From Diphasiastrum complanatum (Eukaryota > Streptophyta > Lycopodiopsida > Lycopodiales > Lycopodiaceae): a stretch of 64,000 nucleotides of DNA. Of the stretch, positions 1 through 64,000 are shown piece after piece (within the stretch, counting starts at the first letter, position 1; each line of letters opens with the position of its first letter). The notes beneath the pieces were generated by a model. That model was not told the origin of the DNA. It searched no databases and was given only the letters and a program-made list of their open reading frames with translations. The stretch lies in the NCBI GenBank assembly GCA_029204225.1, contig CM055098.1:17825303-17889302 (forward strand), given 5' to 3'. A program made the position numbers and the translations under genes.

Positions 1-1292
1 GGGATGCCCCGAGTAAATGTCAGCTTTTTGATACTCTCGTTACTCCCACAACCCTATATGCAGCAAGTTAAGAAAACAGTTTACAAACCCGACCGGATCA
101 ATCACCACAGCACAACGTCAAGTGCAACAAGACAAGACAACAGAATTGCTCACCACAAACTGTATATTCAACTAACTAGTACGTACAAAGATAAAGTTGC
201 TTAAAAGCACTCAAAGGGCTCGTAAAAGAAAGACGGCCCGATAATTCTAGAACTGAGCACACGTGGTGCCGTCGAAATAAAAAAGACTGTATAAGTCGAT
301 CATTGCTATTTTAACTCTCTCCCTCAATGACCATCTGTGAGAACACAAAGCTCTCAATGTTCGTGTTAGAGGTATTCCGAACTCCCAAAATGTTGTTGAA
401 GAAGCTGAAAAGTTTAAAGAAGGAAATCTTTAACACCATAGCAAACTGCCTGGAGACCTAAGAAGGACCCATATACTCTGGTCATTCGCTTCACGTCAGT
501 GTCTTACCGGCGCGAAGTTTTAGGAAAACGATCTAAATTGCGTAATACCAAAATCTATTTGGACGAAGATCTTACTTTCATGCAAGTCCAAGAACGTAAG
601 AAAGCAAGACAAGAAGCTCTATCAACTGGCAAAGGGCTTATCTATGATCCCTAGATATAACATCCCCATGACAAAAGACATGACAAATACATGCAAAAAC
701 ATCATTAATTAATCTCTAATGATCATGAGAAGTTTAGGTCGGAGCAAACAGTGTGTTGGGTTTGTAAGGTGTGGCTCTCTCCTTACTACCAATGAAATTG
801 AGGTGTGCCAATTAAAGATTCTATAGGTGCTCTTTTCAAGGATGTTGTGTGTTGAAGCACATTCTATATGGCTAAGAAAATGAGTGCAGGAAACCCTGAT
901 TTTGTGCCAGCTAAATTCTAGCACCAAAGACATGCCACAAGCTTTGGGGAGGGTTTCATGCATGAGAAGCATCAGAAAAAAGATCATTGTCGATTCACAA
1001 CAAGGACCCCACATTTCCTGTCTAGATTGAAGCAGCATAATGGACTAATAATGGCATGTCAGTCCATTATGCCGGTTTCAACTAACATATGCAATGTCTT
1101 ATTCTCAATGAAGTTAAAGAGGACTGGGCAACTCCTTCGGTTTCATAAGCACAAATATCATAGAATCAAAAAAAATCTAGCAAGCCATTAGTTCCTCACT
1201 TCGTGTTCATGTATAGCAAGATATCATGGCTATGAAACTGACAACAATTTCATTTCATTTTCAAACTATTAACAGAATAATGGACAGCTTAC
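1..1292. other. VPS18 intron sequence, no exon recognised
   Basis: This lies downstream of the GTAAGC donor after the fourth VPS18 exon and should be intron of that gene. I found no further VPS18 exon here on the minus strand. The only recognisable content is the short LINE ORF1-like relic at 463-654 on the opposite strand. Confidence 0.5.
463..654 (+). pseudogene. Possible LINE ORF1-type (RNA-binding, C-terminal) relic
   Basis: An uninterrupted stretch of about 63 codons ends at a TAG. It contains a YTLVIRFTSVSYRREVLGKR segment followed by NTKIYLDEDLTFMQVQERKK. That layout resembles the C-terminal domain of LINE ORF1 proteins: a basic strand, then an 'I-x-L-x-EDLT' motif, then a basic helix. 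An upstream frame near 345-420 contains a possible matching RNA-binding segment, out of phase. No start codon and no other LINE part is present. The match is by eye only and could be another RNA-binding protein fragment. Confidence 0.35.
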
Positions 1293-2949
1293 CTGCAACC
1301 CAACAAATGGCTCTCGGAGTTCAGTGAGCTCAAAAAGGAGCTTAACATACTTTTCCTTCTTATCTTTTTCCTCTATTAAGACCTCATTCAATTGCCCGTT
1401 GCTTGTTCCAATTAGAAATTCTCGTGTTGAAGCTGAATGACAACCAAGTGAACAATGAGATAAAATCTCATGCGGTCCAGAACCTTGCACTAAACAGATG
1501 CAGCATATTGTTTTCCTTTTCTGACAGTATTGTGAAGAGTCTTAGAACATATATTAGCAATAAATAACAGCACAACTTGCTTTTTTAAGCCAAAATCATT
1601 GGAGCTTATTGTCCAAGATCATGATAAAGCTACAATCTAAGGCTAGCTGAATTATCGATATCAAATGGAATCTGGATGCAAAGAATCGAATTTGCAAACA
1701 GTCACATGAAATTCTCAAATTTCGACTAGATATGGACCTGAATGATTTGACTATCGCCTCAATTTAACAAGAACAAATTGACAAAAAAATTTCAATTCTT
1801 ATTTATCTTAGGTGCAGCACCTCACTAGTCACTAGAATTATAGGCAAGGGGATGATTACCTTCATTGATTTGTTGCCTGTTCCAAGCAACTGCATTCACA
1901 AGCAACCCCTTTAGTTTACTCAGTACACGGGGCTTTCTCCACTTGGAATGTATATAATAGGTTTCTGCTCCTGCACTACTACGAATAGTGATCAAAGCAT
2001 GTTTTCCTCCTGGATCGATGAAAACCTTATGGACAGATTGTTCCACGACCCGGCTTGTAGTTAAGTCAAGTTCTGGAATGTATCATAAAACCAAAGCAAA
2101 TTCTTCCATGAGCATAAATCTCCAATAAGTACCCCTAACAATGAGCAGAAAAAGACCCTGCTTTTAAGAACAAAGAGAAACTACGTCAAAAACTTCAAAG
2201 ATTTGCAACGTCAATCAGAATTTTCTTCACAACTATCCTTTAAAACGTTAAAGACTCGTCATAATTTCATAAATATTTCCAGCAATTTTAGTAAGAAAAG
2301 TAAAGCATCCTGGTATTCGCAGCCAAAGAAAACCTAGAAACTTCAAAACTTTTCAATCAGAATTCTATTCAACTATTCTATTAAACGTTTAGGACTCGTC
2401 TATATTTTCATGGCAATTTGTAGCAATATTTTGTATTAAAAGTGTAACAAACTGGTAATCGCAGCAAGCAGAGGCAAGCAATGAAACTGCTAGTGTGGAT
2501 AAGAGAACAAAGAATGATATGCATAGGAGATACCTAAAACTTCTCCCCCACTAAAGTCATGCCTTATGAGCCAACCCCTGTTAGTGCCGACAAGAATCAC
2601 ATTGTTTGCTGCTGCAACATTTGTAATAGCTCCATGCCCTTTCGAAGCATTTCGTTCAAGCTCATCAACAGTAAACATGCGGCCAATTGAACTCTTGGCA
2701 ACAATCCCCACAGCTAAATCTTCAAATGCCTGCATAAAATTATGAAACTAAACGTAAAAATCTGACAAATTCCCGATCGCAAACGAATATAGGCTGAGAG
2801 CTCAGAGACCGTGAGGAGCTAGGGCAATGCTGCAACATAAACCCTACCTCATCGCCATCATCTATGGGTACATTATTGTTAGAAGAGGCTGAGGCATCGG
2901 GAATGAAAGATCTCGAAGAAGATTGGATTGACGCCCACTCGTCCAACAT
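1293..2949 (-). CDS. VPS18: VPS18 homologue, 5' part (four coding exons, gene runs off the left edge)
   Basis: Product: the VPS18 core subunit of the HOPS/CORVET tethering complexes, which act in vacuole and late-endosome fusion. Coding exons on the minus strand are 2848-2949 (ATG at 2947-2949), 2534-2729, 1860-2072 and 1293-1432. All junctions are GT-AG and the phases join (0, 1, 1, 0), giving the first 217 residues. I recognise the family from the N-terminal beta-propeller region: the stretch ending TNRGWLIRHDFSGG, then EQSVHKVFIDPGGKHA, then KWRKPRVLSKLKGLLVNAVAW and the EEKDKKEKYVKLLFELTEL segment, all close to the Arabidopsis VPS18 N-terminus as I remember it. The clathrin-repeat region and C-terminal RING are not in the window. 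Compared with Arabidopsis there is an extra serine-rich leader of about 50 residues (exon 1 and the start of exon 2). The 5' UTR side has a (CT)n tract. High confidence in identity; exon 1 rests on splice sites and phase. Confidence 0.9.
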
Positions 2950-3109
2950 AGTTTATATTGCTGATGCTGTTTCTCCAGCTGCCCAGCCACCACCTCCAGA
3001 TCTGACAAATGCGATGCCTCGCTGCACGCGATTGCTTCGAAGCAAAAAAGAACGTTGCATCAAGATTTTTGTTCATGAAACGAAGTCTTAAAGGATTCTG
3101 TATAGTCGA

Positions 3110-3114
<5 letters not shown>

Positions 3115-3146
<32 letters not shown>
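3115..3146. repeat. (GA)n tract in the VPS18 5' leader/promoter
   Basis: About 16 GA units lie about 165 bp upstream of the VPS18 ATG. Read on the gene's strand it is a (CT)n tract, common in plant 5' UTRs and core promoters and a potential site for GAGA-binding BPC proteins. That function is inferred. A second short (GA)n lies at 3278-3292. Confidence 0.6.
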
Positions 3147-3149
<3 letters not shown>

Positions 3150-3401
3150 GCTTTGTTGATAGTGTTAGGAGGAGGGAGGATGGTGCTCAAGGTAGAAGTT
3201 GGCTTTGCATGTGGTGAGTTTAGTAGCTAGTTTGAAGCCAAAGAGTTGCCTCTCTCATGCACAACCCCCTTAGAGAAAGAGAGAGAGAGAGACAAGATGT
3301 TCCAAGCATTCTCATTGAGCCACATGCACCCTCACACTCATCCGGCGCACAAGTGGACTTTGAGCTCTCACTAAAAAAATTGTTCCATAATGTTCTATGT
3401 G

Positions 3402-3404
<3 letters not shown>

Positions 3405-3447
<43 letters not shown>

Positions 3448-3560
3448 GATATATTAAAGTATTTTAGTGCCAAAAGGCATAGAAGACAAAATAATACATT
3501 TCAAAGGTGTATTGATAATGGGAGTGTATGAAAAACATCTTCAAAGCAATCGAAATACAA
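3405..3560 (-). mobile_element. Non-LTR element 3' end with (CA)n tail
   Basis: Read on the minus strand, this holds a stem-loop sequence matching ATGCC-TTTT-GGCAT with one change (at 3467-3480), then an AT-rich stretch, then (CA)n (3405-3443 as TG on the plus strand). The same hairpin layout followed by a simple repeat is seen at 33538-33551 and 41349-41362. I read it as a diverged copy of that 3' end. No coding part remains. Confidence 0.4.
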
Positions 3561-3800
3561 GTGCATATTGTCTAAATCTAATTTGGAAAGACAAAAACAT
3601 TTTTAGATAGTACAAAATGGTGCATAGACTGTGTGGTGATACAAAATGGTGTATACATACTCTTGGCTAAAACGGCGAAAGAAAGTTGTGATGTGAGATT
3701 TCAATGACATCATAGTAGGAGGAGAGCGATCGAGACATTCAAACTTGTGTCAAATTTTGTAGGTGTTCATTGTGTTTTTTTTTGTCACCCCTTTCCCCAA

Positions 3801-4010
3801 CAGTGATATCAGAACTAATGTGTTAATTGTCATTACATTTTCAACATTTAACAAGACACATGGAAAAATAATCTTTCAACTATTTGCCTTATTGAGAGAT
3901 TCAATGGTGATGACTTTCATATGTGAAATTTGTTGGAAGAAGGAAAGGATGCTAGATAGAGAAATGGCTACAATATTCTATGATGCACTATCAGGCCCTA
4001 TGGAATAATC
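3801..4010 (+). pseudogene. Copia 5' LTR end, primer-binding site and broken gag start
   Basis: CCCAACA at about 3796-3802 looks like an LTR end. It is followed by TGATATCAGAAC (3804-3815), close to the copia initiator-Met tRNA primer site TGGTATCAGAGC. About 80 bp further, frame pieces reading RFNGDDFHM and then a methionine-rich helix resemble the start of copia gag, where F-x-G-x-N/D-F-x-x-W is usual. The expected tryptophan codon is TGA here. The LTR 5' end was not located. Confidence 0.35.
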
Positions 4011-4429
4011 CCTCTTATAATGCATGACTATGCCTATCAAATTAAAACAAAACATCACGACTACATTCACATTTGAATTCTAGATGAGTAACATGTACAA
4101 ATCAAAAGAATCATGAGCACAAAACAATAGCGGGTGCAGCCGGGTACTCAAAACTATCTATGAATATATGTTTGACACTTCCGCTAATAAGCAGTAAGCG
4201 TTTCTAGCAATGTGCTATATTAATCTCCAGGATCAATATGCAAAAGAGTTGAATATCTCATTAGATAGTTAACCTAGAAAGTTATCAACCATTTATACTA
4301 GTTTAACCCCCAACATTTGCTAGTCACTTTATCAGATACTGAAGCAAATTGGTTTTGCAGATACGGATTTGCAGATATAACATTGGCTAATCATTTCATT
4401 TGTATTTGCTACAGTATTTCTGCTGCTAT

Positions 4430-4572
4430 TCATTGGTCATTTGGGTTGCAACCCCCTCCACAATGACAAAAAAAATTTGCAAATTTTTTTGCAATTTGGG
4501 ACAAAGTTTCTGGTCCCGGATCGCTGGCGATCCGGATCGTTTTTGCAGCGGATTCCGATCCGTTGCAACACA
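4430..4572 (+). repeat. Orphan palindromic transposon arm (GATCCGGATC word)
   Basis: The stretch holds a self-complementary block around GGATCGCTGGCGATCC (from 4518), a TTTTTGC spacer, and a second near-palindrome, GCAGCGGATTC/CGATCCGTTGC (4545-4566), ending GCAACACA. Layout and end match the right arm of the complete element at 53622-54611. A GGTTGCAACC at about 4443 could be the left end of a short deletion derivative. No target duplication was found. Confidence 0.45.
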
Positions 4573-4599
4573 GACCAGAACCCAATCCCAAATGGAAAC

Positions 4600-5640
4600 T
4601 AAATGTAGAGAAGGCTTAGTTGCCCGTTCTGTCTATTACCTCTCAGGATATGGTTTTTTTTTTTCTTTTGTCAATATCAATAACAATATATATCTGCTGT
4701 TGCGATCATGAGATGAATCGCTATTTGATGATGATGACATCGTCGATGACATATACACTGTAGCCAGCTACTCTATACCACATCATAAGTAATCATTATG
4801 AGACCATATATACTGAAGAAATATAATAAAATTTGTTAAAGACATGCCAACATCTAATCCATGTATATTCTACTTATGCTTAATGTAAATCTAATATTCT
4901 AGTAACATCGCTATCAAGAAAATTGCTTGGGTGGGGCAACACATGACGAGCAATCAAAATGAGATTCATACTGACAAATGTTAGACATCAGTAGCTAGTG
5001 CGTGCATGGCTATCTCAACTAATTTAAAGACCTATGACATCTTTATTACAATGCTAAATGATATTTCAACTAAGTACTATGATTTCATATAAGGTTATAT
5101 AGGTCACACACCAACAATTGAAAAAATTTATCATATAGGTCACATATCACTAAGGTCCTCAATATAACATAAATGCTTTTGATCATGAATCTAAATGACC
5201 CCATGCAACCATTTAAGAGGCCACATGACAAAAGCAAAAAAAATTTATTTGACCATATAATTATGTCATCAAATTATATCAAATCTATGACACCTAGATT
5301 ATTAATAAACTAAATGTTTTATGACATCATCGATTTGACATAATATTATGCCATAAAATCTTAAAAAACTTGTCAAATTACTTGTTTGCTAATAATATGT
5401 ACTATTTCTTATCTCATGATTTTGTCTTGTATGTCAAATCTCAAGAAAAATAAAATTTATAATAATATAAAACTAGTTTTAACAATTAAATACTATCATA
5501 ATGATTTTTTAATTGATTTTTTTATATTCCATCATATTAAAAAATATACTTTATGTAAAATCCTACAGTAAAATATTCTCATAAAATCTAGAAAAGATTA
5601 TGAGAATATTGAATGACATTTGAAGCATGCAAGCCCATGT
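4600..5640. other. No gene recognised (AT-rich intergenic)
   Basis: Low-complexity AT-rich sequence with no coding frame that looks real and no transposon domain visible. Confidence 0.5.
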
Positions 5641-5688
5641 GAGGGACCCTCTCACGTGCCAAGAGAGGGAAAAAAAAACGCATGGAAC

Positions 5689-5741
5689 ATCCACGCGTGG
5701 ATTATCCATGCATGGATAACTTTTGCGTGGATTATCCACGC
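5689..5741. repeat. Cluster of three perfect palindromes
   Basis: ATCCACGCGTGGAT (5689-5702) and TTATCCATGCATGGATAA (5702-5719) are followed by a CTTTTGC-like spacer overlapping GCGTGGATTATCCACGC (5725-5741). The order palindrome, T-rich 'TTTTGC', palindrome is the same as in the transposon arms at 4518-4566 and 54552-54604, but the words are different. GTGAGGGACCCTCTCAC lies nearby at 5639-5655. Confidence 0.5.
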
Positions 5742-6025
5742 GAAACTTGAATGCCAATAAATTAGCATTTCCGCGAGCATTCTTGCTCCTCTTCTTTTGC
5801 TTTCAAGTTTTATAGGTTTTCTAATCTAGTGTTTAGTGCTTTTGCTTGGTATTGCTCTTCTAAGCTCTATAGATCCTACTTGTCTGCTTGCTTTTCATTT
5901 TCAAGATTCATCCTTTTGGATGATTCCAAGTACAATGTAGTACCACCTAGACCACTTATCCTACACTCTTGATCACTAGCTATAAAAATAAACCTTTTAA
6001 CATCATAAGAGAGTAGAGTGAAAAA

Positions 6026-6547
6026 TTAGTCCTTTTGGAAAGTCATGTGGGAGCTAGCCCCACTATCAATCCACCAAGCTTCACTTGTGTGTGATTTGGA
6101 TGATGGTGTTGAGTTGGATGCCATTAGAAATGATTATTCTTCATCCTCCTCATCTTGATGTGCAATGTTGCCTTGCTTGTCTTCTTGTGTCTTCTTCGTC
6201 TTGAAGTATTTTGATGTAAAGTGCCCCTTCTTTCCACAAAAGAAGCACTTGTACTTGGATTTGTCTTTCTTCCCTTTGCCCATTGAGCTTGATGATGCAT
6301 CCTCATCTTTGGTCTCCTTTTGTTGATTCTTCTTAGATCCATTGGTCTTCTTCCTTGGATAGTTATATGTTGCTAGATTGGCTTCTTGTTTCAGTTGGGA
6401 GGATTGATGCAATGGTTGAATGCTTGGACCTGCATGTTTTGGTTTGAGTATGTGATTACAGTTCAAGAGTGACCTTCCTTGGTGTCCTCTAACAGGCAAG
6501 ACATAAACTATAACGATAACCAATCCTTTATGCCTGATTCTGGGCAT
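6026..6547 (-). pseudogene. Copia gag zinc knuckle plus protease start, broken
   Basis: The minus strand encodes a basic, serine-rich gag C-terminus with a zinc knuckle reading [14 protein letters not shown]. The last cysteine of CX2CX4HX4C is a tyrosine. After a stop and about 15 codons comes the copia aspartic-protease motif WWIDSGASSHMT, then a stop at 6026-6028. It is of the same lineage as the gag at 39510-40460, which shares the [10 protein letters not shown] knuckle. Non-functional. Confidence 0.75.
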
Positions 6548-6666
6548 TGTAATAACAAGAAAACATCAAGAAAATGCCCAACGTAGCCTGGTAACAGGCA
6601 GAAACCGTTCTGAAACAAGAAAATTGAACAAGAAAAAGCCAACACATCCTCTGGAACAGGGGATCT

Positions 6667-6750
6667 GTCAACATGTGTAAACTCCATAAGGCACTTTATG
6701 GCTTGAAGCAATCTATGACAAAATTTCCAGAATTCACACGTATGGGAATG
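6667..6750 (+). pseudogene. Short copia reverse-transcriptase fragment
   Basis: A stretch reading CKLHKALYGLKQS matches the copia RT motif 'V-C-x-L-x-K-(A/S)-L-Y-G-L-K-Q' and then diverges. It is on the opposite strand to the neighbouring gag relic, so it belongs to a different insertion. Only about 25 codons. Confidence 0.5.
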
Positions 6751-6940
6751 ATCCACAAGTATGATTGATCTTATTAAGCTTTGTTATTAGCACAATAACC
6801 TGATTCTAGATTGAATAGCAAGATCTAGTACAAAATTTATGGCTTAACCACAATCTAGCATACTAAGAATCAGATGATGATAGCTTTGAATTACAAATGA
6901 GCAAAAGTACAAGAATTTAGTGTATGAGCATTAGCCTCAA

Positions 6941-7083
<143 letters not shown>

Positions 7084-7642
7084 TATATATTCAAGCAGAT
7101 TTGGCGCAGATCCAAAATAGCATGGAATAGCTACAAAGCTTTGGTTCTTCATCAAAGATTATGTGAATAGCTACACATATTTATGGAGGTTGAAGTAGCT
7201 CGAGGTAGAACCACATCCATCCACCTTTCAATCATATCTAAAGTGAAAACTAGAGTCTAAGTGACATTTGTCACATCTCATGCATGCATTTCTACCTACT
7301 TTTACCAAGTGGCATTTTTCTAACTAGAATTGTACAAATCATCATGCATGTGTCCATTTCACTTTGTGCATGCCATGCATGTCACTATGGATCACTTAGA
7401 ATAAATGCATGTGATATGCCACGAGTTTTTACAAGCATATTAATGCCATTTCTAAGTCTACAATCTATATGCAAGTTGTATACTACCAACTAGACATGAG
7501 AAACCCATATAGCTCGAGTTTCATCTAGGCCAAATTTGGCATTTACATTATGAAACAACACACTTGCATAGTAAAAAGTTTGTAGCAAGCCTAAATTCAA
7601 GATGGATGATTTTTATTTTCAACACTCCTCCTAAAAAACAAT

Positions 7643-8130
7643 CTATGTTGACTTGAACATGGATCCTGGTATTACTCCAAGATTGGCTCTATGTTTGATG
7701 TAGAAATTCTTGCTCAAAGGTTTGGTGAGCAAATCTACAATACAAGATGATGTGTCGATGTGCTCCAAGAAGATTTCCCCTCCAATGAGCTTCTCTCTCA
7801 CGAAGTGATGTGCAACCTCGATGTGTTTGCTCCTTGCATGGAATATTGGATTGTTGGCAAGGGCTTGTGCTAAAATATTGTCACACATGATCATAGGTAG
7901 ATCATCTTTCATGATTATCTTTAGTTCCACTAGCAACCTCTTGATCCAAAGCACTTCCTTTGTTGTAGTACTGTGTGCCTTATACTCAGCTTCACAAGAT
8001 GAGAGTGATACAGTATCTTGCTTTTTGGAAAGCCAAGATATCAAGTTTCCTCCAAGATATATGACATAAGCACTTGTAGATTTTTAATCTGCTTTATCAC
8101 TAGCAAAAGCCACGAGAATAGAACCAAGAA
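7643..8130 (-). pseudogene. Copia RNase H C-terminal part and 3' LTR start
   Basis: The minus-strand frame has the copia RNase H signature KSTSAYVIYLGG, then LISWLSKKQDTVSLSSCEAEY, later MCDNILAQALANNPIFHARSKHIEV, and ends at a stop at 7643. One stop (TAA, about 8083) breaks the KAD/KSTS junction. Just downstream on the minus strand a purine tract AGGAGGAG is followed by TGTTGAAAATA from 7624 leftwards, as expected for polypurine tract and 3' LTR. The LTR's far end was not found. On the right it joins a non-LTR fragment in the same frame. Confidence 0.8.
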
Positions 8131-9164
8131 TACCTTGACGCTCTACCACCTGATGAGAACACATGCGAAGAAAATCCTCAAAGCATCGATGCAAGGTGCC
8201 ATAAGTCTCAATAGCCAAGTCGGGAACATCAGTGGGTTGCCTGTCAGAGTAGTTTTTTTCCTTCTCTTGTGCTGCCATGTCTGCCGCTTCTCCTGGTGTG
8301 AAGGCAGAGCGCGGCAATAGGTCACCACGTGTGGGATCAGCAAAAACAACATCTGCCAAAGTACGAAGCCCATCCCGAGAGAGGACAATGTCAACACGGC
8401 TGCGGGAAGAGTGGGACGCGGAAGAAGGAAGGACATGAGACTGCTCTCTGAGGACATGAAATCCTCCATCTCTGGCTATAGTGGCCGCTGCATCTCTAAC
8501 AACATCATGCGTAGTTGTGCGCTCACTCCCAGAAGGACAACGGAGGAGGTGGATAGCAAGAGCATCAATAGGGTGACCACAAACACACCTGGAGAGACCC
8601 AAGAGTGAAGAATGAGGAAGCCCCAATCGAAGACGAAGAGTAGTGGTGAAGATGGCCGAAGACAACCGGAAGGAAGGAATAACAGGCCGAGTTGACAACC
8701 AAGCCCCGGCACCAGGACCCGCACAAGAAAGAAGCCGAGCTCAATGCAACGCCGAAGGAGCCTCATAGAGTATGATGAAAAGGGTATGCTTGTGCACGCA
8801 CTCCAAGAGGGTCTCTTGCAGGTGATCTGAACTGAAAGTGAGGAGTTGCAGGAGGAAGACAAGCTTGGGCAAAGAGGGGGAGGAGCTCTTGTGCAGTGAT
8901 GAGGAGGTGCTGAAAAGGCAGAGAACCGCTATCCACATGAGCAATGCAATCCTCCAAGAGAGGGTGAAAGCCAGAAAGGAACCGAGAAGACAAAGTAGGG
9001 GCGACAAGAGCCCAACTCCCAAGAAAAGTTGTAGGTGCAGAAGAAACCGTAGAGAGAAGACCCACACCTCCACAAGAAATGGGTAACCGAGCCTGGTTCG
9101 GAGCTAAAAGGGTCTCCACACCATCCAAAGAACCTGGGCCCAAAAGGCGGCCACCATTGGCCAC
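8131..9164 (-). pseudogene. Non-LTR retrotransposon ORF, post-RT region with CCHC knuckle and restriction-like endonuclease
   Basis: Frame pieces on the minus strand read LPISCGGVGLLSTVSSAPTT (a post-RT 'L-P-x-x-x-G-G-V-G-L' region) and GAWLSTRPVIPSFRLS. Then comes a zinc knuckle, CVCGHPIDALAIHLLRC (C-x-C-x8-H-x4-C), and RVDIVLSRDGLRTLADVVF. The last fits the R2-type endonuclease pattern P/V-D-x13-D. An AIETYGTLHRCFEDFL-type tail follows. A frameshift lies near 8770-8800 and a TGA at 8741-8743 probably replaced CGA. The RT domain itself is missing. Right of 9164 a plus-strand copia pol begins at once. Family placement is moderate; a LINE with an unrelated C-terminal domain is the alternative. 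Confidence 0.65.
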
Positions 9165-10572
9165 TACAAAACAAGGCTTGTCGCGAAGGGCTACACGCAG
9201 AGATATGGTGTCGACTATTTCGACACATATTCGCCCATGGCCGAGATGACAAGCATAAGGCTACTCCTTGCATACGCCACACAGTACAATCTAGAAATTC
9301 ACCAGATTGACGTGAAAATAGCCTTTCTCCACGGAGATCTAGAGGAGGAAATTTTCATGAAGCAACCTAAAGACTATGAAGACCCCGACAACAGACAATA
9401 TGTCTGTCGATTGCAGAGATGCATCTACGGTCTAAAACAGGCATCACGAGCTTGGTTCAAAAAACTTGATGGTCTTCTGAAGTCTCTAGACTTCAATCCT
9501 ACTCAACCCAACTATAATGTCTACATCAAAAGAGTAGGAAAGGATTTTGTGATACTGACCATTTTCGTGGATGATTCACTGATGATAGAAAATTTCTTGA
9601 TGTTGATCAAAGACATGAAGAGTCAGATTTCTAAAAACTCCAGAATCACAGATCTTGGAGAAGCAACAAATTGTCTAGGGCTAGAGATCAGAAGAGATCG
9701 AACAAATGGCGAAATGCACTAGAGTCAGTTAGAATATGCCAGAAAAGTGCTGAAGCAGTACCACATGATAGACTGTGAAGAGAAAGCCACACCAATGATA
9801 GCTGGAACCAAGCTGACGAAACAAGATTGTCCAAAAACAGAAGAGGAAGAACAGAAGATGGCAAGTATATCCTACCAAAACTTAATCGGTAGTCTGATGT
9901 ACTTAACAATTTGTACCAGACCTGATCTGGCCTTCTCTCTATCTACGCATTGAGTCAATTCTGTTCAAATCCTGGTCTAGCACATTGGAAAATGGCCAGA
10001 CGAATCCTACAGTATCTAAAGGGTACCTAGAATGTTGGATTAACCTACAGAGCTAGAAACGAGGAGAAAGGATTCGAGCTGCATCACTATAGTGATGCGA
10101 ACTGGGCGAACTGCAAGGATGACAACAAGTCCATTATTGGAGGATGTACAATAGCGTGCGGAGTTGCAATCAGCTGGATATGCAAAAAGCACACCTTGGT
10201 AGCTCAATCCTCTTGCGAGCTGAGTATGTCGCAACCTCGAAAGTGGCGAATGAGGTAGTGTGGCTGCAAATGATGTTGGAGGCAATCAGGATACCACAAG
10301 AGGGGCCAAGCACGATGATGATAGACTCTCAGAGTGCCATCTATCTGTCCCAGGATCCTGTCTTCCATTCAAAGACAAAGCACATTCCTCTGAAGTACCA
10401 TCATATTCGAGATTTGATCTCGAAAGGAGAGCTCCAGGTCCAGTTCATAAAATCAAAAAATATGATTGCAGATCTCCTCATGAAACCACTCGACAAGCCA
10501 CTCTTTACCAAGCAAAGAGAGACAATTGGATTAAATGAACAAAGCTATAAGGTTCAAGAGGGAGTGTCATAA
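9165..10572 (+). pseudogene. Copia pol: reverse transcriptase and RNase H, 5'-truncated
   Basis: The plus strand begins mid-RT at YKTRLVAKGYTQRYGVDY and continues with IHQIDVKIAFLHGDL, YGLKQASRAWF, FVDDSLM (active-site F-V-D-D in place of Y-V-D-D), and the RNase H block with SDANWANCKDD, DSQSAIYLSQDPVFHSKTKH and MIADLLMKPL. Stops at 9719-9721 (TAG) and near 9951, plus frameshifts around 10150-10230, kill it. The reading ends TAA at 10570-10572, overlapping the start of the 3' LTR. Gag, protease and integrase are absent, so the insertion is 5'-truncated at the junction with the non-LTR relic. Confidence 0.9.
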
Positions 10573-11157
10573 ACGGTGAACTCATGCAACTTTGTTGCAG
10601 CACGAACAAGACACAAAGGTCGAACGAGAACGATTCACAATAGTCAACGTGTCTTTGACTCGAAGCACGAACGATTCACGAATCATTCGCGAATCACAAA
10701 CACACCTCCAAGACCACAAACTGCAAAAGGGATGCAAAACAAAAGAAACAAAAAGAACGAAAGCAAGTGGGAGATTACGAATCAAACGAAGAAAAATCTT
10801 TCGCGCTGCCAACTGGCAGCTCAACGGGCTTCACGCCCAGCTGAAACGAGTAGCAACGACGGAGACTAACTAACTAGTTGATTAGCATTAACTAGTCATG
10901 TGATTTGACGTTTAGCTATCTTGTAAACCCCACATAGTGGAGGTATAAACTATCCTCTCTGGATCATAAAAAATGTATGTGAATACAGAGATCTGTAAGA
11001 GACAGAGAGAGACGCAGCGAATAGAGTAAGAAAGTAAAGACACCGTAGTTGTGCATGAAAGTCTGCCAATGAGCAGAACACAGCGAAAGAGTAGAATGTC
11101 ATTCCGCCAACGAGCGAGACACTGACGAATTCACTCTAAATTAATACTGATAATACA
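10565..11157 (+). mobile_element. 3' LTR of the plus-strand copia element
   Basis: It starts TGTCATAA directly after a purine tract (AAGAGGGAG) and ends ATACA at about 11157, so the ends are TGT...ACA. A TATA-like GTATAAAC lies at 10943-10950. The sequence is rich in GATTCACGAATC-like and TTCGCGAA words. The right end is my best estimate, since there is no second LTR to compare. Confidence 0.55.
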
Positions 11158-12343
11158 GTCACTCTATTTTCGTACATCTCGTCTTGTGCTGTGTATCATG
11201 ATTGCTAGAATAGAATGTGTTCTGTGATGTGTAGTCGAGTGTCTGGGATCCTGTAACAGCTTTCGCACCAAAGAGAATTTGAAAACAGAAAATTGTTCGC
11301 GATAAAGAAGACGAAGAGGACGAATACGAATCAGTCCTACACACGCGCTTACGCGACAAAACATCCATAAGAGAGCTGTCAAAGGAAGAGAGGAGATGCA
11401 AAAAGTCCGGAGTAGGGAGAAAAGTCTGCAGCAGATAAGAAGGACGTTGGATAAAGCAAGACGTCAAGATGCCAAACGCGACCTGAGTGTTGTCCAACCG
11501 GGGAAGCAGACCTGAATGAGCAACATCCTTCTGAGGTTCACAACCAAGCGAGGGGGCAACAATGCCATGGGAAGAGGTGGGTGAAGGAGGAACAGAGGGT
11601 GTTGTGGCAAGTGAGGAACCCAGCACAACTTGACGCGAACGAGGAGGGGAGTCAGGAGGGTGAGAAATAGTTGAAGCAGGTCGTTTGAGATTGAGAGGAC
11701 GAAATAGAGAGATGTCTGAAGCCATGAGAACAACTATACAAAGGGAACCCTGAGATGGACCACCTCACCAACTAAACTGAGGTCTTGATTATATATATTT
11801 TTATTTATCTTCACATGGAATGTCGTTAACCTTGATGGAGTTGTCGGCCGTTGTAAAACTTTTGCAATAGATCCCGGAGAACTTGCCCATACAAAAGCGC
11901 CCACCAAAACTCTACAAACCTCCGCTCTCTATTGCAGAGCTTCGCTCACTGTGAGTTGAACTAATCGCTGGTGTAGCAAGAAACTGATTGCTTGTCTGGT
12001 AGCCAACTGAACGCTTGTGTAGTAGAAAACAGACTGATTGTCGGTGTGGCAGCAACACGAACAACAGTAGAAAGCCTGCTCAGATTACTCTATCCACCTA
12101 TGAGACGATCTGTGTTTTCGTAAGCTTTTGAAACTCTATCCATGTAGCTTTGACTTCAAAGGCAACCCCCTTCTTTTAAAAACCCTTTGTTTTTTATACC
12201 TCATCTCTTTGCCCAAGCTCCTCCTTCTTGCTAGATAGTAACGCCCTCGCTTCTGCTCGCTACTGCTTACTACTACTACTCTTTTGGCCATTTTCTAATG
12301 ATGAATATTAGGATTTTACATAGCTTGGCTCAACTTATGAACA

Positions 12344-12715
12344 CTAAAACTCAGGCCTAGTTATTGTGAGCCGAATTAAGGAGCCTATAAGACTCCTAGA
12401 AATAGTGATGTCCACGAAGGATCTTTCATCACATTTTTTAGGGTCTTTTACAATTTGCTCCATAGGAGTTTCTATACTCTTACAATCTAGCATATTGAAC
12501 TTTTTTAACATTGAAAGAGCATACTTGGATTGACATACAAAAGCTTTATCATTAAGAAAGTCAATCTCTAATCCTAATATGTAGTGAATTTTTCCAAGAT
12601 GTTGCATCTTGAACTCTATTCCAATTTCCATCTGTTGGGAATTACCATCGGGTTCACAAAATATACAACTTAGCCTAGCACTAGTAATTCTCGTGCTCTC
12701 AGATTCGGTTCTCAA
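12344..12715 (-). pseudogene. Copia RT C-terminal fragment
   Basis: The frame contains KMQHLGKIHYILGLEIDF, then CQSKYALSMLKKFNMLDCKS, then PMEQIVKDP and SRSLIGSLIRLTITRPEF. These are the copia 'LG.I.YFLGLEI', 'Q.KYA..LL..F.M.DC' and 'YR..IGSL.YLT.TRPD' motifs in order. No active-site block and no RNase H follow. Confidence 0.8.
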
Positions 12716-12851
12716 CTACAACTCCACTAGAAACCCTTATTGAGTGATATTTCACTGCATCGACATCTCGAGGCGTGGCATCAGCTAACAAAGAAAACAT
12801 TACTACTACTTTGAAAAGTAGCAACAAATTGTGATGTAGAAAATTCATGTA

Positions 12852-13106
12852 CTACATAATTGTAATCCTAGACAGAACTAATTTGATACTTGAACACCAA
12901 TGTTGAGAATACATTTTCTCTTGAAAGGGATTCGAGAAAACTTTGGTACACAACTGCTTAAATTGAATCCAATTGCAAGTTGTTGGTTGTGATTGTGAAA
13001 CTACTAAAACTTTTTGCCAACAAACATATGCTGGACCTTCAAAATGAAGAGAAGCATAAGCAATTATAGCTTCGTTGGACCTTGGAAACCTTTGGATAGC
13101 TATCCA
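12852..13106 (-). pseudogene. Retrotransposon gag fragment, gypsy-like
   Basis: 84 open codons contain LHFEGPAYVCWQKV and then QFKQLCTKVFSNPFQEKMYS. These fit the gypsy gag pattern 'A..F.G.A..W......TW..F...F...F'. It ends at TAG (12852-12854) and is cut on the right at the boundary of the copia LTR at 13127. Confidence 0.5.
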
Positions 13107-13126
13107 ACTTGTTGGAGAGGGAGAGA

Positions 13127-14127
13127 GTAGCGAGAGTTGAGAAAGGTGTTGTATGTTAGAAACAAAAAAAAAAATGTAGCTCAGAGAGGTAAGACAAACA
13201 CGAGCGAGAAACGAAACACGAATGAGAAACGAACTCGAACAAAAAATGTTCGTGCGCAGCGGAACGAGCTATGCGACTCTCTCCGAAAGCATGACTACGC
13301 CTATCAGAACGAACATAACGTTAGTGATGGAAATCACGGTCGTCCTTGATTACGTAGCCAAGCATTAATAAACGAAGCACCAGAAGAATAATTGTTCACG
13401 AATAGCTAGTCAAATTATGTGTCGCAAATGATTCGCGAAGAGCTAGACAGTGCTCGACTGATAATTAGTCACGAAACATTCATGAAAGACAAGACTAAAT
13501 GTTAGTCATCCCAGAAAGAGCAACTAGAAGGATCAGACAGAATGAATAATAAGCATAACAATATTAACACAAATCTGAACGCAGAACAAAAAACTGTATT
13601 AGATTAAGTATATCAAGTATACATGTTAATAATGCAGTAGAGCACAAGACAATAGCGGACGAATCTGCGTGCCCTACGAAGCTTATTCAAAATGTAAAGG
13701 AATGAAACCTTATTGCTAACCAATTAAAGAATCAATGCACAGAGCATCTATTTTTTTATCTATCTTTGATAAGCTTCTCTTCTTCGTTCTCTCTTGCTTA
13801 TTAACTTCTTGCTTGATAATGAATACGCAAATGGTATTCAATATATATATATACATAATGTTACAGGTGTGCAGATGAAGAAAATACAAGGTGGATGTGC
13901 TGTCTGTAGGAGATCGTGGGTGGTTGCAGTCTTCGTCCAATCTGTTAGCACAGTTGCATGAGCGTGAAGAGGGTGTGACGTCAGCCCTTGATTTTCGTCT
14001 TTTCATCGCCTGTGAGAATTTGCATGTGAATATGCAGACTGTGCGACAACGCGAGTAAATATGCAGCATGAATGGAGGCAGATTAAAAAAATGGGATTTA
14101 GGTGACTTAGAGGAAATAAATCCAACA
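13127..14127 (-). mobile_element. 3' LTR of a minus-strand copia element
   Basis: About 1 kb, nearly the same sequence as 16780-17776, same orientation. On the minus strand it starts TGTTGGATTTATTTCC directly after a polypurine tract AAGAGGGGG (14128-14136), so this is the 3' LTR. The other boundary (TAGCGAGAGTT at 13127) is where similarity to the second copy ends, and it lacks the usual CA. Relative to the other copy it carries an extra stretch near 13870-13892. Confidence 0.85.
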
Positions 14128-16779
14128 CCCCCTCTTAATCTAGATCCGTGAGTGCCTTGATCTTCAGACTAAGCAATGCACAAAATTTGTTGTGTGCATT
14201 AAGACTGAGTGCTTTCGTGAATATGTTTGCAACCATGTCTTGCGTTCTGAAGTACGTTAAGCTTACTTCCTTGTTGAGAACCTTGCCCCTGATGTAGTGA
14301 TATCTGATTTCAATGTGCTCACTTCTAGAGTGAAATCTAGGATTGGCCGATAAGGCAATAGCACTCTGATTATCACAAAATAAGATTGTAGGGCTATACT
14401 AATTCAGATTAACATTTGATAGTAAATTTCTCAACCAAAATGCTTCTGTGATAGATTGAGAAGCAGCAATGTTTTTGGCTTCTGTAGAAAAAAGTGCGAC
14501 GGAAGTTTGCTTACGACTGTTCCATGAGATAGGACCGCCGTTGAAGAAGAATGTAAATTCAGATGTGGATTTACGATTGTCTACATCTCCTCCCCAGCTT
14601 GCATCAGAATAACCACTGAGTTGATGGAGATTGTCGTTGTTTACATCTCCATAGCAGATGCACTGGTCCATGGTAGCTCAAATATATCTCATGACTCGTA
14701 TGAGAGCCTTCCAATGGGTAATGCCAGGATCAGCCATGTATTGGCTGAGTGAGCTTACAACAAAAGAGATATCAGGTCTATTGCGTACATGAGAGATCCT
14801 ATTATCGATCGATAAGGGTATTCTCTCATTTGCTCCACTTTCTGCTTGGTCTGGGGACATTGGTCCTTTAACAGATGCAGGCCTGGATCCATTGGTGAGT
14901 GAGCTAATTTACAATTTATCAAATTGTATCTGTTGAGAACATTGTGAAGATACCTTTGTTGAGTGATGTAAATCAGTCGATTTGCTCTGTCTCTGTGGAT
15001 TTGAGTTTTCAGACAGAAGTGAGCTTTGTGCAGATTAGTCATGTCGAACTCTGAAAACAACATCTGCTTCAAATCCTTGACCATATTGGTATTGTTACTG
15101 AAGAGCAACGTATCATTCACGTACAAGGTGATGATAATGAAGGATTGTTGTACTGACTTGGAATAGATGTTGCAATCAGCAGTGCTTGGTTTGAATTCTT
15201 GTTTGATGAGGAATGTGTTGATCCTCTGAAACCAAGCTCTGGCAGACTGTTTCAAGCTGTACAGTGCTTTGTGGAGTTTACAGACATGATTTTTCATACC
15301 TTCCAGAACGTATCCTTCGGGCTAGATCATGTAGATATCTTCTTGTACCACTCCATTCAGATAGGTTGTTTGTACATCGAGTTGATGCACTTCTAGGTCA
15401 GCAGTTGCAGCATAAGAAAAGAACATTCAGATCGACGAATGTTTGACGACTGGACTAAAAGTCTCACTGTAGTTGTCATTCGGGATCTAGCTGAATCCTT
15501 GTGCTACCAGTATTGCCTTTCTTCGGTCAATTGCTCCATTGGCATTGTATTTGATCTTAAAGATCCATTTGCAATCAATGATATTGCAGTCAATAGGAGC
15601 TTTGACTAATGACCATGTCTGGTTCTTGATCAGAGAGGAATACTCTCTGTCCATAGCTTCTCTCCAGAGATCAGAGTCTGGTTGGCTGAGTGCCTCTTCG
15701 ACTGTCGTCAGTTCTTGTATCAAGAGATAGGCAGACTCAGGAGTATACCTTGTGGGCTATGTGCGCACTCGGCTTGATCTTCTGGGAGGATTCGACTGAA
15801 GAACCGCTCCTGGGATTTGTTGTTGGGTAGCAGCAACATCTTCGTCTGATTCGTTGTCTCGCAGTGGGTCGACAATAGACACGTCTGAGCTAGAAGCTCG
15901 GACTGTCGTGTCAATGACAGGTGACGAGGATTCTTCTTGAGCAACATCCTTGCCTTTGAGGTCAACGAACTGATCCTCGATGAAGACTGTATCCCGGATA
16001 TACAAGATTTGTTGGGTATCATGATCATACAGCTTATAAGTATTATCAGATGAAGTATATCCAATCAGGATGGTCTTGAGACCTTGGAAGTCCAATTTCT
16101 TCCTCATGTCTTTTGGGATCTGTGCGTAGGCAATGCACCCAAACACTCTTAGGTTCTTCAAAGAAGGCTTAGAGCCTGTCCATACCTCGTGGGGTGTCTT
16201 GTCTGAGAGGGCCTTGGTCGAACATCTGTTCTAGACATAGGCTGCAGTGGAGACAGCTTCAGCCCAGAATCTCTTAGGCAATGATGCATGTGATAGCATA
16301 CATTTGGCAGATTCGACCAGAGTACGGTTCTTCGTCTCAGCTAAGCTATTAGACTAAGGACTGTAAGGGGTGATGAATTGCTGCTCAATGTCTTGGCTTT
16401 GGCAGCACTCCTTAAACTCGATATAGATATATTCTCCACCATTGTCTGACCTGAGGGCCTTGATCGTCCTTCCAGTCTCCTTCTCTGCATGCTCCTTGAA
16501 GATTCTGAAGCAGTTGAAGGCTTCTGATTTCTTCTTTATAAAATACACCATGGTCCTTCTAGAAAATTCATCAATAAAGGTTATAAAATACTTGGCATCC
16601 TTCAGCGAAGGATTTTTCATCGGGCCACAAATATCTGAATGTACAACATCTAGCAATCCTCTAGCAATGTGCTGATGGCTTGATTTAAAAGGTTTCCTAG
16701 TCTGTTTACCAACTAGACAGTCTTGATAGACATGTAACTCGACTCTTTCGCGAGGATAGTCGAGATCAAGAACAATAAG
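14128..16779 (-). pseudogene. Copia internal region: integrase, RT, RNase H; gag, protease and primer site missing
   Basis: In order on the minus strand: a pre-integrase remnant (about 16690-16750), the integrase core LDVVHSDICGPMKNPSLK with TFIDEFSRRTMVYF and LRSDNGGEY (16354-16656), the integrase C-terminus LRVFGCIAYAQIPKDMRKKLD (15757-16161), RT start EEALSQPDSDLWREAM with TWSLVKAP (15487-15723), RT core LYSLKQSARAWFQRIN and LYVNDTLLFSNN (14755-15297), RNase H SGYSDASWGGDVDNRKSTS (14399-14671) and its tail CDNQSAIALSANPRFHSRS (14150-14400). The active-site Y-V-D-D is Y-V-N-D. Stops and frameshifts separate the blocks. The right LTR abuts integrase sequence directly, so about 1.5-2 kb of 5' internal DNA has been lost. 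Confidence 0.9.
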
Positions 16780-17776
16780 TAGCGAGAGTTGAGAAAGGTG
16801 TCATATGTTAGAAACAAAAAAAAAAAATTTAGCTCAGAGGGGTAAGACGAACACGAGCGAGAAACGAAACACGAATGAGAAACGAACTTGAACGAGAAAC
16901 AAACTCGAACAAAAATTGTTCGTGCGCAACGAAACGAGCTATGCGACTCTCTTCGAAAGCATGACTACGCCTATCAGAACAAACAGAATGTTAGTGATGG
17001 AAATCACGGTCGTTCTTGATTACGTAGCCTAGCATTAATAAACGAAAGGCCAGAAGAATAATTTGTCTCAAATAGCTAGACAAATTATGTGTCATGAATG
17101 ATTCGCGAAGAGCTAGACAATGCTCGAATGATAATTAGTCGCGAAACATTCGTGAAAGACAAGACTAAATGTTAGTCGTCTATTACCAGAAAGAGCAACT
17201 AGAAGGATCAGACAGAATGAATAATAAGCATAGCAATATTAACACAAATATGAACGCAGAACAAAGAATTGTATCAGATTAAGTATATCAAGTATACATG
17301 TCAATAATGCGGTAGAGCACAAGATAGTAGCGGACGAAACCGCGTGCCCTACGAAGCTTATTCAAACTGTAAAGGAATGAAACCTTATTGCTGACCAATT
17401 AAAGAATCAATGCATAGAGCATCTATTTTTTGTCTATCTCTGATAAGCTTCTCTTCTTCGTTCTCTCTCGCTTACTAACTTCTTGCTTGTTAATGAATAC
17501 GCAAATGGTATTCAATATATATATACATAATGTTAACAGGGTGGATGTATTGTCTGTAGGAAATCGTGGGTGGCTGTAGTCGTCGTCCAGTCTGTTAGCG
17601 CAGCTGCATGAGCATGAAGAGGGTGTGATGTCAGCCTTTGTTTTTCGACTTTTCATCGCCTGTGAGAATTTGCATGTGAATATGCAGACTGCGCGACAAC
17701 GCGAGTAAATATGCAGCATGAATGGAACAGATTAAAAAAGTGGGATTTAGGTGACTTAGAGGAAATAAATCCAACA
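16780..17776 (-). mobile_element. 5' LTR of the minus-strand copia element
   Basis: The second copy of the ~1 kb LTR, ending CCAACA at 17771-17776 (TGTTGG on the element's strand). It differs from the left copy by scattered substitutions and several indels, so the insertion is old. Flanking 5-mers (AAACT right, GAGAG left) do not match, so no target duplication is visible. Confidence 0.85.
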
Positions 17777-19320
17777 AAACTGGTGTAACCATTCCCTCAC
17801 ATCAATGATGTTCACATTGCCATTGAAGTTCGGCAAGTGATTTTATCAATGTGTTCACATCGCACTCATTGTTCTAGTTGCACCGTAAGCCAATATTTGT
17901 GCGTTGATTGACAATTGCAACTTGACAATATTTTTGTTTTGTAGCTGCACAATTTCTTGAAAGTCTTCACAATTGCGATGAGTTCCACTTCTCTCCCCAC
18001 TTATAAATTTTGCATCCTCGAAAATAGTGCTTAAAATGAAAGCCAAATTTCATTCGTGTTGAGTTGATGAGTTTTTCTTTTTATTGCGTTGAAATCCGAG
18101 CTCAAATGAGAAGTAAGAGCTTTGAAAATAAAAGAAAATCACTAAGAAAGTAGCTTAGAAAAAAGAGTACTTAAAAAAATCATAAAAGTTAAGTATTGAT
18201 GATGGAAATTCTTATAATAATATTTGACTTGACATATTGATCACTTTTGGTTTTTTGTAGCACTGAATTTCAATATCAAACAAAAAAGTTATAAAGATTC
18301 AAAGAATGGTAAGAAAAATGAAATAGATGTAACTTAGAATGGGGTTGTTAAAAACAATTCACAAATTTGAATTGGATAAAGTTTTGAAATCTTGAAACAT
18401 TGTTGTGCTCGTTGGAAATTTGCAAACATCGTGAAACATTTGAAAATTTCACGACAAAATTTTTTAACGATCATTTATATTGATCATTCAAATGCTCGTT
18501 ACAAATTTTTGGACCGTCAAAAAAACTCAATTGTCATAAAATGATTTTTTTTTCCTAAGCACGAGACCGAAGAATGCTTAAAGTCAAGCCAACCTAAGCA
18601 AGAAAGAGAAAAGAAATCATGATATCAAGCCTCTCATCATCAAATGTCAAAAGTAAAAATTCATGGTAGATCAATTAGGACCTATAAATTCCAGTTTTAT
18701 AGAAACTAATAAAATGTGAAATCAAATGAAAGGCGTTCCATATAGAAATCTAAAAATTTGGATTCTTTTTTGAGGCATTATAGAATATTTTTTTATAATG
18801 ACTAAGAAAACCAAGAGAAATTCTAACCTGTAAAAGAATTAAGTTCTTTTTACTGATTCTAAAATAGATATTGGATATCTAGGACAGGATGGTGTTCGGT
18901 TTTGTTGAGATCCATGTTCCTTTTGGGTTAGTGAATAATCATGAGGCATTTCAGACAATATTGTACGATATCATTCACTGGGTGTTATGTGGATTGGTAT
19001 TCTTTGAGTAACGCTTAAGGGGCATGAGGGATTTCAACGGTTAGAAGTATCTCCTGAAATTGGTTGTGATTCTAATCCTTATAGGATAGCCAAATAGTCT
19101 TTTTGACTTTTTGGATAAATAGTTATCTTAGTCTGATATGCCATAGCATCTTAGTCGATTCAAAAGTTGAAGTGTGAAGAGCTTGACTATTTGTAGAATA
19201 TTAATGGCTTAACTTGTAAAGGTAGCCACACCTCCTTCCGAAAGCTAAAATTTTCCTAGATCTGTCAAGAATAGTGCAGCCTTCTGTATCAAATTTGATC
19301 CTATAACCAGAATCAATGAT
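17777..19320. other. No gene recognised
   Basis: AT-rich sequence between two copia relics. I see no credible coding frame or RNA gene. Confidence 0.4.
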
Positions 19321-19324
19321 TCTA

Positions 19325-19910
19325 CTAATTGAGAGCAAATTTTTTGGTAAGATTTGGAACATGAAGAACATTGGACAAAAAATTTACATCACCTTTCTGA
19401 AATTCGATCCTAACAGTTCCTTCACTTTTAATAGTATGAGATGGGTTGTCACCTAATTGCACAACTCTAGAATGGGTGAATGATTTGTAATCTTGGAACC
19501 AATCACGGTGGTGAGTCACATGTTTTACTAGGAATCAATATCCTACAGTTCTCCAACTTTGGTCATAAAGGCTACTTCATCTTCCTCTTGTGGCTGGATC
19601 GAGTGACTGGTAGTTGCAACATTTGCTTGTTGTTGGAACTGCTTTTTCTTTTCATTGTTGTATTCAATGTTCTGCAGTCCTTGATAAGATGACCAATCCT
19701 CTTACAACAGAATAGTTTCTGCCTTGGCTGGAATGATGAAGTTTCTGAATTTGATCCATGCTGCATATTGCTCTTTTTGTCAGGATAGTATGACTTTGTA
19801 GATCTCTTGGATCTAAACTTCTGATTTTTCTTTGAAAATAGAGCTTGTGGATCCGATCTTGAGTTGGAGGAGGATCCATTTCGTCTGAGCTCCTCTTGAA
19901 GTAGCATCAA
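19325..19910 (-). pseudogene. Copia gag knuckle and protease/pre-integrase fragment
   Basis: The minus strand has a gag tail with a damaged knuckle, LFCCKRIGHLIKDC (first cysteine replaced). After frameshifts it reads VTHHRDWFQDYKSF and VNFLSNVLHVPNLTKKF. The last is the conserved copia 'L.NVLHVP.L..NL' segment after protease. The DSGA active site survives only as 'DS' before a frameshift. It is cut on the right by the LTR starting at 19926. Confidence 0.7.
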
Positions 19911-19925
19911 AATGACTCTTATTAG

Positions 19926-20654
19926 TGTTGGATTATTCTCTTCATTATCGAGTAATCGATCTTTTAATCTTCATCCACTTATTACCCAGCTCTACAGTTC
20001 TATGCATGTTTCTACACAACTGCAGAAGTACACTGAAATCGCTCACAAGTGGATTCCACAAGTGAATTTTTAAGAAGTATTAACTGGATAGATGCCAGCT
20101 CACTACAGCCAACTGGTCATTAACGATCTATGATCTAATCAGCTATCCTACTGGACTAGCCGCATTTGCTTAGTATAAATGGCTGATCATACTTCTAGTA
20201 GCTTGAATAACGTAGCAACTCTCTCAAGCTTTCAAGCTTGAACACCCTTGAGCATTCTAGCTCAATTCTTTTAGAGTTTTTCTATCAGCGCTTACTGCTT
20301 ATCAACGAAAGTGCAAATTAGACAAAATTTTAGAGATAGTTTAGAGTACGCGGTTTCTATCCGCAATTGTCTTGTGCTCATCATTTTGCTGAATCAATCT
20401 ATCCTTTATTGTGTTTAGTACCATGTCAAAATCTCTGTGATCTCATATTGCTTTTGTCTGATAATTCAATTCTTCATTGTTTGACTACGTAATCACTTTA
20501 GCTCTGATGACTCTAAAAGATTGAATGTGACTCTTGTCGCTATGTTTTGTTCAAAATTGACAGGCGTAGTCGTGCGTTAGGAAAGCGGGATCATTCCGCT
20601 ATGCTCAATAAATTGTTATTGCATTATCACCTCCTTCCAACATGGTATCAAAGC
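19926..20654 (+). mobile_element. Plus-strand LTR with primer-binding site
   Basis: TGTTGGATTATTC at 19926 opens and CCTTCCAACA at 20642 closes a ~717-bp LTR. It is followed directly by TGGTATCAAAGC (20643-20654), one base from the canonical copia Met-tRNA primer site TGGTATCAGAGC. A TATA-like TATAAAT lies near 20175. No gag or pol follows, so this is an LTR with only the start of the internal region. Its 5' end interrupts the gag relic on its left. Confidence 0.65.
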
Positions 20655-22341
<1,687 letters not shown>

Positions 22342-22853
22342 GGATGCATGTACGGGGAATGTGCATATCCCCATACATTTTTACATTGTGTGCATTGAGG
22401 GGTGGATCCCAAAAAGATTCCTCACCCCCTCCCCCCCACTTACTAAATTCAAATACATAAAGTTTGAAGTTAAGGTTTTATTTTCTTCACACACTTCGAT
22501 GTGCTTTAAACTTTAGCCAATAATCTTTATTACTTGGCTTTCTTAGTTATTTTAAATTATCAAAGTTTTATCCATAAATCATGAGCAAATTTTTTTTCTT
22601 GATTACCTTAAATTGATTTTTTTTTTTCAATCCTTCAAATTCCTATCTTGGCCCACCATTTTCAGGAATGTTTAACCACAAGCCCAAACTCACTAGCTTC
22701 AACTCCTAAATCATTACCCACAAGCTTTTATCCATGGGCCAAAAAATACACAATTAAAAAAAAAGGAGGGGGATGGGGTGAAGGGAGTAAAAGAGACAAT
22801 AAAAAGAGCAAAATAGGTGGGGGAGGGGGGATTTGGAACACACGTGCATGCAT

Positions 22854-22892
<39 letters not shown>

Positions 22893-22917
22893 CACACACG
22901 CACGCACGCACACACGA

Positions 22918-22959
<42 letters not shown>

Positions 22960-22991
22960 ACGCATGCCTATGTGTGTGTGTGTGTGCGCGC

Positions 22992-23029
<38 letters not shown>

Positions 23030-23187
23030 ATGTTCGTTGTGTGTGTGTACAACGAATGTGTGTGTGTGCACGCGCGCACGCACACACACACATCTCCATA
23101 TAAAAAACCTTTTGTGGATGAGATATATTGTATGAAGTATAGAGTCTAGAGTCCTTTTGTCTCCTTCTCTCTTTCCCACAGGCCCCA

Positions 23188-23259
<72 letters not shown>

Positions 23260-24543
23260 GGCTGACCAACCACCCATAGAGGGAGGGAGGTCCCTCCATG
23301 CCCCTAAAAAAAATGAAAAAGGTTAAAATGTGTGTGTGTGTGTGTAGATATATAAACAAGGGGGTGTCTCCATTCCATTAAAAGTAAATATATCAATATT
23401 TACTCCCCCCTCACGCGCGCGCGCACACACACACACACATACACTTTTTCTTAAATGTAAACCTCTCACAAAAAAATATGAATGTAAATCCACTTAAAAA
23501 TGTGAACCCCCACTCTCCATAAAACAAAAAAGTGAAGGGGCTTTTTGGCTCCCCATAAATTAAGTTTTTAGGAGACAAAAAAAAAGCCCCCATCAAGAAA
23601 GAAATCCCTCCCCCCCCCCCCCCCCCTCCCCCCGAAAAAAAAAAAAAAAACTAAGGCTTATAAGGGCAGGAGCATATCTTTTTTTAACACTCCATCGCCC
23701 TTTTTTGTCACATGGCAAAACCCACCCACCCATCTCCCCCGAGCACTTAAACCATCGGCCTCTTGCCCAAACAACTTGCTTTTAACCATTAGGGAGCACA
23801 CCCGCACTCCGCCCACCCCATATGTTCTCCCCTTCTCCTGTCAATCCACCTAAAAAAAGATCATCGATGAGCAGAACCACACTAAGATTTATTATATGAC
23901 TTTCGTATTTATTTTGAATTACCAAAATTTTACCCATAGATCATGAACAGAAAGTTTTACCCAAAGTTCTTTTCTCCGTCTGGCATCCATGCTCTATTGA
24001 AGAACATATTTGCTAATCTCATCCTTGCAATGACTGTGGGAAATAGCAGAAGTTGAATATTTAAAACTAGACATTTTTTTATTTATTCAAATTGAAATAA
24101 AAATCTGACATTAAGTTTTCCTTAGTTCTTATCTCTAGGATTCTTCCTTTTTCTTTCTTCCCAACTCTGTAATTTTTTATTCTCTTGATGTACAAGTTTG
24201 CTTGATCAATATGTCTCATCCTTTCCTCTTGCACCTTGCCAGGAATGGATGTGACAATCTATCTCTAAAATCCTAACACATGCAATCTTTTGATTTTGAT
24301 CCAATCTCGTTTCTCATTTGAAAGACAAGTTTTTTGCTTCTGGTAACCTTGGTCGAACTGTTACATCACCTCAAGTATTTTCATCTTTGAGAACTATAAA
24401 ATGCATTCATATGATGGAAGGTCGAATGAATGGTGTTCATTTTTCAATTGCACACTATTTTAGGGCTCACCAAGAACTGAGCATCTTGAATCATTGAGAT
24501 TAGTGTCTTCGAGAGACTTCAATCTCTTTTTTCATCACTGGTA
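22342..24543. repeat. Segmental tandem duplication, copy 1
   Basis: It shares colinear blocks with 25183-26766: the 'cattgtgtgcattgagg' block (22385 / 25225), the A/T-rich block with 'tttaaactttagccaataat', the CA/TG and (CT)n block, the 'ctgaccaacc' block, the poly-C block, and the 'aatggatgtgacaatct' to 'tcaattgcacac' block (24244-24460 / 26504-26718). Copy 1 holds extra DNA at about 23640-24120 and a 40-bp segment at about 24461-24500. Both copies have diverged. No coding capacity is recognised. Confidence 0.75.
22849..23095. repeat. Compound (CA)n/(TG)n microsatellite
   Basis: (CA)n switches to (TG)n around 22920 and back to (CA)n near 23080. The two orientations make a large potential hairpin. 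A (CT)n of about 64 bp follows at 23191-23254. Counterparts exist in copy 2 at 25708-25838 and 25903-25965. Confidence 0.9.
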
Positions 24544-24766
24544 TCTAACTTTATCCATACTTGCAACAACCTGCTTGGTGTGTTGATAAAGTCGGTCGTT
24601 TACTTTTTGGCATTTTCAAGAAGTGGTCTAGTATTGCAACGGGCTCCGTCATGCATGTCGTCTATTCCATCCAGTGCTGCACGTCGAGACGAGCATACAT
24701 CAACAAATCGGGCTCCAAGCAGTTTAGTATACACAGAGAAATGCACATGCACACTCATACACACAT

Positions 24767-24819
<53 letters not shown>

Positions 24820-25043
24820 ATTGACCACATAAATCACACACACCATCAAGCACAAATCATACACACAAATCCACATACACAAATAACACATACACTCACG
24901 TACATACACACACATACATCGCCCCCCCCGTCAACGACCATCAGCGACCATCGGCCACCCGTCAGGGACCATCAACAACCATCGGCCACCCTTCAACGAC
25001 CATCGGCCGTCCATTGCCCGTCAACGATGGGCACTCTTTACTA

Positions 25044-25091
<48 letters not shown>

Positions 25092-25182
25092 CTATTTGTG
25101 CGCATGTGTATGGATGCACCCATGCATACTCTTTTCCTCACGCATGCATACACACTTTCTTAACTAAAAATGATGGGGAGGG
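24544..25182. repeat. Spacer between the duplicates with (CA)n and (TA)n
   Basis: (CA)n at 24769-24818 is followed by a degenerate CA-rich run, a short tandem array of CCATCGGCC/CGTCAACGACCAT-like units (about 24927-25030), and (TA)n at 25045-25090. No gene. Confidence 0.7.
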
Positions 25183-25796
25183 GAATGCATGTATGGAGAA
25201 AGTGGATATCTCCATACATTTGCACATTGTGTGCATTGAAGGGTGGGCCCCAAAAAGATTCCCCACCCCCTCCCTCACACTCACTAAATTCAAATATCAT
25301 TCTCTAAATTCAAATATTTGAAGTTTAAAATTAAGGTTTTATTTTCTTCACACACTTTAATGTGTTTTAAACTTTAGCCAATAATATTTATTACATGGCT
25401 TTCTAATTTATTTTGAGTTACCAAAGTTTTACCCATAAATCATGAACAGAAAAATTTTATTTACTACCTTAAACTGCTTTTTTTTTTTTCAATCCTTCAA
25501 ATCCCTATCTTGGCCCGCCATTTTCAGGAATGTTTAACCACAAGCCCAAACTCACTAGCTTTAACTCCTAAATCGTTACCCACAAGCTTTTATCCATGGG
25601 CCAAAAAATACACAGTTGAAAAAAAAAAAGGAGGGGTATGGGATGAGGGGAGCAAAAGAAACAATAAAAAGAGAAAAATAGGGGGCAGGTGAGATTTGGA
25701 ACACACGGGTGTGTGTGTGCGCACGTGCGCCTATGTGTGTGTGTGTGTGTGCGCGTGATCGTTGTGTGTGTGTGTGAGCTTCCACGACACATCGAA

Positions 25797-25827
<31 letters not shown>

Positions 25828-25902
25828 ACACACACACATCTTCATATAAAAAACTTTTTGTGGATGAGGTATATTGTATGAAGTATAGAGTCTAGAGTCT
25901 TG

Positions 25903-25968
<66 letters not shown>

Positions 25969-26040
25969 TACACAGGCTGACCAACCACCCATAGAGGGAG
26001 GTCCCTCCATGCCCCTAAATTTTTTTTAAGAAGGTTAAAA

Positions 26041-26074
<34 letters not shown>

Positions 26075-26766
26075 GAACAAGGGGGTGACTCCATTCCAAT
26101 AAAAATAAATATATCAATATATACACCTCCCCCCCCCCCCCCCCCCCCCCCCCCACACACACACACTTTTTCTTAAATGTAAAACACCTCCCCTTTAAAA
26201 TGTAAATCCCTCATAAAAAATATGAACGTAAATCCCCTAAAAAATGTGAACACCCACTCCCCATAAAACAAAAAAAATTAAGGCGCTTTTTGGCTCCCCA
26301 TAAACTAAGTTTTCTTTTTTTTAAGAGGAGACAAAAAAAAATCCCCATCAAGAAAGAAATTCCCTTGTTTTCCTTTTCTTACCTCTAGGGTTTTTCATTT
26401 TTCTTTTTTCCAAGCTCTGTAGTTTTTTATTCTCTTGCTGCACAAGTTTGCTTGATCAATTTGTCTCATTCTTTCCTCTTGATCCTGTACTACCTTGCCA
26501 GGAATGGATGTGACAATCTACCTCTGAAATCCTAACACATGCAATTTTCTGGTTTTGAACCAACCCACCCCGTTTCTCATTTGAAAAACAAGTTTTTTGC
26601 TTTTGGTAACCTTGGTCGAACTGTCACATCACCTCAAGTATTGTCATCTTCGAGAGCTATAAAATGCATTCATATGATAGAAGGTCGAATGAATGGTGTT
26701 CATTTTTCAATTGCACACTGAGATTAGTGTCTTCGAGAGACTTCAATCCCTTTTTTCATCACTGGT
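25183..26766. repeat. Segmental tandem duplication, copy 2
   Basis: Copy of 22342-24543, about 600 bp shorter. Its poly-C tract at about 26127-26155 (roughly 29 C) corresponds to the C-rich tract at 23608-23633 in copy 1. Confidence 0.75.
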
Positions 26767-29700
26767 GTGAAGAGACCAGAAGTGTTGAGCTGTGGTTCTC
26801 TAAGGTCGTCTTCGTTCGTCATCCGAACGTTGTGATTTGCGGTTCATCGCGGCTTGCAGCTTGTCAGCCTTCGTTATCTTCATTGTTGCGATGCAGTTGC
26901 GGTAGCAATGGTTTGTGGTTCGTAAGCTAGCGATACTTTATGGGTAGAAACGTTAGATTTCTTCACATTAATGACAATTTTGCTGAAAATCTGTGTCTAA
27001 CCCAATACAAAATATTTAGATTGCTTGCTTGCATAAAGAGAGAGATTCTTAAAATAATTGGAACTTGACCTTGAATACTTTGTTATCCTTTGCCTAGTAT
27101 TGTCAATACCATTTCTCAGAGGCTTAGCCCCGTTGAAATTCATTATCTTCTCACAAGTGATCAATTGGTGTATCATGCTTGAGTTGGGCTCACCCACCTA
27201 GATTCGATTCTCTATGACCACAAGTTGATAATACCAAAAAGCATTTGGGATTCATTAAATTTATATTCAACATGGCATCCTTGCATAACTTCTTTGGGAA
27301 TAATTCAAGATGGTCAACCTCTCTATTTATATAGATCAAACAACTTGTCTAGCCTTATAGAGACATAATGTGGGCTTATAGAGATGTCATGTGCATGGAG
27401 TATGATGGAATTCCTTATTCATGTCTACATGAAGAGGTCCAAGATGAGGAAAAGCGATAACAGCTTGAGTTGTAATGGCAACTTTATGTGGCTTGTCTTT
27501 TGTACCTAGTCAAAATCATTATAACAATAGTAGAAAGGACATGTAAAATTCACAATATTTGATCTTGCCAACACTACCAAAAAATCCCAACAATGGAACC
27601 AAAACACTTGGTAAAATTTTCTCTACCCTAAAATCCAAACCCAAACTGTTACTTTTGAACTTTGAAAAACATAAAATATTACTTGATTGATCCTTTCCAC
27701 AATTCCATTAAAAAAGAGAGAGACTTAAAAACACATAAATAATAATTCTGGAATATGCACAATAGCAACATATCTTGTGTTGATAAATGATAATATCGCA
27801 ATTTCATTTTCATGCACGTTGTAAAAAAGCAAGGAAACAACACCAGCTCATATCAATCAGACATTGAGACTCAATTGCAAGCTATGATGATTGGAACATA
27901 CTAGAGTGATGATTTACAACGAGAAAACAATTAGTGTCAAGTACAAAAACGTTAAGGAACAATTGAAAACTTTTGCGCCAACAAGGACAATTTCAAAAGC
28001 TCGTACAAATCTAACTTGCACCAAAACTTTTCAATAAATGCAATACCCCTCAATATATATTGTTCCCAAAAGATCACAATCGACAACTATGATTTTTGTG
28101 GAATTATGGTCAATAGATATTGCTTCTTTTCATGAAGGACTCCATTAGTCCTCCTTCAGATTGACCTGACCCAACTTTGTGTTTAACTTCACAGAAACTC
28201 AGTTGTTGAGGAGTCCCATTTAAAAGTCTAACTACTGTTTCATAACAACATCACCTATTGTAAATATCTATTTGCTAATACACCTGGATCGCTTCCAATT
28301 TAGAAATATTTTTGGAACAATTCTAATTATAGACCTATAATAAGCCAAAAAAAGAACATAGCAGCATCGTTCTAGCTAAAAGTGGCTTAGTGAATTTTAA
28401 TGACCTATAGTTAAAGTTGGACTGTGTGTTTACAACTCACATTCACCTTGTTACTGGGAAGCCTATCTGGTCAAATATTAAGATGAATGTAATTCTCTCA
28501 CAGACAGCAATGGAGATGAGAAAGTATTCATGCGCTCGTGGATGAAAGATATTAGCTTTTGATTTCTTTTTCCAGACATTGACGGAATTAATGCCAGACT
28601 GTGGATGGATACTACTGGCAAAAGAGTTGTCATACTTTGACTATATGAAAGCAGATTTTTTTGTTAAGGGTCCGTCGGTGGTGCTATAGAATAAATTTCC
28701 ATTCGATTATTAAATGCAAATGCAAAATTAATTGAGAGAGCATTTGGGGGTTGCTCTATCTTCGAACTGTTAAGAGAGCCATGTGTAACAACTGTCGACT
28801 AGAAAAACGTAAATTTCATCAATGTTTTCTCACATAAACTATAAGTACTTGAGTGCCAACCATTGTAACAAGAGTAAGTCGATCCAGCTCTTTGAATACC
28901 TGTCCTGCACTATATACAATCTAGTTCTGCTACGTTAAAAAGTGAAAGGTTTTCTAGGAGCAAAGATATATACAAATGCATTTGCGGAACACGACCTTGC
29001 TTTGAAAATGTATACGGCCATAAAACTCCTTAACTTTGTTTCACTCAAAAATCACAGAAAGGAAATGTAGACAATCTATGTCAATAATGTTAGAAATGGG
29101 CTCATTTTGCAGCAATGTATTCAAGCATCCATAGAATGTTTGGTTGGTAAAACTGATAATCTGAAGTGTAATAACACTCTAACATTGCTACTATTTCTTC
29201 CATAGACCAAAGCACACCTACCAGCTTATTTCCCAATGACATATGCACCATCACTTATGCGGTGTCAACAAGCATCTTCTCATTGAGCACTAATAGTTCT
29301 CTTGAATTTCTGAGTAAGTCCCAGCAACTGTAAAATTCTAGCCAGTGTGTCGAGATGAAGAATGCTAAGAAAGCAAGACAGTATTAACAAGGGATTTTCA
29401 AATAGTAATAACAGTACTATACTGAAGGTAAAGAATACTATACTGAAACAAAACGTGGATGCTTTTCAGAATTTACTCAGGAAACCATGTTTTCACAGCA
29501 TATAAAGCCAACCATTTACAGATTATAAAGTACATTTACTCCTTGCGTGAATCCCAGCATTTACTTTAAACTCCAGAGGCAAATACTTGATTACTTTACA
29601 CATCAATTGATACTCTTCACAAGAAAATAGGCCTTGATGGTAATCCATAAATTTCTTATCCATTTACCAGACTCTACCAAAAACAAAATTTACCTCGTAT

Positions 29701-29884
29701 TACACACTCGTGTACTACAGTATTTTTATGAAAATGACATACTAAATAATGGAACCACCATGCTCCAAGGACCTTAATCGCATTTGAATGGTTCACATTT
29801 TACTAGATTCATGGGAACGACTTGCTGCACATGCAATACATTATACTGGCGTGCAATATACAAAACTTAAGATAGTGAGACATA
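26767..29884. other. Intergenic and RHD3 3' flank, no gene recognised
   Basis: No credible coding frame or transposon domain. The right-most few hundred bases should include the RHD3 3' UTR on the minus strand; I could not fix its end. Confidence 0.4.
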
Positions 29885-30124
29885 CTACCTTGTCTCTGCT
29901 TCATAGGAACAACCTGAAACATCATGACCATTTGCTGAAGAGCTTTCATTAGAAGACGCCCGAGAATCAAACTCGTGCATTTGAATCTCCTTATTATACC
30001 TTCGACCATTTGCGGTGACCGAATCTTCACTAGCACCTAGTTGTTGCCCTTCTTCCACAAGCCTCTTCAAAATAGTCATGAGAGTTGGCAGTAACTTTGA
30101 AGAAACTGAAAGGGCTCCAGCTAA
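29885..30124 (-). CDS. RHD3: RHD3-like E22: C-terminal cytosolic tail
   Basis: After the acceptor TTTTTGCAG it reads [20 protein letters not shown], the amphipathic helix that follows the membrane hairpin in this family. A serine-rich, poorly conserved tail ([15 protein letters not shown]) follows to TAG. It is separated from E21 by a 4.3 kb intron. Confidence 0.93.
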   Translation of the reverse strand, partial: LAGALSVSSKLLPTLMTILKRLVEEGQQLGASEDSVTANGRRYNKEIQMHEFDSRASSNESSSANGHDVSGCSYEAETR

Positions 30125-33100
30125 CTGCAAAAATTACGAAGAGTAGCATGAAGGCTCACATCTGCTGATTGACAATTCCTGACCTCACCTTCAGGTCTGA
30201 AGTTCAAAACACTCACGCACACATGAAGAAAGATTATGAGAAATTACAACAAAAAACATCGACGATCAGTCTTCAGCACTTAAATAACTGAATGATCAGG
30301 TTCACATTGTGCAAGAAGTTATGCTCAGCCTCGCAGCAGTACACACTATTAGCCAATAATTGCAGCATTATCCCTCTTCGATTAAGTGCTCACTAAACTC
30401 TTACATTGATGGTTCCAGTATGTCTCCAGTTGTGCAAATTGATCAGCTCAGAAGTTTTAACTTTCTAGTTATGGAAAACAAAATTTTCACTAGACCATGC
30501 AGCAGATCATCAAGAAAAATGTAAAAAGGCTTTGATTATCATGTGATTGTTGGTTAAGGATGACTAATGATGTCACGAAAAATTTCAATAAGGGTGAATC
30601 ACTTATTATAGTTATTGTGGTAGTCATGGAATCAACCAGCTTGATTATACTGCTTAGTACCGAAGTGGACCACTGTGCCACTTAGGCAAATGGAGCATGG
30701 GAGTGACTCTCACTAAGTTGCTACGCCTATTTGTGGGGCCAGGTAGGTCGAGGAAGAGGCTTGATCATCCACGCATGGAGGCTAAGTACCTTAGAACCAG
30801 AAAAGCAGGTTAGGGATGGGAGGAGATTGATCTACATGCCGAGTAGTAGGTTTTGTGAGGAGCTTGAGTAAAGATTTTCAAGCTGCTTCACTTATTCAAG
30901 GTCATGAGTTTGATCAATAGGACATCATCTCAAAAGCATGGATAAGGAGCTTAGCCTAAATTTTATCACCATCGTGACAACAGCAAGGACGAAAATCAAA
31001 ATAGAAGAGGTGAAGCCTAGGGACCTAAAAGATAGTGAGCTACATCTTCGTCACAAATCGCAACTAAATGATAGGTCAAGTCACTTGATGAAGGTCATTT
31101 GAAGGGCCGTCTTCAAGATAAAGCATAACAAGTCTGCTCCTCCTAAGTGATCAGACCTACGTCCTTGCCCCCAACTCCCCAATATAGAGTTCGGTTGTAA
31201 CATCATTCATTATTAACATTATAGGGGCATTAATGATCTAAAAAGATATTATTATTATGCCTTCAAAAAAGGTTGCAGAACTCCAGCTCTTATAGGTCAA
31301 AAAATGTCCTTGGAAACTATAAATAGGCCAGCCAAACAATGTTTTGCTCCATGGATTGTTCAAAGTGTAGCTAAAGCTAGCATAGCTCATGATAGCTTTA
31401 TGTTTAGTTAGATTTGCCAGAACTTGGTACTACAAAAATTCAATATTGTGGAGAAAGTTGGCATGAGACTTCCAAAGGATAGTCATTATAATGAGCACTA
31501 AAAGTTTATGACATGGTTTTCATTTTTTTGGATCAAAAACTTCCAGCGTTCTGGTTCCAAATAGTTAAGGATCGACATTCTGCAACTTGCAATTACAAGT
31601 TGATCCTCTTGGCAATGACTCTATGAAGCAAAGGATGTAGGGCACCAAAGTGTCAAGAAAATGAAACTTGTTTGACTTTTGGTTTTCAGGTTTCAACATA
31701 ACTTGAGAATCGATTGCATATTTAGATTTCCGTTTGTGTATATGGATCACTTTCATGACTTTTGAACAAAGCTTTTGTAAGTGAGGATCTATATTGGGAT
31801 ATAATGATTAGAACATGGTCTACATATTGAGTAACCGATTGCACTCTTTCTAATATTGGTTTTGCCATAAAACATGTCTATTACCTTGGAAAAAATTTGG
31901 TGCTCTGAAACATTCTGGAGCACAATATTGAAAAACATGAAACTACTATAAAACATGTATTTCATACGCATCCTAGAGTGTTGTGCACCTATGGCTAGGG
32001 ATAATAGGAAGGCGTACAGCAACCAGCATAAACCTTAGAGGCATAACCGATAGAAATATTTTCACCCATATAAAAAGGGCAAGTATGGCGCAAATGAAAG
32101 TTTGGGCACAAGAAGTCGTATCTGGAGGCTCTCCAAATATATTAGGATCATAGCAAAGTTCAGCAAACAATAGGTCAAGCAAAATATCTCACAACACCAA
32201 TAACATGAGCTGAATATAGTAGAGTGTCTTACTAAAAGAGCAGACCACACTGTAGAAGGAAAAATGAACGGCAAATATTGTGCTACAGTGCTGAAAAGAA
32301 TTATCATGGTTATAAAAAGGAACAACCACCAAAATATAATAGAAATTTGACCAAGAGCAAGGACAGGAGCACCATGCAAGGGATAATGTTTCTTCCCGTA
32401 GGTAACAACCAAAATGTAACATTTACTAGAACAAAGACGGTCAATAGCGGCCGCGAATGTGTCAAAAAAGTACTATGCATAGTTAGCAACGAAAATGTAA
32501 CACAATAGTAATTACAACTGTGCCAAGAACGTGTTCGAGGACAGCAACAAAGGTCTAAACAAAGTCAATAATAAAGGATAGATAAAGCAGCTCCAAAAAT
32601 AGGTAAAAATCTGGTTTGATAGCAACCAAATTTCATGTATTTCTTGGTCAAAGTGGGATAAGCTCAGCCTCGGTCGTCAAACACAGCAACGGTTAGTGTA
32701 TGTGTAAGGGTGAGAGAAGTACACAAAAGCTACCACACATAAGAGTATCCAATGAAGGCAATGGACAGCCAAAAGATTTGTGGGAAACACTGCAAAACGG
32801 CACTAAAAAACCTGCCAAAAAACTAGAAAACAATCAGATTGCTTTACCTATGGTAGGAAGCCCAAGGATATAATCAGATCCGCATAGGAATCTGGGCAGT
32901 AATCCTGCTTTAGCAGGTCTGTGACCGAAGAGGAATATGGAATGAGACAGGGCAGTCGAGCTGAACAAAGTTGCTAGCCTTCAATGATGAACAAGGAAGG
33001 GACAAGGCTAGGAGGCGGCCAGTTAGCCTGCTTGGGTGGGGTGTGCACCTTGAATGAGAGAGGAGGGATGCAGGAAAGGTGGGGAAAAAGAGGCAGAACG

Positions 33101-33462
33101 AGGGATGCAGGAGTCAAGGTCAAGTTTATAAAGGGCATGATAAGTGCGGAACCAAGCTGAGTTGAAAGCTTGGGGAAGGCAGAAAGTTGCCCTATGAGAT
33201 TATTGAAGCAGGCTGCAATGGAATGGGCTGCAGTTGCAGAAAAGGGTGCTAAGTTATGGATCAGGGCAGCATGAGATGGAGAGAGAAGACAAATTAATGC
33301 CTTTTAGTACCAATGCAGTACAGTACATAGGACAAACGCATGAGCATCAAGTATGAGGAGCTTTTCATGAGAGTGTACAAATCCTTCATGAAAAGAAATA
33401 ACTAACTTAAGCAGTTTATAGGGCTTGATACAAAGTATAAATGAGCTACAGGCCTTGATGTG

Positions 33463-33521
<59 letters not shown>

Positions 33522-36504
33522 TATTAATGTCTTTTCCATGCCAAAAGGCATATAAGACGAGAAGAGTACATATGTGAAAATGGACCAAAGACAAAACAAT
33601 GCCGTCAACAACTAAAAAAACTAAGACTAAAAGCTCTGAAATGGTCCAGGAATATATGGCGCGAAAAAACAGCCATTTACAAGGTCAACTGGACATCTCA
33701 AACTCAAACTCTGGATTCAAAGTCAAACTCTATATTCTAACTCCAAAGTAGTCCAGCACAATATATATCTATTTTGTCTCAACTAAATGCTTAGCTTCAA
33801 CAAAATGGATATTGCCGTCTCTGTAATTAGGCGTCTCCCTGTATCCTTTGCCTTTTGCAGCCCCAGTGAAGGAGGTGATAGCGATGGCCAGCAAGGGGCT
33901 GGCAACCAGCAAAGGCTGCCATCGCACCTCAGAGAGAGCAATGGAGCGATAGAGAGAGAGAGAGTGAGAGAGAGATTCTCTGACATTCTTAAACAATAGC
34001 AAATATAAGTATAAAACTTATGATCACTATTAATGTGTCTCTGTAGGACATAGACACACATGCAGACGTGCTTGCAAGCACAATCTTGTTTATACATGTC
34101 TTGTATAAGACAAAAAACTTTGTATGTTTGTAACTTTGTATACACACGTGCACGCTCTCTCTTAAGTACATAGGAAGAAAATTATGTGTAGACGAGTAAA
34201 TTCAACTTACAGATTCATGAATCTAAAGAGAGGATGGGCTACAACATTGCTAGAGAATGGCAAAGATGAACTTAGATAGCAAAGACATGACACAAACAGC
34301 AGTATTTGCAATCGATATCGTTCAAAAACCTCTGAATGCATAATTCATACAAGATATCTTCACAATAATTGTAAAAATTAAAGTTGAACAGTGAACTGCA
34401 GAAATTCTAGAAGATTGGACTTACAAAGCCATGCTGAAATTCTCTACCAATGTCAAGCTGCACCCAAAGAGCTTTTCCTAGCAGATAGAGTACAAAACCA
34501 ACTGCCAAGTATATGGGATTCCTGCACAGTGAAACTTGAAGATCAAACTTTTTTGGGTGGAAAATCAAGCATGAAAATTCTTAAAAAAACATCCTTCAGA
34601 AGCTTTGAACCTTTCACAATATGTTCATACAAAATATTTCTGAATCTTGAAAAGCTATAATCAATAACAAATGACGTTGGCACAATTTGAGGTTGATAGA
34701 CCAAACGATCTGGTACAGCATACTTGAGAGTTTTCAACTTGTAGGATGATGTGAAGAAGAACTATATATTATACAGGTGCGGAATGGAAGCTGATCTGTA
34801 CCTCAAAAGTGCCATGAACTCATTGAAGCCTAGCACAATCATAACTAAAATTGCCCATGGTGGTGGTAACCAGGAAACAGCACGTCTACTGGCTTCCTGT
34901 GGTCGATCAGACAAACAGAATGCCTCAATCCAAAATTGGGTGGTATATTAACATGAGGGCAGAACTGCAGCAGAGAGCCTTTGAGTTGAAAACACAAACC
35001 TGTGCAGCTAGTGCTTGACTAATGGTGTATTCTGTTTCTGACTTGAATTGTCTCCACAGATTTCTGCATTGCACTGGTGTAAGCAGGGTGTCTTCACCAG
35101 CAATCTGAGAAAGAAGAATGCAGAAAACTTCATGTCAGAGAATGCTCCTTCAATCTTACCAAGCAACAATTAACCTTATGTCACTTCTACACAGTGTAAG
35201 TAGCGACAATAATCCTACCCCTTCCCAAGTGCTCGAAGCAAGTGCATTGGACGCTGAAGTGATTGCAGATCTATGCTCAGAAGAAGTGAAATTGCCAGCT
35301 GATCTCTGAACAATTTCTTGACCATCTCCAATCAAACTTGTAAGCGCGGCTTCAACTGTATCAGACTTTTCATCCAGCCGTATAGCAGCTACAATTGATA
35401 GAAGCTTCAGTGCCTACACCATTTATGCACAAATCAGGATGAAGTCAAACCTAAGCTTACCAAAGAAGACCAAGCCAATGCCAGATTGCTTCTTTATTGG
35501 CAACAATGCCAAAACCTTGATTGTCCATATTATGTCTCGGGTATATGCCATGAACAGAACAACACTACTTACTGCAAGACGAGCATCTTTAGTTATTGCA
35601 CTTATATCTTCTTCTTTAGACCAAACTCTTGGCATTGATTCGGCATCATGACTAAATACTGCCATAAATCTGCATATCAATGTGCAAAGTTAGAATTGAT
35701 GAGACTGAAAGAATTCATCTACTGCGAATAACTGACAGAGATAGCTGTGTACATATTACAATGATAAAGTACAGACATTTCTTCATTCAAAATGTTAGAC
35801 TGATAGAAATAGCCTGAAAAACCATGATATCTCTCATGCGTCAACCAACCTATCCTTCATGCGCATGAGAGCTTTACTGGCTTCCTCCCTTGCTTTCTTC
35901 TCAATGACACTTCGTCCAAATTCAGATAGATCTGACAGCATTTTCTCTGTACTGTTTTCATCAAGTTCATATCCAGCAATAGCAGCGGATAAGCCTGCCT
36001 TGGCGATCTCAATTTCTCGATGAAACAATTTTCTCAAGGCTGGCCAAGTATCAGAAGAGGCAGCGTCTAGCAAGGATGCTGCAGGTAAGGCAAGTGCTTC
36101 CTCGAGACGCCTCTGATGAAAGTACGAAATATTAATAAAATAATAACTGTCTAATACTCACAAAACATTATCAATAAAGGACTACTATACGAAGCTCATG
36201 TGTTCTGTTCATATAAGATTTTGTAATTAGAAGGTATCTGAGACCATTTTCACATCACTGCCATGAATAAAACGCAATTTTGCTAGTAGACATTCACAGG
36301 AGATTTGAAAGTCAGCCTTTTGCATGCCAACAAATTTTAATCTGAACATGAGATGCAAACAATGCAGCCTAAACATGTAATTTTTGCTTACTATTGTATG
36401 ATTTACAAAAATTGATATGAAATTACTTTTCATTAGGTCATGTCAAAAGCCTCACTTTGCTTCATTATGATGACTGTTATGAGATGAATCAAAGAAAGAG
36501 GAGT

Positions 36505-36595
<91 letters not shown>

Positions 36596-36662
36596 CTTTA
36601 GAGTACTTAAGGGTACATAAGACTTGGCTTCCACGTTAAGATACATTTCCACTATGTATCTT

Positions 36663-36734
<72 letters not shown>

Positions 36735-39700
36735 CTTTAGAGTACTTACGGGTACATAAGGGTACATAAGACTACGCTTCCACGTTAAGATACATTTCCA
36801 CTATGTATCTTAACGTGGAAGCATAGTACATCTCCAATCTGAATAAGAGATGTTAATTAATATGAAATCGATTTAGTCTAAAATATCAGTAAACATTTAT
36901 ATACACATGGTGGAGCATAACAAAATAATAATGATCACTTAGATTATATATTAGTCACTCGTAGCCTGAGGCAGTGGCTGGAAAAAGCCACGATAGAGCT
37001 CGACTTGGCTAAATGCGGTAGACTCTGATGAGCTGAATGTGTGTGAGCAACTCCAAGTATGTTACTTGCTAGCTCTCGGTGCAGAAGGTCATACGGTGTC
37101 TGGGCGATGTCATAGAGCAATACATGACAGTTTCAAGTTTTGGTGAATGGTTTTAAGCAATCATTAACGTATTCCAATCAGCATGATGCTTCCTATCTTT
37201 CAATATCGATTTTATAAGACTTCAGAGCAATTTTATTTTTGCAGGTTCCAGTTGATTTTAACCATAGATGCAGCGCGTCTCTGAAACGCGTTTCAGAATC
37301 ACAGTCAGAAACGCGGTTCAGAAACGCGTTTCTGAAATTTTCCAAAAACTTCCAGAAACGTTTTTTTTTTTAAAAAAAAAATTGGTTTTTTTTTGGGCAA
37401 TATGGGTATCAGATGAAAGCTCTGATCAAGAGGATTTTTACTGTGTAGTTTGCCGACTGTTTCGGGTGCAAGATCGTCCAATTTAAGTGCATTAATCCTA
37501 TTATAATTGACAACGGAATTTAGTGTAGACAAGAAACAATGAACATGAATCTGAAATTCTGATTATAATAAAGCAAGTACATATGATGGTGCGATCCAAG
37601 CATGCACCTTGGAGAAGGGCTTCAATGGCGATCTAGAATAGACTCTAGATGACTGATCTACACAATAATAAAATGCTGAGAGAGCGAACAGCCAAAGGAC
37701 CAAGGGGATGCGAAACACCAAAAAGTGTGTTTTCACTCAGGGAGTTGGAAGGCCAAATCATGAAGAGGCCTTACCGTCGGGGCCGGGGTCTACCGGCAGC
37801 CCCCGGACCGCCGCTAGGGGCGTTGCCCCCCAAAGCCCTCACCGGGGGGCTACCTCCCCCCAAACCCCCCATTTCTCGGGGTAGCCCCCCGAACCTCCTA
37901 AGCATTTATTGAAAACCAAAGCAAATAACAACCAAATAGCTATTGAAAATAAGATCTGTTTGCGCCCCATCTACGGCACTTCTGAGAGGCAAAACGCTGG
38001 TTTGACCATTGATCCCCCAAAAATATTTCAGCCATAAGCTATTTTTCCAAAAAAGAATTTTTTTTTTTAACGATTCTGGGTTACGAATCGCGTTTCTGAG
38101 AAACGCGGTTTCAGAAACGTGTTTGCCCAGAAACGCGTTTCAGTGCAACTATGATTTTAACATGTTTGGTCAGCTCGCGTTTGGGCCTTCAAAATTTCTT
38201 ACCTTGCATTGCTTTAGCATACATACAATAAGAGTTTGTAGGTTCTGCATAATGGCAGACTTACATAAATTCCAGTGCCAAAGTTTAGGGTTCAAAGTTT
38301 CAGCTGACTTGTTATTTCAATGACACCAACAGCTTACCGCAGTCTTTTGCATTCTCTTTTGATTGGCTACTATCAAACAATCTGCAAGGTTATTTGTGGT
38401 TTTCAGTTCCACAGGTTAGTTGTTGATAGTAGAGAGGATGGACGTAACGGTATGTGTAAATGGAATTCAGAGGGAGAAATTTAGCCAACAATAAAGTAAC
38501 AGGTATCAGACCTTCTGGTCATGGTCATATGAGTGGCACCTTGTCAGCCACCTGGATTACGGCTTGGAGGAAACTTGCAGACATTGTTGTGAAGTGTTGC
38601 TTCCTCAAGAATAATATCTCATTCTGTCACATCTAAAGATCTATTCAAAGAGATTTTCTGATTAATCGCGGGTACCTCTTATAATTCAGAGGATTCAGAG
38701 GGTCACATCTACAATGTACAATCAGATCGGATGCTCATTAACAAAATGGTGACTAGTTGCATGGGAATCATTTTCCTACATGCCATCAATGGCTCTGATA
38801 CATCCATGTCACAATCTGAGAGTTGATCTTTGGCCACATTAGAGATGCCCTAGAAGAAATTGTCTCCACACGTACGAAAAACTACAAATTCAATGCTGCT
38901 AACTGCATTGTGACAGATAAAAGGAGAGGGTCGTCACATTGTATGGACACGTCATGCACTGCATCTCATAGATCTCCATATAAAGGACATTGCTAGGATT
39001 GCATGGGTCTCAGATATGTGACAAATGCACCCGTTACCATCATCATTAAGAGGCGTAAAGTTCAAACTTCATTGCATGTTCAATTACTACAGCCACAAAC
39101 TAGACAATTGTGAAGATGTACAGGACTTGCTTTGCTTGAATGTGGGTGACACTACACAAGGCTGCTAGTTGTGAAGCTAGGGCTTAGATGAATGAGTGAC
39201 ATGGGATGGCTTTGGAATGAGGAAGGCATGAGCATCGAGAAGATCACCATGATGCATACTTTTTGGCTTGAAGTTACCCTCAGACCTATTTATGAATTCT
39301 TGCACATGATGGAGTGTGAGGGTAACACCATGGGGCTACTCTACAAGTTCATGGACTATACTAGAGAGAACTTAAGGGCCAGTAATGCCACTTTATCCAG
39401 TCAAGTGCATTAGTGATTGATTGCCTATCAATTATGTTAGCCCCTAGTATATTTCAGAATTTGATTCTATGGTTATACTTTCAAACTCGATACAATTTAT
39501 AGCAGTTACCTAGAACTTACAACTAGAAGCAAAATGGCCCTTCTTACCACAAAAAAAGCACTTCTTGTTGGATTTGCAACTTGTTGATGAATGTGATGAA
39601 TCCTCATCACTCCTTGGATTTGTCCTTCTTAAAATGTTGATGTTGCTCTTTGCCCCTTCCTCTTGGTTTGTCCTTTGAGAAGAATGCTTTCTCCTCTCCA

Positions 39701-42700
39701 CCATCCTTCAAAGAAAGTTGATTGATCCTCAATAGCTTGTTCTCTTGCCTACACTCCTCGGAAATGAGAACTCCAAGCTTGGAAGCTCCTCCTTGATTGC
39801 ATAAGATTGAACAATGTTGTCAAATTCATCTCTCAATCCATTAAGGATCACTTGCACTAACTCTCTTTTAAGGATCACTTGCACTAACTCTCTTAAATTG
39901 AGATGGTCTCCTATGCAAGCAAGCTCTTTATGAAGATCGTTCACTCTCATGACAAAATTTGAGGCACTCTCATCACTCGTTTGGTAGCATTGAAAGATTT
40001 GACTCCTAAGAGTGAGCAATCTAGATGTGTTCTTGGCCTCACAAATGAATTTTAGTGTGTCCCAAGCCTCCTTGGCCGAGGTGCATGAGCCAATCTCCCT
40101 TAACACTTCATTGGATACATTCATCTTGATGATATGTAGGGCCATCCTTGCCCTCTTCTTGTACTTTTGGACCTCTTGGAACAATTGTGGCTCCTCCTCA
40201 AGTCCTAGCACAATATCCATCACTTCTTGAAGTCCAAAATTGACGCCATCCTCACCTTCCAAATGGCATAATTGGAGGTAATCTCTCACCTTGCTCCAAT
40301 AGTATGAAACCCATGGAAGCCATCTTCCCTTGAGAAATTGAATTGTAATGGATCCAAAAACAAACAAAAGTGTTGTTTCTCTCTCAAAGAAGGATCCAAT
40401 AATGGTGTCCAACCAACTCCAACTTGAGATCTTGCAACCAAAATGTGAGATCAATCTCACTAGCTATGTCAATCTCTCTCAATCTAGATCTAGCCTCTAT
40501 CCAAAGATGAAGCACAACAAAATTTTGAGCCAACTTCTTCCAAGCACAGTAAAGCACTCAAAGACTCCACAAAAGACTCAAATGCAGTTGATTTGCATGA
40601 ACCTATGTGGCTATGGCTTCAAAATCACACCTAGATCTCACCTAGACAAGATTGGCACAAACATGAGTTTTTTGATGAAACAAGCTATATGTGAGTCAAA
40701 CTTGATGTGTCCAACCAGGTTGGGTGCCCTACCCACCTCACTTTGAAAGTCTATAACTTCATCAAGACACATCCAATTGACATGAAATCAATTGCACAAG
40801 AAACTAGACTTCATTGGCTTTCCAACAAGCTATCAAGCACTAGATTTGAATCTACCTTGGAGAAACACCAACCATTCAAATTTTGGTGATCTCACATGTG
40901 CCTGAGCAGTACAGTCCATACAGTACCCAACATGGATCAATCCAATGTGTTTTTGATCCAATTTGACCTAGAAATCCCCTTGATAGCCATCGAGATCCAA
41001 CTACACCTCCAAAAACTAGATTTCAAGCCAAAAATATCATCACACTTGATGCATGCATTCAAACCTTAGGTAGGCTCTTATACCATGTGTACTTTTCACA
41101 TGTGTGGGGACAGCCCAAACAATGTGAATGATCTCCTAAGGTGTGTGTGATTGCACATAGATCTAGCACCAACAAGATAGAATCAATGTAGCTTGACAAT
41201 TCTAAGGCAAGAGCACATTAAACATGCACAAATCATTCACTATTCATCAAACACATTGAGAGGCAACTTGTGATGAAAAAAACTAAGTAAAAAAGTGGCT
41301 TGGACTCGGGTAGAGAGAAAGAAAGAAAGATTTATTAATGTCTTTTCCATGCCAAAAGGCATATAAGACTAATGAAGTACATGTCAAGTATGTGGTAACC
41401 ATGGGAGTGCACAAAAATGCAATAAAGAAAACATCTAGTACAAGCTAAAATAGACACGTAAGCAAGAGTGTGTGTACATAACAATCATATGTATCCATGT
41501 CAAGATGTCAAGATTGTGTTGATGCTATAGAAAGATGTAATGCGAGCTGCAACATGAGAAAGCGCTAAAGCCTGCTGGCGTTACACTGACTCTGATCTCT
41601 ATGAGAATGTAAGCAGCCATCATTCTCGTTGTCGTCATAATCATCATCCTCAGACACTAAGTCACGCGATCTCCGCCTAGTAAAGAAGTAATCAATGGCT
41701 GAGAGGTAAAATGCTAGGATGTCCCGTAGAAATCTCTCCGCAATATGAACATCTCGCGTACCATCAGAGCGACATGCCATGGGTCCTCATAAGCTATGAG
41801 AGAGCGTAGAGTGGTAGGCATGTCTCAAAACAAGCAGTGATATCTCCCTCTGATTTGATAGTATACAAGGCATCTAAAGATAAAATGCTCCTCAAACTCC
41901 ACCTCACCTAGAGAGCATAACTGGCGAATCCACTCCTCTCTAGGAATACCATGGAACCTCCCAATCTCAATAGCTAGCTGGTGAGAAGACACTCTGAGTT
42001 GTCCCAGTGTGATATGAGGCAATGTGATAATCCCGAATCCAAATAGCGTGGCATGACTGGGGTCCCTAATGCATTCAGCTCCAGAAAATGGGTTCGGTAG
42101 AAAGCTGGCTTAACCCCTAATTGGCTACTCCAAGTCTGCTCTAGATATGCTCGATTTGTCGGATATACTGATCGGTGCCTGACGGAAGCTCTGTGATGGA
42201 GATACCAAATGACTCAAGTAGGAGGTGAGATGCCTGAGAGAACCATGATAATCTGTAGCCCTGATCATGAAAACAATGTGAGGAGGATAGTGCAATCTGT
42301 ATGTATCGTCTGTCTATGTTTGGTAACGCCTGTACCCTCTGCTGGACTGTCGTGAGGAAAGGAGTGTAAAAGTGAAGCCAAGGACTGTCGATATAGTGGC
42401 ATGTAAATGGGATCAAATGTGTACTTGGGTGCTCGGGCAAGCATAGGTAGTGAAGATGGATGAGTGGGAGGAAGGTGGCTATATCGAAGGAGAGAAAGGA
42501 GTGATCAAAAAGGGTGGTGGGGGAAATATGGAAGTCAGAGACTATTGGTACAAAGGATGGTGACCCCATGAGATAGTCAACGACATTATGTCCTCCACTG
42601 TGAGGGTGGCATGTAAACTGTCTGAATCTGGCCAACAGGGTAAGCCATTATAAATGGCTATCTCATGTGCCTCTCCAAACTGCACTAAATGCTCACCATA

Positions 42701-43405
42701 TGGAGTAGTAGGTCCCAAACTGCCCGCAGAAGTCCTGGTAACTCCTATCACTATCAAGGGCAAGAACACGCAGCTAATCTGTGGTGTCAAAGAACTGTCT
42801 GTCGAGAAGATGTCCGGGCATTAAAATCCCCAGTGAGGACAATATGCCCCCACTCTGAGAATCTGTTGAGAGGTCCCAATAAGGAGATCCAATACCCAAA
42901 GCAAAAGACGAAGACTCTGGTGGAAAGTAACATGCTGCAATGAAAAGATCTCTATCCAAACCAATATCCTAACCCAAGATGTGAGTCCATATACAGCGGG
43001 CCTGCTCGTCGTGTCTAATGAAGTCAAGACTCGAGTGGAGAGACCCCACCTAAACCTCAGCCACTGGCAGATCTAGTCTCTCGTCGGAATACTGAGTCTC
43101 ATCTATATCCTGGAAAAGAAGGAAGTCCTCGCTCCAGGCTCTCATGTGTCTCCATAAAGAATAATACATCTCGGCCTGTAATAAAATCAACAAAATCCCC
43201 TGCAGTAGAAGATGAATGTATGCCAACACAATTCCACACTCCAATCCAAAGGTGATGTGGATGGGGCCCCGGGGTGCTCCCAACCCCATGCACCTCAAAT
43301 CCCTAACGTGATGGGCAGGTGGCGCATAGGTGGCCGACAAACGGTGGACAGGTGGTGCGCTAGGCAGGCCCGAGAGAGAGGAGCGCTAGGAGGGCGCCAT
43401 CATGC

Positions 43406-43474
<69 letters not shown>

Positions 43475-46400
43475 TGCAAAACCCTCTAAGTGTAGAATCT
43501 CAAGATCTCTCCAAAAAACTCAATGTTGAATCACTCTCTCTCACTCTCTAATAGTGACTCGAGCTCCAAGAGGTGCGGCAAAGGTGCTCAATGATTGGAC
43601 CTCTCTAGAATCACCTCTTACTTTGATTGGACCACTTACATGTCACTTCTTACATTGATTGGACCATATAGGTGCATCCTTCACTATGATTGGTCCACAT
43701 TGACAAATAAGATTATGAGGTGCAATGTCACTAGCCCTCTACCATCAAGCCAAGTGTAAGCAACCTACACTATCATGATCTAATCCATGTCTAAAATTGG
43801 CCTAACCACTTAATTACAAGTGTGCAATGAGTGATTTTGATATGGTTTTGATAGAGGACCCCCAAACCTCAAGATTAAGGCCTATTGACTATTCAAACTC
43901 ATCATAAATGAACTAAAGTGATTATGACTACCCTCCACACGTGGGAACATGCTCCACACATGTGAGATTTCACTATGTACATGAAATTGCAAAATGATCA
44001 AGCTAGATTTCCTCAAATCTTCACAAGTGGCAGCAGCTTACACAAGTAGAAGTCAAGCTGCAAGAGCAGCAAAGCGATTAACTAAATGGCCCCCACAATA
44101 GTTCAATTTGTGATTTTACTCTTCATACATGATAGGTGCCGTCAGTTTAGTAATAATTTGCAATGTGTCAACAATAAGCAGTGTGTTGATAATTAGTTCT
44201 CCTTGAAATACAGAACATAGACCACAGCAGGTGCACCCACACAAAATAATACAAGTTTAAAATTGCTAGTAAACTTGGTGTTTTTTTGCTGATCAAACGC
44301 CGTATTGTTTTTCATATTACACACTTTTTCACATCCCTGATGCTACTCGAAAGATGAGATTTTACAAAATACTTTCTTAATGCACAAGAAGCTGAAACAA
44401 ATTGCAACTTCAAGAAAAGGAAACTCTGTCCCACCTTGAATACATTCTCAATCTCTAAGAGCTTTTGTTCACGCACAGAAGCAACACAGGCTTCTATATC
44501 CCGTTGCAACTTGTCACGTGCCTTTAATGAGTCCCATCCAGCTTGAGGAATATGAGCATCTATTAGAAGAATTCAAAAAATAGCATTAAAGTGAGGTGAG
44601 AAAATAGTTTGATGATAAAGTAGCGTAGAACAATGAACCATATGTCATCCTATAAAGCACATGCAGAAGCAATAGAACATGCTCTTTTTGAAACTTAAAA
44701 CTAGAATGCTGTGCATGTGAAACAACACATGCCTGCACAGCCCTTGTCAAATTCATCCAGACAAGTTTTTCTACAGCTTTGCACGAATGAAGTGAACCCT
44801 TGATCCAGACTTTTTGAGGACAGATTGAGGTTATTCTTGAAATTGTCAAATGCTTTTGCTCGATGATGTCCAATAACAGCTTGATACGCCGGCTGAGCTA
44901 TCTGCAGATGGTCACTGGGATCCTTTTTAGAATTTTGAAACAGATTTTGCAATCCTTAAACTTCTTTCAGACATGCTGCCAATACGAACTCATATGAGTG
45001 TCTTTTCTACGTACCTCAAAAGATCGAGAAACTAAAAGGTTACGCTTCTTGTCTCGTACACTTCCCTCAAAATATGCAGCTTCTGTGTCATATCTGCAGA
45101 AAAATTTAATTATTACATCTGGAGTAAACTTTGGCTTAATCATGCTATTTGAACCCAATATCAGCATCAAATGCACAGAACCATATACTAGTTGCCCTAT
45201 TAATACAAAGCACTTTCCAGCTGAAGCCCCATATATATAAATACGAAGATCTTCCAAGAACAATCATCCCATGAATCCACAAGGAAATGGCTTTCAAGAT
45301 TGAAGTAATGCAAACCAACTCACTTTGAAAGGTGGTTGTTTGTGAAGATTGAAACAAGAAAAATGTACAACAAACATGAGAATTTCTTGCCATTTTATTG
45401 AATACTTTTATGCAATGTCTCCAGTTAATTAGCAAGTAACCTTAGGTCAGGGGTGACCTAGAGGAATTTAGGGCACTTGAATTAGCTCTAGTAGGACTAT
45501 GGTGAGGACTAGAATACCATAGCTCAAAGTTATACTTAACCCTGGTGTATGCATGACCAGGGGAGTGTGGCACCATTTCATCATCCATTGACAGTGTTAT
45601 GATGTCAGTATGGAGAGAAGTCCTAAGGTCTTCCAATGCTTGAGCTTGGCACCTCTGCTGTAACGATGGGTTGTGGTGGCGTGGGATGCCAGTTCTGGAG
45701 ACAGATCTATTGGTGTTGCTGTAGTTCCTATTGCACAAGAGTATGGTACTCTATATTGGGTGGTTCTGATATGTATTCATTGGTGTTGTTTGTAAGAGAT
45801 TCTTATAGTTCAGATCTTAAAGGGCCACTATCGAACTATATTAGCAACTTCTGCAGCTTCATTAGAAGAGCATTACATCAACAAAAAGTGAAAATAGGAA
45901 CGTTTTGATATAAAAACGTTAGTCATCTTCAAAACATTTCACAAAGTTCTTCAATCAATTCTTCCTCATACAAGACACTTTGAAATCATTTACAGGTTAC
46001 AAGCAGAAGGGTGTTCAGGGGCTAAATTCATCAAGAAACATAACCAATCAGATTCCAGCAATACATTTTGCAAAACACATAAACGAATGAGTAGAACTTA
46101 CTGACGACCACTTAATCCTCATGCAAGGCATGCTAGTTCATGAATCCAAATACAATCAAACAGTTATAAGCTACTGACTTAGACATCCCTGTCAAATAGG
46201 ATGTTGTTCCATGCCTCACAAGCTATTAGATAAGGATAAGGTTAAATTTCCTGTGATTTTCATTGTAATGAAGCTAATTGGTTCAATAACATAACATGGC
46301 CCTCTCACTGATGAAAACACAGATATGCCACATGCAATTCACATTAGTTCCAATAAGCCTCTCCAATCCCTATACTCAAGCTTAAAACATGTTACAAGGA

Positions 46401-49400
46401 TAAGCCAAAATATGAGTACTAGGCTCTAGCTATGAAGCCCGATGACATGTTTGAACTCTATTGGAGAGAACAACAGCTGAAAGCTACCCTCCCTCTCAAT
46501 AACATCCAAAAACAAAACCATTTGATGTTACACATGCAATAAAGGGACAGTTCCTCAACTTGAGGCTCTATGCTCATTCATGTGTACAATGGAAAACATA
46601 TCTCCTCTGAGTTGGAAAAATTTTGAATAGACAATCTTTCCAACCTAAAAGCTGTACCATGTCCAAAAAATGTACATGGCACAGCATATAACTCACCGTC
46701 CAACAGGAGGCAAAGATCAGAGACAGAGAAATTGTTCATTATTAAGGGTACAAGGATTTCCATGTCACCTCACCTCCTAAAAGTCAACAAAAGCAGCAAA
46801 TCAACAATATTATCTTTGTAACAATAGCCCAGCATGTAAAAACCATCGAGAAACTCCACTTAGAGAAATAGAAAGTGTATAACAGGAACAATGCCAGAAA
46901 GCCAAAAACAAAATAGGGTCCAAGACTTCAATAATCTGGCAGGACCTTATGCTTCACAGTCCTTGCAAAAAAACTTGCTCCCCCATCCAAGCCCACTTGG
47001 GAACCACATAACTATAAACCATAACTATAACCATAAACCACTTGGGAACCACATAACTATCAATCACAAGCGCCTCTACCAAAACTTGCAATTGACACAA
47101 GTACAAACAGCCAAAAAGTCCTTCAAGGCCTTTAGTTTCCAAAATGTGTGATTGCAGCATTTCGAGAATCATTGAAAATTGACGGCTTCCTTTTCCATCT
47201 ACAAGATTTTATTCAAAAGTGTTCTAGAAGTATACAAATTCCACTCCATATTCTTTTTGGAAAAAATCAAATTTGTTGAAAAAACACCAAAATGTTCTGT
47301 TAAGAACATTAGAAGAACATACTCACCCGCTGATAATTCTGTCCAAAAGAGCACGTAACCTGTTGCCAAACCCGATAACTGGGCCACTGTTTGCACTTTC
47401 TTGTAAGTCTTTCCATTCCTAGAAAATTTTCAACAGAAATATTAGTTGCATGTAAATAACTGAATATCATCAAAACGACCCAAGTACAGCCCTTTATACT
47501 AGTTATGAATACCATTTAGGCTTATCCAAATGATAGTTGAAGACAACTATTTGGTCCTAGATCGCAATTGGAGCTTAGCCATATTGCATTGTCACTTACC
47601 CAATTAGGCTTTTTAGAAACTACTTGCAAAAATAGCTAGGGCAAATCGGCTTTGACATCGAGAAGTTCTAGACTAGATCAAAATGTGAGACTAATGCCCT
47701 TAAATAACCCATTAATAGAAAACACAGCTCTCAAATTTTATGAAGCCAACACCTCCCTTGCTTCCTATGAGGACTCATATAGGAATTAAGTGGGTGCTAT
47801 TTGGAAAGCTCAATGCATTCCATCTCTACCAATGAGGAAAAACGCATGTTTCTTTAAGGAGCATTAATTAGCTATGAAACCTTTAAGATTTTTTAGATCA
47901 ACTTCTTTGGATCTTGCATTGATTTTCTTAATTATAAATCAAGTGAATTCATTCCACAGTGCAACAGGGAAATTGCACTCTTGGCATGCTTGAAGAAGAT
48001 TGATGTTTTCAATGCAATTAACAAATAACATAAAGAAATCTACAAATGGCGACTAAGATAATTGCAATTCAAGGTTGGCATAATAAGATGAGTACTGTAT
48101 TTTTCTCATTTACATCATCAGATCCATTCACAGTTCTCTGGCATCGTGATTGTGTAATACGAGAACCAACTTGGTAACTTTCATCGTTATGAAAAAAAAA
48201 CTTAACACAGCAATTGCAGCTCAGAAGTCAAACCCCACTCGATAACCATATACATAGAAAACCAGCATGATCTTAGATGCTCTAATACCATAGGATGAGA
48301 ATAACTCAACACATTCTATCTGCCTTCCAAGCTAATTCAGCATCTTTGGATCTAGAATTCTTACATCCATGATGTCCTTTCATAAAAAATGCTCTGTCAA
48401 ACCTTGAACTTACCTTGAAAGGTCCACTACATTGCCCACAATGACATCACTCAAAAGTAGAGTGAGAAGGCAAGGATTGCTTTTAAATTGCAAACTTCCA
48501 AGAAGGAAATTCCTTGAGAGCAGTTCAACTTATATGCATTATAACGTTGGAGAACATTTGGATACAAATTTGACTTCTAGTATCAAATTCAACTTCCAGG
48601 AAACTGTCAAAATAAGTTTCTACATGAATGAGACTTAAATATAAGCCTAGTGAGTTTGAGGTATATGCTTCAAAGCCTCAAGCCAACCTGCAGTCATTTA
48701 CAGACACATTGGCTGTAAGTTTGAAGTGGATACTCAAATGCTCAGTACCTCATGAGATGAGAGCTCTAAAATCTTCTGCTGAGCAATCTCGTCACATCGA
48801 ACTGTGGCAACCATCACCTGCATGGAGGATGCAACAGCCAAATCCCAGATTCATAGGCTGCTTCTTACCCATATACTGGCAAAGAACAATGATTTCATGT
48901 CTTACAAGGTATCAACTATACTATACAAGTGTAAGAGGTAGGAAAGGAAAAACAAACTGGATTTGATCAACAAAAAAGGAGTTGATATTGAAATCAGGTC
49001 ACACAGGTATTGCTGAATCAATCACAATTTTTTGGGATGGTGCTTGCCTTGTGAGCTGGAAGATCAAGATCCTTGTTTTCTTTTATTATTTTCCACATTT
49101 CCTGAGCACTCAAAGAGAATCCTCCCCCTGGTACAACAGCTGTTCTATCACCAGCAAGTCCACCAGGAGCAATTGAGTCCATAAAACGTGTCTGTAGCTG
49201 AGCAACCTACAGTAGAAAAGCTGTGCTTAATTTACGGATCCGGTTTCAAGCAACAATGTCATGATGAAAGCAAAAACAGTCAGTTATTCAATACTTGTTC
49301 TTGGAACTGTTCTTCTTTCTCCTCATAGCTAGCAAGAGCAGTCACTTCCACCTGAGAAGCCACCAACATGAAAAACATTCTTGTTTACAATAGCTGACGA

Positions 49401-52400
49401 GAATATCAAAATCATTATTGCAATACCTTGATTATCACTAGAGGATAATATGATACTGAAAATTTTAAAACACAGAGAGAGGCTGTAACACACAAACTTA
49501 CATTAAAAAAAGTGTCCAAAGGCGTAGTTTCAAATTTTGAAGGCTTTGGGACTGAGTCCCATATCTGCAGTCAGTGAACAAATCATTGAACACCCAAATT
49601 ACTCTACTGAACAAACACCAGCCCAGTCTAAGTGCCACTTCAGAATAAACTTGAAACATTCTAAGAACCTTATAGCTTTCTCATCACTGATTTGAAACAT
49701 CATTATTCTTCTGAGCCAATTTTCATGTGTTATAACGCACAAATAGTAGACACATCAAGGAGAGAAAGTTAAAGGTCATGCACCTTCCTTATATCCTCAC
49801 GAAGTATAGGTTCTAATATCTCCAATGGAGTCTGTTCTCACATGTTAGGCCACAAGCACACATCAATTAGAAAACCAACACTTTCAACCTTTGTGCTTTG
49901 ATAGCCTGAAAACGGCTGTAATCTGATGTCTAGCTTCAATCTCTTATCTAAGAACACGTGACTCAATCTTGAGATTGAAATCCGGACAGCTTGCACAGGA
50001 AACTCAGTCAATCGATTTTGAAGAAAAGGCAAATTTGTTTGACTCAATGCTGACTCAAGTGCTTGCAATACCAAGAACCAGAGATAAAAAGGACACATCC
50101 ACGTTTCTGAAAAACCAACTATAAAAACCATGTCCATATCATTGAGCTATAATACATTGTAATTATGTAAACCTTCCTCTGAGAAATAAAAAAGGGAAAA
50201 GTTAGCTGATTAGGAATGTCTATATGAATACGGAACTTTGAAACAATAATCATTAAACACAAATCAGTTGCTTGTTTCAACCTCAGAAACCTGTTCACGT
50301 TCCGGAACGTACTGAACATACTGGTCCAGAATATGCTAAGAAGAATTTCAAAAAATACCTAAGAAGTAGTACATAGCCTATACTATTTGTGTGAATGGAG
50401 GATGTACTTTTGGCCTCATGGATCCAACAGGACTGATCTGAAATCTGAAACAATGAGCATTATGTTGATCAGCTAATGCTTTATCCTGATTTGTTGGAAG
50501 CATACGTTTGTGCTGTTCGATTGGTGTTGCCTTTACACTCTGGGCAAATACAATTTGGATACATTCAGACAGTAAACATTTTTTGATAGTTTGATCAATG
50601 TTAAAGAACTAAGACCCGATTTTCAGGAAATTCAAAGCTGCTGACTGCAGTTTGCTTAAATCTCCCAGTTCAGTACCCCACGTGCCATTGCTGTTTCTCT
50701 ACAATACATAGAGCAAAGCATATAAATGTCCAACAGCACATTTGTATGGATGGACAATGTACTTTTAGCCTCAGAATTTGAGAATGACTGTTCCATCTTT
50801 AAAAGAAAGCCTAAAAATCATAATGTCAACATTCATTCAAGCAGGAAAGGACATTCCTCATTGTTTTGACAGACAGGCTCTGAAGTGAGCAAGACATAAC
50901 AGCAACTTTGTGAAAACAACAATAAGGTGTCCTTAGCAGCATTTCATTCATCTGAAGTACAAAATAAATGTAGAACTGAAGCATAACAATTACTCCAGTC
51001 TTAAAGAAAAGACACATGAAGACATGTATGAATGCAAAAGAACTTTAAAAACAGCAGAGTTTCAAAAAATTCATGTCCAGTCCAACAGCTTCTTCCAATG
51101 ATAATGAAGTCAAGAAGTTTGCTCTTGCAACCAGGTTCACACCTTTGTCTTGTCACGGATGACAAAAAGTAGTGTTGTCCTTCGTGGAGTAAATAGTCGC
51201 ATCATCACCTGAGGTTAGGAAACAAACTGTAGCGTTAATCAAAGTTAACATATGCTTGGCCGTCTACAATATGTAAATGAGTTTCTCCCACCTGGAATAC
51301 AGTCTTCAACAATGGTTTGTTTGCAGCATGCTCACGACCAATATCATGGCACCACCTGCAAGTAGCTTAACTAGAAACATCACTTTAGAACATAGAACGG
51401 TAAATGCATTAGCTTTATAAAAAACCAAACAAAGTTCATGCCAAACAAGCATTTGGCTGGAAAGCAGAAAAGTAGATGGCATGATACTCAAGGTTAATAA
51501 TCCTTACATATTAATGAGAACAATATCAGATACTGCCAAAGCAAAAAGGGCACTCTGCTTCTCGAAAGTGGTGTCATCCTGCACACAGCTTCGCACAGTC
51601 AAGGTGTCCTCCCAATCTAAAGCGCCCTTTTTCCATTCATATGCAAATCCAATCGTTGACAATTTCTCTGGATACGTAATAAACCTACTGGATCCATACC
51701 TTCTAGACCAACTACCAAAGCTAAACGTTACAGTGAGCAAGAACAGTATGTAGTAAACACTTCAGTCTTCAGACACTGGCGGAACAAAGTACCTCTCCTC
51801 TCTCCCTTCCATCTGTGCCTTCCAAATCCAAAATCAATGTACATGGCTTCAGTCCAACAGCCTTTGCAAGCCAAACTCCTTGTGTTGTCTGGCTCCTGAA
51901 ACCCCAAAAGCAAAGCACAGAATGAGGAATCCTTAACTCACAAGTAGGCAAAAGGGGACCATTTCCATAGCAGAAAGTTCAATGGTAGCCTATGGAGAGA
52001 CACTGACCTTCCTTTGAATGCATCCATCTCTCTGAAACATGTGTGAAAAAGGTGATTCAATAGTGTACTCTTTCCTGCTCACGAAATATCGAAAAAATAA
52101 ATCATGACAGAGCATACAGCCTTGTACAAAAGAGAAACTATAAAAAAATTGGCTCTAAATATTTCAAGTGAATGTAAAGAGGAACATGAAGTTATTCATT
52201 GTCTCAAGAGCAACTTTCAGGATTCTGTTACCTACGATGGTTATTGTGACACAGGATGGTTGTATACAATAAAAAGATTCCTGACGTTACGGGAATCTGT
52301 TCAGCAGTAGAGAAATAAAAAAATTTGAAACCGGCATAAACTATTATGTGCATAATGACTGCATACCTATACATACTGATTTTAAGCAAATACTCGTGAA

Positions 52401-55400
52401 CTGTCATGTTCCGACAAACAAAAACTTCAAGGGGCAATGGTCAAGAAATGTCAATTATCGGATCGATAGAGAAGGTTGTATAAAGAATTACATCAGGTTT
52501 AATCCTACAAGACAGTCCTATTGAGAACTGTGTAGTTAAGAATCCCAGGAATATTACGTTGCAAGACACTATGTAACCAGGCATAATCAGTGTCCAAGCT
52601 CTTACGGACAGAGTCATTATTGAGCCTAGATTGCCAAGAGTTGCAGTAAATGACAACAACCAAACTTCTAGATGAGAGGATTATGATAAGCATAAGGATC
52701 GAAATCTCAGACTCAAAGTTATTCCCGTATTCCAATAAGATCTTAGGAGGGTTGCAGTACTTACAAAAAGTGGTCACTACTAATTTCTACCTAGCAACTA
52801 TCCCTCTCTCTCCCTACATAGTGTGGAATTAGGCATACATAGGATCTCAGTTGATACCAATTACATCATGTGGTGAGCAATTGCTTCGTATAGGTAAGTT
52901 TCATGAGTTTGTCATTTTCCATAGTTATGACGTATCTAGGTGATCACTAAGTTTGTGATTTTCTCTTGGCCTGCCTAATCACAAGATTTAAACCCAAAAA
53001 GTTCTTGGAAGATCCTTTCCTACTTTTAAGTAAAATTAAAATGGGAAAGAGGAAAAGGGTGCAAGATTATATTGAACGGGTCAAGCATCTCAGATCAGAG
53101 TGTGATCCTGAACTAATTAATAATGACGCTATGATTATGTGGTTTTTAGCATGTCTACCTAAAAGGATTAGATGGGAACTCAAACGTCGAGCAGATTATA
53201 CGTCATTAACATGCAATGGACGATGCAATACGCGAAGAGGATGAAGATTCAGATGATGAACGAAACATTGGTATGCTGCCATATACAACGGGGCAAACCA
53301 CTACATCATCCACAACTACTGCATCTACAAACATTAATGCAACAACTGAGTTGATGATGGATGAATTTCAAAAACTTGGTCAGAAGCAATAGATGCAGCT
53401 AGAGAAGATGCAATCACAGGTTCGATGCAAAGTTGAAAGCACTACAAGAGCAAAATGCGAAGATTGAAAAAGCAACTAATAAAACGGTTAAAACATTTCC
53501 TAGCAGAGAAAATGTGTGGTGTGTGATTTGTGCTGGAAATTACACCATAAATGAGTGTCCAACACTGAAACGGCATGTGAAGGATAGTTATTGTCATCTA
53601 TGCAATTCTACCGAATATGATCAAGGTTGCAGTCCGCGTTCTGGAACGCAATCCGGGATTTCCCATTAGGGTTTCCCGAAACGCAATTTTTTTTTTGTAT
53701 AGTTGCCAATATGGGTATCATGTGAACGGATATCAAAAAAGCGATTGTTATGCAGGTCTGTTGCTTGGTTTCAGATGGCTGCAGGCTACATTGATTAGAA
53801 ATTTGGACATCAGTAGATGGTTTAAGAAAACTGGCTGCATTTTTATATGGTTTCAGAAATTTGGACATCAGTGGTTTAGGGTTTAGGGTGTAGGGTTTAG
53901 GGTTTCAGCCATAGATGCACCGCGATTCTGAATCGCGATTTAGAATCGCGATCAAAATCGCGTTTCGGGATTTTCTCAGAATGGCGCAGAATCGTTTTTT
54001 TTTTTTGAATTTTTTTTAGGCAATATGGGTACCAGATGAAAGCTCTGATTAAGAGCATTATGACTGTCTAGTTTGCCGACTGTTTCGGGTGCGAAACACC
54101 AAAAAGTGTGTTTTCACCAGCAGGGAGTTGGAAAGCCAAATCATGAAGAGGCCTTACCGTCGGGGGGGGGGGGGCGTTACCCCCGGACCCCGCCGTTGGG
54201 GGGCATTGCCTCCCAAACCCCCCACCGGACCCCCTGTTTCTCGGGGGGCTACCGCCCCCCGAAACCCCTGTTTCAGCTATTCCAAAAGAAGTATACAATT
54301 CTCGCTAGTCTAAGGAAGGCTTCTTCTAACTCTTTCTATCATTTTCTAACAGAAAACGGAATCAGTAGATCTGCAAACCATTGGCATCAGAACACCATTC
54401 AAAACTGATTCCTGATATCTATTGGAAAAGCATGTCCACCATTCAATTATGGTTTAGTTAGTATTAAACTCAAAAAAAAAAAAATTTGGCCATTACTCCT
54501 TTTTCCACAAAACAAAAAATAAAATTTGCGATCCGGGTCGCGGATAGCTGACGTTCCGGATCGCACGATCCGGAACGTTTTTGCAGCGGATCGCGATCCG
54601 CTGCAACACATAATATGATACAGCTTTTTGCTCATTTAATCCTCGGGTTATTCAGCACACATATTGTAAATATCAATACAGAGATAATCCAAATTGGAAG
54701 GGACCTGATGGTAAGGCCCATGGTCTTGGATTTCCGAAATGATTAGCTTTGCCAGCTCCTCCAGCACAACATGTTCCTTCTGCGAATATGATGGAACCAA
54801 AATCTTCGGTTGGTAATGACCAATGGAATTACAATATTGATCAAGATATTGGTCCTTCAGAGGGAATAGATATGGAATGTCCTTGCTCTTCTTCTCTCCT
54901 CCTCCATCTCTCATGTTTTCTTTGGATTTGCTAATTTTTGGATTTGATGCTTGTGGAGTTTATCTTTATTATAATTTTTGTGAGAGAGAAAGAGAGAGAG
55001 AGAAGAGTAAAATCTATCATTGTTGAGTGTGTTAATGGATGTAGTGTTAATGGATCATAGTGTTAATGCTTAGTGTTAGATGTGGATCATGAGCATTTGC
55101 TTGATTATGAACTATGTTATCGCTCTCATGGGAACGAATTTCCACGTGACAACAAGTTAATCCCGCTATTGGAAATACCCGCTACAACCCTATGGGGCTA
55201 TTGGAGTCATATGCACAGACGCCAAGCTTGACATATTTCTATCCAAGTTAGGGTTGTCTGCCCATAGGGCTATCCAACCCATTCGATTTTCAGCACTCGT
55301 GTAATTGTCAACATTTTTGTGTGCTTTTGACTCCCCATTGCTTTCTAGCATTTGACAATGTCCCATGTCTTTGTGTCAGTCAAGGCCCTTTGTTCTGCAA

Positions 55401-57186
55401 GATCAAGAGACAAACAATGGATATTGAGCGCAAACAAGGATGGTTTATTGGGTCTCAGAGTACGTATGACAAGTATTTGCCAAATCCGCTGGCATTGTGA
55501 GGTGTGGTGGGCAAATCTGCCCTAGACACGTTACTGCTCTTGCCACTAGCATCCTAGCTCAAGATTGTTCGGCTTCAGCTTGTGAGTGGAACTAGACCAC
55601 TTGGTTTCTGATGCAAACGAAGAGACAACGGGCTCACTATTCCCTAACTAAACAAGTTGGTTTACTATGTGACCACTAGTCTGGCACATGCGATGGTATG
55701 CCTGGATACATGAACGTCCAAGAGTGCCTTACTTCCATTGACACACAACAGTCCCTGCACACATGAAGGCTGTAGTTGATGGTGATATCTTTTCAGAGTA
55801 TCATCAGGAGATGGTACATCATGATAGGACACAGCAGTGCAAGACCACTAGGTCCATGGCTAGGGCCGATGCCGAGGATGCAGGAGACGAGGGTGGGGAT
55901 GAGGTTGAGGAGCGAGACGAGGAGGAGGAATTTGATGAGGAAGAGGCTCTGAATGATGAGATGGAGATGGAAATTGGTGAAGATGTGGGTCTATTGATCC
56001 TGATGCCAAGACGCAGGCCGAGCCTACATCACATGTTTAGAGTGAGGGTTTATAACATTTCGCATTAGAAAATGATTTAAAAAGAGAAATTTGCCCGCAC
56101 CAGAGGACTTACCTGGGGAATGTAGAACTTGCCACAAGTCCCTTTTCATGCGAAGGGAATTGTTGGTACATGCAAAGGAGGCAAGCTTGCATGGTAGAGA
56201 GCAATTTTCAGCAAATAGGGCTGTGGATTGCACCATCTTCAGGTAGCAAACTGGTGATCAGAATCAGGGTGTGCATGGCATCAAAAAAAAATTGTGATGG
56301 AATTAAAATCCCAGCCATAAAATCAGCGAATACATCTGCTTAACAGGCAGTTAAGTAGGCAGTGGCAATTGCTCATTTGCAAGTGAATAGAATTCCATCG
56401 CGTTGAGAATTTGCCGCATCAAGGGCTGCATCCTAAGGGTTATACAAGCTATAAATGCAGTCTGCAGCAGGGAACAGTGATTTGTGGAGGGAGCTAGAAG
56501 TGAATTCAAGGCAGAAAATTCTGCCTTCCTAAGTAGCGAATTTAAACCCAGGGGCAGCAAAGTTTTGGAGGGTAATTGTTGCATGCAACCACAGTTTTGA
56601 AGCAGAATTTTTGCATTTAAAAGGCCAAATTTGAAAAAGGTGGGTTCTTTGCTTCAGAAGGGTTACAAAGGTTGATTAGTAGCAAAGTTTCTAGCCCACA
56701 ACCATGTCCAGCCATTCTCTTCTTTTGTGGAGGGCATTGGCTCCCCATTTGCAACTCTTTCCACTAACATCATCTCCTTCTCAAAGAGAGGTCATGTGGT
56801 GCTTCTGAAGGACTTCAGCACCCAAACATCATAGATTTAGTTTCATAATGCAGAAGCTGACCGTCTACAACTACATACGTGGGACAGTGAGGACCTAGGT
56901 ATCACTAGGACATCAGCCGACGATGATGGACCAGTCACGTCTTATAGCAAGCATTTGCTTTGGATGGGTGAATCTCATGAATTGGTCATTTCTTACAATG
57001 TTGTGTCGAATCGCAATTCAATGAAAGAACTGCGATTCGAACGTCCGGTTCGAACCGGCCCGGTTGAACCGTTCTTTTGATGTTCGAACGGTTTTTAAAA
57101 ACAAAATAAAAAACCCCGTTACCTGCTGTCCTCGCACGTTTCCAGAATGCAGAGGAATCCGAATGCAGACTCCAGAGGATCCCGAG

Positions 57187-57241
<55 letters not shown>

Positions 57242-57257
57242 GGGGGGAGGTAGATTT

Positions 57258-57300
<43 letters not shown>

Positions 57301-57310
57301 ACAATGACAA

Positions 57311-57346
<36 letters not shown>

Positions 57347-57646
57347 AGAATCATAAATATTACTAATTTGAAGGAGAGGGAGGTAGAGTTGTGTGTGTGT
57401 GTGTGTGTGTGTTTTTGACAATGTGAGTAGTAAATTCATGATCATTTCATGGCACTTCAACTCTTCATACCCATTAGTAGCAACAACCATATTAAGGGGA
57501 TTAGAAGACTGTTCACACGAATTTTTTCATTGTTAACATTTAGAGTGTTGTACAAAGTCTGATCAAAAGAACTCAAGACAGTTCGTTCATTGTGATCATA
57601 GTGACCAAAACAAGCAAGTAAATCATGAGAGCATTTCTTAATTAGA

Positions 57647-57678
<32 letters not shown>

Positions 57679-60600
57679 GAGGGAGGGAGAGTTAGCCTTT
57701 AGCTGTGTGTGAGTGAAAAATTAGAATTTAGAATTGTCATTTTCGTGAAATTCGAATCATTGAACATTTGCTAAGTTACTACTAACTAACCATGCACATG
57801 GTACTTTGGAATATGACATATGTCACGAAAAACCCTAAAACCGATTCGCCGGTTCGAACCAAGAGAAGCTGATTCTTTCTCGATTCAAACTTGATTCAAA
57901 CATGGTTCGAAAAGGCGATTCGAAAGGTACCATAAAATACTGATTTCTTATAACCTTTCCTAGCTCGTGTGACTTCACTTGTCATCCTCATAGTGGGGGT
58001 CATAGTGTTCTCCTTCCACTAGTGTATGAAATCATTATCACACCTACTAGGTGAGCTAGCTTGACAAATTGGGAAAATTTCAATGTTTTATTGAAACGCG
58101 TTTCGAACGATGAAACGTGTTCGAAACGCTACATACAAAACGGCCCCGTTTCGCAACATCAAATGTACGTTCGAAACGACTATACAAAAAAAAAAAAAAA
58201 TTGCATTTCCACATTTTTCCAAGAAGCGTTTGCGAGACGTTTAGTGCAATAGAGAGCCATTCGAAGAGGAGAAGAGCTCAGGTGAAAGAGAGAGGGAGAG
58301 GGGGAGAGGGAGAGAGGGAGGAAATTTTGTGTTTTTTTGTTTCAAGCTTGTAATCAAACATGAGAGAGAGGTAAGGTTGATATTGTCTTTTTGATGTCTG
58401 TGTGGATGAAGATGAGGATGAGAATGAAGGTGAGCCTCATGATGGGGAGGATGACCTTGAGGCCATGCACGACGACAGCTTCCGAGGTGGGCAGTTAGAG
58501 GCTAGAGCACTTAGCATACTATCATACTAGCATAATACATATGAGGCTTGAGCCTGGAAGCTACGCTTGAAACTCTTAATAATTATGCTTTTACTATAAA
58601 GTTTAAACTTTTGACTCTTGAATTGTAATTTGTGATTTGTTAGTGGTCACTACAATTTATAACTTATACTATTTATAATTTCTGGAATTTCTTGGATGTT
58701 TGAGACGGTGACATGCATTGTGCATCTGTCATGAGTCATGACTCAACTTTGAAGTATTCAAGTATGTACTATGGAATATATTTTATGTATTATAGTTATG
58801 ATTAATCATGATTCATGTATTTTGTAAATTGTAATCTGTATTTCAATTTTTGGGTCACCGATAAGTCATAATTGGTCACGTCACTACGTGTGAACTTTGA
58901 AGCATTCAACAATGTGAACTTTCAACTTAATCTTGTATGGAGTATGGCAGTTTGCACATTGGAGATAGAAAAGTGGATGTATCTACTTAGTACTAGTCTT
59001 TCTATGCATGTCTAAACCCCAAAAACCTATAAAAACACATTTTCCAAAAAAAAAAAACCTAAAAAAGTTTCCCGTTTCGAACTTGGACCTCTCGTTTCGA
59101 ACGCGTTTCAAACGAGTTGAAGAAACATTGTTCGGGATTGTGCTCTAGCTATAAGTTCCAATACCCATAAAAGCAAAAAAAAAATTATCAAAGTAATGTA
59201 CTTTGTTATTGTGGTATTATATCCATCATTGTGTGATTGATCCTAGTTTCAATGTGTTGAATTATTGCATGACCTATGAATGCTAAACAGCATCTTCAAA
59301 GATTTCCTAAATGATCAAAGCAATTGTGCTCTCAATTAGGGCTTCTACACACAACTTAGTAAGCTCGAAATTAGAAGTTGAGTGCAGTCATCGTGCGAGT
59401 TTTGTGCAAGATCCAAGCTTTGTTAAATGATAGCTACATTTAACTTACCGCCATGTATTTATTAAGCTATTGGTCGTGAACATGCCTAGTATGTCGGATA
59501 TGGACACAATATGCATCCTATGTTTGAATGGCACATGCCTGCAAGAAAGTAACTGGAGGGCTGAGGCATGCATAGAGGAACAGCCATACAACCATATGCA
59601 CTTAAAGCAACATCGAATTAAGAGCCATGCGATATGGCCCATGGGAACTACATAAAAAACCTATTTCTAGGAATAGACCAATCATGTGTGGAGGCGGGAC
59701 TGAAGTCATGCATCAAGTTACCATGAATATCAACTACTCTCTAAAAGCAAAAGCAGGAGGGAAAACATGCTAAGGTGCCAAATCCCTATGAATGAAACCT
59801 AGGATGGGAGAGAAGACTTGTGGAGAATCGTAAAAAGGAAGACCAGCCTCATGGACAAACTAAATTTATGAGCAAGAGAACGCACTTGTGAAACGTTTGA
59901 AGGCCGTGAAAAGTCATGAGCTTTCAAGGGACTCTATTGGTCAATCAAAGAAAAGGGAATACGATTGAAAAAGAAGGGACGTGAGTTTTGAAGCCAGCCA
60001 ATTGTCAATCTATGATGTGCAATTGCACTACTAGAAAAAACACCGTATGCACAAAACAGCCAACCAGTCACGAAAATCTGTCCCAAATTCAACCACAAAA
60101 CCAGCAATTTGTGACAACTGCTTAGAATAAGTTTGGTATCACGGATGAAATCATTTTGAAGCATGCAGGAAGTTTGGGAAAGTTCGAAGTGAGCAAGGAG
60201 CAGCAGGTCAGGTGGGTCTTCAACCATCTTGTTGCAAAGATACTTCATGAAAGTACATCTGTGACCTGCACGTTGGTACAATCTGCGTGAAGCTTGTGGA
60301 AAGACTATAGGAAGATAATTTTATGCAAAAAGTAATCAGGCCACCAAAAGACTCGTGAACCAGCCAGCGTGAGGATGATTCACCGGATTATCCAATCCTG
60401 GCAATGGTCAGGGTACAAGAGGATGTTCTTGTTCTTGAAATTTGTAACATGTCTATTGCTAGCAGATATAGGTTGATTGCTGATTGTTGCTGATTGGTCA
60501 TCATACTAAGTAATCAAGTAGAAGCTAATGCTAGTATGGATGTGTCAATAAAAGTAGGATATACCCATAGAGTTATGGACTACAGGGTACGTACGAGATT

Positions 60601-61445
60601 ACTGGGATACTCTACATATATTCTGCAGGCCTTTTTACATCCACTGTTGTTTATACTTTTGTACCTAGTTACACATTCTATATTATTCTTGTACAGGCCC
60701 CTAAGCCTTTTTAATGCTTCTGGCGACCTTATTTCTGACGTTGTCTGGCCAAGTGCCCTCATTTATTGAATCATATGTGGAGTGGGGGCCCACTATTCCC
60801 TCCATATTCTTTGTATTTCCTACATTAGGGTTCATTACTGGGGTATATATAGGGCACTTGTACATTCAGCAGCTTATTGATTGATATTGCTTGGGCTCCT
60901 TGTGAGAGAACCTATTGTCTGGTGATTTCATGTGATGCTAGTTAGCCATTCTTCGTGGGAGATTGATCGATTAGCCTATATGCTGTCTTTTCATGTTTCA
61001 AAGATGCAAAACTGTGAATTAGATCCTAGCTCATAAAGGTCTCAAGCCTGGCAAGTGTCTTAGGTCTTAGTCTGATCAACAAGACTTGTTGATGCCACTT
61101 GTATCTGATTAATCTTGTGCCAATAGAAAATTTCTCTAGTGGGAAGGGAGCTGAATTCAGAGGTGTTATTGAAGTTACTTGGTTACTAACACCATGAAGT
61201 TCGAAGTTGAGCATCTATAGCTCCAAATTAAAAATCTTAAAATCAAAAAGTATGCAATATTTTGCTGCAACAAATGAAACACACATACCACTGCTTTGAG
61301 GCCCCATAATAGACACCACAGCATAGGAAAGCCCACATTCGCCCAACTGCACATCTTTCACAAAGGAATCAAGACCTGCTTGATTAAAATTCCCTTTCCC
61401 ATCAATGAGTTGAAGTGTCGGGGGCCGCTCCTTTGACACCTCCCC
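29885..61445 (-). CDS. RHD3: RHD3-like (SEY1/atlastin-class) dynamin-like GTPase, nearly complete, 22 exons in window
   Basis: Product: an endoplasmic-reticulum membrane GTPase that fuses ER tubules into a network (RHD3/SEY1 family). Exons on the minus strand, numbered within the window: E1 61289-61445, E2 52008-52074, E3 51793-51895, E4 51508-51578, E5 51292-51355, E6 51143-51208, E7 49784-49831, E8 49502-49564, E9 49295-49351, E10 49048-49206, E11 48749-48817, E12 47327-47418, E13 45015-45093, E14 44733-44901, E15 44435-44559, E16 35850-36112, E17 35573-35669, E18 35219-35413, E19 35000-35104, E20 34802-34896, E21 34425-34521, E22 29885-30124. Phases agree at every junction and give 826 residues to a TAG at 29885-29887; the family is ~800 residues. 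Order: P-loop, GTPase domain, helical bundle, two membrane segments, short cytosolic tail. The start codon is upstream of 61445 and was not located. No frameshift or stop, so it is probably functional. Confidence 0.95.
30125..34424. other. RHD3-like intron, 4.3 kb
   Basis: Apart from a non-LTR 3' end with (GA)n at 33469-33680 and a short GA-rich patch at about 33947-33975, I see no coding or transposon domain. The frames present are short and unsupported. Confidence 0.6.
33469..33680 (-). mobile_element. Non-LTR element 3' end with (CT)n tail
   Basis: On the minus strand: a body of about 130 bp, the hairpin ATGCC-TTTT-GGCAT (33538-33551), GACATTAATAAAG, then (CT)n to 33469. The ~35 bp around the hairpin match 41331-41370 base for base. 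It is 5'-truncated with no coding part. Confidence 0.55.
34425..36112 (-). CDS. RHD3: RHD3-like E16-E21: helical bundle, second half, and membrane hairpin
   Basis: E16 carries [20 protein letters not shown] and [15 protein letters not shown]17 carries [21 protein letters not shown]18 covers [16 protein letters not shown] to [14 protein letters not shown]19 carries [21 protein letters not shown]20 carries [20 protein letters not shown] (first membrane segment) and E21 [20 protein letters not shown] (second). The two membrane segments, at about residues 690-745, form the family's ER hairpin anchor. Confidence 0.95.
36501..36826. repeat. Two tandem (TG)n(GA)n blocks, each with a hairpin
   Basis: Block 1: (TG)n(GA)n 36501-36593, then a 15-bp perfect stem CACGTTAAGATACAT with a 7-nt loop (36632-36668). 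Block 2: (TG)n(GA)n 36667-36731, then the same sequence with arms of 24 bp and one mismatch (36772-36826). The shared text between them ('ggtctttagagtactta', 'gggtacataag') shows a direct duplication. In block 1 the right arm runs straight into (TG)n. Confidence 0.85.
37263..38153 (+). mobile_element. Non-autonomous hAT-like element with GAAACGCGTTTC arms
   Basis: 891 bp flanked by a perfect 8-bp duplication ATTTTAAC (37255-37262 and 38154-38161). Inverted ends are CATAGATGCA on the left and CATAGTTGCA on the right (complement). Both arms carry repeated GAAACGCGTTTC-type words. The middle holds a GC-rich island (about 37770-37900) also found in the element at 53910. No transposase. An 8-bp duplication is the hAT hallmark; the CATAG end is not a perfect YARNG. 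Confidence 0.8.
38560..39420 (+). pseudogene. hAT transposase relic with DUF659-type domain
   Basis: Frame pieces in order: ETCRHC (possible BED finger, about 38570), [22 protein letters not shown] (from 38732), [18 protein letters not shown] (about 38881), then in another frame [20 protein letters not shown] (from 38944), then [20 protein letters not shown] with [15 protein letters not shown] (up to about 39390). The known family pattern runs 'LINF.V....GT.FL..VDASD', 'N..NY.AA', 'WTPCAAHCIDL..EDIGKI..V', 'P....LR..D.E..P.MGY.Y..MD'. Several stops and shifts make it dead. It lies 400 bp from the non-autonomous element at 37263. Confidence 0.8.
39510..40460 (-). pseudogene. Copia gag (UBN2 type) with zinc knuckle
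   Basis: The main frame (39729-40460) contains [45 protein letters not shown] and [20 protein letters not shown], the UBN2-type gag core. The knuckle [14 protein letters not shown] (CX2CX4HX4C) lies at 39510-39704. A perfect in-frame 27-bp tandem duplication at 39841-39894 repeats RELVQVIL. Pol is absent. A primer-binding site on the same strand lies at 41073-41085. Confidence 0.88.
41073..41314 (-). mobile_element. Primer-binding site and LTR edge of the gag-bearing copia element
   Basis: On the minus strand TGGTATAAGAGCC (41073-41085) is one change from TGGTATCAGAGCC. It is preceded by an LTR end ...TACACA (41086 upward). The LTR runs right to about 41314, where the 3' tail of a non-LTR element begins. 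Its continuation is likely 43472-44050, so the LTR appears split by that insertion. The LTR start was not fixed. Confidence 0.5.
41315..43471 (-). mobile_element. Non-LTR retrotransposon: endonuclease and C-terminal zinc region, RT deleted
   Basis: The endonuclease N-terminus [20 protein letters not shown] with [16 protein letters not shown] (43099-43293) fits the APE-type 'WN.RGL' and 'ETH' motifs. It continues in pieces with [13 protein letters not shown] (42774-42959) and [18 protein letters not shown]...DHSFLSFDI (42500-42635), the 'S-D-H' end of the domain. Then comes [20 protein letters not shown] with EEHFIFRC (41825-42022), the zinc-type tail after RT. The RT itself is missing. The 3' end has the ATGCC-TTTT-GGCAT hairpin (41349-41362), AATAAA and a CTTT/CT tail (about 41312-41331). 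(GA)n of ~65 bp sits at the 5' side (43409-43471). Confidence 0.75.
43472..44434. other. Intron sequence, probable other half of the split copia LTR
   Basis: Contains repeated 'gattggacca' phrases (43590-43710) and no coding frame. I infer that 43472 to about 44050 continues the LTR seen at 41086-41314, because the non-LTR element sits exactly between. Without a second LTR copy this is unproven. Confidence 0.35.
44435..47418 (-). CDS. RHD3: RHD3-like E12-E15: helical bundle, first half
   Basis: E12 has [17 protein letters not shown]13 [19 protein letters not shown]14 [20 protein letters not shown] and [11 protein letters not shown]15 [21 protein letters not shown]14 ends TGTGCAG followed by GCATGT, a second GC donor; joining there gives [14 protein letters not shown] in the correct phase. 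The intron after E12 is 2.2 kb. Confidence 0.93.
48749..49831 (-). CDS. RHD3: RHD3-like E7-E11: end of GTPase domain and start of helical region
   Basis: E7 [17 protein letters not shown]8 [17 protein letters not shown]9 [20 protein letters not shown]10 [18 protein letters not shown] with [19 protein letters not shown]11 [15 protein letters not shown]. Order and wording follow RHD3 closely. E10 ends CACAAG followed by GCAAGC, a GC-AG intron; using GC is the only way to keep both the phase and the conserved [11 protein letters not shown] junction. Confidence 0.93.
51143..52074 (-). CDS. RHD3: RHD3-like E2-E6: GTPase core
   Basis: E2 carries [20 protein letters not shown] (end of G1 and the following helix). 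E3 carries [20 protein letters not shown] and the G3 motif [13 protein letters not shown]4 carries [21 protein letters not shown]5 carries [21 protein letters not shown]6 carries FVIRDKTK, whose R-D is the G4 motif of this family. All five exons are 64-103 bp with GT-AG introns. Compared with Arabidopsis RHD3 the only notable differences are conservative or in the loop after the P-loop (HTC in place of GTN). Confidence 0.95.
52966..53621 (+). pseudogene. Gypsy gag fragment, interrupted by a hAT-like element
   Basis: The plus strand encodes [20 protein letters not shown] with [15 protein letters not shown] and WELKRR, a retrotransposon gag core. After a frame change it reads a Cys-rich region with [20 protein letters not shown] and SYCHLCNS. 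The frame is cut at 53621 by the element 53622-54611 and resumes in the same phase at 54620, with further Cys residues, to a TGA at 54746-54748. A stop (TAG) at 53391-53393 also breaks it. Confidence 0.65.
53872..53906 (+). repeat. Short interstitial telomere-type repeat
   Basis: Four TTTAGGG-type units, one changed to GTAGGG, just left of the nested element at 53910. Plant telomeres are TTTAGGG repeats; a stretch this short may be chance or a repair scar. Confidence 0.7.
53910..54269 (+). mobile_element. Nested one-armed copy with GAATCGCGATTC words
   Basis: It starts CATAGATGCACCGCGATTC and aligns along its length with the element at 37263, but where that has GAAACGCGTTTC this has GAATCGCGATT. 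It ends in the GC-rich island (GGGGG run at 54163-54174) without a right arm. GTTTCAGC flanks both sides (53902-53909 and 54270-54277), suggesting an 8-bp target duplication. Compared with 37263 it lacks about 240 bp (37470-37711). Confidence 0.65.
54749..55499. other. RHD3-like intron sequence, no domain recognised
   Basis: Follows the gypsy gag relic. A (GA)n patch lies near 54980-55005. I see no coding motif before the hAT fragment at 55500. Confidence 0.4.
55500..56068 (+). pseudogene. hAT transposase C-terminal dimerisation relic and acidic tail
   Basis: WWANLP at about 55505 is followed, in another frame, by [20 protein letters not shown] (from 55530) and [20 protein letters not shown] (to 55679, one in-frame stop). 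This fits the hAT C-terminal pattern 'WW..YG...P.L...A..ILSQ..SSS.CERNWS.F...HTKKRNRL....L..LV'. An acidic frame (55763-56068, rich in Glu/Asp) follows and may be the protein's tail. Dead. Confidence 0.7.
56996..57942 (+). mobile_element. Non-autonomous hAT-like element with GGTTCGAACC arms
   Basis: 947 bp flanked by a perfect 8-bp duplication ATTTCTTA (56988-56995 and 57943-57950). The left end CAATGTTGTG and right-end complement CAGTATTTTA are hAT-like. The left arm has GCGATTCGAACG, GGTTCGAACC and CCCGGTTGAACCG. The right arm has CCGGTTCGAACC, GATTCAAAC and GGCGATTCGAAAGG. The interior is mostly (GA)n (57190-57236) and several (TG)n runs (57259-57412, 57647-57674). No transposase. Confidence 0.85.
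58081..59130 (+). mobile_element. Non-autonomous element with GTTTCGAAC/AAACGCGTTT arms
   Basis: 1050 bp. Left end CAATGTTTTATTGAAACGCG, right-end complement CAATGTTTCTTCAACTCG. The arms are packed with GTTTCGAACG, GAAACGCGTTTC and AACGCGTTTCAAACG words on both sides. No matching 8-bp flanks (GAAAATTT left, TTCGGGAT right). It lies only 138 bp right of the element ending at 57942. Confidence 0.7.
59131..61288. other. RHD3-like intron, possible LTR remnant near 60.4-60.95 kb
   Basis: No coding domain recognised. Around 60840-60855 a GGTATATATAGGGC TATA-like box followed about 30 bp later by CATTCAGCAGC looks like an LTR or promoter start region, but I could not define LTR ends. Confidence 0.3.
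61289..61445 (-). CDS. RHD3: RHD3-like E1: N-terminus up to the P-loop
   Basis: The acceptor is CTTGTTCTTGCAG. The exon reads [20 protein letters not shown], then [18 protein letters not shown]. The G1 motif GPQSSGKS is split: the last glycine codon is shared with E2 across the 9.2 kb intron. The exon opens in phase 0, so at least one upstream exon must supply the start. Donor is GTATGT. Confidence 0.93.
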
Positions 61446-64000
61446 CTGCAAGAACAAGTGACAACTTGTGCACCTCTGTTGGCAAAAAATGTCTTGAGGC
61501 AAATCCTATAAATCTTGCTCTCTGGCACTTTTGAGTATCTTTTGTAGACACATCATGCTGAAGTAACTTCCAAGGAATGCTTGTACAGATTTTCAAATGT
61601 AAAAGTGGACAACTTTTACATTTCAAAGATAAGTGCTGAAACTCTATAGCCAACATTACTACTGCAATGACGATGCTTTTTTGTAAAGTGCAGTCGTACT
61701 AACTATAGTAACAATTCATATCACAAACTTAGAGTTGAATGGAAGTCCTCTAGTAGGGTCCCTGCTAGCCCTATATCCTTGACTAAGAGGAATAGCAGAA
61801 ACAATATGCACTCCAGCAAAAAGAGTTCAAAATTGACATGTTCAGGGAAAAAATAACAGAAAGAGTGCAGGGTCAAGCGCAGGGTGTATAAAAAAATAAT
61901 AACAACAGCCCACCAACGTGAACTCGGATTACATAAGAAACTCAAATTCTAAGTGGCATTCAAAACTTCCACCTGCTTGTAAGCATAAAAAAAACAGGGA
62001 CTAGTTTCACACCTCAATAGACTTGAAAAAACCTTGACACAAAAGAGCAGAAACACAAAGTTGACAAGGCATTTTGATTAAAGGGCATTAATGTTACAAT
62101 CCGTACAGTGGATCGATAATGATGTATCTGGATTGCACAATATGTATGCATTCAACTGATTTAACAGTTGTTCCGTAAGATACTTGCTACCAACCTAAAT
62201 CCAGGTGTAAATTCAATAATAACCCTATACTATCCACTGTTTCACAGTTAGAAACCCATAACGTAGATACAACAAAGTGGAAGTGTAACAAGGAGATTGA
62301 TAATTTGAATGTTTCAGTAAGTGTCAATGCTCAATGTTAGAAAATGAGTGGTTACTTGCATGAATACTAGCACCTAAGTGATAGGTTGACACAGATTATA
62401 CATGCGACTTCACAGGCAGATGACAAAAAGGAAAATCCCAATGTTAGATGCCACATACTCACACGCATGTGCATGCATGCACACACGGAGGAGATGATTA
62501 TTGGGTCTGGAATGCACTATAGCTCCTAGAATACAGAAACAGAAACCAATTAATCAGCCTGGTATAGAACAAATTACTATTTAACAGAAGTTTGGTCAGT
62601 ATGCCATGCTACTCTCCTTTTAAAGACAATATGAGAAGCTTCTCTTGGCTCTCTAAATCAGGCTCGACAACTATGTGTTAACTTTGCCAAGAATCTGCAA
62701 AAAAGGTGTCTAAAAAACCACCTATCCAAGCACCCTGAATGCCATCAGATATGTACCTTCACACAAGCACGAGCATGGTACTTGTAGTTTACCGTTAAGT
62801 CCATATTATCAAAACAAAAAAGCAAACTACTACACACAAGGTCAGGCTGTGACTTTTAATATTTTCAAGTGCTCACATCCTATCTATATCTAGCTCAAGG
62901 GATCCATGCTTGCAAGTAAAATGCATCCACTAGCTAGCCCTCCTGCAAACTGCTCTAGCCCAAACAGGGGAACATGAAAAAGTAAAACTGCTTGATTCAC
63001 TAACTTTTCAGCCAAGTTGGTCAATGGTAATCATCAAGAATTCCCCTTGTCTAGTTTACACTTCAAGCATACTCCGTCATAAGCATTATTTCTTAGACTA
63101 CAATAAATGCAAGTTAATTAGACTTTAATGCATCATAGCTTCAAAGCATTTCTTTTGTCAGTAGAACAGAAATACTGAACCATTTTCAGACCAGAAATAG
63201 CACCCTTGGAGTGCAAGATATATTTCAAATACACATCATGTTGAAAAGTAGCATGCATATAGCATGTGTGATGCACCCTCTGCTCATGAATGAAAATGGT
63301 ATGACCTAGAGATTGTGGGTACTGAAGAGCTATAAACAAGAACAGACACCAAATGGCTACCAATGAGCTACTCGTACCAGGGAAAAACATCTAGCATCCA
63401 TTCAACAGAAAATGTTATTTGGAGAAAACTGAGGCACCTAGTCAGCATGTTAGGAAAGCAACAGCCAGCTACAGATATACTAAAATGCTGGTCCAATTGA
63501 CTCAGCATGATATAGAACCCGATAATAAGGAGCATAAAAGACAAATGGCTCACAGTCTTGGAACGGAGTGTCTTATTGTACTGACTAATTTCTTAATTGT
63601 GTGGACTATGTTATCAGAAATATGGTGCTCAAAGGAAGTTCTAAGCATTTCTACGAACTAAACCTGTGAAGCAGAAGACTCATGCTAGCCTGTTATTGTC
63701 CAGATCAAGTGTAAATAGGAATTATCAAGGTAAATACACCCTTGTCTTCAAATTTAAATAGGACACATAGGTTTCCCAATTTTCCATCTAACAAAAACAA
63801 ATCGGAGTCCAGGAAGGAAATGCGGATGGATCTCAAGGCAGTGTGGTGCAATGAATACAAACCTAAATGTATATATATATATATCTAATAAACGTGAGGT
63901 TACTGAGAGCACACTAATCATGTTTACAATAGATATTACAGTAAAATCAAAGGTACTAATTGGCATAGAATCAGATGATAGATCCTGCAAAATAAAGAAA
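61446..64000. other. 5' side of the RHD3-like gene, first exon not located
   Basis: Must be intron, or intron plus first exon, of the RHD3-like gene, because E1 opens in phase 0 after an acceptor. No domain or transposon is recognised. A short (TA)n lies at 63870-63885. Confidence 0.4.

Follow-up and report, generated by a model that had tools for sequence, protein, structure and literature searches.

Putative hAT-type transposons with overlapping palindromic arm words in a 64,000-nucleotide window of Diphasiastrum complanatum

Subterminal arrays in described hAT transposons and in this window

Most hAT transposons are reported to have sets of subterminal repeats close to their termini (PMC10368747), a precedent overlooked in an earlier remark on this DNA that no named plant family is known to be defined by such words. 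The motifs given for Hermes, Ac and Herves are unlike one another (PMC3260210; PMC3143072). The sites of Ac transposase are given as ACG, TCG and A/TCGG on both strands (PMC1978519, citing Becker and Kunze), and Ac/Ds elements are described as carrying AAACGG hexamers, without which some Ds1 elements are nevertheless mobile (PMC3260210). In Hermes, a pair of BED domains is reported to bind quasi-palindromic subterminal repeats at the left end only, with an AT-rich stretch also required, and Tol2 is described with a perfect palindrome after the terminal repeat (PMC10368747). Likewise, Herves has the motif CG/AATTCAT at both ends, reported as critical and sufficient for transposase binding, and its transposase binds the two ends unequally (PMC3143072). 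By analogy with these accounts, matched arrays on both ends would not be obligatory for hAT elements, because the Hermes right end is BED-free, the Herves ends are unequal and some Ds1 elements are hexamer-free.

The window analysed here is the whole 64,000-nucleotide stretch, and all features below are given as window positions on the forward (+) strand. Five elements or element-like arm pairs (E1 to E5) and two further arms (E6R and E7R) were delineated in it, and the elements look like a variation on the known hAT design. The half-site AAACG of E1 and E5 equals the first five letters of the AAACGG hexamer described for Ac/Ds; unlike that hexamer, the words here are longer, form perfect palindromes and vary among related members, and no Ac-like transposase was found with the elements. 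The inverted subterminal repeats resemble those described for Hermes and Tol2 in forming a palindrome or quasi-palindrome beside an AT-rich stretch, whereas the site given for Hermes and Tol2, AAGT, has no CpG and the words here are CpG-centred. Moreover, the Hermes right end is described as BED-free, in contrast to the several words per arm at both ends found here. A short motif at both ends is common to Herves and these elements, but the motif is a different one, and a palindromic array does not appear in the available part of the Herves description.

Elements, relatives and their assignment

The initial annotation had placed elements at 37263, 53622 and 56996, and all three proved real, with perfect 8-bp target-site duplications (TSDs) at exactly these positions. 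E1 (37263..38153) lies between identical copies (8/8) of ATTTTAAC at 37255..37262 and 38154..38161, a direct repeat that extends to 10 bp when the final two bases of the element are included. Its ends, CATAGATGCA and CATAGTTGCA, match at 9/10 bases, with CA at both. The left array of E1 (37273..37360; fold z -6.25) consists of the words TCTGAAACGCGTTTCAGA and TTCAGAAACGCGTTTCTGAA with the half-site AAACG, forming palindromes of 18 and 20 bp, and its right array (38070..38143; fold z -3.88) contains mainly AAACG together with two AATCG half-sites. E2 (53622..54611) is flanked by AATATGAT at 53614..53621 and 54612..54619 (8/8); GTTGCAG is common to its ends, which match at 6/10 bases with CA at the left end only. 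The left array of E2 (GCGTTCTGGAACGC, ATCCGGGAT; 53632..53684) was recognised by word comparisons and has a fold z of -2.09, and the right array (54528..54606; fold z -6.98) comprises two adjacent, near-perfect hairpins (ATCCG/GATCG), including a 26-bp palindrome at 54581-54606. E4 (56996..57942) has the duplication ATTTCTTA at 56988..56995 and 57943..57950 (8/8), ends CAATGTTGTG and CAGTATTTTA that match at 6/10 bases with CA at both, and palindromic arms bearing the words GATTCGAAC and CCGGTTCGAACCGG. At the ends of all three elements, arrays of CpG palindromes and hairpins adjoin A/T tracts.

Relatives of these elements were recognised by alignment and by clusters of self-words, which were detected in the arms with the exception of the E2 left arm. 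E3 (53910..54269, the right end being uncertain up to about 54293) is nested in E2 and aligns with E1. The earlier description of a copy aligning with E1 along its length stands for the left arm and the interior; the right arm is absent from E3. The left array of E3 (53920..53993; palindromes; fold z -4.62) carries the half-site AATCG (AATCGCGATT). The letters GTTTCAGC occur on each side of 53910-54269 (8/8), and their status is ambiguous because the E1 interior has nearly the same letters, so they may be element sequence instead of a target duplication. E5 (58081..59130), an element-like arm pair with CAATGTTT at both ends and the words GTTTCGAAC and GAAACGCGTTTC, had also been listed as a member; the listing was sound for E1, E2, E4 and, as a relative of E1, E3, and E5 has no TSD, an 8/8 copy of its left flank at 61126 lacking a matching end. 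Two arms were found outside the region previously described. E6R (approximately 4500..4573; fold z -4.30) is homologous to the E2 right arm and entered the word, half-site, rotation and fold comparisons with one extra base, and E7R (5676..5749, ends guessed; fold z -6.33) is an arm-like, palindromic hairpin array with a different word, ATCCACGCGTGGAT. Left mates of E6R and E7R were sought in the window and not found.

The interiors supply a further link, which, like the arms at about 4500-4573 and 5676-5749, was absent from the initial annotation. The 21-base word GCAATATGGGTATCAGATGAA (37397..37417), located just inward of the A/T tract, has three matches at no more than three mismatches, namely in E1 (0 mismatches), E3 (1) and E2 (3), with 0 expected in shuffles. 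Judged by this one interior word alone, E2 is a probable member of the E1/E3 group. Since the three elements have the word in common, a single family on this evidence carries different end words. The shared interior gave 0 exact matches in viral and prokaryotic contig collections, where few were expected, and Rfam gave 0 matches at gathering thresholds over 36800-60000. A search for Copia relatives gave at least 373; among the 120 listed, the top hit had 44% identity, the highest identity was 54% over 62% of the query, and most of the named ones were from plants.

CpG-rich decayed DNA might yield palindromes and word matches by luck, which the eye then selects. We searched the entire window for 8-bp direct repeats of non-simple sequence with a spacing of 100 to 3000 bases, requiring CA at the start of the left inner side and ends matching at 6/10 bases or better, and obtained 14 pairs compared with 3 to 13 per window in 20 Markov simulations. 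E1, E2 and E4 were the only ones of the 14 with CpG-rich arms (at least 4 CpG in each of both 90-base arms, a cut chosen after the elements were known), and the coincidence of TSD and CpG-rich arm pairs occurred in 0/20 simulations, which preserve dinucleotides and not local CpG clusters. Perfect palindromes of at least 12 bp numbered 9 in the 11 arms (shuffle mean 0.61, maximum 5 in 1000 shuffles), and as single strands 8 of the 11 arms folded better than all 200 shuffles; shuffles equalled the left arms of E2 and E5 in 4/200 cases and the right arm of E5 in 116/200. Some observations do fit chance. Perfect palindromic 8-mers are unremarkable (12 versus 6.3, maximum 15 in 300 shuffles), a permutation test with four elements cannot give P under 1/24, and the test of the word change between E1 and E3 is weak by itself (P 0.02). 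As the origin of the elements themselves, chance is largely refuted by the coinciding TSDs and arms, the long palindromes and folding above shuffles, and the shared interior word with 0 expected matches, and as an account of the whole pattern we consider it highly improbable.

hAT terminal inverted repeats are short and start with CA. CA at the left end was itself a scan condition. The 8-bp TSD typical of hAT elements is present in E1, E2 and E4, missing from E5 and ambiguous in E3, and subterminal arrays occupy both ends of E1, E4 and E5 and also both arms of E2, with unequal words. The 8-bp TSDs, short imperfect ends and subterminal arrays together point to non-autonomous hAT transposons, as which E1, E2 and E4 are best read from their sequences. 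Mutator-like elements have TSDs of about 9 bp (8-11) and long terminal inverted repeats; the TSDs of E2 and E4, at exactly 8 bp, lie at the edge of that range, and their arms are barely colinear, those of E1 and E5 partly so. The Ac/Ds family proper has 11-bp terminal repeats as well as AAACGG hexamers; AAACG is a main half-site in E1 and E5 only. hAT transposases combine a BED finger with a hAT catalytic/dimerisation domain. A Pfam domain scan covered three stop-free pieces in E5 and left of E4 (55742-56065, 56076-56243 and 58381-58527) and found no hAT domain in them. A broken hAT-type transposase piece lies at 38662-39410, 0.5 kb to the right of E1 (DUF659, E 1.2e-7; the joined pieces score 32 bits, under the Pfam curated cut-off of 34.7). 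This remnant suggests that hAT-type transposase genes were once present in the genome. The intact target duplication of E1 suggests that E1 is an insertion separate from the DUF659 piece.

We assign a probability of roughly 0.77 to the following reading. Decayed non-autonomous transposons of hAT type are represented by E1, E2 and E4 and probably also by E5, and E3 is a relative of E1 with a single arm. A hAT transposase acting in trans would bind the array half-sites, as inverted pairs, through its zinc-finger (BED) domains. No intact or element-linked transposase was found in the window, so this binding is inferred. The same transposase would serve both ends, which would keep similar words on both arms, and between lineages the bases flanking the CG core may drift or turn over. 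Against this explanation stand the missing TSD of E5, the right end of E2, which does not start with CA, the reports on Hermes, Herves and Ds1 described above, by which hAT elements need no matched arrays, the DUF659 score under the cut-off, the CCG cores of E2 and E6, which fall outside the simple Ac rule, and a high density of [A/T]CG that is found also in LTR-like stretches outside the arms. The stretches at 16846 and 10601 have 21 and 20 [A/T]CG per 95 nt (arms, 4 to 18), and counts of at least 9 occur in 274/11,746 windows outside the arms; this density is not arm-specific.

Word likeness between left and right arms

We compared words between the arms of the four two-armed elements of the window, with E5 included despite its lack of a TSD (minimum P = 1/24). 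The true left-right pairing gave the highest summed likeness of the 24 permutations with exact 5-, 6- and 7-mers, and it was also top of 24 with 8-mers allowing one mismatch. The initial annotation had claimed that each element keeps one word at both of its ends and had proposed scoring left against right arms over all genomic copies; among the four window pairs the likeness between own ends was borne out as a sum, but the E2 arms have few exact words in common. With exact words, the own arm was the best match for E1, E4 and E5 and not for E2 (0.15, 0.06 and 0.01), the left arm of which is closer to the E1 arms. At one mismatch, the own arm ranked, out of 10 and for left and right, 1st and 1st in E1, 1st and 2nd in E2, 2nd and 3rd in E4, and 2nd and 1st in E5, the E4 arms resembling the E5 arms as much as each other.

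The main half-sites are AAACG in E1 and E5, AATCG in E3, ATCCG and GATCG in E2R and E6R, and AACCG, GTTCG and AATCG in E4; the words of E2 and E6 contain many CCG cores. E5 is intermediate, having GAAACGCGTTTC in common with E1 and TTCGAAC in common with E4. These words common to different elements, together with the likeness of E4 to E5 and the two AATCG half-sites of the E1 right arm, which are the half-word of E3, rule out fully private words as originally proposed. The arm words are overlapping dialects rather than private names.

The likeness of the two arms could reflect plain descent, the arms being old long terminal inverted repeats that are alike through one family founder. Consistent with this possibility, the in-order alignment of the arms beats dinucleotide shuffles (z 5.2, 3.8, 2.5, 2.7), the homology of E2R with E6R clearly extends to their order, and in E1 and E5 only 4 and 2 of 64 rotations of the right arm equal the unrotated score. 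Order adds little in E2 (14/64) and nothing in E4 (46/64), however, and even in E1 the rotations have a mean of 70.9, with shuffles at 47.7 and the unrotated arm at 77. Colinearity is thus partial in E1 and E5, slight in E2 and absent from E4, and much of the left-right likeness sits in words and is robust to reordering. A colinear long inverted repeat alone is insufficient, failing for E4 and being weak for E2. The arrays of E1 and E3 also diverge far more than their interiors, and we regard plain descent as unlikely.

Word change between related arms

In the alignments of E1 with E3, the position of the gap near the second E1 word is arbitrary. The ends are identical (10/10) and two interior stretches match at 65/72 and 70/72, whereas the array matches at 52/75 (52/75 versus 135/144 for the two stretches, p 3e-6). 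Because a GC-rich stretch is also poorly kept (54/73), fast change is not exclusive to the arms. Four of the six aligned AAACG half-sites of E1 are AATCG in E3 and two are unchanged, a seventh falling in a gap; one palindrome is altered in each of its halves and another in only one half. When changes were simulated as independent, at the rate observed for the array and with free choice of position and base, a swap at least as complete arose with P 0.02. The assertion that the word had been swapped in a coordinated way therefore holds in so far as 4/6 half-sites changed alike, and it fails for the 2/6 that were kept and for the already mixed right arm of E1; at P 0.02, the claim that random decay would not do this was overstated. 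The swap is suggestive and remains compatible with chance. It replaces an ACG core by a TCG core, and it may be nearly neutral for predicted binding, because both are reported cores of Ac transposase. On the hAT reading favoured above, AAACG to AATCG would be drift among sites that one transposase might accept, and neighbouring inverted repeats could homogenise by template switching or conversion, which may spread one word along an array.

Conversion could also account for the pattern on its own, if inverted words and folded-together arms template each other and a change spreads without selection by a transposase. The strong arm hairpins (8/11 better than all shuffles) and the alike alteration of 4/6 half-sites, with one palindrome changed on both sides, are consistent with such a process, and template switching has been reported to homogenise the arms of inverted repeats (PMC8604942). 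Any such conversion must have been incomplete, since the E1 right arm is a mosaic of both half-words, E3 retains the E1 half-site at 2/6 positions and the E2 arms differ in exact words. Furthermore, the differences between the E2R and E6R hairpins resemble plain decay, without compensated change. We therefore consider conversion by itself possible but not probable.

A broader interpretation is the concerted rewriting of all transposase-binding words on the element ends within one hAT family, which we consider doubtful at this locus. Hairpin-templated conversion would be its route, with moves among cores acceptable to one transposase, for instance ACG and TCG. If true, lineages would drift into distinct binding dialects and escape cross-mobilisation, and non-autonomous elements would be seen splitting into groups moved by different transposases. 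Words that turn over in concert beside stable terminal repeats and interiors would constitute a natural record of co-change between transposase and site. In the window, the words differ among three left arms that are related, and the step from ACG to TCG is a plausible route, which is not proof. Within-family turnover of palindromic subterminal words was not found among the titles and abstract openings listed (10 of 94 and 15 of 1,337 papers in two of the listings), a weak negative with subscription papers mostly outside the search.

CpG positions were not preferentially conserved between the arrays of E1 and E3 (17/22 versus 35/53, p 0.42) or between E2R and E6R (18/24 versus 39/48, p 0.55). 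Within the interior shared by E1 and E3, such positions were, if anything, less conserved than the others (21/29 versus 168/188, p 0.03).

Differences between E1 and E3

The non-autonomous hAT-like element E1 (37263-38153) carries a 242-bp segment (37467-37708), with TGC at both junctions, that is absent from its one-armed relative E3 (starting at 53910), reflecting either an insertion in E1 or a deletion in E3. Both contain a very GC-rich stretch (37775-37905 in E1 and 54160-54265 in E3), across which conservation between them is poor and within which inverted pieces, e.g. GGGGGGCTACC...CCCCCC, were observed.

Sequences near the elements

A broken remnant of a hAT-type transposase (DUF659), interrupted by several stops and frame changes, lies on the + strand at 38662-39410, 0.5 kb to the right of E1. 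At 36500-36815, a 149-base unit that includes a TG/GA microsatellite forms a tandem pair (85% alike), adjoined by inverted copies of ATGTATCTTAACGTGGAAG. Plant-type telomere-like repeats (TTTAGGG) occupy 53872-53906 immediately left of E3, within E2, the hAT-like element in which E3 is nested.

ACG/TCG words in LTR-like stretches

ACG/TCG words (AACGA, ACGAAC) are also densely arrayed, in places more densely than in the transposon arms, in the LTR-like stretches at 10591-10790, 13131-13350 and 16761-16990, which lie near Copia-like coding remnants. Three direct repeat blocks, 90-94% alike, are present in 13215-14076 and 16885-17726.
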